NCBI RefSeq assembly: GCF_018332715.1 | Contig: NZ_BOQP01000001.1 | Coordinates: 124,001 to 188,000 of the forward strand | Reading direction: 5' to 3' | Length of the DNA stretch: 64,000 bases | DNA from: Winogradskya consettensis | GTDB taxonomy: Bacteria; Actinomycetota; Actinomycetes; Mycobacteriales; Micromonosporaceae | The notes under the pieces: model-generated | The model's database searches: none | Told to the model about the DNA's origin: nothing | What the model saw: the letters and a program-made list of their open reading frames with translations, nothing else | Shown here: positions 1-64,000 of the stretch, in pieces | Layout: each line of letters opens with the position of its first letter | Position numbering within the stretch: the first letter of the stretch is position 1 | Translations under genes and position numbers: made by a program

Positions 1-1
1 C

Positions 2-283
2 CTGCAGGAGCAGCCGCTCAGCGAGGTGGCCGCCGAACTGGGTGTCACCGAGTCGCGGATCTCGCAACTGCGGACCGAGGCGTTGCGGCTGCTGCGTGAG
101 GGGCTCAACAGTTCCCTGGCGCCGGAGTTGCTGACGGTGGCGGCGGGCGGGCCGCGTACCCGTAAAGGGTGTCAGCATCGCCGCCGCAACGAGTATTTCG
201 CCCGGGTCGCGGAGCAGGGCAACCTGCGGACCCGGTTGGCACTGACCGACGAGCACGGCGTGCCGATCGCCTTCGCGGCGTAA
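2..283 (+). CDS. Sigma-28/WhiG-type RNA polymerase sigma factor, C-terminal part
   Basis: This is the last 93 residues of a gene that begins left of the window. The open frame runs from base 2 to a TAA at 281-283. The first 35 residues form a region 4.2 helix-turn-helix (PLSEVAAELGVTESRISQLR), which contacts the -35 promoter element. The ESRISQLR recognition-helix pattern is typical of the FliA/WhiG sigma-28 branch, which drives flagellar or sporulation genes in actinomycetes. The roughly 45 residues after the HTH are less conserved and end in a hydrophobic AFAA. Regions 2 and 3 are outside the window, so the FliA/WhiG assignment is an inference from region 4 alone. Confidence 0.7.
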   Translation: MQEQPLSEVAAELGVTESRISQLRTEALRLLREGLNSSLAPELLTVAAGGPRTRKGCQHRRRNEYFARVAEQGNLRTRLALTDEHGVPIAFAA

Positions 284-288
284 GGGCA

Positions 289-342
289 CTGTTTCCTGGG
301 GAAGGGAAACAGCGTGGGCAGGTCCGGACCCCGGGCCTGCCC
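289..342. terminator. Tandem hairpins between the convergent sigma and ureD genes
   Basis: Two perfect inverted repeats follow the sigma stop codon. The first is CTGTTTCC (289-296) with GGAAACAG (305-312). The second is GGGCAGG (316-322) with CCTGCCC (336-342). They separate convergent genes, so a bidirectional terminator role is likely. Neither is followed by a clear T-run, which is common in high-GC actinomycetes. Confidence 0.45.
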
Positions 343-347
343 TTCCT

Positions 348-412
348 GCTGTCAGGCCGCCTTCGCTGTCAGGCCGTTTCGCTGTCAGGCCGCTTTCGTT
401 TCAGGCCGCGAG
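348..412. repeat. Imperfect tandem 16-17 bp repeat over the ureD stop codon
   Basis: Three consecutive copies of GCTGTCAGGCCG followed by a C/T-rich spacer start at 348, 365 and 381. A fourth, degenerate copy starts at about 398 and contains the ureD stop codon (TCA at 401-403 on the plus strand). Every copy therefore repeats the TCAGGCCG that encodes the end of ureD. It looks like tandem duplication of a gene 3' end. Confidence 0.7.
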
Positions 413-1159
413 AGATTCCAAGGGCAGGCAGGGGAGTACGCAGAGCGGGTCGAGGGCCGCTGCCACCGCGCGGATGTCCGGGCCGACCGCGCTCGCGAGC
501 ATTCCCGGGCCGGCCAGCGGCATCAGGACGGCGTCCCCGCCGAGCAGCCTCGCATCCGGCAACGACGGTCCGGCGAGTACGACCGTGCCCGCCGCGCGGC
601 CGCCGCCGAGGACCGCGGGGCCGGACCAGCCGGGGGCCGACGGGCCGATCGCCAGCTCGTGACGGTAGAGAGCTTTGCCCCCGTACCGGATCAGCACCTC
701 GGTCTTGACCGTGCCGGAGGGTTCCGCGTGCCGGCCGCAGACCAGGTCGTCGCGCCAGATCAGGGTGCCGCCCCGCTCGACCGTCACCTCGGTGGCCGCG
801 AGATGGTGGCAGCCGGCCGCGGCGATCAGCGGTTCCGGTGCCCAGAGCAGCGTGCCACCGGCGGCGACCGTGGCGCGCACGGCGAGCCGTGATGCCGGCA
901 GTTCGAGGCGGCCGGGGAGGGCGAGCTGGGCGGCCACACTGCGTACGGTCAGCCGCGCTCCCGGCCCCACCTCGATGTCGAGCCGCAGGTCGTCACCGCG
1001 CAGCGGACCCGCCGCACCGCCGACCAGGTGGACGGTGAGGTCGCCGCCGCCCCGCCGGCCGGTGCGGCGCAGCAGCAGCGGGGACTCCCCACGCAGCACG
1101 GACGGCCGGGTACCGCCCCGGCCGTCCGCCTCCGCAACGATGTGCGCGCTCGCCTTCAC
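401..1159 (-). CDS. ureD: Urease accessory protein UreD (UreH)
   Basis: A 252-residue member of the UreD family, the scaffold that holds apo-urease together with UreF and UreG while nickel and CO2 are inserted. The N-terminal PSVLRGESPLLLRRTG and the following VHLVGGAAGPLRGDD, GPGARLTVRSVAAQLALPG and AGGTLLWAPEPLIAAAGCHH stretches follow the UreD pattern of beta strands. It is somewhat short for the family (usually 250-280 residues). The start is GTG, four bases after the ureG stop. It is the last gene of ureABCFGD, so it is probably translated from the same transcript. Its 3' end is covered by a tandem repeat. Confidence 0.9.
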   Translation of the reverse strand: MKASAHIVAEADGRGGTRPSVLRGESPLLLRRTGRRGGGDLTVHLVGGAAGPLRGDDLRLDIEVGPGARLTVRSVAAQLALPGRLELPASRLAVRATVAAGGTLLWAPEPLIAAAGCHHLAATEVTVERGGTLIWRDDLVCGRHAEPSGTVKTEVLIRYGGKALYRHELAIGPSAPGWSGPAVLGGGRAAGTVVLAGPSLPDARLLGGDAVLMPLAGPGMLASAVGPDIRAVAAALDPLCVLPCLPLESLAA

Positions 1160-1163
1160 GTTC

Positions 1164-1880
1164 TTACGCGGGCACGCGGTCGGCGACGAGCGCGCGGATC
1201 CAGTCCGCGACGGCGGTGGCGTTGCGGTCCTCGGTCAGCGACTGGAAGACCGTGGGCAGCTCGCCGCGGCGCGCACGGGCGTCGCGGTCCATCACCGACA
1301 GGTCCGCGCCGACCATCGGGGCGAGGTCGGTCTTGTTGATGACGAGCAGGTCGGCGGTGGTGACGCCGGGGCCGCCCTTGCGGGGCACCTTGTCGCCGCC
1401 GGCCACGTCCACGACGAAGATCTGCTTGTCGATCAGGCCCTTGCTGAACGTCGCGGTGAGGTTGTCGCCGCCGCTCTCGACCAGCACCAGATCCAGCGGG
1501 CCGAGTGCCTCCTCGAGATCCTCGACCGCGTCGAGGTTCGCCGAGATGTCGTCGCGGATCGCGGTGTGCGGGCAGCAGCCGGTCTCGACCGCGCGGATGC
1601 GGTCGGCCGGCAGAACGCCGTTGCGCAGCAGGAAGTCGGCGTCCTCGGTGGTGTAGATGTCGTTGGTCACGACGGCGAGCCGCAGTTCCTCGCCGAGCGA
1701 CCGGCACAGCGCCGCGACCAGGGCGGTCTTGCCGGAGCCGACCGGTCCGCCGATGCCGATGCGCAGCGCGCGCGGCCCGGTGCCGAGCGGCGCGTGTGGG
1801 TCGACGTCCGAGTCGGGATGGGTGTGCGGAACCTCGTCCGGCTCGTGCACGTGACCGTCGGAAACATGTTCAGGATGCAA
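1164..1880 (-). CDS. ureG: Urease accessory GTPase UreG
   Basis: A SIMIBI-class GTPase of 238 residues that couples GTP hydrolysis to nickel delivery into urease. The P-loop [11 protein letters not shown] is present, followed by [28 protein letters not shown] (the Cys-Pro-His nickel-binding CPH motif), LVESGGDNL and the NKTDLAP guanine-specificity motif. I place the start at a TTG at 1878-1880: a GGGAGG lies nine bases upstream and the start overlaps the end of ureF by 11 bp. This gives an N-terminal tail of about 40 residues containing seven histidines ([12 protein letters not shown], then [11 protein letters not shown]) before the P-loop domain. Such His-rich tails in UreG/HypB proteins are thought to buffer nickel. 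An upstream start would run through ureF and is unlikely. Confidence 0.92.
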
Positions 1881-2514
1881 AGAGACGCACCTCCCAGGTG
1901 GCGTGGAGCTCGGCGCCGATGTCGAGCAGTGGTGCTCCCGCGGCCGGTAGGTCGTCGACCGGGTCGCCGATCCGGGACGCGGCGTCGGCCGCGATCCGGT
2001 CGCATTCGGGGGCGAGGCGCGCGATGAGTGCATGCACCTCGTAGGGGTCCAGGCCGAGCAGCCGGACCGCCGCACTGGCCGGGCCGGTGACCGTGCCGTG
2101 GGCGGCCGCCACCGCGGCCTCCAGCGGTCCGAGCCCGGCGGCGTTGGCGAGCGCGCCGAGTGCGACCGGGTGGTGCGGGTCGCGGCCGATGGTCGCTACC
2201 GGCCACATCGCGCGCCCGGCCCGCAGCAGGGCCCGTCCCTGTGCTCGTGAGGCCTTGCGCAGCGCGGGCGACGGGGTGCGAGCGTCCATTCCCGCATCCA
2301 ATTCGTCCCATCTGTCCACACGTGCGCAGGAGTAGGCCGCGAAGACCGCGGCGACCAGCCCGGACGTGACGAGCCGGCCGAGCAGGAACTCGCCGGTCGA
2401 TGCCACGTCGTGGACGCGACCTGCGGCGACCTGGGCCTCCAGACCCCCGGAGTGCGCGTGCCCGCCGGACGGCAGGCGCCCGTCACCGAGGACGAGGAGG
2501 GTGGCCAGGGACAT
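1870..2514 (-). CDS. ureF: Urease accessory protein UreF
   Basis: All-helical UreF of 214 residues, the factor that gates GTPase activity and fidelity of nickel loading in the UreDFG complex. The N-terminal [28 protein letters not shown] is the family signature (a P-x-G-x-[FH]-x-HS-G-LE pattern). The SGG rather than the more usual IGS is an actinobacterial variant. The ATG overlaps the ureC stop as ATGA, so it is translationally coupled. Confidence 0.92.
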
Positions 2515-4232
2515 CAGAACAGGTGGTAGCGCTGGGCCATGGGCAGCTCGGTCACCGGGTCCGGCTCGACGACCTCGCCGTCGATGCGGACGATGAAGCT
2601 GTCCGGCTCGACCTCGATGCGCGGGGTCGCGTCGTTGAGCGGCATGTCCGCCTTGCCGACGCCGCGCGTGTTCTCCACGGGGACGAGGGAGCGCTTGACC
2701 CCGATCCGATCGCCGAGCAGCGCGTCGATCGCGGCCGGGGCGACGAACGCCAGCGAGGTCGCCGCGGGGACCACGCCGTACGCCCCGAACATCGGGCGCG
2801 GCAGCATCGGCTGGGGCGTGGGGATCGAGGCGTTCGCGTCACCCATCTGCGCGGACGCGATCATGCCGCCCTTGATCACCAGCGCCGGGCGGACGCCGAA
2901 GAAGACCGGGTCCCAGAGCACCAGGTCCGCGAGCTTGCCGGGTTCGATCGAGCCGATCTGCCCCGACATGCCGTGCGCGATCGCCGGGTTGATCGTGTAC
3001 TTGGCGACGTACCTGCGGGCTCTGAGGTTGTCAGCCGGACCGTCACCGCTCAGCGCGCCCCGCCGGGCCTTCATCACGTGCGCGGTCTGCCAGGTGCGCA
3101 TGATGACCTCGCCGACGCGACCCATGGCCTGCGAGTCGGAGCCGATCATCGAGATCGCGCCGAGGTCGTGCAGCAGGTCCTCGGCCGCCATCGTGGACGG
3201 CCGGATGCGGCTCTCGGCGAACGCGAGGTCCTCGGGCACCGCGGAGTTCAGGTGGTGGCAGACCATCAGCATGTCGAGGTGCTCGCTGAGGGTGTTGCGG
3301 GTGTACGGCCGGGTCGGGTTCGTCGACGACGGCAGCACGTTCGGCAGCGACGCGACGGTGATGATGTCCGGTGCGTGCCCGCCGCCGGCGCCCTCCGTGT
3401 GGTACGCGTGGATCGACCGCCCGGCGATCGCCGCGATCGTCTCCTCGACGAAGCCGGCCTCGTTCAGCGTGTCGGTGTGGATGGCGACCTGCACGCCGGA
3501 CGTCTCGGCGACCCGCAGCGCGGCGTCGATGACCGCGGGCGTCGTGCCCCAGTCCTCGTGCAGCTTGAAGCCGCCCGCACCGCCGCGCAGCTGCTCCCAC
3601 ATCGACTCTTCGCTCATCGTGTTGCCCTTGCCGAGCAGCAGCACGTTGATCGGCCAGTGGTCGAGCGATTCGAGCATCCGGGCCAGGTGCCAGGCGTTCG
3701 GCGTGACCGTGGTCGCCTTGGTGCCCTCGGCCGGGCCGGTGCCGCCGCCGATGATCGTGGTGATGCCGCTGGCCAGCGCGGTGTCCAGGATGGTCGGACT
3801 GATCAGGTGCACGTGGCTGTCGATCGCGCCCGCGGTGAGGATCTTGCCGTTGCCGGCGATGATCTCGGTGCCGCCACCGATGACCAGGCCGGGGGTGACC
3901 CCGTCCATGGTGTCGGGGTTGCCGGCCTTGCCGAGCGCGACGATGCGCCCGTCGCGGATGCCGACGTCGGCCTTGATGACACCCCAGTGGTCGAGGATCG
4001 TGGCGCCGGTGATGACGGTGTCCGGGGTGCCCTCGGCGCGGGTGGCGCGGGACTGGCCCATGGACTCGCGGATGACCTTGCCGCCGCCGAAGACGACCTC
4101 GTCGCCGGGGTTCGGGCCGGCGCTGCGGTCCTCCTCGATCTCGATCAGCAGGTTGGTGTCCGCGAGCCGGATCCGGTCACCGGCGGTGGGTCCGTAGAGA
4201 GCGGCGTACCGGCCGCGGTCCAATGTGCTCAC
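2514..4232 (-). CDS. ureC: Urease alpha subunit (catalytic)
   Basis: The 572-residue catalytic subunit, which hydrolyses urea to ammonia and carbamate at a binuclear nickel site. All expected ligands are visible: H140 and H142 in DSHVHL, the carbamylated lysine K223 in [11 protein letters not shown]252 in HTDTLNE, H278 in [15 protein letters not shown] and D366 in [10 protein letters not shown]. The mobile-flap residues C325 and H326 in MVCHHLN are also present. The length is normal (about 570). The GTG start overlaps the ureB TGA (GTGA). A clean, probably active urease; in soil actinomycetes it supplies nitrogen from urea. Confidence 0.98.
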
Positions 4233-4621
4233 CTGGTGCTCCCGTTCTCGGGACGTTCTTCAGCGGGAGAACCGATGGGCGCGGGAACGCCGGACGGGGA
4301 CGGATCGAGCGGGCCGCCGGCCAGGCCACGCAGGCCGGGCACGATGCGGTTGCCGGTGAACGGCACGAGCGTCACGTCGCGGGGCATGCCGGGCTCGAAG
4401 CGCACCGACGTGCCGGCGGGAACGGCGAGGCGGTGGCCCCACGCGGCGTCGCGGTCGAAGTCGAGGGCCGCGTTGGACTCGGCGAAGTGGTAGTGCGAGC
4501 CGACCTGCACCGGGCGGTCACCCGTGTTGCGTACGGTCAGATCGAGCACGGGCCGTCCGGCATTGATCTCGATGTCGCCCTCGCCCAGGATGACCTCACC
4601 CGGAACGAAACCGGGGGTCAC
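4229..4621 (-). CDS. ureB: Urease beta subunit
   Basis: A 130-residue small beta subunit of the urease (alpha-beta-gamma)3 complex. It carries the family core [34 protein letters not shown] and FEPGMPRDV. The last 25 residues beyond [14 protein letters not shown] are a proline-rich extension that varies between species. The GTG start overlaps the ureA stop (GTGA). Separate beta and gamma genes are the usual bacterial arrangement. Confidence 0.97.
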
Positions 4622-4920
4622 GAGATCGGCCCGTGGACGGTGACCAGCTTGGTGCCGTCGGGGAATGTCGCCTCGATCTGCACCTCGACCAGCATCTCCG
4701 GCACGCCGTCCATGACGTCGGCGCGGGTGAGCACGCGCCGCCCGGCGTCCATCAGCTCGACAACCGTGCGCCCGTCGCGGGCCCCTTCGAGCAGGTAGGC
4801 GCTGATGATCGCGACGGCTTCGGGGTAGTTGAGCTTCAGGCCCCGGTCCCGCCGCTTGTGGGCGACGTCCGCCGCGACATGGATGAGCAGCCGTTCCTGC
4901 TCATGCTGGCTGAGGAACAA
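4618..4920 (-). CDS. ureA: Urease gamma subunit
   Basis: The 100-residue gamma subunit and first gene of the operon. The family motif [30 protein letters not shown] is broken here only by normal variation; [21 protein letters not shown] closes the protein. I choose the TTG at 4918-4920 as start because GGGGAGG sits five bases upstream and the resulting [12 protein letters not shown] matches the family N-terminus and length. An in-frame extension upstream to 5052 would add 44 residues with no family similarity. The operon is divergent from the P450 gene across about 200 bp. Confidence 0.96.
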
Positions 4921-5123
4921 ACCAACCTCCCCTGATCGCGAGCGATGCTTGCAGCTCCACGTTTCCGACGTGTTACCCAGCGTCAGCAGTACATTTTGAT
5001 CATTCCACGGGTACGCGCTCCGCACCGGAGAAGAAACGCCGTCGGTGAGCAACCGGGCGAATGTGCTGCCCCGGAACTCCCCGAGGCGTCAGAATCGATG
5101 TCGGGCTATGTACGTTTGCTCCC

Positions 5124-8100
5124 GTGACAGCTCCGATTCCCGCCCCTCGCGGGCTGCCCGTCGTCGGCAACGCGCTCCAGATCCCCGTCACCGGAGGGCA
5201 CCGGTTCTTCGCTGATCTGGCCGCCGCCCACCCCGGCGGCATCTTCAAGCTCAACCTCGCCGGCCGGCACGTCGTGATGGTCTACGACCCCGACCTGGTC
5301 GCCGAGGTCAGCGACGAGAGCCGGTTCCACAAGCCGATCGACCCGCCGCTCGCGCACGTCCGCGACTTCGCCGGCGACGGCCTGTTCACCGCGTACGACG
5401 GCGAGGAGAGCTGGGGTCAGGCGCACCGGATCCTGCTGCCCGCGTTCAGCCAGCGGTCCATGAAGGCCTACTTCCCGCAGATGCTCGAGGTCGCCCAGGA
5501 CCTGATCGGCCACTGGGAAACAAGAAGCGACGTCGACGTCACCGAGGACATGACCCGGCTCACGCTCGACACGATCGCGCTGACCGGGTTCGGGCACGCG
5601 TTCCACTCCTTCGAGCAGCCGGAGTTGCACCCGTTCCTGCAGGCCATGGGGCGTGCGCTGACCGAGGCGATGCACCGCACCCGGCAGCTGCCCGCGATCA
5701 CCGGGCTCAAGCGCAAGGCGGACGCGGCATACCGGGCCGACATCGCCCGGATGCAGGACCTGGTCGACGAGGTCATCCGCTCCCGGCGCGCGTCGGGGGA
5801 GAAGGCCCAGGATCTGCTCGGGCTGATGCTGGAGGCCGCCGATCCGGTGAGCGGCGTACGCCTCACCGACGAGAACATCCGCAACCAGGTCCTCACGTTC
5901 CTCATCGCGGGGCACGAGACGACCAGCGGCACGCTCTCCTTCGCGCTGCACCTGCTGATGCGCAACCCGCACGTGCTCGCCCAGGCGTACGCCGAGGTCG
6001 ACCGGATCCTGCCCGGCGACACCGTGCCCACCTACGAGACCGTGATGAAGCTCGACGTGATCCCGCGGATCCTCGACGAGGCGCTGCGGCTGCACTCGCC
6101 GATCACCGCGATCGGGCTGATGGCCAACCACGACACCGTGCTCGCGGGCAAGTACCACCTCGACGCCGGTCAGAAGGTCGCCGTGCTGCTGAAGCCGCTG
6201 CACGTCCACCCCGGCGCCTGGGAGAACCCCGACGAGTTCGACATCGACCGGTGGCTGCCCGAGCGCAAGGCGGCGCGGCATCCGCACGCGTACAAGCCGT
6301 TCGGCAACGGCGAGCGGGCCTGCATCGGGCGGCAGTTCGCGCTCACCGAGGCCCGGCTCGCGCTGGCGATGATCCTGCAGCACTTCGCGATCTCCGACCC
6401 GCACGGTCACCAGCTCGCGATCAAGCAGACCCTGACCATCAAGCCCGACAACCTCACCCTGCGGGTGCGGCCACGCCAGGAGCACGAGCGGCTGTCGGTC
6501 GCTGCCACCGATGACGCGCCGGCTGCCGAGTCGGTCGAGGTCGAGGCTTCGGGGGTACGGCTGCACGTCGCGTACGGCTCCAACCTCGGCACCTCCGAGG
6601 ACCTGGCCCAGCAACTCGCCGACCGCGCCCGCCGCTCCGGCTTCGACGTCACCGTGCAGACCCTCGACGAGCTTGCCGACGATCTCCCCTCGGAGGGCCT
6701 CCTCGCCGTCGTCACGTCCAGCTACAACGGCAAGGCCCCGGACAACGCCCAGCGCTTCGACGAGCTCGACATCCCGGCGGGCACGCTGACCGGTGTCCGG
6801 TACGCCGTCCTCGGCAACGGCAACACGCAATGGACCACGTACCAGGCGTTCCCGAGCAGGGTCGACGCCGCGCTCGCCGCCGCCGGTGCGACCCCGATCG
6901 TGGCGCGCGGCGAGACCGACGCGGCCGGGGACTTCGACGCCATGGCCACCGCGTGGCTCGACGGGCTGTGGTCCGCGCTGGCCGCCTCGTTCGGGGCGAC
7001 CTCCGACGCTGCCCCGGCGGCCTCGCGGTATTCGGTCGAGGTGCTCGGCGAGGATCAGGTGCGCCCCGCTGTGGTGTCCGCGCAGGCGTACCCCGTCACG
7101 GTGGTGTCGATCGACGAACTCACCCGGCCCTTCGCCCTGCCGGCCGGGGTCGCCCGCCCCGGCGTCAAAGCCGTCACCGTACGGCTGCCCGAGGGCGTCA
7201 CCTACGAAGCCGGCGACCACCTCGCGGTGTACGCCAAGAACCATCCGGAGCTCGTCGCGTGGGCGCTCGGCGTGCTGCGCGTACCCCGCGACCGGGTGCT
7301 GCGTCTCGCCCAGGACGGCAACCGCCCGTCGTCGCTGCCGATCGGCGTCCCGGTGACCGCGGAACTGCTGCTCACCGAGTTCGTCGAGCTGCAGGAACCC
7401 GCGACGCGCAGCCAGCTCGCCGTCCTCACCGCGCACACCGGCTGCCCGTGGACCACGGGCCAGCTCGCCGCCCTGACCCCGGAGGAGCTCCTCGAGAAGC
7501 GCGTCTCGGTGCTCGCCCTGCTCGAACGGTTCCCCGCCATCGAGCTGCCGTTCGGTGTGTTCCTGTCGCTGACCGGCACGATCCGGCCCCGCTTCTACTC
7601 GATCTCGTCGTCCCCCGCGGCCGACCCCTCCCTGGCGACGCTGACCGTCGGACTGGTCGACGGGCCCGCGCTGGCCGGACAGGGTCGCTACCGCGGGATG
7701 TGCTCGCAGTACCTGGCTCGGCTCACACCCGGGGACACCTTCTTCGGCCACGTACGCGTCCCCGCGCCACCGTTCCGTCCGCCGGCCGACCCGCGTACCC
7801 CGATGATCCTGGTCGGTCCCGGCACCGGCGTCGCCCCGCTGCGCGGTTTCCTGCAGGACCGCGCCGCCCAGCCCGCGCGCGGCCCGGCGAAACTGTTCTA
7901 CGGCTGCCGCCACCCCGAGCACGACTTCCTCTACCGCGACGAGCTGCTGGCCTGGGAAGCGTCCGGAGTGGTCGACCTGCACCTGGCATTCTCGGCGCAG
8001 GAGGAGCACCCCCACCGCTACGTCCAGCACGCACTGGCGGCGGCGGGCGACGAGGTCTGGGAGCTGCTCGACCAGGGCGCCCACGTCTACGTCTGCGGCG

Positions 8101-8243
8101 ACGGCGCCCGCATGGCTCCGGCCGTACGAGCAGAACTGTCCGATCTGTACGCCCGCAAAACCGGCAGCACTCCCGCCCAGGCCGCGGAGTGGTTCCTTGC
8201 CCTGGAAGCCGCCGGCCGCTACCAGCAGGACGTCTTCGCCTGA
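5124..8243 (+). CDS. Self-sufficient cytochrome P450-reductase fusion (CYP102, P450 BM3 type)
   Basis: A 1039-residue soluble fusion of a fatty-acid hydroxylase P450 with a diflavin reductase. Residues 1-465 are the P450 domain: oxygen-activation motif AGHETTSG, the ExxR helix in DEALRLHSP, and heme loop FGNGERACIG with the cysteine at residue 400, the same number as in BM3. Residues about 490-630 are the FMN flavodoxin domain (YGSNLGTSEDLA). The rest is the FAD/NADPH domain (RFYSISSSP, GPGTGVAPLRGF, YVCGDGARMAP). Against BM3, Arg47 (here R48) and Phe87 (F88, GDGLFT) are kept, but Tyr51 is replaced by Met52, so the fatty-acid carboxylate clamp is half conserved. The start is GTG at 5124, giving MTAPIPAPRGLPVVGN. 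Substrate is inferred to be a medium or long-chain fatty acid. It stands alone, without the TetR-type repressor often found beside CYP102 genes. Confidence 0.95.
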   Translation: MTAPIPAPRGLPVVGNALQIPVTGGHRFFADLAAAHPGGIFKLNLAGRHVVMVYDPDLVAEVSDESRFHKPIDPPLAHVRDFAGDGLFTAYDGEESWGQAHRILLPAFSQRSMKAYFPQMLEVAQDLIGHWETRSDVDVTEDMTRLTLDTIALTGFGHAFHSFEQPELHPFLQAMGRALTEAMHRTRQLPAITGLKRKADAAYRADIARMQDLVDEVIRSRRASGEKAQDLLGLMLEAADPVSGVRLTDENIRNQVLTFLIAGHETTSGTLSFALHLLMRNPHVLAQAYAEVDRILPGDTVPTYETVMKLDVIPRILDEALRLHSPITAIGLMANHDTVLAGKYHLDAGQKVAVLLKPLHVHPGAWENPDEFDIDRWLPERKAARHPHAYKPFGNGERACIGRQFALTEARLALAMILQHFAISDPHGHQLAIKQTLTIKPDNLTLRVRPRQEHERLSVAATDDAPAAESVEVEASGVRLHVAYGSNLGTSEDLAQQLADRARRSGFDVTVQTLDELADDLPSEGLLAVVTSSYNGKAPDNAQRFDELDIPAGTLTGVRYAVLGNGNTQWTTYQAFPSRVDAALAAAGATPIVARGETDAAGDFDAMATAWLDGLWSALAASFGATSDAAPAASRYSVEVLGEDQVRPAVVSAQAYPVTVVSIDELTRPFALPAGVARPGVKAVTVRLPEGVTYEAGDHLAVYAKNHPELVAWALGVLRVPRDRVLRLAQDGNRPSSLPIGVPVTAELLLTEFVELQEPATRSQLAVLTAHTGCPWTTGQLAALTPEELLEKRVSVLALLERFPAIELPFGVFLSLTGTIRPRFYSISSSPAADPSLATLTVGLVDGPALAGQGRYRGMCSQYLARLTPGDTFFGHVRVPAPPFRPPADPRTPMILVGPGTGVAPLRGFLQDRAAQPARGPAKLFYGCRHPEHDFLYRDELLAWEASGVVDLHLAFSAQEEHPHRYVQHALAAAGDEVWELLDQGAHVYVCGDGARMAPAVRAELSDLYARKTGSTPAQAAEWFLALEAAGRYQQDVFA

Positions 8244-8299
8244 GCCATCTCGTTCGAACGGGGCAGTGGGGGTGCGCCGGAACTGCGATATTGATCGCC

Positions 8300-9433
8300 A
8301 TGTTCTCCCGCTCCCTGCCCGCGGCGCTGGCAGCCCTGGTCCTCGCGACCGTGCTGCCGGCGTCGCCCGCCCTCGCCGGTCCCCGCGACCAGCAGTGGTA
8401 CCTCGACGCCCTGAACGTCCCGGCCGCCCAGCAGCTCAGCCGCGGTGCCGGCGTCACGATCGGGGTACTGACCAATGGCGTGCCGGCCGAGCATCCCGAC
8501 CTCGCCGGGCAGGTCCTCCCGCTGATGCGCCTGAGGATCGCGACTCACAAGTCCATGATCCCGGTCGCCGCGGACTGGCCGGTGCAGGATCCGGTATCCA
8601 CCGGCGAGATGGGCCTGCTCGTCGCCCGGGGCGGCACGGGCCTGCTCGGCGTCGCACCGGAGGCGAAGGTGCAGCCGGTCATGTGCTCCAGCCTGCCCAA
8701 GGACCTCGACTTCTGCATGCACTGGATGGTCGACTCGGGCGTCGACGTCATCGACCTGGGCAGCACCTCCATGCTGGCCATCGGCACCGACTTCCACACC
8801 TTCGACGGCTTCCGCTACGCCCTCGCCCACAACGTCGTGGTCGTGATGTCCTTGAAGGACGGCACCCAGATCCCCGCCGCCGACCGAGCCGGCGTCATCC
8901 TCGCCGGCGGCCTCGACAGGAACGAGAAACTCCCGGACGGCATCACCCCCGAAGCAGGCGTCACGGTACGAGCCCCCGCCGGCGACCCGGTCTGGAGCCC
9001 CCCGGCCAGCCAGGTGCTGACCCTCGACCCGACAGTCACCGGCGGCTACGGCAAGCAGCTCCTCCTCGGCTCCGACCGCCTGGCCGCCGCACTCGTAGCC
9101 GGCGTGGTCGCCCTGGTGCGCGCCAAGGACCCCGCCCTGAACGCCCCCACGGTCATCGACCGCCTCGTCCGCCACACCAAGGACCTCGGCGACCCCGGCC
9201 CCGACTTCACCAACGGCTACGGCCTGGTCAACGCCGTCCTGGCAGTCGGCACCACCGGCGCCGTGCTCACCGACAACCCCCTCGGCAACCCCGGCCCACC
9301 AACACCCGCCACCCACCCCCGCGCCTTACTCATGCCGATCGTGGTAGCGACCGTGGGCGTCCTCCTGCTCATCCTCCTGGCCGCCGGCCTCACCACCTTC
9401 CTCATCCTCCGCACCCGCCGCCACCGGCACTGA
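8300..9433 (+). CDS. Subtilisin-fold (mycosin-like) membrane protein lacking the catalytic triad
   Basis: A 377-residue protein with a signal peptide (residues 1-26, cut near SPALA-GP), a subtilase-like domain (about 30-320), a proline-rich linker and a C-terminal transmembrane helix (344-371) ending in a basic tail. This is the layout of mycosins, the proteases of type VII secretion. The core is recognisable: IGVLTNGVPAEHPDL, GLLGVAPEAKV, AAALVAGVVALVRAKDP and FTNGYGLVNA. Each active-site position is changed: Asp to T58 (LTNG instead of LDSG), His to E103 (GEMG instead of GHGT), Ser to R260 (GSDRLAAAL instead of GTSxAAPL). The oxyanion Asn region is SLKD instead of AAGN. It is therefore a predicted pseudoprotease. 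No other type VII secretion gene is in the window. Confidence 0.8.
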   Translation: MFSRSLPAALAALVLATVLPASPALAGPRDQQWYLDALNVPAAQQLSRGAGVTIGVLTNGVPAEHPDLAGQVLPLMRLRIATHKSMIPVAADWPVQDPVSTGEMGLLVARGGTGLLGVAPEAKVQPVMCSSLPKDLDFCMHWMVDSGVDVIDLGSTSMLAIGTDFHTFDGFRYALAHNVVVVMSLKDGTQIPAADRAGVILAGGLDRNEKLPDGITPEAGVTVRAPAGDPVWSPPASQVLTLDPTVTGGYGKQLLLGSDRLAAALVAGVVALVRAKDPALNAPTVIDRLVRHTKDLGDPGPDFTNGYGLVNAVLAVGTTGAVLTDNPLGNPGPPTPATHPRALLMPIVVATVGVLLLILLAAGLTTFLILRTRRHRH

Positions 9434-9685
9434 CCTTCGCACCCTTTGGCGCCGGGCTGCTGGCTGAACCCGCACAGCGTCCGCCCACCGCGGGGCTGTC
9501 AGTAGTTGAACCTGTTCGCTTCGTGACGCTGGAAAAGAAATAGGGTTTCGTCGTGAAGCTGGATGTTGCGCCAACCTGGACGGCAGTGCAATTTCTGCCG
9601 CAGAAATCGGGTCGCGCCCGAATATTGTTCGAGCCGCCCCGATGGGGATGACGCTGAGGAGTGGGTGGGTCACACCGCGTCTGGG

Positions 9686-10159
9686 TCAGGCTGGGTTGGC
9701 GAGGTGGCCGAGGGGGAGTGGGCCGCGGCTCTTGACGGTGCGGATGGCGAAGGTGCTGCGGGCGTCCACGATGGTGTCGATGATCAGGATCTGGTCGATC
9801 AGGATGCGCTCGTAGGCTGCGAGCGACGGCGCGGCGACCTCGACCAGGAAGTCGGCGTTGCCCGAGATGATGTGGCAGGCGACCACGGCGGGGATGGCGA
9901 TGAGGGCTGCCTCCACCTTTTGGGAGTTCTTCTGGGAGTGCCGTTCGACCTTGAGCTCGATGAAAATGGTCAGGTCGAGGCCGAGGCGTTCCCGGTCGAG
10001 TTCGGTGCGGTAGCCCGCGATGATCCCGGTCTCCTCCAGCGCGCGCAGCCGGCGCAGGCAGGCCGAGGGGGAGAGGCTGACCCGGGCGGCCAGATTGAGG
10101 TTGGAGATGCGCCCGTCGTCCTGCAAACATTCCAGGATCGCGATGTCGGTGTCGTCCAT
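9686..10159 (-). CDS. Lrp/AsnC-family transcriptional regulator
   Basis: A 157-residue regulator with an N-terminal HTH (DTDIAILECLQDDGRISNLNLAARVSLSPSACLRRLRALEETGII) and a C-terminal RAM/ligand domain (FIELKVERHSQKNSQKVEAAL, then ISGNADFLVEVAAPSLAAYE). Proteins of this family form dimers and octamers and sense amino acids. It is divergent from an amino-acid exporter-type gene 113 bp away, a pairing typical of Lrp-controlled amino-acid export. The shared gap has inverted CAACTT/AAGTTG half-sites about 30 bp apart, a possible binding region. The 250 bp downstream (9434-9685) has lower GC and no gene I can support. Confidence 0.93.
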   Translation of the reverse strand: MDDTDIAILECLQDDGRISNLNLAARVSLSPSACLRRLRALEETGIIAGYRTELDRERLGLDLTIFIELKVERHSQKNSQKVEAALIAIPAVVACHIISGNADFLVEVAAPSLAAYERILIDQILIIDTIVDARSTFAIRTVKSRGPLPLGHLANPA

Positions 10160-10272
10160 CGAACAACTTTATGCGCTGACGACGGCGTTTGGCGACCTGA
10201 AGTTGCGTCAGAGGCCGATCTTGGGGCCATCTTTGCCATCGCGTGCGGCGTCGTTTTTGCCAGGCTTGGATC

Positions 10273-11559
10273 ATGTCAATCACCGCCTCACGGGGCGTCG
10301 CACTCTACGTCGGCGCCCTGCTCGGCCCGGGCCTCCTGGTCCTCCCCGGGCTCGCCGCTGCACAGGCCGGCCCGGCGTCGATCATCGCCTGGATCGGCCT
10401 GCTGGTGCTCTCCGGCCTCATCGCCATCGTCTTCGCGGCCCTCGGCGTCACCCGCCCCTCCGCAGGCGGCGTCGCCGAATACGCCCGCATCGGCCTCGGC
10501 GACCGCGCCGGCCGAGCCGTTCGCTGGCTCTTCCTCGCCGGCATCACCACCGGCGCGCCACTGGCCTGCTACATGGGCGCCGGCTACCTCGGCGGCAACC
10601 GCATCACCACCGCCATTGCCTCGGCGGTGCTGCTGCTGGTCGTCCTCGCGGTGACCCGGCACGGCGTCCGAACCTCCACCACGATGCAACTCGTCCTGGT
10701 CGGACTGCTGCTGGCGGTCATCCTGCTCGCGGTCGGCGGAGCAGCCCCCCACTCCCGAACGGCCAACTGGACCCCGTTCGCCCCACACGGATGGTCGTCG
10801 ATCGGCCCGGCCGCCACGGTCCTGATGTTCTCCTTCGTCGGCTGGGAGGCGATCGCCTCGCTGACCGGCCGCTTCACGAACCCCCGCCGCGACCTGCCCC
10901 GCGTCATCGGCGTGGCCTTCGCCATCACCACAACCATCTACCTGACACTGGCGTACGTGACGGTGGCCGCCCTCGGCGACACCGCCGCCACGGCCACCCC
11001 GATCGCCGCCCTGCTGGAACTCGGCATCGGCACCGCGGGCCCGGCCGTCGCCGCAGTCAGCGCGGTGATCCTCACCCTGGGCACGGTCAACGCCTACCTG
11101 ACCGGCGGGATGCAGATGGTCGCCCGACCCAGCCGTTTCACCATTGCCATCCTGGTCACCGAAGCAGCCTTGCTCACCCTGCTCGGCACGGGCACCATCT
11201 CGACCACGGTCGCGGTCACCGTACCCACAGCCTGCTTCCTGCTGGTCTATCTGCTCTGCATGCTCTCCGCGATCCGCTCGCTGCCGGGCTTGACCCGCCC
11301 GATAGCCGCGGTGGTGGCGGCTGCCGTCGTGGTCGTGCTGAGCTTCGGCGGGTACGCGGTGGTGCCCGCGATTCTCCTCACGGTCGCCGCCTTCGCCCTG
11401 CCGCTACGACGAGGCGAGGAGCTCAGTTCCAGGCGTTCGAGGTGCAACCTTGCGAAGGCCCACCGGGAGAGCAGTCGCAGGGATCGCGTTGCGACGCCGT
11501 GCCCGCGTGCCCAGGGCGCCACCCGAGCCAGGGGCGAAGCAGGGCGACGCCGTCGGTGA
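10273..11559 (+). CDS. APC-family amino-acid transporter (YjeH-like exporter)
   Basis: A 428-residue membrane protein with about 11-12 transmembrane helices. The N-terminal part (GVALYVGALLGPGLLVLPGLAA, then FAALGVTRPSAGGVAEYARIGLGDRAGRAVRWLFLAG) resembles E. coli YjeH, an exporter of methionine and branched-chain amino acids; FSFVGWEAIASL and the NPRRDLPRVI stretch also fit. I use the ATG at 10273; two further in-frame start-like codons lie upstream, and no strong Shine-Dalgarno is visible for any. The final 45 residues after LPLRRGEEL are very basic and read into the space before the convergent GH20 gene, so the C-terminus may be recently extended. The divergent Lrp regulator probably controls it. 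Confidence 0.85.
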   Translation: MSITASRGVALYVGALLGPGLLVLPGLAAAQAGPASIIAWIGLLVLSGLIAIVFAALGVTRPSAGGVAEYARIGLGDRAGRAVRWLFLAGITTGAPLACYMGAGYLGGNRITTAIASAVLLLVVLAVTRHGVRTSTTMQLVLVGLLLAVILLAVGGAAPHSRTANWTPFAPHGWSSIGPAATVLMFSFVGWEAIASLTGRFTNPRRDLPRVIGVAFAITTTIYLTLAYVTVAALGDTAATATPIAALLELGIGTAGPAVAAVSAVILTLGTVNAYLTGGMQMVARPSRFTIAILVTEAALLTLLGTGTISTTVAVTVPTACFLLVYLLCMLSAIRSLPGLTRPIAAVVAAAVVVVLSFGGYAVVPAILLTVAAFALPLRRGEELSSRRSRCNLAKAHRESSRRDRVATPCPRAQGATRARGEAGRRRR

Positions 11560-11600
11560 GGGCGGGATCGGGAAAGGGCAGATCGGGCACGTTGCGAACG

Positions 11601-13022
11601 CTACCGGCGGAGGTCGGCGGTCATCTCGGCCAGTTCGGTGAGGCGGTCGGGGAGGGTGCGGGGGTTTCCCGGGGCGTCGGGGCGGGCGTCCCAGGGGCGG
11701 GGGCCGGTCAGGGGGCGGTAGTTGACGCCGAGGGCGTCCAGGCGGGTGAGGTGGGGGTCGAGGCGGGTGGTGAAGTCCTCGAAGGTGGCCGGGCCCCAGA
11801 CTGCTTCGGCGAAGGCGCACAGGCGGGGGTAGGCCATGTAGTCGACACGCCTGGCGGATTCCATGTGTTCGGTCCAGATGTTGGCCTGGCCGCCGAGGAC
11901 GAGGTCGGAGTCGACGCCGGGGGTGAAGGCGTACACGTCGGCGAGGGTGAGCAGGGTGCCGACCGGGGTTGGTTCGAGGGGGTCGTCGGACTGGCGGTAG
12001 TCCAGATAGGTGGAGATGTCGGGACAGGCCACAACCTGGTGACCGGCCGCGACCGCCGCCGCAGTGGGGAACGGCCCGCGCCAAGCGGCGATCACCGCGT
12101 CGGGAGGGGCGCCACCGGCCAGGATCTCGTCCCAGCCGAAGACGCGACGGCCCCGGGTGGCGAGAAACAAAGCCATCTGGGCAGTGAAGCGGGGCTGGAC
12201 CGTTGTGTCGCCGCCCCATTCCTCCACGGGGCACTCGTCGCCGCCGATGCCGATCAGGGGCGACGGGAAGATGTCGCAGAGGTGGTCCAGGACCGCGCGG
12301 CAGAAGTCGAGGGTTGCCGGCGTCATGTTGAGGACGTGCGACGAGATGCCCCAGGAGGTGCGGACCGGGCCTTCAAAACCATTGCCCAGCGAGGGGTACG
12401 CCGCGATGGCCGCCTGCATGTGACCGGGCATGTCCACCTCGGGAACCACGGTGACGTGGCGTGCGGCGGCGAAGGCGACGATTTCGCGCAGGTCGTCGGC
12501 GGTGTAGTAACCCCCGTGCGGCCGGCCGTCGAACAACGCGTGCCGGCGTGAGCCCAGCATCGTCGACGTGCGCCAGGAGCCCACGGTGGTCAGTCGTGGC
12601 CAGCCGGGAACCTCCACGCGCCAGCCCTGGTCGTCGGTCAGGTGCAGGTGCAGGACGTTGAGTTTGTGGAACGCGGCGAGGTCGATGAAGCGCAGCACGT
12701 CGGCGACCGGCATGTAGTGCCGTGCGACGTCGAGCATGACGCCGCGCCACTCGTAGCGTGGCGAGTCGACGATCCGGCCGCACGGCACCTCCCACGGCCC
12801 GGCAGCACCGGAGCGCAGCGCCGCCGCGGGCATCAGCTGCCGCAATGTCTGGGTTCCGTAGAAGATCCCCGAGGAGGAGCCGCCCGCGAGGTCGATGCCG
12901 GAAGGCGAGATGTCCAAAATGTACCCAGAGGGTGGCAACGACGGATCGAGTCGCTGGTCAAACGAGCCGTCGGAGAGAAGGACGTCGCCGGAGAGGGAGA
13001 CCGAGACCGGGCGGGGGATCAA
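11601..13022 (-). CDS. Glycoside hydrolase family 20 beta-N-acetylhexosaminidase
   Basis: A 473-residue GH20 enzyme that removes terminal GlcNAc/GalNAc from the non-reducing end by substrate-assisted catalysis. The N-terminal domain (IPRPVSVSL to about residue 90) precedes the barrel with WRGVMLDVARHYMP, HLHLTDDQGWRVEVPGWP, VVPEVDMPGHMQAAIA and the catalytic pair D262-E263 in GIGGDECP. A tryptophan-rich FGWDEILAGG and WRG complete the site. No signal peptide is visible, so it probably acts in the cytoplasm on imported oligosaccharides. I place the start at a TTG overlapping the stop of the upstream permease (TTGA); this start is uncertain. It is the last gene of the ABC operon. Confidence 0.92.
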   Translation of the reverse strand: MIPRPVSVSLSGDVLLSDGSFDQRLDPSLPPSGYILDISPSGIDLAGGSSSGIFYGTQTLRQLMPAAALRSGAAGPWEVPCGRIVDSPRYEWRGVMLDVARHYMPVADVLRFIDLAAFHKLNVLHLHLTDDQGWRVEVPGWPRLTTVGSWRTSTMLGSRRHALFDGRPHGGYYTADDLREIVAFAAARHVTVVPEVDMPGHMQAAIAAYPSLGNGFEGPVRTSWGISSHVLNMTPATLDFCRAVLDHLCDIFPSPLIGIGGDECPVEEWGGDTTVQPRFTAQMALFLATRGRRVFGWDEILAGGAPPDAVIAAWRGPFPTAAAVAAGHQVVACPDISTYLDYRQSDDPLEPTPVGTLLTLADVYAFTPGVDSDLVLGGQANIWTEHMESARRVDYMAYPRLCAFAEAVWGPATFEDFTTRLDPHLTRLDALGVNYRPLTGPRPWDARPDAPGNPRTLPDRLTELAEMTADLRR

Positions 13023-13831
13023 TCCTTCACCGCCCCGCCGAGGCCGGACACCAGGCGGCGGCGTACCAGCAGGAAGAAGATCAGGACCGGCACGGTCATC
13101 AGGGTGGAGGCCGCCATGATGGCTCCCCAGTCGTTCTCGTCGGGTTTGAAGAAGACCAGCAGGGCCATCGGCAGGGTCTGCCGGTCGGTCGCGCTGATGA
13201 TGAACGTACGCGCGAACAGGAAATCGTTCCACGCGTGGATGAACGAGAACACGCTGGTGGCGGCGAGCCCGGGCGCGATCAGCGGGAACAGGATGCGCCA
13301 GAGCACGGTGAGCCGGGACGCGCCGTCGAGCTGGGCGGCCTCGTCGAGTTCGTCCGGGACCGCCGCGACGAACCCGCGCAGCATCCAGATGGCGAACGGC
13401 AACGTGAACGCGGTGTGGACCAGCATCAGGGAGCCGAGGGTGTTGAGGGCGCCCAGGTCGCGTACCAGGAAGAAAAGCGGGATGGTCAGGGCCTCGACCG
13501 GGACCATCTGGGCGATCAGGAAGACCACCAGGATCGTGGTGCGGAAGCGGAAGTGGAACCGGGTCAGCGCGACCGCGGCGAGGAACGCGATCAGGCCGGA
13601 GATCAGCACCACGACCAGCGCGACGATCAGGCTGTTGAGCAGGTACCGGCCGAAGTCGTTGACGGCCAGGACCCGGCGGAACGCGTCGAGCGACGGCGAC
13701 AGGGTCCAGGGGCGCTGGTGCAGGGACTGGATCTCGCCGGCCGGTTTGATCGCGGCGAGCACCATCCAGTAGATGGGGAAGATGACGACGGCGGCGATCA
13801 GGACCGCGAGGGCGTCCAGTACACGTCTCAC
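13019..13831 (-). CDS. Sugar ABC transporter permease, MalG/CUT1 type
   Basis: A 270-residue integral membrane protein with six predicted helices and the EAA loop DELDEAAQLDGASRLTVLWRILFPLIAPGL, which contacts the ATPase. GTG start overlapping the previous permease stop (GTGA). It forms a heterodimer with the next gene upstream. No ATPase gene is present, so the importer probably shares a multi-sugar ATPase (MsiK type) encoded elsewhere, as is normal in actinomycetes. Confidence 0.92.
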   Translation of the reverse strand: MRRVLDALAVLIAAVVIFPIYWMVLAAIKPAGEIQSLHQRPWTLSPSLDAFRRVLAVNDFGRYLLNSLIVALVVVLISGLIAFLAAVALTRFHFRFRTTILVVFLIAQMVPVEALTIPLFFLVRDLGALNTLGSLMLVHTAFTLPFAIWMLRGFVAAVPDELDEAAQLDGASRLTVLWRILFPLIAPGLAATSVFSFIHAWNDFLFARTFIISATDRQTLPMALLVFFKPDENDWGAIMAASTLMTVPVLIFFLLVRRRLVSGLGGAVKD

Positions 13832-14703
13832 AGCGGTTCTCCCGACCGGCGCAGCGTTCTGAGGTAGAGCACCGTCACGGCGAGCAGGATCAGCATCATG
13901 ACGACGCCGATCGCGGAGCCGAGGCCGTACTCGCTGGACGCGAAGGCCTGCTGGTAGGCGTACACGTTGAGGGTGAGGTTCTGGCCGGCCAGACCGCCGC
14001 CGCGGGTCATCACGTAGATCTGGGTGAAGATCTTGAAGTCCCAGATGATCGACTGGATGACCACGACGGCGAGGACCGGTCGCAGCATCGGGACCATGAT
14101 CTGCCAGAACGTACGCCAGGTGGACGCGCCGTCGAGCGCCGCCGCCTCGAGCACGGACCGGGAGATGGCCTCGATGCCGGCGTAGAGCGTGACCATCACG
14201 AACGGGAACGACGACCAGACGACCACGGCGCCGACCAGGGCGAACGCGGAGTAGCGGTCGTACATCCAGTTGAAGCCCTCCGTGCCGAGGAGCTGGTTGA
14301 CGAAGCCGAGGTCGGTGTCGAACAGGAACATCCAGACCGTGGAGCCGCTGACCGCCGGGACGGCCCACGCCGCCATGGCGGCCAGCGACAGCAGTAGCCG
14401 CGGCACCCGGCTGATCCGGGTGAGCAGCACCGCGAGGCCGGCGCCGACGGCGAGGGTCGCCACGACGCAGGCCGCCGCGAAGCCGACCGTCGCCAGCAGC
14501 ACCGACCAGAACTGCGGGTCGGTGAAGAGCTGGACGTAGTTGTCCAGGCCCACGAAGCGGGTCGGCTGCCCACCGCTGACCTGTGCCTGCCGGAAGTCGA
14601 GCACGGAGATGAGCCCGAGCTGGTACATCGGGTAGAGGAACAGCCCGCCGAGCACGACCGCCGCGGGCAGCAGCAGCCAGAGCGGTGTGAAGCGTTGCCT
14701 CAC
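13828..14703 (-). CDS. Sugar ABC transporter permease, MalF/CUT1 type
   Basis: A 291-residue permease beginning RQRFTPLWLLLPAAVVLGGLF, with six helices and the coupling loop EAISRSVLEAAALDGASTWRTFWQIMVPML. It lacks the large periplasmic loop of E. coli MalF, as usual in Gram-positives. GTG start overlapping the stop of the binding-protein gene. Second gene of the binding protein-permease-permease-GH20 operon. Confidence 0.92.
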   Translation of the reverse strand: MRQRFTPLWLLLPAAVVLGGLFLYPMYQLGLISVLDFRQAQVSGGQPTRFVGLDNYVQLFTDPQFWSVLLATVGFAAACVVATLAVGAGLAVLLTRISRVPRLLLSLAAMAAWAVPAVSGSTVWMFLFDTDLGFVNQLLGTEGFNWMYDRYSAFALVGAVVVWSSFPFVMVTLYAGIEAISRSVLEAAALDGASTWRTFWQIMVPMLRPVLAVVVIQSIIWDFKIFTQIYVMTRGGGLAGQNLTLNVYAYQQAFASSEYGLGSAIGVVMMLILLAVTVLYLRTLRRSGEPL

Positions 14704-15962
14704 TTCGTGAGGGCCGCGTCGACCTGCTTGGCCGCCTCGTCGGTGGCCTGCTCGACGGTGGACTTGCCGGTGGCGACCTTCTCGATCATCGTGGGCAGCA
14801 CGGCGGAGGCGTCGATCTTGCCCCAGCCCGGGTCGAGCGGGACGAACTTCGTGCCGTTCGAGATGGTGGTGATGAAGGGCTCGACGAACTTGTCCTTCGC
14901 GGCGACCACGGCGCTCGCTGACTTCAGTGTCGGCAGGTTGCCCATGGCGTCGTACATCTCGGACTGGTATTTCTTGCCCGCGAGCAGGGTGAGGAAGTCC
15001 GCGGCGAGAGCGGGTCGCTGGCTGTTCTTCATGATGCCCAGGTTGTTGCCGCCTGCGAACGCGGGTGCGATGGAGCCGGGCTTGCTGCCGGGCAGCGGGA
15101 CGACGGCGTACTTGCCCTTGGCCGCACCGGCGTCGACGGCCGCGCGGTTGAAGTTGCCCAGGATGCCCATCGCGGCTTTGCCGCTCGCAAACAGATCAAC
15201 GGTCTTTCCGCCGGTCAGGTCCGCGCACTGCTGCGGCGGGCAGTTGTCGTCGGCGATCAGATCCGTGTACGCCTTGAGCCCCGCCCGCGACTGCGCGGAG
15301 TTCAGCGACGTGATGTCCCCGCCGGCGTCCCACACGAACGGCATGGCGGCATACGTGTACTTGCCGCCGACCGCCACCCCGAACAGCTCCGGCTTCTTCG
15401 CCCGCACCGTGCGCGCCGCCGTGGTCAGCTCCGCGATGCTGGTCGGCACCTTGAGCCCGAGCTCCTGGAAGATGTCGGTGCGGTAGTAGAGCGCGCGCAC
15501 GCCGACGTACCAGGGGACACCGAGCAGAGTGCCCTCGTAGGTCGCGCTGGATTTCGCGTCGGGGCTGAGATCCGCGCCCTCGGACCACGCGGTGACGGCC
15601 GGGCCGACGTCGGCGAGCCCGCCCGCGGCGGCGTACTCCGGGAGATCGGTGTTGCCGTATTCGACGACGTCGGGGGCGCTGGCCGGGTCGTTGAACGCGC
15701 CCTTGAAGCGTTCGCTGCGCGTGTCGACCGCGATGTACGCGATGTCGACCTTGGTGCCCTGGTGGGCCGCGGTGAACTCGGCGACCGCCTCGTTGACGAC
15801 CTTCTCCTTGGGGGCCCGGTTCGGCTCGTCGAAGAGCCAGACCTTGAGCGTGCCGGTGCGCGCACCACCGTCGGACGGCGCGGCGCCGGGTGTGGACGTC
15901 GAGGGGGCGCACGCGGTCAGCGTGAGGGCGAGGGCGGCGGCCGTCGCCAGGCGCAGCTTCAT
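14700..15962 (-). CDS. Sugar ABC transporter substrate-binding lipoprotein
   Basis: A 420-residue extracellular solute-binding protein of family 1. The signal peptide ends in a lipobox LTLTAC with the lipidated cysteine at residue 18, so it is anchored to the outer face of the membrane. The mature part starts with LKVWLFDEPNR and contains the family stretch YGNTDLPEYAAAGGLADVGP. Ligand is not readable from the sequence; the GH20 gene in the operon suggests an N-acetylhexosamine-containing oligosaccharide. GGAG lies seven bases before the ATG. A three-half-site operator is 13-39 bp upstream of the start codon. Confidence 0.92.
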   Translation of the reverse strand: MKLRLATAAALALTLTACAPSTSTPGAAPSDGGARTGTLKVWLFDEPNRAPKEKVVNEAVAEFTAAHQGTKVDIAYIAVDTRSERFKGAFNDPASAPDVVEYGNTDLPEYAAAGGLADVGPAVTAWSEGADLSPDAKSSATYEGTLLGVPWYVGVRALYYRTDIFQELGLKVPTSIAELTTAARTVRAKKPELFGVAVGGKYTYAAMPFVWDAGGDITSLNSAQSRAGLKAYTDLIADDNCPPQQCADLTGGKTVDLFASGKAAMGILGNFNRAAVDAGAAKGKYAVVPLPGSKPGSIAPAFAGGNNLGIMKNSQRPALAADFLTLLAGKKYQSEMYDAMGNLPTLKSASAVVAAKDKFVEPFITTISNGTKFVPLDPGWGKIDASAVLPTMIEKVATGKSTVEQATDEAAKQVDAALTK

Positions 15963-15975
15963 GGGGGCACTCCAG

Positions 15976-16001
15976 ACGAACTATGTTCGTAAGTGGTTCG
16001 T
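15976..16001. promoter_or_regulatory. Operator in front of the sugar ABC/GH20 operon
   Basis: Three copies of one 6-bp half-site: ACGAAC (15976-15981), TAT, GTTCGT (15985-15990), AAGTG, GTTCGT (15996-16001). The first two form a perfect palindrome and the last two an 11-bp-spaced direct repeat, one helical turn apart. The 17-bp core GTTCGTAAGTGGTTCGT recurs exactly, on the opposite strand, at 17275-17291. It lies between the deaminase stop and the binding-protein start, consistent with repression of the ABC operon. Confidence 0.75.
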
Positions 16002-16072
16002 TGCTTGGGTGCCCCTCAGAGTGCGGCTGCGGCCTCCGCCCGTCAACCCTTCAGCATCGTTAAATCTGGATA

Positions 16073-17215
16073 TCAGAAGTACGTATGCAGGACATCTACG
16101 ACCACATCGGAATCGTCGGCGACGGGGATGAAGCGCCACTTGTCGAACGCCGTGCACGGGTGTGACAGGCCGAAACGCACCAGGTCACCGACGTTCAGCG
16201 AGTCGCTGCGTACATAGGTGTGGTGGTCGTTCATCTTGAGCACCTCACCGGCCGTGGTCGTGGGCAGGCCCTCGTCGAACGGCGCGTCGCGTTTGCCCAT
16301 GCCGACGATCGCGAGCCCCGGCTCCGGAGTGGACAGCACCTGCGCGTAGATCTCGAGCGCCGCGGTCAGCGAGCCCTCGGCGGCGACCCGGTTGAACGGC
16401 GTACGTTCCTGGTAGAAGCCCTCGTCGTGGGTGACCGACGCACCACTGCGCAACACCGTCCGCAGGGTGTGCCCCTCGATCTCGAGCCCCTCGAAGGCCT
16501 TGATCACGCGGTCGAACCAGGCGCTGCCACCTGCGGAGAGGATGACTTCGGCGGGCAACAGGTCGGCAATGGCCCGCAACGCCTCGACCTGAGTGGCCAG
16601 GAACTCGTCGACCTCGGCCACCGTCTTCAGCGCGCCCTCGTAGGCGGTCACCCCGACGACATTCGCACCTGCCCTGGCGACCTTCACCACCTCTTCGACG
16701 GTACGGCAGCCCGTGCGCCCGCCGTGATGACCGAGCTCGACCAGGACCTTCAGCCCGCCGGCCGCCGCGATGCGGTCGACCCCGGCCACCGAGTCGACCT
16801 GCACGAACACGTCCCAGCCCGCCTTCGACTCCTGCGACAGCCAGCGCAGCGCGGTCGGGTCGAGCACCTCGTTGGCAATGATCACTCTGGGTACGCCGAG
16901 GCGGCGCAGCACCAGCGCCTGGCTCGCGGTCGCCGCGGTCTGCGCCCACGCACCCGCGTTGAGCTGGGCTTCGAGCAGGCTCGGCGCCATCGACGTCTTG
17001 GCGTGCGGGGCGAACGAGAAGCCGTGCCGCTGGGCGTAGGCGGCCATCGTCGCGATGTTCGCGCGCACGGCGGAGTCCCGGACGACCAGGAGCGGCCAGG
17101 TGAACGTACCGTCGAAGAGGTTGTGCCTTGCCGCGGCGAACTCACTCGCCTTGACCTGGCCTTCCGGCAGCCAGAAGCCCTTGGTGCGCCAGTCGATGAT
17201 TTCGTCGGGGATCAT
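16073..17215 (-). CDS. PLP-dependent D-amino-acid deaminase (D-serine dehydratase/D-threonine aldolase-like)
   Basis: A 380-residue fold-type III PLP enzyme of the alanine-racemase N-terminal plus D-serine-dehydratase-like C-terminal family. The PLP lysine is in FAPHAKTSMAP (K73). GHHGGRTGCRT and GSAWFDRV contact the cofactor phosphate in relatives. The C-terminal SHPCTAFDKWRFIP holds the His-x-Cys zinc pair that eukaryotic-type D-serine dehydratase needs for beta-elimination. The likely reaction is D-Ser (or D-Thr) to 2-oxoacid plus ammonia through a 2-aminoacrylate-type intermediate. The RidA gene in the facing operon fits that intermediate. It is transcribed toward the ABC operon and divergently from the regulator, with a shared operator in its promoter. 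Confidence 0.85.
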   Translation of the reverse strand: MIPDEIIDWRTKGFWLPEGQVKASEFAAARHNLFDGTFTWPLLVVRDSAVRANIATMAAYAQRHGFSFAPHAKTSMAPSLLEAQLNAGAWAQTAATASQALVLRRLGVPRVIIANEVLDPTALRWLSQESKAGWDVFVQVDSVAGVDRIAAAGGLKVLVELGHHGGRTGCRTVEEVVKVARAGANVVGVTAYEGALKTVAEVDEFLATQVEALRAIADLLPAEVILSAGGSAWFDRVIKAFEGLEIEGHTLRTVLRSGASVTHDEGFYQERTPFNRVAAEGSLTAALEIYAQVLSTPEPGLAIVGMGKRDAPFDEGLPTTTAGEVLKMNDHHTYVRSDSLNVGDLVRFGLSHPCTAFDKWRFIPVADDSDVVVDVLHTYF

Positions 17216-17274
17216 CTTCGCTCTCTCCTAGGGTTGACCGTGGTGGGGACTTCGCGCATTGTGTGGAAGCTACT

Positions 17275-17291
17275 ACGAACCACTTACGAAC
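17275..17291. promoter_or_regulatory. Operator in the divergent deaminase/regulator promoter
   Basis: ACGAACCACTTACGAAC is the exact reverse complement of the 17-bp core at 15985-16001: two ACGAAC half-sites as an 11-bp-spaced direct repeat. It is 60-76 bp upstream of the deaminase start and 14-30 bp upstream of the regulator start, so one bound protein could control both directions. Confidence 0.8.
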
Positions 17292-17304
17292 GTTGGGAGC
17301 GTTG

Positions 17305-18600
17305 ATGGTGATCGGCCTGGTGTGCCATGCCGGCCATCGTGCCCGGTTCGCCGAGGCCGCGCGCACCCTCACCGGCGTGACGTTCGCGTGGGCGATCTAC
17401 GAGCGCGAGGACGAGATCCGCGAGCGGGTGGCGGCTCTGCTGCGCGACCAGACCCTGGACGGGCTCCTGCTGGGCCTGGTTCCGTACGCCCGGAGCCGCG
17501 ACCTGCTCCCGCCCGCCCTGCCCGTCACGGTGACCCGCTCGGCGGCGCTCGACCTGGCCCTCGCCTGGTCGCGGGCGCGCGGCAACGGCTGGCCCGCCAC
17601 CCCGGTCAGCATCGACACGTTCACCCAGGAGACCGTCGACGAGGTCGCCACCGCGCTCGACCTGGACCGGTCGCTGATCGCCTGCCAGCCGTTCGACCCG
17701 GCGCAGTCGATCGCCGACGTCGTCGCGTTCCACCGGGACCGCGTGGCCGCCACCGGGGCGTCCTATGTGATCAGTGTGCGCACGGGGGTGGCCGCGGCGC
17801 TGGACGGGCAGGTGGCTGTCCTGAACGCGCTGGCGACGCCGGGGACCATCCGGGCGGACCTGCACGAGCTGGCTCTGCGCGTACGCAACAAGAAGGCCGA
17901 CGGTCAGCGCTTCGCCGCCGGTGTCTTTCTGGTCGCCTCCCCGCAGGAGAGTCCCGACCTGGACCGGGCGCGGGTGGGTCTGCAGCATCTGCTCATGAAC
18001 ACGCCCGAGTTCGCCGACGCGTGGATAGACAACCGGGGCCGCCGGGGAGTCGTCGTGTTCGCCCACGCGGCCCTGTTCGAGACGATCACCCACCAATGGG
18101 TCGGCCTGCCCGTCCTCGCCGAGATCCGGGACTCCCTCGGCATCCGGGCGGTGGCCGGTTTCGGCATCGGGGATTCCGCCCGGGTCTGCGTCGCCCTCGC
18201 CGAGCGGGCCGCCGCGCGCGCCGAGCAGGACGCTGATCCGGGCGCGTACCTCATCTCCGACAACGGCATGATGATCGGCCCGATGGGTGCCTCGGGGGTG
18301 CCGCTCACCTACACCTACCGCGAGCACGGCGGCATCGAGGCACTCGCCGCCCGGGTCGGGCTGAGCCCGGCCACCCTGTCCCGGCTCGCGGCGATCGAGC
18401 GCAGTCTCGGCGGACGCCCGGTCTCACCCGGCGACCTCGCCCGTTCGCTGGGCATCACCGACCCGAGCGGACGCCGGCTGATCCGCAAGCTCAGCGGGTC
18501 GGGGCTGGCGGTCGACGACGGCAGCTCGCAGGTACACCGCAAGGGCCGCCCGACCCGGCTCTACCGCCTCGCCATCACCGCAGCCCTGGATCCGGCCTGA
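17305..18600 (+). CDS. Transcriptional regulator of unrecognised family with C-terminal winged helix
   Basis: A 431-residue protein with no family name I can give. The last 75 residues look like a winged helix-turn-helix (VSPGDLARSLGITDPSGRRLIRKLSGSGLAV followed by a basic wing, HRKGRPTRLYRL). The N-terminal 110 residues start IGLVCHAGHRARFAEAARTL and may be a sensor. The centre has GIRAVAGFGIGDSARVCVALAERAAARAEQ, reminiscent of degenerate GGDEF/cyclase-like regions. ATG at 17305 with GGGAG seven bases upstream; longer readings would translate the operator. It is the first gene of an operon with the amidohydrolase and RidA (TGATG overlaps) and sits directly beside its presumed operator. I infer that it regulates itself, the deaminase and the ABC/GH20 operon. 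Confidence 0.6.
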   Translation: MVIGLVCHAGHRARFAEAARTLTGVTFAWAIYEREDEIRERVAALLRDQTLDGLLLGLVPYARSRDLLPPALPVTVTRSAALDLALAWSRARGNGWPATPVSIDTFTQETVDEVATALDLDRSLIACQPFDPAQSIADVVAFHRDRVAATGASYVISVRTGVAAALDGQVAVLNALATPGTIRADLHELALRVRNKKADGQRFAAGVFLVASPQESPDLDRARVGLQHLLMNTPEFADAWIDNRGRRGVVVFAHAALFETITHQWVGLPVLAEIRDSLGIRAVAGFGIGDSARVCVALAERAAARAEQDADPGAYLISDNGMMIGPMGASGVPLTYTYREHGGIEALAARVGLSPATLSRLAAIERSLGGRPVSPGDLARSLGITDPSGRRLIRKLSGSGLAVDDGSSQVHRKGRPTRLYRLAITAALDPA

Positions 18601-19811
18601 TGATCTACGACCTGGTTCTGCGGAGTGCGACGGTTCACGGTCACGGTGTCACCGATCTTGCCGTCCATAACGGACATATTGCCGCGATTGGCCCCGGCCT
18701 GTCCGGCCGTGTTTGGTCAGATCTGTCCGGCCTGGTGATCACGCCCGGCCTGGTCGACCTGCATACCCACGTCGGGCCCGGCTACTGGGGGATCGACCCC
18801 GACCCCATCGCCTGGCACACCGGCGTCACCACCTGGGTCGACGCCGGATCCGCCGGGGCGTACACCCTCTCCGGGCTGCGCCGGGTCGCCGACGCCGCGG
18901 CCGTCCGGGTGCCCGCGCTGCTCAACATCTCCGCCGTCGGGCTCGCCGGGCGGACGGGGGAGAGCCGCGACCTCGCCAACTGCGACGTCGCGCTGGCCAT
19001 CGACACGATCCAGGCCAACCGCGACCTGATCCGTGGCGTGAAGGTGCGCATCGACCGCGAAACCGTCGGCGACAACGGCGTCGAACCTCTGCGCCGGGGC
19101 CTGGCCGCCGCGTCGGCCTGCGACGTGCCGGTCATGGTCCACATCGGTGCCGCCCCGCCGGCTGTGTCCTCGGTTCTGGAGCTGCTGCGGCCTGGCGACA
19201 TCGTGACGCATTGCGCTTCCGGCATCGCCGCGCCGCTCGGGGATGCCGCGTCCGAGGCTTACGAGCGCGGGGTGCTGTTCGATATCGGTCACGGCTCGGG
19301 CGGGTTCGCGTTCGACGTTGCCGAGGGGCAGCTGGGGGCGGGGCTCCGGGCGTACACGATCTCGACCGATCTTCACGCACGCTCGCTGCACGGCCCGGTC
19401 TTTGACCTGCCCACCACGCTCATGAAGCTCGTCGCCATCGGCCTGCCCCTGCCTGACGCGATCGACGCGGCCACCGTGCACCCGGCTCGCGCCCTCGGGC
19501 TGCCCGGCGGCGTCATCGAGGTCGGCGCCCCCGCGGACCTCGCGGTCTTCCGCGTGGAGGAGGGCTCGTTCGAGGTTGTCGACGCCCACCGTCAGGTCCG
19601 CCACGCCCCGCTCCGGCTGATCAACAAGGCCACCTACGTCGGTGGCACCCTGCTGCCGCCGCGCCTGCCGGCTCCGCCACCGTCGTGGATCCCGCTCACC
19701 GAAGCCCAGCGGGCCGCCCTGACCCGCCGCGACAATGACATCCGCACCCTGCTCTCAGCCCCTCTGGTGGGCGCCGAGGACCTGGCCGAACAATTCCCGA
19801 GGAGCTCCTGA
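18600..19811 (+). CDS. Amidohydrolase, N-acetyl-D-amino-acid deacetylase type (COG3964-like)
   Basis: A 403-residue metal-dependent amidohydrolase. Visible ligands are H55 and H57 in DLHTHVGPG, the bridging lysine K148 in GVKVR, H181 in MVHIG, H204 in VTHCA and catalytic D257 in STDLHARS. The GYWGIDPDPIAWHTGVTTWVDAGSAG stretch, broken here only for reading, and the DIGHGSGGFAFD motif match the dihydroorotase-like subfamily whose studied members (for example Atu3266) hydrolyse acetylated D-amino-acid-like or acetyl-hydroxyacid substrates. With a D-amino-acid deaminase and RidA next to it, deacetylation of N-acetyl-D-amino acids is the likely role. ATG overlaps the regulator stop (TGATG). Confidence 0.8.
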   Translation: MIYDLVLRSATVHGHGVTDLAVHNGHIAAIGPGLSGRVWSDLSGLVITPGLVDLHTHVGPGYWGIDPDPIAWHTGVTTWVDAGSAGAYTLSGLRRVADAAAVRVPALLNISAVGLAGRTGESRDLANCDVALAIDTIQANRDLIRGVKVRIDRETVGDNGVEPLRRGLAAASACDVPVMVHIGAAPPAVSSVLELLRPGDIVTHCASGIAAPLGDAASEAYERGVLFDIGHGSGGFAFDVAEGQLGAGLRAYTISTDLHARSLHGPVFDLPTTLMKLVAIGLPLPDAIDAATVHPARALGLPGGVIEVGAPADLAVFRVEEGSFEVVDAHRQVRHAPLRLINKATYVGGTLLPPRLPAPPPSWIPLTEAQRAALTRRDNDIRTLLSAPLVGAEDLAEQFPRSS

Positions 19812-20191
19812 TGCCGAAACGCGCCATCATCACCGACAAGGCCGCCCCCGCCGGCGGCCCCTACTCCCACGCCGTCATCGCCGGCGACACCATCTACCTG
19901 GCCGGCGCGATCCCCGCCCTCCCCGACGGCACCCGCGTCACCGGCTCCTTCGCCGAGCAGGCCCACGCGGCGTTCAAGAACCTGGCCGCAACCGCCGAGG
20001 CCGCAGGCGCCAGCCTCGACGACGCCGTCCGCATCGGCGTCTACCTGCGCGACTTCGCCGACTTCCCCGAACTCAACAAGATCTACCCCGAATACATCAA
20101 GGGCGACAATCTCCCGGTACGCACCACGCTGCCGGTCGCCCTGGTCGGCTTCGACATCGAAATCGACGCCGTCCTCTACACGGGCGCCTGA
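19811..20191 (+). CDS. RidA-family enamine/imine deaminase
   Basis: A 126-residue YjgF/YER057c/UK114 protein that hydrolyses reactive 2-aminoacrylate and related imines released by PLP enzymes. The start AIITDKAAPAGGPYSHAVIAGD, the GAIP motif and the substrate-binding arginine in LPVRTTLPV are conserved. The ATG overlaps the amidohydrolase stop. In this operon it would quench the imine made by the D-amino-acid deaminase. Its last 16 bp overlap the end of the convergent interrupted gene. Confidence 0.93.
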   Translation: MPKRAIITDKAAPAGGPYSHAVIAGDTIYLAGAIPALPDGTRVTGSFAEQAHAAFKNLAATAEAAGASLDDAVRIGVYLRDFADFPELNKIYPEYIKGDNLPVRTTLPVALVGFDIEIDAVLYTGA

Positions 20192-20775
20192 TTCACCAAC
20201 CGCGCGATCCACAGCAGATCACGACAGAAGTGAGCCAGGTCCGGTTCCTGGCCGATGCGCCCCTGTACCTTCCGCAGCGCATCGGCCAGCACCCGGCGCT
20301 GCACATCCGCCGCCGCGTTTGCTCGTAAGCAGCGGGCCAGGGCGGCGTCGAGCTCCCGCAGGTCCGGATCGCTGAACGCTCCCGCCCGCTCGCGGCCCAT
20401 CTCCCGCTCCCAGAAGGTCAGCGAATACAGCTCGGCCCGCAGCTCCGCACCGAACCACACCGGCGGCCGCCCGTTCGGATTCAACTCCCCGGGTCGGGGC
20501 GCCCGCTGCCCGAGCCGCTTCTCCACCCGCCGCCGTTCGCTGTATCGCCGAACCTCGCCCTGCCACCCGGCCCGGCTGGCCGACAGCACCTCGAGCGCCC
20601 GGAGCAGTGCGGCCTCATCCCGCTGATACGTCCCGGCCAGCTCCTCCAGAAATTCCAGCGACGCATGGAATCCGATCGGATGGTAGATCTACACACACGA
20701 CCGCAATGCCGAAACCCGATGCTTGAACGGCAGGCCCGGATCCCGCACATGCCTGGCGTACGCGCTGAAACTCAC
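20176..20775 (-). pseudogene. Hypothetical gene interrupted by an in-frame amber codon
   Basis: Reading the minus strand from a GTG at 20775 (two bases after the TPR-gene stop) gives VSFSAYARHVRDPGLPFKHR, then a few residues, then a TAG at 20689-20691. The same frame continues without a break for another 170 codons (IYHPIGFHASLEFLEELAG and onward) to a TAG at 20176-20178. The acidic and basic composition and third-position GC are coding-like on both sides, so a single-base change of a CAG or GAG codon is the simplest reading. The product family is unknown to me; the C-terminal 130 residues are helical and charged (FWEREMGRERAG, DLLWIARLVN). It could be a real nonsense mutation, a sequencing error, or two pieces, with the downstream one starting at an internal GTG near 20589. 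Confidence 0.6.
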
Positions 20776-20777
20776 GA

Positions 20778-21302
20778 TCAGGACCGCACATCAGCCTCAG
20801 GATCAGCAGCCGGATCAGGCTCCACCAGCAACCGCGCGTAGTTCGCCATCGACCGCTGATACCGCGGCAGATGCGGAGCCAACGCCGCGACAGCGATCGA
20901 CACGGCCTCCCGCTCCCGCCCCGCATCGGTCAGCACCAACGCCAGCACCGCGGCCACCGCATCGGAGAGCTCATCAGCGGGCAGCGCCCGCTCCGCCTCC
21001 AGAAGGGCGATACTCCGCTGCAGGTCACCGACGTTCCGCAGCGAACTGGCCAACTGAATCGAAGCCCGCCGCCGCCGGTATCCGGTCAACCCCAGCTCGA
21101 TCGCCTGCGTATAGAGCGGAACCGCGAGATCACTGTGCCCGGTCGAGTCGAGCGAACAAGCCCGCTCGAACAACCCCACCGGATGCTCCGGATCGAGCTC
21201 CTTCACCAGCTCCTCGATCAGCATGAGGAACTCCGCCTCCGACCGCTCATCGATCGAGGCCCAGGCCGCGGTCACCCGCTCTTCCCATTCCGTAGTGATC
21301 AT
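20778..21302 (-). CDS. Tetratricopeptide-repeat protein (TPR_5-like)
   Basis: A 174-residue, entirely helical protein with TPR-like repeats: PVGLFERACSLDSTGHSDLAVPLYTQAIELGL, SIQLASSLRNVGDLQRSIALLEAER and AVAAVLALVLTDAGREREAV (each a helix pair). Small TPR proteins of this size are common in actinomycetes, with unknown partners. ATG at 21302 follows a G-rich Shine-Dalgarno (GGAGGGTGGGGGG); reading further upstream is possible but gives unlike sequence. The amber-interrupted gene starts two bases after its stop, so the pair is probably an operon. Confidence 0.75.
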   Translation of the reverse strand: MITTEWEERVTAAWASIDERSEAEFLMLIEELVKELDPEHPVGLFERACSLDSTGHSDLAVPLYTQAIELGLTGYRRRRASIQLASSLRNVGDLQRSIALLEAERALPADELSDAVAAVLALVLTDAGREREAVSIAVAALAPHLPRYQRSMANYARLLVEPDPAADPEADVRS

Positions 21303-21490
21303 CCCCCCACCCTCCCACGCCACGCGGGGTGACGCCTGCGAGTAACGGGCCGCCGGAAAGCGAGCATCACCCGTGAGTGGGGTTCGGGTTGACGGTCGCC
21401 GGTGGTTGCTGGTCGGATGGCGGGAGCGTCGCAGTGCGCCCGGTTCGGAGGCCGCCGTGGGCATGGAGGCGTGGGGCCAAGGGGATTTCC

Positions 21491-21943
21491 TTGGAGACAT
21501 CAGGGGAGTACGCGCGCTTTCTCGCGTACGGGAATCAGCTTGTGGAAGTGCATCTCAGCTTGCGTGAAATGCTTGCGGATCTGCGCGACGGGGTGGTGCC
21601 CGACGATGAGCTCGCGGTGTTCTGCCTTTCCTTCTGCACCGCGGTGACCAGGCATCATGTGGGTGAGGACCGGGAGGTTTTCCCGGTGCTGGCTGCCCGG
21701 CATCCCGAGTTGCGCTCCTTTTTGGACGCTCTGCAGCGCGACCATGTGGTGATCGCTTCCATTCTCGGGCGGTTGAACGACCTGGTGGGGGATTCCGTAA
21801 AGCTGGGGCAGGAGCTGGATGGGCTTGCCGCGGTGCTGGAGACGCACTTCATCGGGGAGGAGAAACGGTTGGCGGGGGTGCTCAATGCCCTGGACCCTTC
21901 CGTGGGATTGACCCCTCTCACCGAGGCCGTAGAGTTTCGGTAG
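21491..21943 (+). CDS. Hemerythrin-like HHE-domain protein
   Basis: A 150-residue four-helix protein of the hemerythrin cation-binding family. Potential di-iron ligands are H21, H55/H56 with E59 (RHHVGEDREVFP), H85 (RDHVVI) and H119 with E123 (ETHFIGEEKRL). Such proteins bind oxygen, sense redox state or protect against peroxide and nitric oxide. I use the TTG at 21491 because AGGGG lies six bases upstream and the reading METSGEYARFLAYGNQLVEVH gives a compact HHE domain. An upstream start at 21377 would add 38 residues of poor quality. Confidence 0.85.
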   Translation: METSGEYARFLAYGNQLVEVHLSLREMLADLRDGVVPDDELAVFCLSFCTAVTRHHVGEDREVFPVLAARHPELRSFLDALQRDHVVIASILGRLNDLVGDSVKLGQELDGLAAVLETHFIGEEKRLAGVLNALDPSVGLTPLTEAVEFR

Positions 21944-21989
21944 CACTCAGTGCGGTGAATGTCGCTTTGCGTTACTTGGATGGTGGGCG

Positions 21990-22319
21990 TTGGGCGCTGA
22001 TCTGCGGGACAGGATCGGGAAACGGCATCGGGAGCTGGTCTCCCGGCATGAGCTTCTGGGGCAGGGGAACGGTGATGAGGGGCGGGTGTTCGACGCCACC
22101 AACGAGCTGATGGTCGTGCTGGACGAGGCCGCTTCCCGGGCGGCCCGGTTCCGGCGGCTGGCCGCGCTCATCCTGGTGCTGCTCGCCCTGGTCGTCGCGG
22201 GGCTGGTCGTCGTGCGGCTGCTGGCGTCGCCGGGGTTGATCGCCGCGGTGGTCATCCTCGCTGCCGCCGTCGGACTGTGGCTCACGGCTATGCCCAAAAG
22301 AAAGCGGAGGGGTCGATGA
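21990..22319 (+). CDS. Small membrane protein with two transmembrane helices
   Basis: A 109-residue protein I do not recognise. A charged N-terminus (about 55 residues; ELMVVLDEAASRAARFRR) leads into two helices, AALILVLLALVVAGLVVVRLL and GLIAAVVILAAAVGLWLTA, and ends in KRKRRGR. Both ends are therefore predicted to be cytoplasmic. The start is a TTG after TGGTGGGCG and is uncertain. Its stop overlaps the start of the coiled-coil gene (ATGA), which ties the two functionally. Confidence 0.6.
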   Translation: MGADLRDRIGKRHRELVSRHELLGQGNGDEGRVFDATNELMVVLDEAASRAARFRRLAALILVLLALVVAGLVVVRLLASPGLIAAVVILAAAVGLWLTAMPKRKRRGR

Positions 22320-23299
22320 CCAGCAGTACTGACACCCCGGCCGACCTGATCCGGGTGAGTGACGCCCTGCGCAACGAGTTCCAGCGCAAGATGAACACGA
22401 TGCGCCGCCAGCTCGATCAGGAGCACAAGCAGGCCGCCGAGACCGCCGAGACCCGCTACCAGGATCTGGTCGGCCGGGTCGACGCGCGGGATGCCCAGCT
22501 GGCCCAGATCGTCGACGCGTACGACGAGATCCGCCGGCAGACCGATGGTGAGTTGCGGGGTGCGCGGCAGGCCATCGCCAGGCTGGCGGGTGAGGTTCAT
22601 CTGCTGGAGGGGCGGCTGCGGCTGGAGCAGGGGGTGCAGCCCGTCGACCTGGACGTCGTTCCGGACGAGCTGACCCGGCTCGTCGCCCAGGTGCGGGCCG
22701 CCGAGCAGCTCAGGGCCGCGATGCTGGACGACGCGGGGCGGGGCGGGCTCGAGGCCGTGCTGACGGCGTACACGCAGGGGGAGCGGCGGGCGGCGGAGAG
22801 CCGGGCGCGCGCGTTCGAGGCCAGTCGCCTGCTTGCCGGCGCGACGGTCAGGAGTCGTGCCTTCCGGAAGGCGGCGGCCGCGTACAGGCTCCACTGGGGA
22901 CAGTTTCGTGCCACCGAGCGGGAGCTGGCCGCGAAGGCCGACGACCTCGAGCGGGCCGAGGTGGCGCTGCGGCGCGACGCCGAGTTGCACGAGGCCTACC
23001 GGGTGCAGCGCGGCGGTGATGTTGTCGCCGACCTCAGCGCGCACCTGCGGCGGCGGGTGGACATCGCGGTGGAGACGCACGCGCTGTTCCCTGCCTGGTT
23101 CACGATCACCGAGCTGGGACACCGGCCGAGCGCCGGGCACTCCGGCGAGTGGCGGGAGACGGCGACACAGGTGCTGCTCTACCGGATCACGTACGAGATC
23201 ACGCACGGAGTGCTGGCTCTCGGCGAAGCGCCTGCGGAGGGTTATCAGGCCGGGCGTCACGCGGAGGTGCTGGCCGCACTGCGACGATTGGACGAATGA
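22316..23299 (+). CDS. Coiled-coil protein of unknown function
   Basis: A 327-residue protein dominated by long charged helices from residue 15 to about 250 (for example FQRKMNTMRRQLDQEHKQAAETAE and FRATERELAAKADDLERAEVALRRDAELHE). A C-terminal domain follows (ALFPAWFTITELGHRPSAG to WRETATQVLLYRITYEITHGVLALGE). GGAGGGG before the ATG at 22316 is a strong Shine-Dalgarno. It overlaps the 2-TM gene upstream and the ComB-like gene downstream by four bases each, so the three form one translational unit. No enzymatic motif is visible; a scaffold at the membrane with the 2-TM protein is a guess. Confidence 0.7.
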   Translation: MTSSTDTPADLIRVSDALRNEFQRKMNTMRRQLDQEHKQAAETAETRYQDLVGRVDARDAQLAQIVDAYDEIRRQTDGELRGARQAIARLAGEVHLLEGRLRLEQGVQPVDLDVVPDELTRLVAQVRAAEQLRAAMLDDAGRGGLEAVLTAYTQGERRAAESRARAFEASRLLAGATVRSRAFRKAAAAYRLHWGQFRATERELAAKADDLERAEVALRRDAELHEAYRVQRGGDVVADLSAHLRRRVDIAVETHALFPAWFTITELGHRPSAGHSGEWRETATQVLLYRITYEITHGVLALGEAPAEGYQAGRHAEVLAALRRLDE

Positions 23300-24033
23300 G
23301 AGCCGATTTCGAGTGGGGGCCGGCCGGTGCCCGGCTGCTGGCGCCGCGGGCGAGCATCGTCGCGGTGGTCGATGTGTTGTCGTTCACCACGGCGCTGACC
23401 GTCGCGGTCGAGCGGGGGATCGCCGTGCGGCCCTATCCCTGGCGGGATGCCGGTGCCGAGGAGTTCGCGCGGGAGCATGACGCGACCCTGGCGGTGGGCC
23501 GCAAGGAACCTGGGGTGGTCAGTCTCTCGCCGGCGACCATCATGGGCAGCTCGGGGATCGAGCGGCTGGTGCTGCCCTCCCCGAACGGCGCGACGATCTC
23601 GGCGCAGCTGGCGGAGAGTGACGCGACGATCATCGGGGTCTCGCTGCGTAACGCGCCTGCGGCTGCGCGGTGGAGTTGCGAGCGGCTGCGGGAGGGCCAG
23701 AGCATCGCGGTGATCGCTTCCGGCGAACGATGGCCGGACGGGTCGTTGCGCCCGGCGGTCGAGGACCTGTGGGGTGCGGGGTCCTTCCTGCATCATCTGG
23801 TACGCGGGGGAGCGCTCGAGTTGTCCCCGGAAGCGGAGGCCGCGCTGGCCGCGTACGACAGGGCCGAACCGGGCCTGACCACCGCCATGCGTGCCTGCAG
23901 AGGCGGCATCGAGCTGCGGGAATACGGTTTTCCCGAGGACGTCGAAGTCGCCGCGCAGGCCGGTGTCGCCGACGTGGTCCCGGTCCTGACCGACGGCTGG
24001 TACGTGGCGGATTCAGTAGCCCAAGTGCTCTGA
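23296..24033 (+). CDS. ComB-like 2-phosphosulfolactate phosphatase family protein
   Basis: A 245-residue member of the ComB family, acid phosphatases first known from archaeal coenzyme M synthesis and also found in bacteria that make sulfolactate. Recognisable stretches are VVDVLSFTTALTVAVERG (nucleophile region), LPSPNGATISAQL, GERWPDGSLRPAVEDLWGAGSF and the closing VLTDGWYV. The start ATG overlaps the coiled-coil stop. No ComA- or ComC-like gene is nearby, so the substrate here is open. Confidence 0.8.
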   Translation: MRADFEWGPAGARLLAPRASIVAVVDVLSFTTALTVAVERGIAVRPYPWRDAGAEEFAREHDATLAVGRKEPGVVSLSPATIMGSSGIERLVLPSPNGATISAQLAESDATIIGVSLRNAPAAARWSCERLREGQSIAVIASGERWPDGSLRPAVEDLWGAGSFLHHLVRGGALELSPEAEAALAAYDRAEPGLTTAMRACRGGIELREYGFPEDVEVAAQAGVADVVPVLTDGWYVADSVAQVL

Positions 24034-24126
24034 TCTGGAGGATTGCGACACGCGAGGCGACTTGGCTGGTGCCCGCTCCGCCGGTCGGGGATGGTGAGGC
24101 GGTCACACACAGTCAGGAGAAATGCC

Positions 24127-25662
24127 ATGCGTAAGTGGTGGCCGCTCATCACGGTCTGCCTCGGCACCTTCATGCTGCTCATCGACGTCACCATCGTGAA
24201 CGTCGCTCTGCCGCAGATGGCGCTGGACCTGCACACGTCGTTCACGGCCCTGCAATGGGTCGTCGACGGCTACGCCCTGTCACTGGCGGTGCTGCTGCTC
24301 GGTGCCGGGGCGCTCGGGGACCTCTCCGGGCACCGGCGGCTCTACATCGGCGGGCTGGTCGTCTTCGCGCTGGCCTCGCTCGCCTGCGGGCTGTCCACCG
24401 GCCCCGAGACGCTGATCGCCGCCCGGGTCGTGCAGGGCATCGGCGCCGCAGCCATGTTCACCACGACGTTCGCGCTGCTCAACGGGGCTTATCAGGGGCG
24501 GGAGCGCGGGGTCGCGTACGGCGTCTGGGGCGGCGTCTCCGGTGCTGCCGCCGCCGTCGGCCCGATCCTGGGCGGGCTGCTCACCGAGGGGCTCAACTGG
24601 CGCTGGATCTTCCTCGTCAACCTGCCGCTGAGCATCGCCGCGGTGGTGCTGTCGCTGACCGTGCTCAAGCCCGATCACGGTGAGCGCCGGGGCCGTTTCG
24701 ACGTGCCCGGGACCATCACGTTCACCGTTGCCGCCACCGCGCTGACGCTCGCTGTCATCAGGGCGAACGACGAGGGGTGGACGGCGTTCCCGACGTGGGG
24801 GCTGCTCGTGCTGAGCGGGCTCGCGCTGATCGCTTTCGTGCTGGTCGAGCGGCGGTCGGCGTACCCCATGCTGGATCTCGCTCTGCTGCGCAACCGCTCG
24901 CTGGCCGGCATCCTGATCGCGGCGCTGCTGGTCAACGTGGCCGCGTTCGCAGCCTTCACCTACACCTCGATCTGGCTGCAGTCGCTCACCGGGCTGTCAC
25001 CGATCCAGGCCGGGCTGACCGGGCTGCCGATGTCGCTGGTCTCGGTCGTGGTGTCGGGCATCGTCGGGTCGAAGCTGCACGGCCGTTCGCCGCGGCTGAT
25101 CATCGGCGGCGGCATGCTGCTGATCGGTGCGGGGTCGGCGCTGTGCGCGCTGCTGCTCGGCCCGGACTCGAGCTGGCCGGCTCTGATCGCCGGCTACGCG
25201 GTCATCGGCATGGGCGTCGGCCTGGTCATGCCCACCCTGGCCGACTCGGCGATGGCCGCCGTGCCCCGGGAGCGCAGCGGCATGGCGGCCGGGGCGATCA
25301 CGACCGCGCGGCAGCTGGGCTTCGCGATCGGCATCGCGGTGCTGGGCACGGTCTTCGCGTCCCGCACCCAGGATCACCTCGCCGACAAGGGTGTCGCCGA
25401 TCCGGCCGGGACCGCGCACGGGCTCGCCGCCGGGCAGGCCGGCAAGATCCTCGCGGCTGTCCCGGACGCCGGCCGGTCCGCGGTCGACGCCGTCCTGCGT
25501 GCCGCGGCGGTCGCCGGTCTCGACGCGGGCTTCCTGGTCGCGGCGGTCGCGGGCATCATCGGCGGCATCGCCGTCCTGGTGCTCGTCCCTTCCCCGTCAC
25601 GCGAGCGGGCCGCGGAGAATCCCGTTGTCGACGAGCGAGACAGCCTGCTTGACGCGCGTTAA
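24127..25662 (+). CDS. MFS drug exporter, EmrB/QacA (DHA2, 14-TM) type
   Basis: A 511-residue proton-driven efflux protein. The DHA2 signatures are present: LIDVTIVNVALPQMALDL in helix 1, LGDLSGHRR in loop 2-3, and motif C GPILGGLLTEGLNWRWIFLVNLP. Fourteen helices are predicted, with an Ala/Pro-rich C-terminus. ATG at 24127, seven bases after AGGAG; another ATG lies four bases upstream in a different frame. Its last 66 bp overlap the end of the convergent regulator gene. Confidence 0.9.
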   Translation: MRKWWPLITVCLGTFMLLIDVTIVNVALPQMALDLHTSFTALQWVVDGYALSLAVLLLGAGALGDLSGHRRLYIGGLVVFALASLACGLSTGPETLIAARVVQGIGAAAMFTTTFALLNGAYQGRERGVAYGVWGGVSGAAAAVGPILGGLLTEGLNWRWIFLVNLPLSIAAVVLSLTVLKPDHGERRGRFDVPGTITFTVAATALTLAVIRANDEGWTAFPTWGLLVLSGLALIAFVLVERRSAYPMLDLALLRNRSLAGILIAALLVNVAAFAAFTYTSIWLQSLTGLSPIQAGLTGLPMSLVSVVVSGIVGSKLHGRSPRLIIGGGMLLIGAGSALCALLLGPDSSWPALIAGYAVIGMGVGLVMPTLADSAMAAVPRERSGMAAGAITTARQLGFAIGIAVLGTVFASRTQDHLADKGVADPAGTAHGLAAGQAGKILAAVPDAGRSAVDAVLRAAAVAGLDAGFLVAAVAGIIGGIAVLVLVPSPSRERAAENPVVDERDSLLDAR

Positions 25663-26595
25663 CACCGGGACCGTCTCGCAGTTGCGCACCTCGGGGATCG
25701 CGGCGACCTCCGTGGTCAGGTAGTCGTACAGCGCGGCGGCGTCGGTGCTCAGCGCGACCGCGACGATGTTCGCCGAGCCGGTCACCGCGGCGGCCCAGGC
25801 CAGCTGCTGGTGATCGGCGAGGCGGGCGCCGACGCTCGCGAGGTCGGCGGGTGCCACGGTGAACCACAGATGGGCCACGGCGTGGAAACCGAGCGCCGTG
25901 GCCGAGGTGTCGACGTCGAAGCGGAGGAACCCGGCGGCGGTCAGGGCGTTCAGGCGTGAGGCGGCCCGGCGCTGGGTCCAGCCGGTGGCGTCGGCCAGGG
26001 CGGCGAAGCTGGCCCGGCCGTCGTGCGCGAGGGCGTTGATGAGAGGCTGATCCTCTTGCGACATGTCCGTATTTATCGTGACCTCTTCCGTGGGCGTGAT
26101 CAACTCGCGTCGCTGGTTGTCGTCGAGGCGGTCGTCCCCCGCGATCCAGTCGGCCTCACCCCGCCCGGCGAAGCGATGCAGGATCTGATGCGCGCTCACG
26201 GACAGCACATTGGCGGCCCGGGGCAGATGATGCAGCAACCCCTGCTGCCCGGCCACTGCCGCGATGCTGGTGGTCAGCTCCGCGCCGCCTGCCCCGACCA
26301 TCACCCAGCTGGTGTCGGGCCGCCGGGCCAGGGCCTCGGCCGTCGGCATGGCGGTGCCGGGGCGGCAGGTCAGCCGCACCATCCAGGTCGCGGCGCCGGG
26401 CAGGCGGGCGTGATCGACGGCGCCGAAGACCCGAGCGATCCCCAGCGTGCGCATCCGCTGGTAGCGCCGCGCCGCTGTCTGCTCCGAGACGCCGAGCACG
26501 GCACCGAGGCGGGCGAACGGCACTCGCGGGGCGAGCTGCAACCCATGGAGGATCTGCCGATCCAGCCGATCAAACGTGGCGGATTCGGACGTCAT
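25597..26595 (-). CDS. Tandem-domain Lrp/AsnC-family regulator
   Basis: A 332-residue protein made of two Lrp-like halves. Each has an HTH (FDRLDRQILHGLQLAPRVPFARLGAVLGVSEQTAARR, and DQPLINALAHDGRASFAALADATGWTQRRAASRLNAL) and a RAM-like ligand domain (ending LHHLPRAANVLSV and GSANIVAVALSTDAAALYDYL). The usual family length is about 150, so this is a fused pseudo-dimer. ATG at 26595, with a possible alternative start four codons upstream. It faces the efflux gene tail to tail with a 66-bp overlap, and its promoter adjoins aspS. Confidence 0.85.
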   Translation of the reverse strand: MTSESATFDRLDRQILHGLQLAPRVPFARLGAVLGVSEQTAARRYQRMRTLGIARVFGAVDHARLPGAATWMVRLTCRPGTAMPTAEALARRPDTSWVMVGAGGAELTTSIAAVAGQQGLLHHLPRAANVLSVSAHQILHRFAGRGEADWIAGDDRLDDNQRRELITPTEEVTINTDMSQEDQPLINALAHDGRASFAALADATGWTQRRAASRLNALTAAGFLRFDVDTSATALGFHAVAHLWFTVAPADLASVGARLADHQQLAWAAAVTGSANIVAVALSTDAAALYDYLTTEVAAIPEVRNCETVPVLTRVKQAVSLVDNGILRGPLA

Positions 26596-26706
26596 TCGCG
26601 CTGGCACGGTCGGATTCTAATCGCTGCTGGCCCTTTGAGTCGCGGGTGAGGCGCACCTGACAGAATGACCGATGCGTCCTGTGTCCCTGATTGAGGAGAG
26701 CTTTCC

Positions 26707-28509
26707 GTGATCCGTACCCATGAAGCCGGCAGCCTCCGGGCGGAACACGCCGGCCAGACGGTGACGCTCGCCGGGTGGGTGGCCCGCCGGCGCGACCACG
26801 GCGGCGTGATCTTCGTCGATCTGCGTGACGCCTCCGGGATCGTGCAGGTCGTCTTCCGCGAGGAGGACGCGCACGCGCTGCGCAACGAGTTCTGCGTCAA
26901 GGTCACCGGTGAGGTCTCCGCGCGCCCCGACGGCAACGACAACCCCGAGCTCGCCACCGGCGCGATCGAGGTCGTCGCCAGCGAGCTGGTCGTGCTGTCC
27001 GAGGCCGCGCCGCTGCCGCTGCCCGTCGACGACACGATCACCGCGTCCGACGACCTGCGGCTCAAGTACCGCTACCTCGACCTGCGGCGCTCCGGCCCGG
27101 CCAACGCGCTCAAGCTGCGCAGCCGCGCCAACCAGATCGCCCGCGAGGTGCTGCACGCCCGCGACTTCAACGAGATCGAGACGCCGACCCTGACCCGGTC
27201 GACGCCCGAGGGAGCCCGTGACTTCCTGGTCCCGGTGCGCCTGCAGCCCGGCACCTGGTACGCCCTGCCGCAGTCCCCGCAGCTGTTCAAGCAGCTGCTG
27301 ATGGTCGCCGGCATGGAGCGCTACTACCAGATCGCGCGCTGCTACCGCGACGAGGACTTCCGCGCCGACCGGCAGCCCGAGTTCACCCAGCTCGACATCG
27401 AGATGTCCTTCGTCACCCAGGAGGACATCATCGAGCTCGGCGAGGAGCTCGTCACCAAGCTGTGGGGCGAGCTGGCCGGCTACCAGGTCCAGACCCCCAT
27501 CCCGCGGATCACGTGGACCGACGCGATGAACCGCTACGGCTCCGACAAGCCCGACCTGCGTTACGGCGTCGAGCTGACCGAGCTCACCGACTACCTGCGC
27601 GGCACGTCGTTCCGCGTCTTCGCGGGCGCGATCGACAACGGCGGCTACGTCGGTGCCGTGGTCATGCCCGGCGGCGCGTCCCAGACCCGCAAGGAGCTCG
27701 ACGGCTGGCAGGACTGGGCCAAGGCGCGTGGAGCCCGTGGCCTGGCCTACGTGGTCCTCGACGCCGAGTCCGGCGAGGCGCGCGGTCCCGTCGCCAAGAA
27801 CCTGTCGCCCGAACATCTGGCCGGCCTGGGCGACGCCGTCGGCGCGAAGCCCGGCGACGCCATCTTCTTCGCCGCGGCCAACGAGCGGCGTGAGGCGCAG
27901 GAGCTGCTCGGCGCGGCCCGCATCGAGATCGCCAAGCGTTCCGGCCTGATCGACGAGTCCACCTGGGCGTTCTGCTGGGTCGTCGACGCGCCGATGTTCG
28001 AGAAGACGGATGATGGCGGCTGGACCGCTGTCCACCACCCCTTCACCTCGCCGAACGAGGAGTGGGAAGCCACGTTCGAGGAGGCGCCCGACAAGGCGCT
28101 CGCCTACGCGTACGACATCGTGGTCAACGGCAACGAGATCGGCGGCGGCTCTGTCCGTATCCACCGCGGCGACGTGCAGAGCCGGGTCTTCGACCTGCTC
28201 GGCATCACCCCCGAGGAGGCCGAGGACAAGTTCGGCTTCCTGCTCGAGGCGTTCAAGTACGGCCCGCCCCCGCACGCCGGCATCGCCCTCGGCTGGGACC
28301 GCACCTGCATGCTGCTCTCGGGCAACGAATCGATCCGCGAGGTCATCGCGTTCCCCAAGACGCGCGGCGGCTACGACCCGCTGACCACGGCCCCCACGGC
28401 CATCACCACCCAGCAGCGGCTCGAAGCCGGCATCGACGCCAAGCCCAAGGCCGTTGCGGGCACTCCCGGCACCGACGGCGGAGCGGTCCCGGTCGAAGCC
28501 TCCAACTGA
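26707..28509 (+). CDS. aspS: Aspartyl-tRNA synthetase
   Basis: A 600-residue class II synthetase that charges tRNA-Asp. An N-terminal OB anticodon-binding domain ([23 protein letters not shown]) is followed by class II motif 1, motif 2 ([30 protein letters not shown]), the bacterial GAD insertion (about 300-415) and motif 3 ([13 protein letters not shown]). GTG start with GAGGAGA ten bases upstream. The last 30 residues after the catalytic domain ([17 protein letters not shown]...) are a variable actinobacterial tail. Whether it also charges tRNA-Asn cannot be told from the sequence here. Confidence 0.97.
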
Positions 28510-28512
28510 CCG

Positions 28513-29346
28513 ATGCGCACGCTGGTCGTCGGCGCGAGCGGTCACCTCGGCTCTGAGGTGGCCCGGCTCGCGTCGGCGGCCGGCAGCGACGTCTCCGGCA
28601 CGGCCACCACGGCGGCAACCGGTTGGTCACCCCTGGACATCCGTGACAGCTCCGCGGTCCACACCCTGATCGCTTCAGTACGCCCGGAGCTCATCGTCAA
28701 CGCCGCCTACCGGGCCACCGAATGGTCCACCTGCGCCGACGGAGCCGCCAACGTCGCCCTCGCCGCGGCCGCCTGCGATGCCCGCCTGATCCACGTGTCG
28801 TCCGACGCCGTCCACGCGGGCCGCCCCACCCCCTACGGCGACGACGAACCACCCACCCCGATCTACGCGTACGGTGCGGCCAAAGCAGCAGCCGAAACCG
28901 CGGTCACGGCCATCACGCCGACGGCGATCCTGGTCCGGACCTCCTTGATCACCGGCTCAGCTCTGTCCTGCAAGCAGACCCGCCTCGCCCTCGACCTGGC
29001 CCGCGGCGTCCGCGACGGAGCCCTCTTCACCGACGAGATCCGCTGCCCCCTGGACGCCACCGACCTAGCCGCAGCCATCCTCGAACTCGCCACCACCGAC
29101 TACACCGGCGTGATCAACGTCGCCGGCCCGCAAGCGTTGAGCCGAGCCGACCTGGGCCGCCTGACCGCAGCCACCCACGGCCTCGACCCCGCCGCCATCA
29201 GGACCTGCACCGCCGCCGAAGCCGGCCTGGGCAACCGCCCCCTGGACATCCGCCTCGACACCACCCGAGCCCGGGCCCTGCTGAAAACCCGCCTCCGCCC
29301 GGTCAGCGAATCCATAACCGGGTCGCCAGCACCCCCGCAGCACTGA
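28513..29346 (+). CDS. RmlD-like NAD(P)-dependent sugar-nucleotide reductase
   Basis: A 277-residue extended SDR of the dTDP-4-dehydrorhamnose reductase type. The Rossmann glycine motif is VVGASGHLGSEVA, followed by IVNAAYRATEWS, HVSSDAVHAG and the catalytic YAYGAAK (Tyr-x-x-x-Lys). PYGDDEPPTPI matches the substrate-loop region of RmlD. No other dTDP-sugar gene is close, so its substrate is uncertain. It starts three bases after the aspS stop. Its 3' end is overlapped antisense by a small membrane gene. Confidence 0.8.
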   Translation: MRTLVVGASGHLGSEVARLASAAGSDVSGTATTAATGWSPLDIRDSSAVHTLIASVRPELIVNAAYRATEWSTCADGAANVALAAAACDARLIHVSSDAVHAGRPTPYGDDEPPTPIYAYGAAKAAAETAVTAITPTAILVRTSLITGSALSCKQTRLALDLARGVRDGALFTDEIRCPLDATDLAAAILELATTDYTGVINVAGPQALSRADLGRLTAATHGLDPAAIRTCTAAEAGLGNRPLDIRLDTTRARALLKTRLRPVSESITGSPAPPQH

Positions 29347-29422
29347 GAAAGACCAACGCCCCCACCGCGATCATCACCCACCACACCCGCGCCTGCGAAT
29401 CCCCAGCCGGCTCATCAGTCAT
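29303..29422 (-). CDS. 39-residue single-pass membrane protein
   Basis: A small gene with a textbook start: GGGGAGG, seven-base spacer, ATG at 29420-29422. It reads a short acidic N-terminus (MTDEPAGDSQ), then one transmembrane helix (VWWVMIAVGALVFLSAAGVLA) and TRLWIR before a TGA at 29303-29305. The charge pattern predicts the N-terminus outside and the basic end inside. It overlaps the reductase gene by 44 bp on the opposite strand. Function unknown. Confidence 0.6.
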   Translation of the reverse strand: MTDEPAGDSQARVWWVMIAVGALVFLSAAGVLATRLWIR

Positions 29423-29670
29423 TGATCCACCTCCCCGATCAGGCGCCACCCATTGACGCCCCACCCCTACCAACGACCCGCCCCACCCCCTCGCCCCACC
29501 GCAACCGGGTGACGTCCCACCCCATCCCCCAGCCGGATCGCATAGGCCGACGGTCGGTAGTGCTCGGTCACGCGGGTCTTCTTTCTTGGTTGCTCGGCGG
29601 AACGGTCAATCTGCTTTCTCGTCCGGCCCTGCGTTACTTTTCGGGCATCTTTCGTGACGAGGAGTGATCA

Positions 29671-31041
29671 ATGTCCGAGGAAACCTGGCTCACCGCGCGC
29701 CTGATCCCCACTTCCGGCATCAACGGCGCCGCCGAACAGGAACGACGGGCCACGTCCGCGTTGCTGGCGGTCATGAGCTCGGTCCGCGAGTTCGGCCGGG
29801 CGATCGTGCAGCCCATGGGGGCTCCGGCGGGTTCACTGCAGACCTTCATCGAGGTCCCGTTCCAGCACGGGGACAAGCAGTGCTTCCCCGACGGTCTCAT
29901 CCGCGTCGTCCGCGGCCAGCGGCAGTGGACGGCCCTGGTCGAGGTCAAGACCGGCGGCAACGAGCTGGAAGCCGAGCAGCTGGAGCGCTATCTCGATGTC
30001 GCGCGGGAGCACAACTTCGACGCGCTGGTGACCATCTCCAACGAGATCCCGCCGATCGCAGGGCAGCATCCGACCGCCGTGGACAAGCGGAAGCTCAAGA
30101 AAGTCGCCCTGCATCATCTGCCGTGGAGCGGGATTCTCACCGAAGCGGTCATGCAGAAGGAGTATCGCGGCGTCGCGGACCCGGACCAGGCCTGGATTCT
30201 CGGTGAGCTGATCCGCTATCTCGAACATCCGCGGTCCGGTGCGATGGAGTTCGAGGACATGGGCCGGGCGTGGGTGCCGACCCGCGAGGCGATCAACGCG
30301 GGGACACTCCGCGCCGGTGATGCTTCCGCGACGGAGGTCGCGGGGCGGTTCGACGCGCTGGTCCGCTTCGCCTGCCTGAAACTCGGCCGGCGACTCGGCA
30401 TCGAGGTGGTGCCGTCGCTGAGCCGTAAGGATCTCGCCGACCCGGCGGCCCGCACGCAGGGGCTGGCCGCGCAGCTGATCACCACCGGAACGATGACGGG
30501 TGGGCTCAAGATCCCGGGGGCGGTCGGGCCGTTGCTGGTCACCGCGGATCTGCGGGCCGGCCGGATCACCTGTCAGGCCGACATCGACGCGCCGAAGGAG
30601 GGCCGCCCCGCCACGCGGGTGAACTGGCTCATCCGGCAGTTGAAGAATTCGCCGGAGTCGCTGCGGCTGGAGGCTTTCGCAATGCATTCCCGGGGAGCCG
30701 GAAACGCCGAGCTGCTGCGGGTCGTACGGGAATCGCCGACGGCCATCATCGGGGATCCGGCGAAGGAACTCAGGGCTTTCCGGGTGGCGCAGTTGTCGGC
30801 TGCGGGCACCAAGCGCGGCACCGGGCGAGGATCGTTCATCGACTCGTTCATCACGGCGATCGACGACTTCTACGAGAACGTTCTCCAGAATCTCAAGCCG
30901 TGGATGTCAGCGCCGCCGCGGCTACGGTCGCTGGAGGAGCCGGTGTTGGCCGAGCCGGTGGCCGCGGCCCTCATTTCGACGGCGATCTCGTCGCAGGACG
31001 GGCCGCAGGAGCGCGAGCCGGATTCTGCGCCGGCCGGGTGA
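29671..31041 (+). CDS. PD-(D/E)XK nuclease-fold protein of unknown role
   Basis: A 456-residue protein whose residues 60-130 carry a nuclease-like core: E61, D74 in FPDGLIRV, E91-x-K93 in LVEVKTGG, and a Q103-x-x-x-Y107 motif (AEQLERYLDVAREH) as in RecB-type nucleases and the Cas4 group. The following strand FDALVTISNEIPP fits this fold. The remaining 320 residues have no motif I recognise, apart from a middle part with GLKIPGAVGPLLVTADLRAGRI and RVNWLIRQLKNSPESLRLEAF. AGGAG precedes the ATG by seven bases. It stands alone, so a DNA-repair or defence role is only a guess. The low-complexity C-terminus overlaps nothing. Confidence 0.7.
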   Translation: MSEETWLTARLIPTSGINGAAEQERRATSALLAVMSSVREFGRAIVQPMGAPAGSLQTFIEVPFQHGDKQCFPDGLIRVVRGQRQWTALVEVKTGGNELEAEQLERYLDVAREHNFDALVTISNEIPPIAGQHPTAVDKRKLKKVALHHLPWSGILTEAVMQKEYRGVADPDQAWILGELIRYLEHPRSGAMEFEDMGRAWVPTREAINAGTLRAGDASATEVAGRFDALVRFACLKLGRRLGIEVVPSLSRKDLADPAARTQGLAAQLITTGTMTGGLKIPGAVGPLLVTADLRAGRITCQADIDAPKEGRPATRVNWLIRQLKNSPESLRLEAFAMHSRGAGNAELLRVVRESPTAIIGDPAKELRAFRVAQLSAAGTKRGTGRGSFIDSFITAIDDFYENVLQNLKPWMSAPPRLRSLEEPVLAEPVAAALISTAISSQDGPQEREPDSAPAG

Positions 31042-31076
31042 ATTCAGGAGTATGGCTTCATAGTGGAGGCATGCTT

Positions 31077-31562
31077 GTGGAACCTGCCATCGTTGATCGG
31101 CCCGAGGTGGTTTATGCCGGGCGGCGTGAGTCGATCTCCATGACCGAGTTCGCCCGGGTGGCGGATCATCTGCCGGGGATGTTCGGGTGGCTGGGGGAGC
31201 GGGGTGTCACGCCCGCGGGGGCGCCGTTCTTCCGATATCGGACCATCGACATGTCCGCGGAGCTGGTGGTCGAGGCCGGGATTCCGCTGGTGGCGGCGAT
31301 CGAGGTCGACGAGCCGACGTTCATCGACGTGCTGCCCGCGGGCCGCTACGCGACCGTCACCCACATCGGGCATCCCGATGAGCTGATGGGCGTGACCGCG
31401 AGCCTGCTCGACTGGGCACAACGACGTGGCCTGGAGTGGGACATGACGCCCACGCCGGAGGGTGAGGTGTGGGCGGCCCGGCTGGAGGTGCTGCTGACCA
31501 ACCCCGCCGAGCAGCCCGACATGCACAAGTGGGAAACGGCCCTGCTGTTCAAATTGGCCTAA
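31077..31562 (+). CDS. GyrI-like/AraC effector-binding domain protein
   Basis: About 161 residues forming a stand-alone GyrI-like small-molecule-binding domain: VVYAGRRESISMTEFARVADHLPGMFGWL, GAPFFRYRTIDMSAELVVEAGIPL and VLPAGRYATVTHIGHPDEL, ending DWAQRRGLEWD and a conserved acidic cleft residue region. Such proteins sequester or hydrolyse toxic small molecules, or act as sensor halves. I use the GTG at 31077 because GGAGG lies seven bases upstream; the ATG at 31071 is in frame but only one base from that Shine-Dalgarno. Confidence 0.8.
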   Translation: MEPAIVDRPEVVYAGRRESISMTEFARVADHLPGMFGWLGERGVTPAGAPFFRYRTIDMSAELVVEAGIPLVAAIEVDEPTFIDVLPAGRYATVTHIGHPDELMGVTASLLDWAQRRGLEWDMTPTPEGEVWAARLEVLLTNPAEQPDMHKWETALLFKLA

Positions 31563-31690
31563 TGTTCTATCGCCAGACGTGAATGGCCCGCGCTTGACAC
31601 CTGACGCCGCAGAAGATTGCGGCATAGCGGGTTACGGCGCAACTTCGTGCCCCGTGGCCACCTGCTGCCCACGGATCGAGACTCAGGACG

Positions 31691-32700
31691 CTAGACACAA
31701 AGAAGGACAGCGCGGCGGCCGGCGGCTAGCAGTGCGGGGTCGGGGTCGAGGTGCCAGGCCTCCAGGGCGGTGTCCGCGAATTTGATCCCGTGCGCGTCGC
31801 CTGAGTCGATGGCCGCTTGGAGCAACGTGTCCGGCGAGGTCGAGGGGGCGGGCTCGGGGGAAGGGCCGACGGGGGAGTAGGCCGCGGTGATTGCGGCTGA
31901 CGCTGCCCAGGCTGCCGCCAGGCTTGCCGGGTGCAGGGCGACGGGCAGGGCCGGGAGGGTACGCAGAACAGCCGCGGGCGCCGTCGCGGCGTGCACCAGC
32001 ATGACCGGGTTCCCGTACCCGTAAGGGTGTAGCGGAGGATCGCGGCCGTGACGATCGCGCGGAGCCGGGCCTCGACGCTGCCTGTTCCTGGCACGGAGCC
32101 GGCGGCGTCAGGCCAATCCTCGAGCGCGGCGAGCTGGGCGAGGCGGTTGCGGATGCCGAACCGCTGATCGGGTACGCGCGGCACGGCGTCGAGCGCCGCC
32201 CGCGGATCCCTGCCGCGGAACCGTCCGCGCCCGGCAGGCACGAGCGGTTGCCAGCGAGCGGCCCAGTATGCGAGTCCTCGCCCCAGTTCGTCGATCCGGG
32301 CCGGGGTCTCTTCGGCGAGCAGGGCGCGCACGGCGTGGCCGACCCGGATCACGCCGTGCGTCGCCCCGGCCGCGATGCCGGGCAGCAGCCGTGGCCACCA
32401 CACGGCGAGCACGTCGCGCCACGGGGTGAGGGCGAGCTCGCGTTCGAAGAATGTGATCCAGTCGCCGGTGCGGACCGGGTCGCCGAGCGGGTCACGCCAC
32501 TCGTCGGGGGCGATCGGCGCGATGCCGCGAGGTGCGTCCTCGAGCAGGGGCCGGTAGCCGTCGATCCATCGGTGCACCTCCGCGTCGTGGCCGTGGTGGG
32601 CGAGTGCCTCGACCGCCATCGGGGCGTGGTTGGAGAGCCAGCCGTTGCGTTCGGGCCCCGTGTCGCGGAGCCGGGTGAGGGCCTCGTCGAGCGTCGTCAT
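31691..32700 (-). pseudogene. Questin oxidase-like gene with a frameshift
   Basis: Starting at an ATG at 32700, the first frame gives residues typical of the questin oxidase family (NHAPMAVEALAHHGHD, then THGVIRVGHAVRAL and GRGLAYWAARWQPL) as far as about 32030. The family sequence then continues in another frame as YGNPVMLVHAATAPAAVL and runs to a TAG at 31691, ending FADTALEAWHLDPDPALL. The switch lies at a CCC run near 32030; one extra C would restore a single frame reading RYTPYGYGNPVML. It is therefore either a real one-base deletion or a homopolymer sequencing error. The questin oxidase family performs Baeyer-Villiger-type ring opening in fungi; bacterial roles are unknown. Confidence 0.75.
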
Positions 32701-32728
32701 CCGGCCACCGTCCACCTTGAACCCAACT

Positions 32729-33193
32729 TCAAGTCAAGAAGATGCGCATGGCGGGGTCGGCGGTGCGGCGGAAGCCGAGGGATTCGTAGAGCGGCAGGCC
32801 GTCGGGTGACGCGCGCAGATCGACGACCGTCACGCCACTCCGGGCGTACCAGTCGAGCAGTGCCTGCATGCAGGCCCGGGAGAAACCACGGCGACGGTAC
32901 GCGGGGTCGGTCGCGACGTTGTAGACGTACCCCCGTCTGCCGTCCGGGTCGTTCGGATTCGGCAGTCGCTGATCGATCGCGCCCACGACGCAGGCCGCGA
33001 GCCCCGGCCCGTCGGGGATGTCCACCACGAAGACGCCCAGCGTGCCCCCGAGAACCTGGGTCTCGAAGATCTCGGCGCCGCGGTCCTGCCAGGGCCCGTC
33101 GGCCACCTCGCGGTCCATCGACTCCAGCATCACCTTGCGCAGGCGCATCACTTCCCGGGCGTCCGCACGAGTGGCCCGTCTCGCTTCGATCAT
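32729..33193 (-). CDS. GNAT-family N-acetyltransferase
   Basis: About 154 residues with a single GNAT acyltransferase domain. YVYNVATDPAYRRRGFSRACMQALLDW is motif A, with the acetyl-CoA pyrophosphate loop RRRGFS; VVDLRASPDGLPLYESLGFRRT is motif B. Acceptor unknown. The ATG at 33193 follows GGGAG closely; a second ATG three codons upstream is possible. It is divergent from the arsR gene and only 25 bp from that gene's operator, so it may be co-regulated. Confidence 0.88.
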   Translation of the reverse strand: MIEARRATRADAREVMRLRKVMLESMDREVADGPWQDRGAEIFETQVLGGTLGVFVVDIPDGPGLAACVVGAIDQRLPNPNDPDGRRGYVYNVATDPAYRRRGFSRACMQALLDWYARSGVTVVDLRASPDGLPLYESLGFRRTADPAMRIFLT

Positions 33194-33217
33194 GACTCCC
33201 ATCGTGGCACAGAAGGG

Positions 33218-33249
33218 TTGCACAACTTATTTGCACAAGTATTGTGCAA
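33218..33249. promoter_or_regulatory. ArsR-type operator overlapping the regulator start region
   Basis: Three copies of TTGCACAA in either orientation: 33218-33225, 33231-33238, and its inverse TTGTGCAA at 33242-33249. The last two form a perfect 8-bp palindrome with a 3-bp spacer, ending three bases before the ATG of the arsR gene. A bound dimer would block both arsR-MFS translation-start-region transcription and the divergent GNAT promoter. Confidence 0.75.
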
Positions 33250-33252
33250 GTT

Positions 33253-33804
33253 ATGGAACCCACCTCGGTGCATCTCGACGGCAAGCAGATCCGGGTGCTC
33301 GCCCACCCGCTGCGGGCCCGGCTGCTCGGCCAGCTCCGCGTCGACGGGCCGGCGACCGCCACCAGGCTCGCCGCCACGCTCGGCACCAACACCGGTGCGA
33401 CCAGCTACCACCTGCGTCAGCTCGCCGACGTCGGCCTGGTGACTGAGGACGACACCGTGGGGCAAGGCCGGGAGCGCTGGTGGAAGTCCGCCCACGACAT
33501 GAGCAGCTGGCGGCGGGACGTCTTCGCCGGCGATCCGGACGCGACCGCGGCCTCCGACTGGCTCGACAGCTACGCGCTGACCCGCATGGTCGAGCAGATC
33601 GAGGCGTGGCGCCGGGACCGGCCCGAGGAGCCGCAGGAATGGCGTGCGGCGGCCGAGTTCTCGGACTACATCCTCGATCTCGACGCGGAGCAGCTCACGG
33701 CCTTGAACGACGAGCTGAACGCCGTTGTCGAGCGTTATCGCGGGGTCACGCCGGGTGGGGGTGCTCGTAAGGTGCTTTATTACCTGTACGGCGTACCCCG
33801 ATGA
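33253..33804 (+). CDS. ArsR-family transcriptional regulator
   Basis: A 183-residue regulator with a winged HTH (RVLAHPLRARLLGQLRVDGPATATRLAATLGTNTGATSYHLRQLADVGLV) and a helical C-terminal part. It lacks the CxC metal site of ArsR/SmtB, so the inducer is probably not a metal ion. The ATG at 33253 sits three bases beyond a perfect palindrome, and no Shine-Dalgarno is visible, so the message may be leaderless. The stop overlaps the MFS start (ATGA), making a regulator-transporter operon under autorepression. Confidence 0.92.
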   Translation: MEPTSVHLDGKQIRVLAHPLRARLLGQLRVDGPATATRLAATLGTNTGATSYHLRQLADVGLVTEDDTVGQGRERWWKSAHDMSSWRRDVFAGDPDATAASDWLDSYALTRMVEQIEAWRRDRPEEPQEWRAAAEFSDYILDLDAEQLTALNDELNAVVERYRGVTPGGGARKVLYYLYGVPR

Positions 33805-35030
33805 TCCGCCGTCGGTTCTTGATCCTGCTCGCCCTGCGCTGGCTGCCGGTCGGCCTGCTGATCCCGCTGTCCGCCCTGCTGCCGCTGGACCGTGGTCTCA
33901 CCCTGGCGCAGTACGGCTCGGCGGCGGCACTGCAGGGCCTCGTGGTGCTCTTCCTGGAGCTGCCCACCGGTGGCCTCAGCGACGCGCTCGGCCGCCGCCC
34001 GGTGCTGCTGCTCGCCGGCGTCGTGGAGATCACCGCCCTGTCCCTGCTGACCGTGGCCGACGCGGTGGCGCTGTTCGTCGTCTTCTACGCGCTGCAGGGC
34101 GTCTACCGCGCGCTCGACAGTGGCCCGCTCGAAGCCTGGTACGTCGACAGTGCCCTCGCCGACGACGAGAACGCCGACATCGAGAGCGGGCTCGGTCGTG
34201 GCGGCGCGGTGCTCGGTGTCGCCGTCGGAGCCGGTGCGCTGCTCAGCGGTGGCCTGGTCGCCCTCGGTCCGATCGGGCCGGTGGACGCGCTGACCCTGCC
34301 GGTCTGGGTCGCCCTGGCGCTGCAGGTCGTCTCGCTGATCGCCGTGGCCACGCTGATGACCGAGGACCGTCCGGGCCGTGGTCCGGCCGCTCTCCTTCTT
34401 TCGGTACGCCAGGTGCCCGCGGCCATCGCCGGCGCCGTCGGACTGCTGCGCCGCTCGCGGGTGATCGTGGCGCTGGTCTCCGTCGAACTGTTCTGGGGCT
34501 TCGGCATGGTGGCGTTCGAGACCCTCATGCCGGTGCGTCTCGCCGACGTCGTGGGTGGCACGGACGAGGCCTCCGCCCTGATGGGCCCGGTCGGTGCGGT
34601 CGGCTGGCTCGCGTCGGCGGTCGGCGCGGCCCTGATCCCGCTGCTCAGCCGGCGGGTCGGCGCGCCCTGGACCGGGTTCCTGCTGCGGCTCGTGCAGGGC
34701 ACGACGGTCGCCGGGATGGCGTTGCTGGCCGGGCCGGTCGGGGTGATCACGGCGTACCTGGTCTGCTACTGCGTGCACGGCGCGAGCGGCGCCGTCCACA
34801 ATGCCCTGCTGCACCGGCAGGTCGAGGGCCCCTATCGGGCGAGCCTGCTGTCCCTCAACTCGATGGTCGCCCAGCCCGCCGGCGCGCTCGGCCTGATCGT
34901 GCTCACCTCGATCGCATCCGGTGCCGGTCTGGTTACGGCGCTGCTGTCCGGTGCGGTGGTGCTCGCCGTCGCCGCGCCCCTCTATCTGGTTTCTTCTATT
35001 TCTGTGGTGCCGAAGCCGGTTTACCCGTGA
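33801..35030 (+). CDS. MFS transporter, probably efflux
   Basis: A 409-residue protein with 12 predicted helices. The loop 2-3 motif is LPTGGLSDALGRRP, and the first helices read LALRWLPVGLLIPLSALLPLDRGLTLAQYG. Closest in style to the small-molecule/macrolide-type efflux MFS genes often paired with ArsR or MarR repressors. Substrate unknown. Translationally coupled to the ArsR gene. Confidence 0.88.
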   Translation: MIRRRFLILLALRWLPVGLLIPLSALLPLDRGLTLAQYGSAAALQGLVVLFLELPTGGLSDALGRRPVLLLAGVVEITALSLLTVADAVALFVVFYALQGVYRALDSGPLEAWYVDSALADDENADIESGLGRGGAVLGVAVGAGALLSGGLVALGPIGPVDALTLPVWVALALQVVSLIAVATLMTEDRPGRGPAALLLSVRQVPAAIAGAVGLLRRSRVIVALVSVELFWGFGMVAFETLMPVRLADVVGGTDEASALMGPVGAVGWLASAVGAALIPLLSRRVGAPWTGFLLRLVQGTTVAGMALLAGPVGVITAYLVCYCVHGASGAVHNALLHRQVEGPYRASLLSLNSMVAQPAGALGLIVLTSIASGAGLVTALLSGAVVLAVAAPLYLVSSISVVPKPVYP

Positions 35031-35036
35031 CCACCA

Positions 35037-35072
35037 GGGGGGTACCAGCAGTTTCAGCTGCTCTCACCCCCC
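35037..35072 (+). promoter_or_regulatory. Hairpin before a small membrane-protein gene
   Basis: GGGGGGT (35037-35043) pairs with ACCCCCC (35066-35072), with an inner AGCAG/CTGCT stem. It lies between the MFS stop and the Shine-Dalgarno (GGAGG) of the next gene. It could be a terminator without a T-run or a leader structure. Confidence 0.45.
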
Positions 35073-35087
35073 GATGGAGGCTCTCGA

Positions 35088-35300
35088 ATGCTCGCGATCG
35101 CCGCGGCCGTTGTTTTCGGCATCTACCTGCTGCTCGACCTTTTCGACGTGAAGACCACGGACCTGTTCAACTTCCCCACGTTCGCGGCCCTCGGCCTGCT
35201 GCTCCTCTCGCTCTACCTCGCCGGCATCGGCAGCGGCCCGCGCAACGGTTCCGGCGGCTCGGGCCGTCGTTTCTCCGGCCGTCGTCCCGGCCGCGGCTGA
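35088..35300 (+). CDS. Small two-helix membrane protein
   Basis: A 70-residue protein with two hydrophobic segments ([17 protein letters not shown] and [17 protein letters not shown]) joined by [10 protein letters not shown], and a basic Gly/Ser/Arg-rich tail. GGAGG lies seven bases before the ATG. The gene ends shortly before a clear terminator. Function unknown. Confidence 0.75.
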
Positions 35301-35311
35301 ACGCGTCCCGC

Positions 35312-35343
35312 AAAGGCGCCGTCTTGAAGAAGGCGGCGCCTTT
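35312..35343. terminator. Terminator hairpin AAAGGCGCCG/CGGCGCCTTT
   Basis: A perfect 10-bp inverted repeat (35312-35321 and 35334-35343) with A and T ends on the two sides, typical of a bidirectional intrinsic terminator. It closes the small membrane-protein gene and insulates rarA. Confidence 0.75.
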
Positions 35344-35424
35344 CCGTGTGCGTTGGATCACGCTGAGTTCCGGATGAATGGCGCATTTCAGGCACCGGGC
35401 GGAGGCCCGGTACTGTCGATGCCA

Positions 35425-37503
35425 ATGGAATTCGACGGACTCTTCTCCCTGAACGAGCCGGGTGGTGTCCGCACCGCGCCACCGGCCGATGCGGAGTCCA
35501 GCCTGACCCGGCCCGACCCCGGATCGCCCCTGCCCGTGCGCATGCGACCGGTGACGCTGGACGAGCTGGTGGGCCAGAAACATCTGCTCGCCCCCGGCGC
35601 CCCGCTGCGCCAGCTGGTCACCGGCACCACCCCCATGTCGGTCATCCTCTGGGGCCCGCCAGGCACGGGCAAGACCACCATCGCGCACCTCGTCGCCGGC
35701 ACCACCGACCGCAAATTCGTCGCGATGTCAGCCCTCACCGCCGGCGTCAAGGATGTCCGCGCGGTCATCGAGACGGCCCGCCGCGACCGCCGCTACGGCG
35801 GCCCGCCCACCGTGCTGTTCATCGACGAGGTCCACCGCTTCAGCAAGACCCAGCAGGACTCCCTGCTCGCCGCCGTCGAGGACCGCACGGTCACCCTGCT
35901 CGCGGCCACCACGGAGAACCCCTACTTCTCGGTGATCTCCCCGCTGCTGTCGCGCTGCGTGCTGCTCACCCTGCAATCCCTCGACGAGGACGACGTGCGG
36001 GGCCTCATCCGCCGCGCGGTCACCGACGAGCGCGGCCTGGCCGGTGCGGTCACCCTCACCCCCGAAGCCGAGGACCATCTCGTACGCCTCGCAGGTGGCG
36101 ATGTCCGCAAAGCGCTGACCGCCCTCGAGGCCGCAGCCGGCTCCGCGGAAGCCCAGGGCGTCCCCGAGATCGACCTCGCCACCGCCGAAAAAGCAGTCGA
36201 CGTGGCAGCCGTCCGCTACGACCGCGACGGCGACGCCCACTACGACGTGATCAGCGCCTTCATCAAGAGCATGCGCGGCTCCGACCCCGACGCCGCCCTG
36301 CACTGGCTCGCCCGCATGCTCGTCGCCGGCGAGGACCCCCGGTTCATCGCCCGCCGCATCACCATCTTCGCCAGCGAGGACATCGGCATGGCAGACCCGC
36401 AGGCCCTGCTCATCGCCACCGCGGCGGGCCAGGCCGTGCAATCGGTCGGCCTCCCCGAAGCCGGCCTCACCCTCGCCCAGGCCGTCATCCACATGGCCAC
36501 CGCCCCCAAATCCAACACGGTCACCAACGGCCTCTTCGCCGCCATGGCCGACGTCCGCGCAGGCAAGGGCGGCTCCGTCCCCGCCCACCTCCGCGACGCC
36601 CACTACCCCGGCAGCAAGGGCCTCGGCCACGGCCGCGGCTACCGCTACCCCCACGACGACCCCAAGGGCGTCGTCCGCCAGCAGTACGCCCCCGACGACC
36701 TCGCCGACACCGAGTACTACACCCCCACCGACCACGGCGCCGAACGAGCCCTCGCCGACCGCCTCCCCCGCCTGCGCCGCATCGTCCGCGGCGCCCCGAT
36801 CCCCGCCGCCCGCGACAACCAGGCCCGTTCGGCTGCTTCCGGGCCTACCGCTTCTGCGCCTGCTGCTGCTCCTGCGGTGGTCCCGGTCCCGGGTTCTGTT
36901 GGGGGCGAGCTTCCTGGGGCGGCGGCTGGGTCTGACGGTGGCCAGGGTTCTTCGGCCGGCTCCGTTCCTGCGGCCGGCCCTGTTGCTCCGGCTGGCCCGA
37001 TCGCTTCGGCCAAGGCTGCGCCGTCCGGAGGGGCGCCTGCTGCTTCTCTCGGCGGCCCTTCCCTTAGCGGCCCTCCGTCTGGCAGCCCTTCTGCCGACGG
37101 TTCGGCTTCCTCGGGGTCCCCGGAGGGATTGGCCGGGGCTGATTCGGTAGCGGCCGACCCGGTTGAGGCCGACCCGGTTGAGGCCGACTCGGTTGGGGCC
37201 GACTCGATTGGGGCTGGCTCGGTTGATGTCATTTCGGGCGGCGGACCTGATTTGGCCGGAAGTACCGGGGTTGCGACCGCTTCGGCCGGAAGCGCTCCCA
37301 CAGCGAACAGGAAGCGGCGCGGCCCGCGTAAGGTGCCGCACGACACTTCTCCCGCAGTGCCCGCGGGTGCCGCGGGGGAGATGCCGGAGAACGGCTCGGC
37401 CGGGGCCCCGCAAGGGGTTCGGGGTGAGGCTTCGCAGGGTGCCCCGGGTGGGGTGCGCAAGGGCGACGACAACGGCGTGAGCGCCGGGGAGGACCAGCCG
37501 TGA
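35425..37503 (+). CDS. rarA: Replication-associated recombination protein RarA (MgsA) with a long low-complexity tail
   Basis: A 692-residue AAA+ ATPase related to RuvB and the clamp loader, acting at stalled forks. Walker A is [13 protein letters not shown], Walker [16 protein letters not shown], sensor 1 ATTENP and sensor 2 [11 protein letters not shown]; the tetramerisation domain follows ([20 protein letters not shown]). The catalytic and tetramer part ends near residue 465, which is the usual full length. The remaining 220 residues are Ala/Gly/Ser/Pro-rich and contain a short repeat of the type [18 protein letters not shown]. This tail is unusual for RarA and resembles the composition of the next gene, which overlaps by GTGA. 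The start is taken as ATG at 35425; an ATG two codons upstream is also possible. Confidence 0.93.
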
Positions 37504-40500
37504 GCAGGCGCGGTGCCGATCGGCCCGACGACGACGAAGAGCGCAGCGACCAGACCGGCCGCAGCCGCCGGTTGTTCGGCCGCGGCCGCCCGGAGCCGGT
37601 CGAGCCCGAACCGCTGCCCGGCGAGGAGACCGGCTGGCTCGACGATCTGCGCACCGCCAAGCAGCAGGCCGCAGCCATCGGTCCAGGGACAGCCCCCGGC
37701 GAAGGCCGCTTCAGCAAGAGCGGCCGCACCGCCCCCGGCCCGGACGACACCCCGGACGAGGACGACTCCTTCCCCCCGCTGCCCACCTCAGCCCCGCCGG
37801 CCCCCTCCGCGGCGCCAGTGCAGCCGGCCCCCACCCCGCAATCCCCGGCGTACCCCCAATCGGGAGCCCGCCCTCAGTCCGCCCCGCGCCCCCAGCCCTC
37901 CCCCCGCCCGCGCCCCGGAACGCCCCCGGCCCCGGCCACACCCCCGGGCACACCGGTCACAGGCGCCCGCGCGGCAGCATCCATCCCGCCCCGAGGCGCC
38001 CCCGGCATGCCCCCGGCCCCCCGCGGCGCCGCCACCCCATCCGCTGGCCCAACCGGCCCGGTCTCCGGCGCCCGCGGCGGTGCCCCGGCCCCCCGCGGCG
38101 CAGCACCGGGCCAAGTCCCCGGCAACTTCCCCCCGCGCGGCGCGGCCAGTGCCCAGGTTCCCGGCACCCTCGCGCCCCGCGCTGTACCCGGCGCCCCCGA
38201 CCCGCGTGGCACCCAAGCACCCGGCGGCCCTGACCCGCGTGGTGGCCAGATGCCCGGAGGCCCTGACCCGCGTGGTGGGCAGGTGCCCGGTGGGCCGGAC
38301 CCGCGTGGTGGCCAGATGCCCGGAGGCCCTGACCCGCGTGGTGGGCAGGTGCCCGGTGGGCCGGACCCCCGTGGTGCGGGTGGTGGCGGACCGCGTGGTG
38401 CTGCGAGCGTTGCGGTGCCGGGTGTGGCCGGGGTTCCGCGTGGTGTGGCGCCCGGTGGTTTGCCTGGGGGGCCGCCGGTGGCAGGTCCTGGGCAGCAGGA
38501 GACCGGCGGAGCTCTGCAGGGCCGGCGTGGAGCCCGCGAACGGCCTGCGGGGGACCAGTCCGTCGGTCGGCGGGCTGCCCCGGAGCCTGAGGTTCCGGGC
38601 CAGGGACGTCGTCAGCTCGACCCGGGAGAATTCGGTGGGCCCGCCGGTCAGAGCCAGTCCGGTGCGTTTCCCACGGTGGGTGGTCCGTCCGGCGGGTACC
38701 CCGCGGTGGGCTACCGCTCCGGGGCGTACCCGGCGGTCGGCCCGGCTTCTGGTGTGCCCGCTTCGGGTAACGCGCCGGAGGTTCCCGGTGTGCGGCACAC
38801 GTCGCCCGAGAACGCGCGCGCCGCGGGCCGGCACGGGGCCGGCCCGGACGAGTCTTTGCCGGGACGCCCGGTTTCACCTTCCGGCCGGGCGAGCCGCCAT
38901 CAAGGTCCCGACGAGGGTGCGCCGGGTCGTTCCGCGCGTCACCAGGACCCCGAGCAGGGCCCGCCGGGACGCCTCGGCCGCCGTGACGCGTCGGGCACCG
39001 GGGCCTTCCCCGTGTATTCGCCCACCGGCAGCCACGCCCTGGTCGACGGACCCGCAACGCGTCGCAGCGGCCACGCAGCGGCTCCCGACGAGGATTTCAC
39101 CGCTCGCGCGGGCCAGGACGAGGGATTCACCGGTCGCGGCCGTCGCGCTGCCCCCGATGACGCCCCCGCCGGCCGTCGTGCGGCTTCTGATGACGCCCCG
39201 ACGGGCCGTCGTGCAGCGCCGGAGGACGGCCCGTCCGGCCGTCGTGCCGTGCCGCAAGAGGGTCTGGCAGGGCGGCGGGCTGCGCCGGAGGATGGGCAGG
39301 CAGGGCGGCGGGCTGCGCCTGAAGACATGGGTGCTGGGCGGCGGGGTGCTGCTGGTGGTGGGGCGGCTCGGCCGACGAGTGGGTCGAGCCGGCCGGTTTC
39401 GGCTGTGCCGGCGGCGGACGGGAGTTCCTTCGGGTCGCGGAATGCCGCGACGACCGGCGGCCGGGCGCGGCCCGATGGGCAGCAGCCGGCTGAGCCGGGC
39501 GGACGGCACGGGCGGTCCGACGGGGGCGAGGGCTCCGGCGAGGTGCAGCACACCGGTCCGATTCCGGCCGGTGGACCCGGTGGACCCGGTGCTCCGCCGG
39601 TGCGAGCCTCGGCGGCGGTGGTGCCGCCGGTGGTGCCGGGGCGTGAGGGCGTTCGCACTCCTGCCGTTCCCGGGCGTGCCGGGGCCATGGCCGGTACCTC
39701 GTCCGGCGTGATCAGCAATACCGGGCAGATTCCGAAGGTCGGCCGGGCGCCCGCGGGTCCGATTCGCGGTTCGGGGCGCGTTCCTCGCCCGGGGCAGCCG
39801 GAACAGGGACCGCCCGGACGCGCCGTGGTTCGGCCGGTACCCCCGCGGGGTGCGCCTGGTGAGGCCGCCGCCGACCCGAACGAGCAGGGAACAGGCCAAC
39901 GCGGCCCCGGTCAGCAGGGCCCCGGTCAGCAGGGCCCCGGTCAGCAGGGAACGGGCCAACGCGGTCAGGGTCAGCAGGTTCAGGGTCAGCAGGGTCCGGG
40001 TCTGCAGGGTCCGGGCCAGCGTGTCTCGGGCCAGCGGGGGCCCGGTCTGGCGGGCCCAGGTCAGGTAGTAGGCACGGGTCAGGTAGTGGGCACGGGCCAG
40101 GTAGTGGGAACGGGCCAGGTGGGCCCAGGTCAGGTGGGACCGGGTCAGCAAGGGGCCGGTCCGCAGGGGCCGGGGGCGCCGGTGCAGGCCGGGCGGGCTG
40201 CCGCCGCCGTTCAGGCGGGGCGGGGTGCCGCGTCGGTGCATGCCGCCCGCAGTCTGGGTGATGTGCAGGCAGGTCAGGGCGTGCCTGGTCATGGCGCGAC
40301 GGAGGCCGCGGGGCGTGGGACGGGTGATGTGCCGCCGGGCCGCGGGACCGCAGAAGTAGCTCGCGGCGGAGCTGCCGTAGTCCCGGGCCGCGCCGAGGTT
40401 CCCGGCCGTGCAGAAGTGCCGGGCCGCATCGATGTCCCGGGCCGCGACGAAGCGCCGGGTCGAGCAGACGTTCCTGGCCGCGCCGAGGTTCCGGGCCGCG

Positions 40501-41732
40501 CCGAGATCCCAGGTCGGGCAGAGGTCCCGGGCCGGGCAGAGGTCCCGGGCCGAGCCGCAGTGCCGGGCCGGGCCGAGGTGCCCGGTCGCGCTGAGGTTCC
40601 CGGCAGAGCTGAGGTTCCGGGCCGGGCTGAGGTGCCAGGCCGGGCTGAGGTCCCGGGCAGAGCGGAAGTGCCGGGCAGAGCGGAAGTGCCGGGCAGAGCG
40701 GAAGTGCCCGGCCGGGCTGCGGTCCCGGGGCGCGCCGAGGTTCCGGGCCGGGCCGCGGTGCCTGGGCGGGCTGAGGTGCCTGGGCGGGCTGAGGTTCCGG
40801 GCCGCGCCGAGATTTCGGGTGGTGTGGAAGGGGCCGGGCGGCCTGAGGATCTGAGCGGCGTCGAGGGAGCTGGGCGGGCTGAGGTTCGGCCGGATATCGG
40901 GGCTGGGGATTCGGGGTTCGGGCGGCCCAGTCCGGTGGCTCGGGCTGCGGCGGCGGCTCGGGTGGGCGTACCCAAGGCTGGGGGGGACGGGGAGAATCTG
41001 CCGGCTCTGCGGGCTGCAGCTGCCGGGAGTGACGATTCGGTCGCTGTTGGTGGGTTGAAGGGTGCCCGGTCGGAGTTGCGCAGGCAGATGCGGGCCAAGC
41101 GGCGGCTCCGGGTGCTGACCCTGAGCGTGCTGAGTGTGCTGGTGCTGGGGTTGTTGCCGCTGTTCTTCGGGGTGCGGTCGGCGATGAAGGATCCCGTTTT
41201 CACGTCGCTGGACTCGTTGAACGTGCCGGGGTGGGCGGATCGGCAGTCCGAGGATGTCAGTGCGGGCAGCCGGTGGTGTTTCATCGATTGCCGGTTCCGG
41301 GAGCGGACGGTTCAGTCGGAGAAGGCTTTCGGGGAGACCGCGACGGCGTACGCGTCGGCGCTCAGTTCCGCCGGGTGGAAGCCGCTCGACGGGAAGTGCA
41401 CCGATCAGCCGGCGACGACCGAGGGCAAGTACACCTGCTGGCAGCGGGACGAGTTCACTCTGGACCTGTGGGTTCGGATTCCTGAATGCGCGGTGGATGC
41501 CGTGGCTGCTCAGGACCCTGATGCGGTGCCGTCGCTGGGACCCGATGGGGTGGTCGAGACCGTCGACCCGTCCAAGTGCACGGGGTCGACGGTCAGCATC
41601 AAGGTGCAGAACGCCGTCACGGACCCCCGGGGCAAGGCCGAGCCCGCCGAGAACCCCTCGCTGGTGGGGGAGACGCCGGACCCGGTCCTGACCAACGACC
41701 CGCTGCTGGAGCCGACACCCTCGGCGTCGTGA
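37500..41732 (+). CDS. Giant repeat-rich single-pass membrane protein
   Basis: A 1410-residue protein with no recognised family. Residues 1-1190 are predicted disordered and made of tandem peptide repeats: GGPDPRGGQ(M/V)P units near residue 240, [12 protein letters not shown] units near 550, GQQGPG and GQVVGT units near 800-890, and 24 VPGRAE-type hexapeptides at 961-1104. After an Arg/Lys-rich stretch ([13 protein letters not shown]) one transmembrane helix follows (about 1205-1227). An extracellular domain of about 180 residues comes next, with six cysteines (WCFIDC, GKC, TCW, ECA, KCT) that could make three disulfides. The C-terminal domain looks ordered and is probably the conserved part. 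GTG start overlapping the rarA stop. The repeat blocks keep this frame throughout, which supports real translation. A cytoplasmic tether at the envelope or cell pole is conceivable but not shown. Confidence 0.75.
38190..38375 (+). repeat. 33-bp tandem repeat encoding GGPDPRGGQ(M/V)P
   Basis: Four full 33-bp units (38223-38354) lie between a degenerate leading copy (38190-38222) and a partial trailing copy (38355-38375). Units 2 and 4 are identical in DNA; units 1 and 3 end in Met and units 2 and 4 in Val, giving a 66-bp higher-order period. The identity suggests recent duplication by slippage or unequal crossover. Confidence 0.85.
39882..40179 (+). repeat. Glycine/glutamine-rich tandem peptide repeats
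   Basis: Short in-frame repeats of GQQGPG, GQRGQG and [11 protein letters not shown] type, mostly 15-18 bp units built on GGTCAGCAGGG and GGTCAGGTAGT. Boundaries are approximate. They belong to the disordered region of the 1410-residue protein. Confidence 0.7.
40380..40811 (+). repeat. 24-copy, 18-bp tandem repeat encoding VPGRAE hexapeptides
   Basis: Exactly 24 in-frame units from GTC at 40380 to GAG at 40811. Most encode VPGRAE; variants are [24 protein letters not shown] and one IPGRAE. The DNA of the units differs at third positions (GTC/GTT/GTG, CGC/CGG/CGT), so protein sequence, not DNA, appears to be conserved. The unit resembles the VPG turns of elastin-like polymers, with alternating Arg and Glu charges. 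Confidence 0.92.
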
Positions 41733-41809
41733 CGCGGACTCCGGTCACGGACGGTAGGGTTCTGCACGTTGTCAAGGCTCAGGGATCGTAGGTAGAGGAG
41801 ACGCGTGTA

Positions 41810-42271
41810 ATGGGCGCCGGAGAAATCGCAGGACTGATCGCGGCGGGCGCGTTCCTGATGCTCGTTGTCGTGCTCGCAGTGCCGATCCTGAAGTTGCGGC
41901 ACACGGTGGACGCCGCGACTCAGGCCATCAACGACCTGAATGACCGCACAGGGCCGCTGCTCGGTGGCGTCACCGAGACCGTGCAGAACGTGAATGTGGT
42001 GCTCGGGCAGACGCAGGTCTCTTTGGACGGTCTGAACGTGCAGCTTGCGAAGATCGACACCATGACCGAGCACGCGCAGAACGTGACGGCCAACGTGGCG
42101 AACCTGACCACCGTGGTGTCGGCCGCTGCCGCGAACCCGCTGGTCAAGGTCGCTTCGTTCGGGTACGGGCTGCGTAAGGCAGCGGCCGCTCGCCGTAACG
42201 CCGAGGACGAGCGCGACGTGCGCGCCACCCTCAAGCAGCGCCGCAAGGCCGCCCGCGCCGCAGGAAAGTGA
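41810..42271 (+). CDS. DUF948 membrane-anchored coiled-coil protein
   Basis: A 153-residue protein with one N-terminal helix (EIAGLIAAGAFLMLVVVLAVPIL), followed by a long amphipathic helix region (HTVDAATQAINDLNDRTGPLLGGVTETVQNVNVVLGQ) typical of DUF948, and a basic end (LKQRRKAARAAGK). These occur upstream of alaS in many actinomycetes and have no known function. AGAGGAG-like Shine-Dalgarno about 10 bases before the ATG. Confidence 0.85.
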   Translation: MGAGEIAGLIAAGAFLMLVVVLAVPILKLRHTVDAATQAINDLNDRTGPLLGGVTETVQNVNVVLGQTQVSLDGLNVQLAKIDTMTEHAQNVTANVANLTTVVSAAAANPLVKVASFGYGLRKAAAARRNAEDERDVRATLKQRRKAARAAGK

Positions 42272-42281
42272 GAAGACCCCT

Positions 42282-42584
42282 ATGAAGCGGTTGCTCTGGC
42301 TGGGCGTGGGCCTGGCCGTCGGCGCCATCGTCGTGCGCAAGCTCACCCGTAAGGCCAACGAGTTCACGCCGTCCGGCATCGCCTCGTCGCTGTCGGAATC
42401 CGCTGGCGGACTCGTCGAGTCGCTGCGTAGCTTCGTGGATGACGTCCGTGAGGGGATGGCCGAGCGGGAGCAGGAGATCCACGAGGCCTTCGCCGCGGGC
42501 GAGCTGTACGAGGACAAGTTCGCCGACGTGCGTGACGACACGCAGGACGGCACACGCGGGCGGCACGCCCAGGAGGGTCACTGA
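42282..42584 (+). CDS. Small membrane-associated protein (DUF6167-like)
   Basis: A 100-residue protein beginning [20 protein letters not shown], one membrane helix with a basic edge, followed by an acidic amphipathic helix ([27 protein letters not shown]). It matches the small gene usually found between the DUF948 gene and alaS. Its stop overlaps the alaS start (TGATG), so it is coupled to alaS. Confidence 0.75.
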
Positions 42585-45268
42585 TGAAGACGGCGGAGAT
42601 CAAGCGGCGCTTTCTGGCGCATTTCGAGGCCAACGGGCACACGGTCGTGCCGAGCGCCCCGCTGCCCGCTATCGACGACCCGAACCTGCTGTTCATCAAT
42701 GCCGGCATGGTCCAGTTCGTCCCGTATTTCCTGGGTCAGCGGACCCCGGCCTTCTCGCGCGCGGTCAGCGTGCAGAAGTGCATCCGCACGCCGGACATCG
42801 ACGAGGTCGGCAAGACCTCGCGGCACGGCACGTTCTTCCAGATGAACGGCAACTTCTCGTTCGGTGACTACTTCAAGGAAGAGGCCATCCGGCTCGCCTG
42901 GGAGCTGTCGACCAACCCGATCGAGAAGGGTGGCTTCGGGCTGGACCCGGAGCGCATCTGGCCGACCGTCTACCTCGACGACGACGAGGCGTTCGGGATG
43001 TGGCAGGCCATCGGCGTGCCCGCCGAGCGGATCGTGCGCCGGGGCAAGAAGGACAACTGGTGGCACATGGGCATCGCCGGCCCGGGTGGCACCTGCTCGG
43101 AGCTCTTCTACGACCGCGGCCCGGAGTACGGCGCGGAGGGCGGTCCGGAGGTCGACGAGGACCGCTACATGGAGTACTGGAACCTCGTCTTCATGCAGTA
43201 CGAGATCACCGACGTGAAGAGCAAGGAAGTCTTCACGATCGTCGAGGATCTGCCCAAGAAGAACATCGACACGGGCATGGGCCTCGAGCGGGTCGCGTCG
43301 ATCCTGCAGGGCGTCGACAACCTGTACGAGATCGACGAGGTCAAGCCGATCCTGGCGCGCGCGGCGGAGCTGACCGGCAAGACGTACGGCGCGCACTCGG
43401 GCCACGAGGCCGGCAAGTCGCACCCGGACGACGTGCGGCTGCGGGTCATCGCGGACCACGTGCGTACGGCGCTGATGCTCATCGGTGACGGCGTGACCCC
43501 CAGCAACGAGGGACGCGGTTACGTGCTGCGCCGCATCATGCGCCGGGCGATCCGGTCGATGCGCCTGCTGGGCTGGGAGGCGCCGGCGCTGCCCGAGCTG
43601 CTTCCGGTGGCGCGGGACTGCATGTCGCCGTCCTACCCCGAGCTCGCCACGGACTTCGAGCGGATCTCCAAGTACGCGTACGCCGAGGAGGAGACGTTCC
43701 TCTCCACGCTGCGTGCGGGCGAGACGATCCTCGACACGGCGATCACCGACGCGAAGAAGTCCGGCGGCAGCAAGCTCGGGGGCGCGCAGGCGTTCCAGCT
43801 GCACGACACGTACGGCTTCCCGATCGACCTGACCCTGGAGATCGCGGCCGAGAAGGGCCTGGAGGTCGACCAGGAGGGCTTCCGCCGGCTGATGGCCGAC
43901 CAGCGGAACCGCGCGAAGGCCGACGCCGCGGCGCGCAAGACCGGGCACGCCGACCTGAGCGCCTACCGCACGGTGCTGGACGCGGGCGGCCCGATCGAGT
44001 TCACGGGTTACCAGGAGGTCACCCGGGAGTCGCGGGTGCGGGCGCTGCTCGGCTCGGGTGGCTCGTCGGTCGAGGTCGCGGGCGAGGGTGAGTACGTCGA
44101 GCTGGTGCTCGACACGACCCCGTTCTACGCCGAGGGCGGTGGCCAGCAGGCCGACACCGGCGTGATCAACGTGGGCGGCGGGCAGGTCGAGGTCGTCGAC
44201 GTGCAGCAGCCGATCCCGGGCCTGATCATCCACAAGGCGCGGGTGCTGCGTGGCGAGGTGCGCGCGGGCGAGGCCGGCTTCGCGGAGATCGACGTGACCC
44301 GGCGCAAGGCGATCTCGCGGTCCCACACGGCGACCCACCTGATCCACCAGACGATGCGGGCGTTCCTCGGCGAGTCGGCGACCCAGGCGGGTTCGCTGAA
44401 CGCGCCGGGCCGGCTGCGGTTCGACTTCAACACCCCGGGCGCGGTGTCGGCGAGCGTGCTGCACGACGTCGAGCAGCAGGTCAACGAGGTGCTGCTGCGT
44501 GACCTCGAGGTCCACGCGTTCATCACCTCCCAGGACGAGGCGCGCCGGCTCGGTGCGATGGCGCTGTTCGGGGAGAAGTACGGCGACGAGGTCCGAGTGG
44601 TTGAAGTCGGCGACTACGCGCGTGAACTTTGTGGTGGCACGCACGTGGCCCGCTCCGGCCAGCTGGGCCTCGTGAAGATCCTCAACGAGTCGTCGATCGG
44701 TGCCGGTGTGCGCCGCGTCGAGGCGCTCGTGGGTATCGACGCGTTCGGCTTCCTCGCCAAGGAGCATCTGCTGGTCACACGGCTCGCGGAGCTGTTCCGG
44801 GTCCCCGGCGACCAGGTCGCCGACCGGGTCGAGCAGACCGTGACGGCGCTGCGCGACGCGGAGAAGGAGCTCGAGAAGATGCGGGCGCAGATGGTTCTGG
44901 GCGGTGCGGGTGCGCTCGCGGCGCAGGCCCAGGATCTGCGCGGCGTCGCTTTTGTCGGGACCGAGGCGCCCGAGGGCGCCGCGACCAACGATGTGCGTAC
45001 CCTTGCGCAGGAGATCCGGGCCAAGATCGACTCGGCCCGTCCGGCGGTGGTCGTGGTAGCGGCCCGGGCCAACGGCAAGGCGTCGCTGATCGTCGCGGTC
45101 AACGCGGTCGCCAAGGGCCGTGGCCTGTCCGCGGCCGACCTGGTCAAGGGCGCGTTGTCCGGCCGTGGCGGCGGCAACGCCGATCTCGCGCAGGGCGGCG
45201 GTGTCCCCGCCGATCAGGTTCCGGCGCTGCTGGCGGCGGTGGAGAAGGCGGTCGGTGAGGCCGCCTGA
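42584..45268 (+). CDS. alaS: Alanyl-tRNA synthetase
   Basis: An 894-residue class II synthetase with all four parts: catalytic domain ([46 protein letters not shown]), tRNA-recognition domain, editing domain with zinc ligands (HTATHLIH and CGGTHV) and the C-terminal C-Ala domain (glycine-rich [16 protein letters not shown]). Length is normal. ATG overlaps the upstream stop. Confidence 0.98.
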
Positions 45269-45285
45269 GAAGGGCGGGCAAACCG

Positions 45286-45747
45286 ATGAGCGCATGGTCG
45301 CGGGGTAGGCGGCTGGCTGTCGATGTCGGTAAGGTGCGCGTCGGGGTCGCCATCAGCGACCCCGACGGGATCCTGGCCACCCCCCTGGTCACGGTCGCCC
45401 GTGACATGGGGGCGGCGCCCGACGTCGTCCCCCGCGACATAGCTGAGCTCGTTCGCCTCGTGGGGGAGCACGAGGTGGTGCAGATCGTCGTTGGCCTCCC
45501 CGTGCGCCTCAACGGGCGCGAGGGGGATGCCGCCATAGACATTCGTGCGTACGCTGGGCGGCTGGAACATGCGGTCGGGCAGGTCCCGATCGTGCTGGCG
45601 GACGAGCGGATGTCGACCGTCGTCGCGACCCGTAGGCTTGCCGAGCGCGGCGTACGGGGCAAACGGCAACGGGCGGTCGTCGACCAGGCGGCCGCGGTGG
45701 AGATCCTGCAGAGCTGGCTGGACGCACAGCGGAGGCAGACGAGATGA
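45286..45747 (+). CDS. ruvX: Holliday-junction resolvase-like protein RuvX (YqgF)
   Basis: A 153-residue RNase H-fold protein. The first acidic residue is in RLAVDVGKVRVGVAISD, the second strand region is IVVGLPVRLNGREG, and VLADERMSTVVA holds the later acidic residues; DQAAAVEILQSWL closes the fold. In E. coli YqgF acts in 16S rRNA 5' processing. Conserved position between alaS and mltG; the stop overlaps the mltG start by four bases. Confidence 0.93.
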   Translation: MSAWSRGRRLAVDVGKVRVGVAISDPDGILATPLVTVARDMGAAPDVVPRDIAELVRLVGEHEVVQIVVGLPVRLNGREGDAAIDIRAYAGRLEHAVGQVPIVLADERMSTVVATRRLAERGVRGKRQRAVVDQAAAVEILQSWLDAQRRQTR

Positions 45748-46931
45748 TCGACGAGCTGGACCTGGCGTTCGACGAAGAGGCCGATCGCAGTAAACCTCGC
45801 CATCGGCGTGGCGCCAAGGGGGCGAAGGGCGGCGGCAAGGGCAAGACCGCCATCGCGTTCCTGATGGTGTTTGTCCTGCTGGGCGTGCTCGGCGTCGGGG
45901 GTTACCTCGGCTACGAGAAGGTCAAGGGCTTCTTCACGGCCGCCGACTACGACGGCGCCGGCACCGACGCGGTGCAGGTCGTCATCGAGGAGGGGTCGCT
46001 CACCGCGATCGGCAACACCCTCGTCGACTCCGACGTGGTGAAGAGCACAGCCGCGTTCACCGAGGCTGCTGAGGCGAACCCGCTGGGCAAGAACATCCAG
46101 GCGGGCACCTACAACCTGAAGAAGCAGATGGCGGCCAAGGACGCCGTGACGATGCTTCTCGACCCGAAGAGCCGGGTGAAGACGGGGATCACCATCACCC
46201 CGGGCACCACGGCCAGGGATGTCTACAAGCTGCTCGCGCAGAAGACCGGCCTGCCGTTGAAGGACTTCGAGGACGCGGGGAAGGATCCGAAGGCGCTCGG
46301 CGTCCCGGATTTCTGGTTCAACCGCACCGACGGCAAGAAGGCCTCCGGCACGATCGAGGGCTTCCTCTATCCGGACACCTACGAGTTCAAGCCCAAGGCG
46401 ACCGCCGCGGAGATGCTGGCGGTGATGGTGCAGAAGTTCCTCACCGTGACCGGTGACATGGATTTTGTGAAGTCCGCCGAGCAGGGGCTGTCCGTCTCGC
46501 CGTACGAGGCGCTGATCGTGGCGTCGTTGTCGCAGGCCGAGGCGGGTGTCGCGAAGGACTGGCCGAAGGTGGCCCGGGTCGCCTACAACCGGGCGTACAA
46601 GGACCCGAAGATGCCGTTGCAGTTCGACGTGACGACGAACTACTGGCTCAACCTGAACGACAAGTCCGGTAAGCACTCCGGCAAGATGACCAAGGCCGAG
46701 CTCGAGGATCCGAAGAACCCGTACACCACGGAGTTGAAGGTCGGGCTCCCGCTCGGCCCGATCAACAACCCGAGCGAGGGCGCGCTGGCGGGTGCCGCGA
46801 AACCGGCGAGCGGGCCGTGGCTGTTCTTCGTGGCGGTCGACAAGGCCGGCAACTCGGCGTTCGCGACCACCAACGCGGAGCACGAGGCCAACATCCAGAA
46901 GGCCTGCAGGAACGGCATTCCGCTCTGCTGA
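45744..46931 (+). CDS. mltG: Endolytic murein transglycosylase MltG (YceG-like)
   Basis: A 395-residue membrane enzyme that cuts nascent glycan strands. The N-terminus is acidic then basic, one transmembrane helix follows (TAIAFLMVFVLLGVLGVGGYLG), then a LysM-like region (VQVVIEEGSLTAIGNTLVDSDVV) and the YceG catalytic domain (TIEGFLYPDTYEF, ASLSQAEAG, PLQFDVTTNYWL, GLPLGPINNPSEGAL). The active-site segment has QAE, as in other actinobacterial members, where E. coli has EKE. It ends with a cysteine two residues from a repeat-free tail. Confidence 0.94.
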   Translation: MIDELDLAFDEEADRSKPRHRRGAKGAKGGGKGKTAIAFLMVFVLLGVLGVGGYLGYEKVKGFFTAADYDGAGTDAVQVVIEEGSLTAIGNTLVDSDVVKSTAAFTEAAEANPLGKNIQAGTYNLKKQMAAKDAVTMLLDPKSRVKTGITITPGTTARDVYKLLAQKTGLPLKDFEDAGKDPKALGVPDFWFNRTDGKKASGTIEGFLYPDTYEFKPKATAAEMLAVMVQKFLTVTGDMDFVKSAEQGLSVSPYEALIVASLSQAEAGVAKDWPKVARVAYNRAYKDPKMPLQFDVTTNYWLNLNDKSGKHSGKMTKAELEDPKNPYTTELKVGLPLGPINNPSEGALAGAAKPASGPWLFFVAVDKAGNSAFATTNAEHEANIQKACRNGIPLC

Positions 46932-46970
46932 GCGAACGATGAGCGCCGGTCAAGGACAGACAGGGACAAA

Positions 46971-46999
46971 GCGGCGCGGCGGGGAAACCGCTGCGCCGC
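46971..46999 (+). terminator. GC-rich hairpin between mltG and aroE
   Basis: GCGGCGCGGCGG (46971-46982) pairs with CCGCTGCGCCGC (46988-46999) around a GGAAA loop with one mismatch. No T-run follows, so it may attenuate rather than end transcription into aroE. Confidence 0.35.
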
Positions 47000-47048
47000 T
47001 GCCCGTACGCTGAAGCCGCCAAGCCTCCCGACCGAAAGCGCGCAACCG

Positions 47049-47879
47049 ATGACCGTCAATCGCCGGGCCGCCGTCTGCGGCAAGCCCATCGGCCACTCGC
47101 TGTCACCGGTGATCCATGCCGCCGGGTTCGCCGCCGCGGGCCTGCTCAACTGGTCCTACACGACCATCGAGTGCGCCGAGGCCGAGCTTCCCGACCTGGT
47201 CGCGGGGCTGGGCCCCGAGTGGGCCGGGCTCTCGCTGACCATGCCGCTCAAAGAGGCAGCCCTCGCGCTGGCCCAGGAAGCGTCGCCGGTCGCGATCGCG
47301 TCGGGTGCCGCCAATACTCTGGTACGCCGTGACGACGGCACCTGGTACGCCGACAACACCGACGTCGCGGGCATGGTCCGCGTCCTGCGCGACGCCGGCC
47401 TGAAGAACAATCCCCGGGTGACCGTGCTGGGCGGTGGCGGCACCGCGCGGGCCGCCCTGGCCGCGGCCGCGGAGTTCGGCGCCGACGAGGTCACGCTGGT
47501 CACCCGTCGTGCCGAGGCCCGCGACGAGCTGATGCCTGCGGCGGAAACCCTCGGCCTGAAGCTTCTGGGCAGCTCCTGGGCCGACGCACCCGGTGCCTTC
47601 GACGCCGACGCGGTCATCTCGACGGTCCCCAAGGGTGCGGCGGACACCCTGGTCACCCGGGTCACGTGGCGGCCGCGGGCGGTGCTGTTCGACGCGATCT
47701 ACGACCCGTGGCCGACCCCGCTGGCGGCGGCGGCCCGCGCTCACGGCGTACGTGTGGTGTCGGGGCTTGATCTGTTGCTCGCCCAGGCCCTCGGGCAGTT
47801 CGAGCAGTTCACCGGGGTGCGGCCCGCCCCGGAGCGGGCTATGCGCGAGGCTTTGACGGCCGCGGCCAGCGTTCGTTAG
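47049..47879 (+). CDS. aroE: Shikimate dehydrogenase
   Basis: A 276-residue NADP-dependent enzyme reducing 3-dehydroshikimate. Substrate residues are in CGKPIGHSLSPVIHAAGF, SLTMPLKEAAL (catalytic lysine) and NTDVAGMVR; the nucleotide loop is VLGGGGTARAAL. The family ends with LLLAQALGQFEQFTG. ATG just after a GC-rich hairpin. Its 3' end overlaps the convergent Bcr-type gene by 41 bp. Confidence 0.95.
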   Translation: MTVNRRAAVCGKPIGHSLSPVIHAAGFAAAGLLNWSYTTIECAEAELPDLVAGLGPEWAGLSLTMPLKEAALALAQEASPVAIASGAANTLVRRDDGTWYADNTDVAGMVRVLRDAGLKNNPRVTVLGGGGTARAALAAAAEFGADEVTLVTRRAEARDELMPAAETLGLKLLGSSWADAPGAFDADAVISTVPKGAADTLVTRVTWRPRAVLFDAIYDPWPTPLAAAARAHGVRVVSGLDLLLAQALGQFEQFTGVRPAPERAMREALTAAASVR

Positions 47880-49053
47880 CGAGACTCAGCGCCGCGACCA
47901 GCGCGATCGCGGCAAAGCCCAGGATGGCCGCGCCCATCGGCACCCCGGTGCCGGGGTCGCCGAGCCCGGTCAGCGGGGTGGCCGCCGCCGCGATCACCGA
48001 CTGGATGCCCCCGAGCAGCGCGGCCGCGGTTCCCGCCCGCGAGGGATGCCGGTCCAGGGCCAGCGCCGTCGAGTTGGGCGTGATCATGCCGATCGTGGCG
48101 ACCAGCACGAACAGTCCGGCGAGCAGCCCGGCCAGCAGACCCGCGAGGGCGCCGGCCAGCACGACGGCGCCCGCGACGGCCTGGGCGGTCAGGGTTGCGA
48201 TCAGCAGCACCCGCGGCGTGAACCGGTCGAGCAGGCGCGCGTTGGCCTGAGCCGTGACGATCAGTGCGCACGCGTTGAGCCCGAACAGCAGGCTGAACAC
48301 GGTCGGGGAGAGGCCGTAGCCGTTCTGCAGGACGAACGACGATCCCGACAGATAACTGAACAAGGCGGCGAACCCGAACGACTGGGCGAGGGCGTAGCCG
48401 GCGAAGACCCGATCGGTGAACAGCACCCGGGCCGTGCGCAGGGTGTCGCCGAGCCCGCCCGGGCTGCGGCGCGGCACCGGCAGGGTCTCCGGCATCCCGG
48501 CCGCGAGCAGTGCGAACAGGCCGCAGGCGAGGACGGCGAGCGCGACGAAGATGCCGTGCCAGGTGGTGACCGTGAGGACCGCGCTCCCCAGCAGCGGAGC
48601 CGCGATCGGGGCCAGCCCGAAGACCAGCGACAGCCGGGAGAAGAACTTCGCCGCGGCGACCCCCGAGTAGAGGTCACGCACGATCGCGCGGGCGACGACG
48701 ACCCCGGCGCCGCCGGCGAAACCCTGGGCCAGGCGGGCCGCTGCCAGCAGCGGAGCGGTCGGGGTCAGGGCGCAGATCAAGGACAGGATGGCGTACGCGG
48801 CCACGGCGATCAGCAGCGGCCGCCGCCGTCCCCACCTGTCACTGAGCGGCCCGCAGACGAGTTGCCCGATCGCCAGCCCGGCCAGGCAGGTCGTGAGCGA
48901 CAGCTGCACCTGCGCGTCGCCGACACCCAGGTCACGGGCGATCGTGGGGAACGCGGGCAGATACATGTCGAGCGACAGCGGCCCGATCGCGGTGACGAGG
49001 CCGAGCATGACCACCATCAGGGCGGGGCGGGGTGGTGCTTGCCGATCGGACAC
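47839..49053 (-). CDS. MFS drug transporter, Bcr/CflA type
   Basis: A 404-residue 12-TM exporter. The N-terminal GLVTAIGPLSLDMYLPAFPTIARDLG and motif A VCGPLSDRWGRRRPLL are signatures of the Bcr/CflA (DHA1) group, which exports chloramphenicol, bicyclomycin and dipeptides in E. coli. It is inserted against the direction of the aro genes and its promoter region adjoins aroC. Confidence 0.92.
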   Translation of the reverse strand: MSDRQAPPRPALMVVMLGLVTAIGPLSLDMYLPAFPTIARDLGVGDAQVQLSLTTCLAGLAIGQLVCGPLSDRWGRRRPLLIAVAAYAILSLICALTPTAPLLAAARLAQGFAGGAGVVVARAIVRDLYSGVAAAKFFSRLSLVFGLAPIAAPLLGSAVLTVTTWHGIFVALAVLACGLFALLAAGMPETLPVPRRSPGGLGDTLRTARVLFTDRVFAGYALAQSFGFAALFSYLSGSSFVLQNGYGLSPTVFSLLFGLNACALIVTAQANARLLDRFTPRVLLIATLTAQAVAGAVVLAGALAGLLAGLLAGLFVLVATIGMITPNSTALALDRHPSRAGTAAALLGGIQSVIAAAATPLTGLGDPGTGVPMGAAILGFAAIALVAALSLANERWPRPSKPRA

Positions 49054-49153
49054 CGCCGGACCCTACCGGTGATCATGGAGGCCGGTGGTCCGCAGGGCGG
49101 GACGGCAGTGGGCGGACGGCGGACCGCGACGGAGGCGTGCCAGACTGTGACCT

Positions 49154-50332
49154 GTGTTGCGCTGGCTTACCGCAGGTGAATCCCATGGACCGGCGCTTGT
49201 CGCCCTGATGGAGGGCGTGCCCGCCGGAGTGCGGGTGACGAGCGAGGACATCGCACGCGACCTCGCGCGCCGCCGGCTCGGCTACGGCCGGGGTGCGCGG
49301 ATGAAGTTCGAGCAGGACGAGATCGAGATCATCGGTGGCGTCCGGCACGGGCTCACGCTGGGCAGCCCCGTGGCGATCCGCATCGGCAACTCGGAGTGGC
49401 CCAAGTGGCGCACCGTGATGGCCGCCGACCCGGTCGACGAGGAAGAGCTCGCGTCGCAGTCGCGCAACGCCCCGCTGACCCGTCCCCGCCCCGGGCACGC
49501 CGACCTGGCGGGCATGCAGAAGTACGGGCACACCGACGCCCGGCCGATCCTCGAGCGCGCCAGCGCCCGGGAGACCGCCGCCCGGGTCGCCGTCGGCGTG
49601 GTGGCGAAGGCGCTGGTCAAGCAGGCGCTGGGCATCGACGTCGTCTCCCACGTGATCGAGCTGGGTTCGGTCGTGGCCAAGGCCGGGCTGATCCCCACGC
49701 CCGACGACGCCGAGCGCATCGACGCCGACCCGCTGCGCTGTCTCGACCCCGAGGCGAGTGCGCGGATGGTGGCCGAGGTCGACGCGGCGAAGAAGGACGC
49801 GGACACGCTGGGCGGCATCGTCGAGGTGCTGGCGTACGGCGTACCCCCCGGTCTGGGATCGCATGTGCAGTGGGACCGCAAGCTGGACGCCCGGCTGGCC
49901 ACCGCGTTGATGTCCATCCAGTCGGTCAAGGGTGTGGAGATCGGCGACGGTTTCACCCAGGCCCGGTCGCGGGGTTCCGTGGCGCACGACGAGATCATCA
50001 ACACCCCCGACGGCGTGCGCCGCATCACGGACCGTGCGGGCGGCCTGGAGGGTGGCATCACCAACGGTGAGAACCTGCGGGTACGCGCCGCACTCAAGCC
50101 CATCTCATCGCTGAACCGGGCGTTGCAGACGGTCGACGTCGTCACCGGCGAGGCGACCACCGCGATCAACCAGCGCTCCGACATCACGGCCGTGGCCGCC
50201 GGTGGCGTGGTCGCCGAGGCGATGGTGGCGCTGGTGCTGGCGGAGGCCGCGACGGAGAAGTTCGGCGGCGACTCGGTCGCCGAGATTCGCCGTAACGTCG
50301 CGAGCTACCTCGACAGTCTGCTGATCCGCTGA
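49154..50332 (+). CDS. aroC: Chorismate synthase
   Basis: A 392-residue FMN-dependent enzyme converting EPSP to chorismate. [24 protein letters not shown] is the conserved start; [34 protein letters not shown] and the [17 protein letters not shown] stretches hold the FMN and substrate residues. GTG start. It overlaps aroK (TGATG). Confidence 0.98.
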
Positions 50333-50838
50333 TGGCGCCCGTAGCGGTGGTGGTGGGCCCGCCCGGCGCCGGCAAGACCACGGTCGGGCAGGCCATCGCG
50401 GCGCTGCTCGGCGTCGAGTTCGTCGACACCGACCACCTGATCGAGCAGCGGGCCGGCAAGCCGATCCCGGAGATCTTCTTCGACGAGGGCGAGGAGACGT
50501 TCCGCCAGCTGGAGCGGGAGGAGATCGCCGGTGCTCTCGACTCGTTCGAGGGGGTGCTCGCGCTGGGTGGCGGGGCCATTCTCGATCCGGGCACGCGTGA
50601 CGCCCTGCGACCGCACACGGTGGTGTTCCTGTCGGTGGAGCTGCCCGACGCGGTCAAGCGGGTCGGGCTCGGTGCGGGTCGTCCGCTGCTGAGCGTGAAC
50701 CCGCGGGCGACGCTGAAGTACCTGATGGAGCAGCGCCGCCCGCTCTACGCCTCGGTGGCGACCCACACGGTGAGCACCGATTCGCGCCCGCCGTCCGAGA
50801 TCGCCGCGGAGCTTGCCGGCCTGCTGAAAGTCAGCTGA
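50332..50838 (+). CDS. aroK: Shikimate kinase
   Basis: A 168-residue P-loop kinase phosphorylating shikimate. Walker A is GPPGAGKTTVG, the shikimate motif is FVDTDHLIEQRAGKPIPEIF, and GGGAIL marks the substrate loop. The usual lid arginine sits in LGAGRPLL. The last few bases overlap the end of the convergent Clp-N gene. Confidence 0.96.
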   Translation: MAPVAVVVGPPGAGKTTVGQAIAALLGVEFVDTDHLIEQRAGKPIPEIFFDEGEETFRQLEREEIAGALDSFEGVLALGGGAILDPGTRDALRPHTVVFLSVELPDAVKRVGLGAGRPLLSVNPRATLKYLMEQRRPLYASVATHTVSTDSRPPSEIAAELAGLLKVS

Positions 50839-51496
50839 TCCTCGCCTCCAGTGCTTCGATGCGCTGGACGATCGGCGCGAGTGCGACCTGGAGCAGGTTC
50901 GCGGGTTCTTTGGTGGTCGCGCGCAGGTGGGCGTAACCGGCGACGGCAGCACTCACTGCCCGCCGGGTGCTGCGGGCGTCCGCGCCCGCGTCGCGCAGCA
51001 CCTGTCCGGCCAGGCCGTCCGGCTCGGCGGCCAGTGCGATCAGCAGGTGCTCGCAGCCCACATAGTTGTGACCCATCGTGGTCGCCTCGGTGACGGTCAG
51101 CTCGAGGGCGTTGGCGGCCGGGCGCCCGTCCTCGGCTCCCGACGGCACGACGATCGCGGTGGGGTCGATCTCCATCGCGGTGAGGACCTGCACGGCGAGG
51201 TTGGTGCCCTCGGCCAGGATGCCGTGCAGCAGGTCGGCGGTGGTGACGGTGGCCGCTCCGGCGGTGCGGGCCCGGTCGATGGCCAGGGTCAGGGTGGCGA
51301 CGGCCCGTGGGGTGAAGTTCGGCAGCTGGGCGGCCAGGTCGACGGGCTCGCGGACGTCGAGGACGATCCGGCGGATGGCGGAGACGCGGCCGACCGCCTG
51401 CTCCAGAGCGCGTTGACAGATTGCGGACACGGGAAGGCCGGCTTCGCGTACGGCGTCGGCCAGGTCATCAGGCAGGTACACGTTGATTTTTGGCAT
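50831..51496 (-). CDS. Ribbon-helix-helix/Clp-N domain protein
   Basis: A 221-residue protein combining an N-terminal ribbon-helix-helix-like DNA-binding segment (PKINVYLPDDLADAVREAGLPVSAICQRALE) with a Clp-N repeat domain (FTPRAVATLTLAIDRARTAGAATVTTADLLHGIL, then ALELTVTEATTMGHNYVGCEHLLIALAAEPDGLA). Clp-N domains recruit substrates to ClpA/ClpC. There is no ATPase module. ATG at 51496 has a weak Shine-Dalgarno; an in-frame ATG at 51517 lies inside a palindrome. It sits between aroK and aroB on the opposite strand, and its probable operator also covers the aroB promoter. I infer an autoregulated protein, possibly a regulator degraded by or coupled to Clp. Confidence 0.8.
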   Translation of the reverse strand: MPKINVYLPDDLADAVREAGLPVSAICQRALEQAVGRVSAIRRIVLDVREPVDLAAQLPNFTPRAVATLTLAIDRARTAGAATVTTADLLHGILAEGTNLAVQVLTAMEIDPTAIVVPSGAEDGRPAANALELTVTEATTMGHNYVGCEHLLIALAAEPDGLAGQVLRDAGADARSTRRAVSAAVAGYAHLRATTKEPANLLQVALAPIVQRIEALEARIS

Positions 51497-51506
51497 GCTC
51501 CATGTG

Positions 51507-51539
51507 TAACCCCTCATGGGGTTATCTGTCTATAACCCC
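51507..51539. promoter_or_regulatory. Palindromic operator between the Clp-N gene and aroB
   Basis: TAACCCC (51507-51513), TCAT, GGGGTTA (51518-51524) is a perfect 7-bp palindrome, followed by a third direct half-site TAACCCC at 51533-51539. Such short palindromes in multiple copies are typical of ribbon-helix-helix regulators, and the adjacent gene encodes one. Confidence 0.65.
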
Positions 51540-51565
51540 ATGCTTTGGCGCTAACATCTGACCTG

Positions 51566-52645
51566 ATGGACGACGTGACGCGTATTTCCGTGACCGGGGA
51601 CCGGCCCTACGACGTGCTCGTCGGCCGGGGCCTGTTCGACACCCTGCCCACGCTGGTCGAGGGCGCCGCCCGTGCCGCCGTGCTCTATGCGGCGCCGCTG
51701 AAACAGCATGCCGGGCAGGTCGCCGACGTGCTGGCCGCCGCCGGTCTGCGCCCGCTGCCGATCGAGGTGCCCGACGCCGAGGCCGGCAAGAGCGTCGAGG
51801 TCGCCGCCCGCTGCTGGGACGAGCTGGGCGCCGCCGGGTTCACCCGTACCGACGTCGTGATCGGCGTCGGTGGGGGAGCGGTCACCGACCTGGCCGGGTT
51901 CGTCGCCGCGAGCTGGCTGCGCGGCGTGCGCTGGGTGCCGGTCTCGTCCTCGCTGCTCGGCATGGTCGACGCGGCCGTCGGCGGCAAGACCGGCGTCAAC
52001 ATCGCCGCCGGCAAGAACCTGGTCGGCGCGTTCCATCCCCCGGCCGGGGTGCTCTGCGACCTCGATCTGCTGGCCACCCTGCCCGCCGACGACCTGCTCG
52101 CCGGCCTGGCCGAGGTGGTCAAGTGCGGCTTCATCGCCGACCCGGTGATCCTCGACCTGGTCGAGGGCGACCCGGCTGCGTCGGCCGACCCGGCCGCACC
52201 GGTGCTGCGCGAGCTGGTCGAGCGGGCCATCCGGGTCAAGACCGAGGTGGTCAGCGCCGACCTGCGCGAGTCCGGCCCCCGCGAGTTCCTCAACTACGGC
52301 CACACCCTGGGCCACGCGATCGAGAAGAACGAGCGCTTCCGGTGGCGCCACGGCCACGCGGTCTCAGTCGGCCTGGTGTACGCCGCGGAGCTGGGCCGCA
52401 TCTCCGGCAGCCTCGACGCCGCCACCGCCGCCCGGCACAGCGCCGTGCTGCAGCTGCTGGGCCTGCCGACGACCTACCGCGCCGACGCCTGGGACGAGCT
52501 GCTCCCGGCCATGCGCATCGACAAGAAGGCCCGCGCCGACACCCTGCGCTTCGTCGTCCTCGACGGCCTCGCCAAGCCCGGCATCCTCTCGATCTCGGAC
52601 GAAGGCATGCTGGCCCAGGCCTACCTGGCGGTCGCGGCGGCATGA
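51566..52645 (+). CDS. aroB: 3-dehydroquinate synthase
   Basis: A 359-residue NAD- and metal-dependent enzyme converting DAHP to 3-dehydroquinate. Motifs include IGVGGGAVTDLAGFVAASWLRG, VGGKTGVNIAAGKNLVGAFHPP, LAEVVKCGF and the zinc histidines in NYGHTLGHAIE and RHGHAVSVG. ATG at 51566 chosen; a few in-frame codons upstream are possible. Leaves about 80 bp before aroQ. Confidence 0.97.
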   Translation: MDDVTRISVTGDRPYDVLVGRGLFDTLPTLVEGAARAAVLYAAPLKQHAGQVADVLAAAGLRPLPIEVPDAEAGKSVEVAARCWDELGAAGFTRTDVVIGVGGGAVTDLAGFVAASWLRGVRWVPVSSSLLGMVDAAVGGKTGVNIAAGKNLVGAFHPPAGVLCDLDLLATLPADDLLAGLAEVVKCGFIADPVILDLVEGDPAASADPAAPVLRELVERAIRVKTEVVSADLRESGPREFLNYGHTLGHAIEKNERFRWRHGHAVSVGLVYAAELGRISGSLDAATAARHSAVLQLLGLPTTYRADAWDELLPAMRIDKKARADTLRFVVLDGLAKPGILSISDEGMLAQAYLAVAAA

Positions 52646-52727
52646 CTGACTGCACCGAACCGCGCCCGCGTCCGCTTGCGGACGGCCCCGAGAGTGCGGG
52701 CCACGAAGGCATGCCAAAGGGGACAGC

Positions 52728-53189
52728 GTGAGGGTTTATGTGCTGAACGGGCCCAATCTCGGGCGGCTCGGGACGCGGCAGCCGGAGGTCTACGGCCACA
52801 CCACCTATGCCGACCTGGTGGCGCTCTGCGAGGCGGCGGGCAAGGATCTCGGCCTCGACGTCGTGGTCCGGCAGACCGACGCGGAGCACGAGATGCTGGC
52901 GTGGCTGCACGCCGCCGCCGACGAGCAGGCCGCGGTCGTGCTCAACCCGGGTGCCTGGTCGCACTACTCCTACGCCGTCCGTGACGCGTGTGCGATGCTG
53001 CGCGACGCCCTGGTCGAGGTGCACATCTCCAACATTCATACCCGCGAGGAGTTCCGGCACCACTCGGTGATCTCCGCGGTCGCGACCGGGGTCATCGCGG
53101 GTCTCGGCGTCGACGGATACCGCCTCGCGCTGGCACATGTCGCGGGACGCCCGCGCCCCGATTCGCCTGGTGACGGGTCGCGCCGGTAA
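52728..53189 (+). CDS. aroQ: Type II 3-dehydroquinate dehydratase
   Basis: A 153-residue dodecameric type II dehydroquinase. The active-site tyrosine lies in [14 protein letters not shown], with [24 protein letters not shown] and [18 protein letters not shown] also conserved. GTG start preceded by AAAGGGGA. Separate from type I AroD. Confidence 0.97.
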
Positions 53190-53234
53190 ACTCGGCCGGT
53201 CACCTCTACGTTTTCCCTCTTCCCAAGGCAGGAC

Positions 53235-53792
53235 ATGGCTTCCACCAACGACCTGAAGAACGGCCTGGTTCTCAACCTCGACGGCGACCTCTGGGCCGTG
53301 GTTGAGTTCCAGCACGTCAAGCCGGGCAAGGGCGGCGCGTTCGTGCGCACCACGCTGAAGAACGTCCTCTCCGGCAAGGTCGTGGACAAGACCTTCAACG
53401 CCGGCACCAAGGTCGAGACGGCCACGGTCGACAAGCGGACGATGCAGTACCTCTACCAGGACGGTGAGGACTTCGTCTTCATGGACCTGGACACCTTCGA
53501 CCAGATCACGGTGCCCGGCGGCACGGTCGGCGAGAACGCCAACTACCTGCTGCCGGAGGCCGAGGCGACGGTGGCGACCCACGAGGGCGTCCCGCTCTAC
53601 ATCGAGCTCGCGACCAGCGTCTTCCTCGAGGTCACCTACACCGAGCCCGGCCTGCAGGGCGACCGCTCGACCGGTGGCACCAAGCCGGCGACGGTCGAGA
53701 CCGGCGCGACCGTGCAGGTCCCGCTCTTCATCACCACCGGTGAGAAGATCAAGGTCGACACCCGCGACGGCCGTTACCTCGGCCGTAGCTGA
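53235..53792 (+). CDS. efp: Elongation factor P
   Basis: A 185-residue translation factor that rescues ribosomes at polyproline. The KOW-like domain has [16 protein letters not shown], with the loop lysine K32 as the residue modified in some species; the OB domains follow, ending RDGRYLGRS. In this window the rarA and 1410-residue proteins are rich in proline, so EF-P demand may be high, though runs of three prolines are few. Confidence 0.97.
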
Positions 53793-53803
53793 GGCCCTGG
53801 TAA

Positions 53804-54238
53804 ATGGCTGAAGGTCCCAAGACGCAGATGCCTGCGCGCCGCAAGGCGCGCAAGCGGGCCCTGGACGTCCTCTACGAGGCCGACCTCCGGGACCTCCCGC
53901 CGGCCCAGGTGCTCGTCACCTACCTGGACCGGATCGAGAAGCCACGCCCCGATCACCTCGACTACACGGTCAGCCTGGTCGAGGGCGTGGCGAAACACCT
54001 GGACCGGATCGACGAGCTGATCTCCAGCTACGCCGAGGGCTGGACGATCGACCGCATGCCCGTGGTCGACCGCAACCTGGCCCGTATCGCGGTCTTCGAG
54101 CTGCTCTACGTCGGGGAGATCGACGACCCGGTGGCCATCTCCGAGGCGGTCGAACTCGCCAAGCAGATGTCCACGGACGACAGTCCCCGCTTCCTCAACG
54201 GCATCCTCGGGCGCATCGCCGAGTTCGCCACCCGCTGA
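53804..54238 (+). CDS. nusB: Transcription antitermination factor NusB
   Basis: A 144-residue helical protein that binds boxA with NusE in rRNA antitermination. ARRKARKRALDVLYEADLRD is the N-terminal RNA-binding patch, and DRMPVVDRNLARIAVFELLY and ISEAVELAKQMSTDDSPRFLNGILGRI are conserved. It ends exactly in the base of a strong terminator. Confidence 0.97.
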   Translation: MAEGPKTQMPARRKARKRALDVLYEADLRDLPPAQVLVTYLDRIEKPRPDHLDYTVSLVEGVAKHLDRIDELISSYAEGWTIDRMPVVDRNLARIAVFELLYVGEIDDPVAISEAVELAKQMSTDDSPRFLNGILGRIAEFATR

Positions 54239-54297
54239 CGGCCGGTCCGGGCCGGGTCGCTTCTGCTGACCCAGCGCCCGGACCTCCGTCGGTTTTT
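54237..54297 (+). terminator. Intrinsic terminator after nusB
   Basis: A long stem begins in the nusB stop codon: GACGG (54237-54241) with CCGTC (54286-54290), GGTCCGGGC (54244-54252) with GCCCGGACC (54276-54284), and an inner GGGTC/GACCC pair. TTTTT follows at 54293-54297 after GG. It closes the aro-efp-nusB block. Confidence 0.85.
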
Positions 54298-54300
54298 ACA

Positions 54301-54384
54301 GATCGGCCAGCTCGCGGCCCGGCCGGTTCTCAAAGATCGGCCAGCTCGCGGCCCGGCCGGTTCTCAAAGATCGGCCAGCTCGCG
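54301..54384. repeat. 34-bp tandem repeat of the crp-like gene 3' end
   Basis: Two identical 34-bp copies (54301-54334 and 54335-54368), each starting GATCGGCCAGCTCGCGG, plus a third partial copy (54369-54384) that is the true 3' end of the crp-like gene, coding LRELADL on the minus strand. The copies carry the stop codon and its surroundings. Confidence 0.92.
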
Positions 54385-55077
54385 CAGCGCGGCCGGTTGG
54401 AGCACGATCACGCGACGGTAACCGGTGTCGACCAGCCCGGCCGCGCGTAATTCACGCATCGCCTTCTGCAGGGAAACCTCGGCAGCGCTGCACAACCCGG
54501 CGAGCTCCGTCTGGGTCAGATGCACGCCCAGCTGGATCCCTGCCGGAACAGGCAGTCCGTGCATCTCGGCGATCTCCGACAGCACCCGGGCGAGCCGCAC
54601 CTTGACCGGGTAGGACGCGAAGTCGACGCGGGTCCGGTTGGACCGGCGCAACCGGTCGGCGACGGTGCCCGCCACGGCCAGCGCCGCCTCCGGGTTGTCG
54701 CGCAGGAACGGCCGGAACTCGTGGAGATGGATGACGTTGAAGCTCGATGTCGTGCAGGCCGTCACGGTCGCCATGCGCGGGGTGCCGTTCAGCGCGGCCG
54801 TCTCGCCGATCAGGTCACCGGAGACCCGGATGTCCAGCAGGGCCTGCCGGCCGTCGGCCATCCGCGCCGAGACCTTGGTGAGCGCGTGCCGGAGCACGAT
54901 CACGTGGGTCTCGGTCGCATCCTCGGTCAGCAGCGGTGTGCCTGCCGCGACGGTGCGCCGCACCCCGAGCGCGAGGATCCGGTCACGGGTGGCCGGGTCG
55001 AGCCGGCCGAGCAATGTGGTCGGTGGGAACGGGGGCAGTGTTTGCGCCACGTCTCCCAGTATCACCCCGCCCATCAT
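54364..55077 (-). CDS. Crp/Fnr-family regulator
   Basis: A 237-residue protein with an N-terminal cyclic-nucleotide-binding domain and C-terminal winged HTH. The nucleotide loop is GDLIGETAALNGTPRMATVTA, keeping the Gly-Glu and Arg contacts although Ser of the usual RSA is Met-Ala. The HTH is HLTQTELAGLCSAAEVSLQKAMRELRAAGLV. The ATG overlaps the stop of the membrane gene upstream (TGATG), so the two are coupled. A cAMP or other cNMP ligand is probable but not proven. Confidence 0.88.
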   Translation of the reverse strand: MMGGVILGDVAQTLPPFPPTTLLGRLDPATRDRILALGVRRTVAAGTPLLTEDATETHVIVLRHALTKVSARMADGRQALLDIRVSGDLIGETAALNGTPRMATVTACTTSSFNVIHLHEFRPFLRDNPEAALAVAGTVADRLRRSNRTRVDFASYPVKVRLARVLSEIAEMHGLPVPAGIQLGVHLTQTELAGLCSAAEVSLQKAMRELRAAGLVDTGYRRVIVLQPAALRELADL

Positions 55078-55559
55078 CAGGCGTGTGCGAGCAGAGCGGG
55101 AACGGCGATCAGCAGCTCCCCTGCGATCATGGCGGCGGCTGCGACGATCAGGCAGTTCAGGCTTCGGCGTACGCGCTGGTGCTTGGCGATCGCGATCCGC
55201 GACAGCACCTCGACGAGTTCCCGGAAGTCCCCGTCCGCCGGCCCGAGCCGGCCCGTGCCGCCGGCCGTGTCGAGCCGGGGGCGCAGCGCGTCGGCCAGGA
55301 ACCAGGCGGCGCCGGCGAGTCCGGCGAGGGCGACCGCGGCGAGGATGCCCCCCGCGTACCGCGCCCACAGGTCGGCCCCGGCCAGGGTGGCGAGGTCGGT
55401 GACCCGGCCGGCGAGCAGGGCGGCGCCGCCGAGGACCACACTGGAGAGAGCCGCGATCTTGGTGTCGGCGTGCCGGATGGTGCGCTGGACGAACTCGGCG
55501 GTGTGCAGGGCGAGCAGGGGGTCGGCGGGCTGCTGGTCGTCGCGTGCGATGGTCGCCAT
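55077..55559 (-). CDS. Three-helix membrane protein resembling the Pycsar effector PycTM
   Basis: About 160 residues with a helical N-terminus containing TAEFVQRTIRHADTKIAAL, two membrane helices (about 36-52 and 69-91), a linker and a third helix (135-157). The ADTK motif just before the first membrane helix and the overall layout resemble the PycTM domain of Pycsar anti-phage effectors, which kill the cell when a cyclic pyrimidine nucleotide binds. No cyclase gene is in the window. Instead the gene overlaps a Crp-type cNMP-sensing gene. ATG at 55559 is used; a longer start (TTG at 55592) is possible. The family assignment is from motif and layout only. Confidence 0.5.
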   Translation of the reverse strand: MATIARDDQQPADPLLALHTAEFVQRTIRHADTKIAALSSVVLGGAALLAGRVTDLATLAGADLWARYAGGILAAVALAGLAGAAWFLADALRPRLDTAGGTGRLGPADGDFRELVEVLSRIAIAKHQRVRRSLNCLIVAAAAMIAGELLIAVPALLAHA

Positions 55560-55693
55560 GGATTCAGTGTCGGCGGGGGCCGGTCCCCGCAATACCTCGA
55601 AATATCGGCTGCGCGGGTGCTCCGGATCACGGGCACCAAAAAGTCCGCGTCGCCGGGGCGACGCGGACTCAGATGGTGCGTGTTCAGCTGGGT

Positions 55694-56182
55694 TCAGCTC
55701 GCGAAGAACGCGCGCGGGTCGGCGACCAGCACGCCCTGCTCGGTGAGACGCTCGATCAGGCCCGACGGCGAGATGTCGTAGACGATCGCGAGCGCGCGCA
55801 GGTCGTCGGCGCGGATGGAGAGCACGCGTCCGTTGTAGTCACCGCGCTGCTGCTGGATGGCCCGGGCGTAACGCGCGACGTAGGCGAGGTCCTCGCCGGC
55901 CGCGTCGTACAGCTTCTCCAGGTCGAGCACGATCTTGTTGGTGGCCTCGAGCCGGACGCCACTGCCGTCGGGCAGCAGCTCGGAGACGGGCACCCGGTAG
56001 AAGTCGGCCAGCTCGGCCAGGCGGGAGACGGTGACGGCACGGTCGCCACGCTCGTACGAGCCCACCACGACGGCCTTCCAGCGGCCGTTGGACTTCTCCT
56101 CCACGCCCTGCAGGGACAGGCCCTGCTGCTGACGGATGGAGCGCAGGCGGGCGCCAAGCGATTTGGCGTACTCAGACGGCAT
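55694..56182 (-). CDS. bldD: BldD, c-di-GMP-responsive developmental master repressor
   Basis: A 162-residue regulator that represses sporulation genes during vegetative growth when dimerised by tetrameric c-di-GMP. The N-terminal HTH domain (PSEYAKSLGARLRSIRQQQGLSLQGVEEKSNGRWKAVVVGSYERGDRAV, here read in parts) is almost the Streptomyces sequence. The ligand motif R113-G-D115, eight residues, then R124-A-D-D127 is intact, so c-di-GMP control is expected. ATG at 56182 with GGAG eight bases upstream. It is divergent from the pyr operon. Confidence 0.96.
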   Translation of the reverse strand: MPSEYAKSLGARLRSIRQQQGLSLQGVEEKSNGRWKAVVVGSYERGDRAVTVSRLAELADFYRVPVSELLPDGSGVRLEATNKIVLDLEKLYDAAGEDLAYVARYARAIQQQRGDYNGRVLSIRADDLRALAIVYDISPSGLIERLTEQGVLVADPRAFFAS

Positions 56183-56207
56183 TCGGACACTCCAGTACTG
56201 TGCTGGC

Positions 56208-56227
56208 CCGGAGGGTTCTTCCTCCGG
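56208..56227 (-). promoter_or_regulatory. Hairpin in the bldD leader
   Basis: CCGGAGG (56208-56214) and CCTCCGG (56221-56227) form a perfect 7-bp inverted repeat with a 6-bp loop, 26-45 bp upstream of the bldD start. It could be a protein-binding site or an RNA stem that masks a GGAGG-like sequence. Confidence 0.4.
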
Positions 56228-56428
56228 ATCGCTACGCTGCGTGACGGTACGGAGTTTGCGACGCCTGGTCAAGTGTCGGTTGCCTATGAGTCGCTGAGCC
56301 AGGGGGTAGATTGCCCGCATTCGTCCGTCTGGTCCCGTGGGTAGGCCACGTCACCATGGTCATCGCCGCACTCGCTGGTAACGTAGCGTCAGCCATCGGG
56401 CTCCCCATGATCGGGGGCCTGGTTCAAC

Positions 56429-56470
56429 CCTTCTTTAACGACCCGTCCCGTGAGGCGGGGAAGGAGGTCC
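56429..56470 (+). promoter_or_regulatory. PyrR-binding RNA hairpin over the pyrR Shine-Dalgarno
   Basis: The loop GTCCCGTGAGGC (56445-56456) matches the PyrR RNA-binding consensus URUCCNGNGAGGY closely. CCCG (56442-56445) pairs with CGGG (56456-56459), and an outer CCTTC (56429-56433) with GAAGG (56460-56464), so the stem buries the GGAGG at 56463-56467. This fits translational repression of the pyr operon by PyrR, as described in mycobacteria. The rest of the bldD-pyrR gap has no gene I can support. Confidence 0.75.
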
Positions 56471-56473
56471 GCC

Positions 56474-57046
56474 GTGGCACCACCACGCGCAGACACCGAA
56501 ACAGTTCCCGGCAAGGTCATTCTTTCGGGGTCCGACCTGCACAGGGTCGTCGACCGGATCGCACATCAGATCCTCGAGAAGACCTCCGGCGCCACCGGCA
56601 CGGTCCTCCTGGGAATTCCGACCCGCGGCGTTCCGCTCGCCCACCGTCTGGCCGCCCGGATCCACGCCTTCGAGGGCATCGACATCCCGGTCGGCGCACT
56701 CGACATCACCCTCTACCGCGACGACCTGCGGCTGCACGCGACCCGGGCCCTCGGCAGGACAGAAATCCCTGGTGACGGGCTTGACGGGCGGCGGGTGATC
56801 CTCGTCGACGACGTGCTGTTCTCCGGGCGTACGGTGCGGGCCGCCCTTGATGCCCTCAGTGATGTGGGCCGGCCGAGTTCTGTGCAGCTGGCCGTTCTGG
56901 TCGACCGCGGCCACCGCGAACTGCCCATTCGGGCCGACTACGTGGGCAAGAACATCCCCACCGCGCTCAGCGAGAAGGTGCGGGTGTCGCTCGCCGAGAC
57001 CGACGACGGCGTCGACGAGGTCAAGCTGTACGGAGACGCCGCATGA
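56474..57046 (+). CDS. pyrR: Bifunctional pyr operon regulator/uracil phosphoribosyltransferase
   Basis: A 190-residue PRTase-fold RNA-binding protein. The PRPP loop is [37 protein letters not shown] and [10 protein letters not shown] are family motifs. GTG start at 56474 right after a PyrR-type hairpin. First gene of the pyrimidine operon; UMP or UTP binding would increase its affinity for its own leader. Confidence 0.95.
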
Positions 57047-57966
57047 TCAAGCATCTGAAATCGGCCGCGGACCTCGACGCGGCGACCGCCACGCTCATCC
57101 TGGACACGGCGGGTGAGATGGCCGCCCTCGCGGGGCGTGAGGTCAAGAAGCTGCCGACCCTGCGCGGGCGGACGGTGGTCAACCTCTTCTACGAGGACTC
57201 CACGCGTACCCGGATCAGTTTTGAGGCCGCCGCCAAACGGCTCTCGGCCGACGTCATCAATTTTTCCGCGAAGGGCTCCAGCGTCTCGAAGGGTGAGAGC
57301 CTCAAGGACACCGCGCTCACCCTGCAGGCCATGGGCGCGGACGCGGTCGTCATCCGGCACCCCGCCTCGGGCGCGCCGCACCGGCTCGCCTCGTGGGTGG
57401 ACGGTTCGGTCATCAACGCCGGCGACGGCACGCACGAGCACCCGACGCAGGCGCTGCTCGACGCGTACACGATGCGGTCCAGGCTCGGAAAGATCGAAGG
57501 CCTCAAGGTCGCTATCGTCGGTGACGTCCTGCACAGCCGGGTCGCCCGGTCGAACGTCCTGCTGCTCACCACGCTCGGCGCGCACGTCACCGTGGTCGGG
57601 CCACCGACGCTGATCCCGCTCGACGTCGCCGCCGCGCTGGCGCCGGGCATCAAGGTCACCTACGACCTGGACAGCGTCCTCGCGGATTCCGATGTCGTGA
57701 TGATGCTGCGGGTGCAGACGGAGCGGATGCAGGACTCCTACTTCCCCTCGGCACGCGAGTACAGCCGCCGCTACGGGCTCGACGCCCCGCGCATGCGCAA
57801 GCTGCCGGAACACGCGATCGTCATGCACCCCGGTCCGATGAACCGCGGCATGGAGATCGCCCCGGAGGTCGCGGACTCCTCGCGCTCCACCATCGTTGAA
57901 CAGGTTGCCAACGGCGTCAGCGCCCGGATGGCGGTTCTCTACCTTCTGCTCGGAGGCAAGGCATGA
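57043..57966 (+). CDS. pyrB: Aspartate carbamoyltransferase catalytic subunit
   Basis: A 307-residue enzyme joining carbamoyl phosphate and aspartate. The carbamoyl-phosphate loop [19 protein letters not shown], the [14 protein letters not shown] loop and the aspartate motif [12 protein letters not shown] are intact. ATG overlaps the pyrR stop. No pyrI gene, as in Gram-positives. Confidence 0.97.
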
Positions 57967-59228
57967 CCTCGTACTTACTCAAAGGGGTCTCCGTCCTCGG
58001 CGGCTCACCGACCGATCTGCTGATCAAGGACGGGGTGATCGCGTCCGGCGGCGGCAAGGCCGACGAGACGATCGACGCCACGGGCCTGGTCGCGCTGCCG
58101 GGCCTGGTCGATCTGCACACCCACCTGCGCGAACCCGGCCGCGAGGACGCCGAGACGGTCGAGACCGGTTCGCGGGCCGCGGCGCTCGGCGGATACACCG
58201 CGGTCTTCGCGATGGCGAACACCTCGCCGGTGGCGGACACCGCGGGTGTGGTCGAGCAGGTCTGGCGGCTGGGTCGCGAGGCCGGGCTGGTCGACGTGCA
58301 GCCGATCGGCGCGGTCACCGTCGGGCTCGCCGGCAAGCAGATGGCCGAGCTCGGCGCGATGGCGACCTCGGCCGCGAACGTGCGGATCTTCTCCGACGAC
58401 GGTCACTGCGTCGCCGACCCCCGGCTGATGCGCCGCGCCCTGGAGTACGTGAAGGCGTTCGACGGCATCATCGCCCAGCACGCCGAGGAGCCCCGGCTCA
58501 CCGAGGGCGCGCAGATGCACGAGGGTGAGGTGTCCACGCGGCTCGGCCTGACCGGCTGGCCCGCGGTCGCCGAGGAAGCGATCATCGCCCGCGACGTGCT
58601 GCTCGCCGAGCACGTGGGCAGCCGCCTGCACGTCTGCCACGTCTCCACCGCCGGCTCCGTCGAGGTGCTGCGCCAGGCCAAGGCCCGGGGCGTACGCGTC
58701 ACCGCCGAGGTCACCCCGCACCACCTGCTGCTCACCGACGAACTCGCGGCCAGCTACGACCCGGTCTACAAGGTCAACCCTCCGCTGCGTACGGGCAAGG
58801 ACGTCGAGGCGCTGCGTCAGGCGCTGATCGAGGGCGTGATCGACATCGTCGCCACCGACCACGCGCCGCACGCCGTGGAGGACAAGGAGTGCGAATGGGC
58901 GTACGCCCGCCCGGGGATGGTCGGTCTCGAAACCGCCCTGCCCGTCGTGCTCAGCGTCCTCGGTGAGCAGTGGGAACTGATCGCCGAACGGATGTCGCGG
59001 GCTCCGGCCCGGATCGCGGGCCTGACCGGGCACGGCACCGACCTCAGCCCCGGCTCGCCTGCCAACCTCACGCTGGTGGATCCGGCCGCGCGCCGGGTCG
59101 TGGACCCCGCCGAGCTGGCCAGCCGCAGCCGCAACACACCGTACGCGGGCACCACCCTGCCGGGTCGCATCGTCGCGACCTTCCTCCGGGGAGAGCCGAC
59201 AGTCCTGGATGGGAAGGCCGTCAAGTGA
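57963..59228 (+). CDS. pyrC: Dihydroorotase
   Basis: A 421-residue type I dihydroorotase. Zinc ligands are in [24 protein letters not shown] and TDHAPH. Carboxylated lysine region DDGHCVADP differs from class II enzymes. ATG overlaps the pyrB stop. A complete subunit of normal length. Confidence 0.96.
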
Positions 59229-60336
59229 AACCAGCAATTCTCGTGCTCGAGGACGGGCGCACGTTCCACGGAACCTCCTACGGCGCGGAGGGGGAGACGT
59301 TCGGTGAGGCGGTCTTCACCACCGGCATGACCGGCTATCAGGAGACGCTGACCGACCCGTCGTACCACCGGCAGGTCGTGGTCCAGACCGCGCCGCAGAT
59401 CGGTAACACCGGGGTCAACGGCGATGACGACGAGTCCGCGAAGATGTGGGTCGCCGGCTACGTGGTCCGCGACCCCGCCCGCCGCCCCTCCAACTGGCGC
59501 TCGACCGGCGACCTCGGTGAGCGACTGGCCGCCGAGGGCGTCGTCGGCATCTCCGGCATCGACACCCGCGCCCTGACCCGCCACCTGCGCTCACGCGGCG
59601 CGATGCGGGTCGGCATCTCCACCGTGGAGCTCGACCCGGCGGCGCTGCGGGCCCGGGTCCTCAGCCAGCCGGAGATGACGGGTGCGGACCTGTCCGCGCA
59701 GGTCACCACGGACGCGCGATACACCGTCGACGCGGTCGGGGAGCACCGCTACACGGTCGCCGCCCTCGACCTGGGCATCAAGCGCAACGTGTCGCGCCGC
59801 CTCGCCGAGCGCGGTGTCACCACGCACGTCTTCCCGGCGTCGACGTCGATCGAGGAGCTGCTCGCGGTCAGCCCCGACGCGGTCTTCCTCTCGCCCGGTC
59901 CCGGCGACCCGGCGACCGCGGACGGCCCGGTCGCGCTGGCCCGTGAGGTCATGAACCGGCGGGTGCCGCTGTTCGGCATCTGCTTCGGAAGCCAGATCCT
60001 CGGCCGCGCGCTGGGCTTCGGCACCTACAAGCTCGGGTACGGCCACCGCGGCATCAACCAGCCGGTGTTCGACAAGACCACCGGCAAGGTCGAGGTGACC
60101 AGCCACAATCACGGCTTCGCGGTCGACGCACCGCTCAACACCGTGATCGACACGGACTTCGGCGGCGTCGAGGTCTCCCACGTGTGCCTCAACGACAACG
60201 TGGTCGAGGGCCTGCGGGCACTGGAAGTTCCCGCGTTCACCGTTCAGTACCACCCCGAAGCAGCAGCGGGCCCGCACGACGCGGACTACCTGTTCGACCG
60301 TTTCGTGGAGCTTGTCGAGAAGGTCGAGGCCCGCTG

Positions 60337-60337
<1 letters not shown>
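59225..60337 (+). CDS. carA: Carbamoyl-phosphate synthase small subunit (glutaminase)
   Basis: A 370-residue amidotransferase subunit that passes ammonia from glutamine to CarB. The nucleophile cysteine is in [15 protein letters not shown], with catalytic His-Glu in [13 protein letters not shown]. The N-terminal [24 protein letters not shown] is typical. GTG start overlapping the pyrC stop (GTGA); upstream extension would enter pyrC. Confidence 0.97.
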
Positions 60338-63641
<3,304 letters not shown>

Positions 63642-63645
<4 letters not shown>

Positions 63646-64000
63646 CGTTCTTCGAGACCGCCGTCCGCCCGGTCCTGTTCCGGGTGGGCGGCGGCGACGC
63701 CGAGCAGGCCCACGAGTTCACGCTCAAACGCCTCGCGGGCCTGAGCCCGGCCGTGCGCGCGGTCCTGCGCCGGCGCTACGCGGTGAGCGCCCCCACCGAG
63801 GTCTTCGGGGTGCGCTTCCCGAACGCCGTGGGGCTGGCCGCCGGGATGGACAAGAACGGCGTCGCGCTGCCGTCGTGGCCCGCGCTCGGCTTCGGCTTCG
63901 TCGAGGTCGGCACGGTCACCGCGAAGCCGCAGCCCGGCAACGACCGCCCCCGGCTGTTCCGGCTGCGGGACTCCGAGGCCGTGATCAACCGGATGGGCTT
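63642..64000 (+). CDS. pyrD: Quinone-dependent dihydroorotate dehydrogenase, N-terminal part
   Basis: The first 119 residues of a class 2 (membrane-associated) dihydroorotate dehydrogenase, cut by the window edge. [28 protein letters not shown] is the helical quinone-tunnel segment specific to class 2, and [33 protein letters not shown], here read in parts, starts the FMN barrel, ending INRMG. GTG start overlapping the carB stop. Confidence 0.95.

What the first reader, a model, noticed from the sequence alone, without database searches (positions are those of the whole stretch)
11601..20191. A putative regulon for amino-sugar and D-amino-acid salvage
GH20 hexosaminidase, a sugar ABC importer, a PLP-dependent D-amino-acid deaminase, an N-acetyl-D-amino-acid-type deacetylase and RidA lie together with one regulator, linked by a shared 17-bp operator core. 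The chemistry fits a route from N-acetylated sugar/D-amino-acid material (peptidoglycan debris or secreted glycoconjugates) to 2-oxoacids: cut the sugar, deacetylate, deaminate, quench the imine. Related clusters in actinomycetes are known to me only with other regulator types, so this combination may be new. The functions come from families; the pathway is inferred.
Basis: partly seen in the sequence, partly recalled or inferred. Interest (0 to 1): 0.7.

Follow-up and report, generated by a model that had tools for sequence, protein, structure and literature searches.

The report
Soil actinomycete oxidised-chitin-sugar salvage cluster
A gene cluster in Actinoplanes-like soil bacteria most likely imports and digests N-acetylglucosaminic acid, the oxidised sugar that chitin-cutting monooxygenases leave behind, using a different deacetylase, importer and switch from those known in marine bacteria.

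Summary
In detail: GH20, sugar ABC importer, D-serine-dehydratase-like deaminase, amidohydrolase, RidA and one regulator lie together, with an identical 17-bp site at two promoters. In 200 family genomes the degenerate site occurs 24 times (reversed control 0), each time in this cluster. The same enzyme types form the marine ong pathway for C1-oxidised N-acetylglucosamine (GlcNAc1A). Key evidence: in a second, unnamed actinomycete family, orthologues of this amidohydrolase typically sit with an OngC-like deaminase, RidA, a KDG-kinase-like protein and a 47-50% homologue of the GlcNAc1A transporter OngIT, some also with KDPG aldolase; no OngB-like gene was seen in those loci. So the amidohydrolase (cog3964 type, not D-aminoacylase) probably replaces OngB. 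The window version differs: ABC import, cytoplasmic GH20, its own regulator, a direct-repeat operator, KDG kinase candidate elsewhere. New variant of a known kind; nothing is assayed. Against: no KDG kinase in any of 36 Micromonosporaceae loci searched; LPMO and KDPG aldolase are near-universal in the family and prove nothing.

The parts
11601..13022 (-). GH20 beta-N-acetylhexosaminidase, no signal peptide seen (taken as cytoplasmic); TTG start overlapping the abcG stop
   Evidence: PF00728 E 1.8e-92; start and overlap; N-termini of 25 cluster GH20 ORFs read by eye, several with truncated called starts; no signal-peptide program was run
13019..13831 (-). ABC importer permease, MalG type
   Evidence: PF00528; GTGA overlap with abcF
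13828..14703 (-). ABC importer permease, MalF/UgpA type
   Evidence: PF00528
14700..15962 (-). solute-binding lipoprotein of the importer
   Evidence: PF01547 E 1.3e-34; lipobox LTAC by eye
15976..16001 (-). operator 1 at the SBP promoter: ACGAAC-N5-ACGAAC direct repeat plus an inverted third half-site GTTCGT; 17-bp core 15985-16001
16073..17215 (-). fold-type-III PLP deaminase, OngC/D-serine dehydratase-like (proposed D-glucosaminate deaminase)
   Evidence: PF14031, PF01168; 35.8% to OngC over 388 columns, E 9e-62; HAKT and SHPC motifs
17275..17291 (+). operator 2 between the divergent deaminase and regulator genes (17-bp core)
17305..18600 (+). regulator: about 345 residues without a Pfam match and a C-terminal winged HTH
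   Evidence: orthologue in 32 of 150 family genomes
18600..19811 (+). cog3964-type amidohydrolase (proposed N-acetylglucosaminate deacetylase); putative metal-site residues H55, H57, K148, H181, H204, D257
   Evidence: PRK09237 model E 3.6e-100, under its cut-off; residues invariant in 10 aligned members; ong-like loci
19811..20191 (+). RidA-family protein
   Evidence: PF01042 E 2.2e-25

Best explanation
This is a Micromonosporaceae regulon for taking up and degrading C1-oxidised chitin oligomers, most simply GlcNAc-GlcNAc1A (chitobionic acid), made by lytic polysaccharide monooxygenases. Proposed steps: (1) the lipoprotein and two permeases import the oxidised disaccharide (inferred); (2) the cytoplasmic GH20 splits it into GlcNAc and GlcNAc1A (inferred from family and the missing signal peptide); (3) the cog3964 amidohydrolase deacetylates GlcNAc1A to D-glucosaminate plus acetate, in place of OngB (inferred from its occurrence with OngIT-like, KDG-kinase-like and KDPG aldolase genes in another family); (4) the OngC-like PLP enzyme eliminates ammonia from D-glucosaminate to give 2-keto-3-deoxygluconate (KDG), with RidA hydrolysing the enamine/imine (inferred by homology; OngC does this in vitro, OngD's role is unknown); (5) a KDG-kinase-like protein and KDPG aldolase encoded elsewhere in the genome yield pyruvate and glyceraldehyde-3-phosphate; (6) the regulator binds the direct-repeat operators at both promoters. 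That the operator is conserved and confined to this cluster (as an exact degenerate pattern) is shown; binding, sign and ligand are inferred (most likely repression relieved by GlcNAc1A or glucosaminate).
For: Enzyme content matches the proven ong pathway type for type: GH20, deacetylase, OngC-like deaminase, RidA. Of the 10 amidohydrolase orthologues at about 49% or more outside the family (L176-L185), 9 have a deaminase adjacent, 7 RidA (56-63% to the window's), 7 a KDG-kinase-like PfkB protein, 4 a KDPG aldolase and 6 a full-length OngIT-like symporter (46.7-49.7%); no ORF there had OngB or the Tsukamurella D-aminoacylase as best match. OngIT is a discriminating marker: in 72,556 plasmid records (E up to 1e-10) 10 match at 51-100% and 5 at about 29% or less; the two unannotated high-identity loci checked carry OngA, B, C, D, R and KdgK, the one low-identity locus checked carries none. 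Amidohydrolases of the window cluster and of the ong-like loci share one clade (SH-aLRT 99) apart from 16 distant ones. 26 distinct regulator loci: amidohydrolase 26, RidA 26, deaminase 24, GH20 23, SBP 19; 8 amidohydrolase loci without regulator: RidA 4, deaminase 3, GH20 1, SBP 0 (duplicate genomes merged by hand). In 4 genomes of family f18 close kin of the deaminase directly abut GH20; in 3 genomes of family f20 more distant kin abut a KDG-kinase-like gene. The window's genome has one KDPG aldolase match with a PfkB kinase beside it whose best NCBIfam model is KDG/KDGal kinase, far under its cut-off.
Against: No KDG kinase, KDPG aldolase, OngB, OngR or OngIT homologue (E up to 1e-12) in any of 36 Micromonosporaceae loci of 15-21 kb (L007-L022, L081-L100). 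KDPG aldolase (144 of 150) and LPMO_10 (140 of 150) are nearly universal in the family, so their presence in all 32 regulator-bearing genomes is uninformative. 14 of 28 deaminase rows have no operator in the region searched: in 10 the gene is detached from or not divergent to the regulator, in 1 it is divergent, in 3 the locus has no regulator. The deaminases of the ong-like f18 loci are nearer to the Tsukamurella one (8 of 9 by best match) than to the window's; G197 keeps a GH20-deaminase pair and the amidohydrolase-deaminase locus apart, with two paralogues. Deaminase relatives also abut a D-aminoacylase-family gene (L149, L162) or amino-acid ABC transporters. The amidohydrolase is an orphan without deaminase in 5 of 8 loci lacking the regulator. 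The f18 kinases match the CF6-2 KdgK only weakly, 25-30% in 4 of them. No activity was measured.
Confidence: 0.72

Rival explanations
1. One reading: salvage of N-acetyl-D-amino acids and D-Ser/D-Thr from peptidoglycan debris, with the GH20 freeing the sugar part.
For: The deaminase is D-serine-dehydratase-like (PF14031; best PDB match 3gwq named D-serine deaminase); some relatives sit with amino-acid ABC transporters and RidA or with a D-aminoacylase-family gene (L149, L162).
Against: The amidohydrolase is not of the D-aminoacylase family; its f18 orthologues sit with KDG-kinase-like, KDPG aldolase and OngIT-like genes; the importer is of sugar type; no amino-acid transporter belongs to the conserved cluster (the permease at 10243-11559 is shared with W. 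humida only among the loci compared).
Confidence: 0.12
2. The same chemistry on another 2-acetamido-2-deoxy aldonate (for example N-acetylgalactosaminate) or a glycoside of one.
For: GH20 enzymes can cleave beta-GalNAc as well as beta-GlcNAc (recalled); nothing in sequence fixes the stereochemistry; a DSD relative on a Comamonas plasmid sits with genes annotated as 2-dehydro-3-deoxygalactonokinase and its aldolase; the window genome's kinase best matches a bifunctional KDG/KDGal model.
Against: OngIT-like partners in f18 point to the GlcNAc1A transporter.
Confidence: 0.11
3. Two unrelated functions share a regulator: chitobiose import/hydrolysis (SBP-ABC-GH20) and detoxification of D-amino acids (deaminase, RidA).
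For: The deaminase is detached from or not divergent to the regulator in 10 relatives, and SBP is missing in 7 of 26 distinct regulator loci.
Against: Both halves share the operator, and GH20 and deaminase also abut in 4 f18 loci where this regulator and importer were not seen.
Confidence: 0.05

Closest known systems
ong gene cluster / oxidative chitin utilisation pathway of Pseudoalteromonas prydzensis (PMC9537276; abstract, sections 13, 17, 40 and passages seen)
   Same: GH20, GlcNAc1A deacetylase position, OngC-like fold-III PLP deaminase, RidA; pathway order
   Different: deacetylase from cog3964 instead of D-aminoacylase-like OngB; ABC importer and cytoplasmic GH20 instead of periplasmic OngA plus SSS OngIT; its own regulator instead of MurR/RpiR OngR; KDG kinase not in the cluster; Actinomycetota, whereas the paper reports the complete pathway in Gammaproteobacteria and one Achromobacter
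PpOngB GlcNAc1A deacetylase family (PMC12017989; passages seen)
   Same: proposed reaction; amidohydrolase superfamily
   Different: PpOngB is a mononuclear subtype V, D-aminoacylase-like enzyme; the window enzyme keeps an HxH...K...H...H...D set and aligns with the CF6-2 OngB over 59 residues only
cog3964 / PRK09237 / EF_0837 amidohydrolases (PDB 8wzy, 2ogj, 2ics)
   Same: near whole-length homology (E 2.4e-56 to 3.5e-62) and the putative metal-site residues
   Different: 335 bits, under the PRK09237 cut-off of 371; neighbours of this clade in f18 are sugar-acid genes. The name cog3964 for this group is recalled, not from a call
Actinomycete KdgK / IclR / DSD / D-aminoacylase / RidA clusters (Tsukamurella plasmid; three genomes of family f20)
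   Same: DSD-type deaminase and RidA
   Different: these use a D-aminoacylase-family deacetylase and carry a KdgK-like gene and IclR; the Tsukamurella one and two of the three f20 loci also a gluconate symporter

Membership tests
ong GlcNAc1A cluster | OngC-like PLP deaminase | tested here: met
   35.8% to the OngC of CF6-2 (E 9e-62), HxKT and SHPC motifs
ong GlcNAc1A cluster | GH20 hexosaminidase in the cluster | tested here: met
   32.6% to OngA over 322 columns; location differs (no signal peptide seen)
ong GlcNAc1A cluster | RidA protein (OngD) | tested here: met
   PF01042; family level only: no match to OngD at E<=1, 34% to the Tsukamurella RidA
ong GlcNAc1A cluster | D-aminoacylase-like deacetylase OngB | tested here: not met
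   amidohydrolase aligns with OngB over 59 aa only; no OngB homologue in 36 cluster or amidohydrolase loci at E<=1e-12
ong GlcNAc1A cluster | KdgK in the cluster | tested here: not met
   none in those 36 loci; candidate elsewhere in the genome beside KDPG aldolase; KdgK-like in 7 of 10 amidohydrolase loci outside the family
ong GlcNAc1A cluster | SSS transporter OngIT | tested here: not met
   ABC importer instead; OngIT-like in 6 of 10 amidohydrolase loci outside the family
ong GlcNAc1A cluster | MurR/RpiR regulator OngR | tested here: not met
   no RpiR model among the matches; no OngR homologue in the 36 loci
ong GlcNAc1A cluster | conversion of GlcNAc1A to KDG | not testable with these tools
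   needs enzyme assays
D-aminoacylase (N-acyl-D-amino-acid deacylase) | whole-length D-aminoacylase similarity | tested here: not met
   best model PRK09237; OngB and the Tsukamurella D-aminoacylase align over about 60 aa
cog3964/PRK09237 amidohydrolase | whole-length match over the curated cut-off | tested here: inconclusive
   335.2 bits against a cut-off of 371; near whole-length PDB matches
cog3964/PRK09237 amidohydrolase | metal ligands HxH, K, H, H, D | tested here: met
   present and invariant in 10 aligned members; ligand roles recalled from the superfamily
Fold-III D-serine dehydratase-like enzymes | PF14031 and PF01168 over cut-off | tested here: met
IclR / MarR / RpiR regulators | family domain order and whole-family match | tested here: not met
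   only an HTH at the C-terminus (HTH_IclR 23.1 bits against 22, MarR_2 23.7 against 27); no family matches the first 343 residues

The most novel reading that the evidence does not exclude
A clade of cog3964 amidohydrolases is a second, independently derived family of N-acetylglucosaminate deacetylases, and actinomycetes built around it a Gram-positive oxidative-chitin pathway that imports oxidised chitobiose intact by ABC transport and cleaves it in the cytoplasm, under a regulator of a so far unnamed family with a Pfam-less sensor region and a direct-repeat operator of its own.
Probability: 0.5. Interest if true: 0.72.

Novelty: new variant of a known kind. Interest (0 to 1): 0.6.

Why it matters
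Soil actinomycetes carry many LPMO genes (LPMO_10 in 140 of 150 family genomes), but what becomes of the oxidised ends is described, in the papers found here, only for mostly marine Gammaproteobacteria. If right, this gives the missing route in a large group of soil bacteria, assigns a testable function to part of the poorly understood cog3964 family, and shows the GlcNAc1A deacetylase step being filled by two different amidohydrolase families.

Tried and rejected
KDPG aldolase and LPMO presence as tests of the pathway: near-universal in the family (144 and 140 of 150 genomes), so not informative. Further operator sites upstream of KDG kinase or LPMO genes: all 24 exact degenerate sites in 200 genomes lie in the cluster; no site with one mismatch or fewer in the 10 amidohydrolase loci outside the family; sites with two mismatches in the window's genome (list cut) were not examined. 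The regulator's homologues at about 25-31% identity lie without the cluster's other genes near them in 1.5-kb flanks, and in L057 with DegT aminotransferases, Amidohydro_2 and DHDPS-like proteins and sugar ABC genes; the nearest, at 35% (L053), sits with an ABC importer, an enolase-superfamily enzyme, amidohydrolases, a creatininase-like protein and an SDR: suggestive of sugar-acid ligands, not proof. Amidohydrolases at 33-46% identity sit with other partners (for example a protein that looks SelA-like by eye) and were not used. Structure prediction of the regulator was not obtained. My ORF caller misplaced some starts and missed some genes (for example L008, L083); one search repeats the counts by tblastn.

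Literature: searches of the open-licence library. One search found 5 papers (4 listed) holding two or more of OngB, OngC, GlcNAc1A, oxidative chitin: passages of three were seen (PMC9537276 and PMC12017989, where a search for 'actino' found 0 occurrences; PMC11653859, on Aeromonas), and of PMC10535946 only the listing. None of the 15 papers listed (of 889) holds GlcNAc1A. In some searches only the top rows of longer lists were shown. Subscription papers are not held, so absence from print is not claimed beyond these searches.
Full report
What is there. The window lies in a 10.6-Mb actinomycete genome whose regulator gene is 97% identical to that of Winogradskya humida. Two coupled gene rows flank a deaminase gene: SBP-abcF-abcG-GH20 to the left and regulator-amidohydrolase-RidA to the right. 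By eye GH20 has no signal peptide and the SBP has a lipobox. None of the cluster's proteins matched an ABC ATPase family; a shared MsiK-type ATPase is assumed (recalled).

The operator. ACGAACCACTTACGAAC occurs in the window exactly at 15985 (-) and 17275 (+); these are the two perfect matches of ACGAACNNNTNACGAAC in the genome. ACGAACYANTWACGAAC has 24 matches in 23 of 200 family genomes, 0 for the reversed pattern; in all 24 the flanks encode SBP, REG, DSD or GH20 of this cluster. In the fetched loci 26 of 29 regulator rows and 21 of 21 SBP rows have a site with two mismatches or fewer in the 300 bases around the called start (rows include the window and genomes counted twice; two of the three misses are one genome with a miscalled start). 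The alignment shows a third, inverted half-site, about ACGAAC-N5-ACGAAC-N3-GTTCGT; in the window it is complete at the SBP promoter and not at the regulator promoter.

Conservation of the cluster. Regulator orthologues were found in 32 of 150 family genomes. Over 28 regulator-bearing loci (26 distinct after merging L008 with L081 and L017 with L088, judged from contig lengths; window not counted), the amidohydrolase is present in 26 of 26, RidA 26, deaminase 24, GH20 23, SBP 19; in 8 amidohydrolase loci without regulator, RidA 4, deaminase 3, GH20 1, SBP 0 (the genome of one of the 8, L083, has the regulator on another contig). The 20 loci L081-L100 were picked by me for diversity of genus from the 72 genomes with a match; 16 of the others (L007-L022) were found by the regulator itself.

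Which substrate. Paper PMC9537276 (abstract, sections 13, 17, 40 and passages seen) proves in Pseudoalteromonas a pathway in which OngA (GH20) frees GlcNAc1A, OngB deacetylates it, OngC (fold-III PLP enzyme, also active on D-Ser and D-Thr) makes KDG and ammonia, and KdgK phosphorylates KDG; OngD (RidA) is needed for growth but its role is unknown. I read an ong cluster in Pseudoalteromonas sp. CF6-2, record NZ_CP091443; the accession CP091443 is listed in that paper. The window deaminase is 35.8% identical to its OngC, the GH20 32.6% to OngA over 322 columns; the amidohydrolase is not an OngB (59 aa aligned); RidA did not match OngD at E up to 1.

The key result. I searched 394 genomes of the class for the window amidohydrolase (24 matches outside the window) and fetched 15 of these places. 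Ten hold it at about 49-59% (L176-L185), two of them in family f21 and eight in one unnamed family, f18. Over the ten: deaminase adjacent 9, IclR 8 by the ORF scan (a ninth, L185, by tblastn), KDG-kinase-like 7, RidA 7 (each nearest to the window's RidA, 56-63%), full-length OngIT-like symporter 6 (46.7-49.7%), KDPG aldolase 4; no ORF had OngB or the Tsukamurella D-aminoacylase as best match. Each locus covers about 8-9 kb on either side, so genes elsewhere in those genomes are not excluded. OngIT identity separates cleanly in the plasmid collection: 10 records at 51-100%, 5 at about 29% or less. Two of the high ones, Vibrio and Pseudoalteromonas, carry OngA, B, C, D, R and KdgK beside it, OngB at 56-57%; the one low locus checked (Arthrobacter) carries none (TonB receptors were not tested). 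So the amidohydrolase occupies OngB's place in otherwise ong-like loci, and the window's amidohydrolase belongs to the same clade (SH-aLRT 99 against 16 distant members; quick tree, no bootstrap).

Further support. The deaminase tree (51 rows, Comamonas entered twice; quick method, long branches flagged, OngC among them) groups the window's deaminase with f18 deaminases, four of which directly abut GH20 (L156, L157, L160, L161). Three f20 genomes have a more distant deaminase beside a KdgK-like gene, IclR, RidA and a D-aminoacylase, two of them with a gluconate symporter. The window's genome has one KDPG aldolase match, with a PfkB kinase right behind it, and six LPMO_10 matches, some short.

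Against. KDG kinase, KDPG aldolase, OngB, OngR and OngIT homologues are absent at E up to 1e-12 from all 36 Micromonosporaceae loci L007-L022 and L081-L100. KDPG aldolase and LPMO are near-universal in the family, hence uninformative. The deaminases of the ong-like loci are mostly nearer to the Tsukamurella enzyme than to the window's (8 of 9 by best match); in G197 a GH20-deaminase pair (L161) and the amidohydrolase locus (L176) are separate, and G223 and G189 also have two deaminases apart. Close kin of the deaminase abut a D-aminoacylase-family gene in L149 and L162, and remoter ones amino-acid transporters. Half of the deaminase rows (14 of 28) have no operator in the region searched. The f18 kinases match the CF6-2 KdgK only weakly; their naming rests on likeness to the Tsukamurella sugar kinase and the window genome's PfkB. 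All enzyme functions remain inferred.

The regulator. Only a C-terminal winged HTH is recognised; none of the nine families listed for the window protein (E up to 0.1) matches its first 343 residues, and the 25 families listed for the 37 aligned members are nearly all DNA-binding domains. The nearest homologue (35%, L053) adjoins an ABC importer, an enolase-superfamily enzyme, two Amidohydro_2 proteins, a creatininase-like protein and an SDR.

Verdict. It works like the ong pathway without being a member of the ong cluster as defined: OngB, OngIT, OngR and in-cluster KdgK are not met.

Noticed in passing
window 5061-8240 (+): A self-sufficient cytochrome P450 fused to flavodoxin, FAD and NAD domains (P450-BM3-like architecture).
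   Followed up: no
window 9686-11559: An Lrp/AsnC regulator (9686-10159, -) divergent from an amino-acid permease (10243-11559, +); among the loci compared the permease lies next to the cluster only in the window and in Winogradskya humida.
   Followed up: no
window 21377-21940 (+): A hemerythrin-domain protein near a TPR protein (20781-21500, -).
   Followed up: no
L161 versus L176 (same genome, G197); also G223 and G189: Some genomes of family f18 carry two deaminase paralogues; in G197 one abuts GH20 while the other lies in the ong-like amidohydrolase locus, so a split of specificities is possible.
   Followed up: partly
L086 5274-9373 and L087 8725-12764: Orphan amidohydrolase orthologues (61-64%) without deaminase or regulator in the locus, preceded by a sulfatase-like gene and a haloacid-dehalogenase-like gene (named from the sequence by eye).
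   Followed up: no
L054, L055, L057-L060, L063: Homologues of the regulator (about 25-29%) recur beside a shared set of genes that in L057 are DegT-type aminotransferases, Amidohydro_2 proteins, a DHDPS-like protein and a sugar ABC importer, apparently another uncharacterised cluster.
   Followed up: partly
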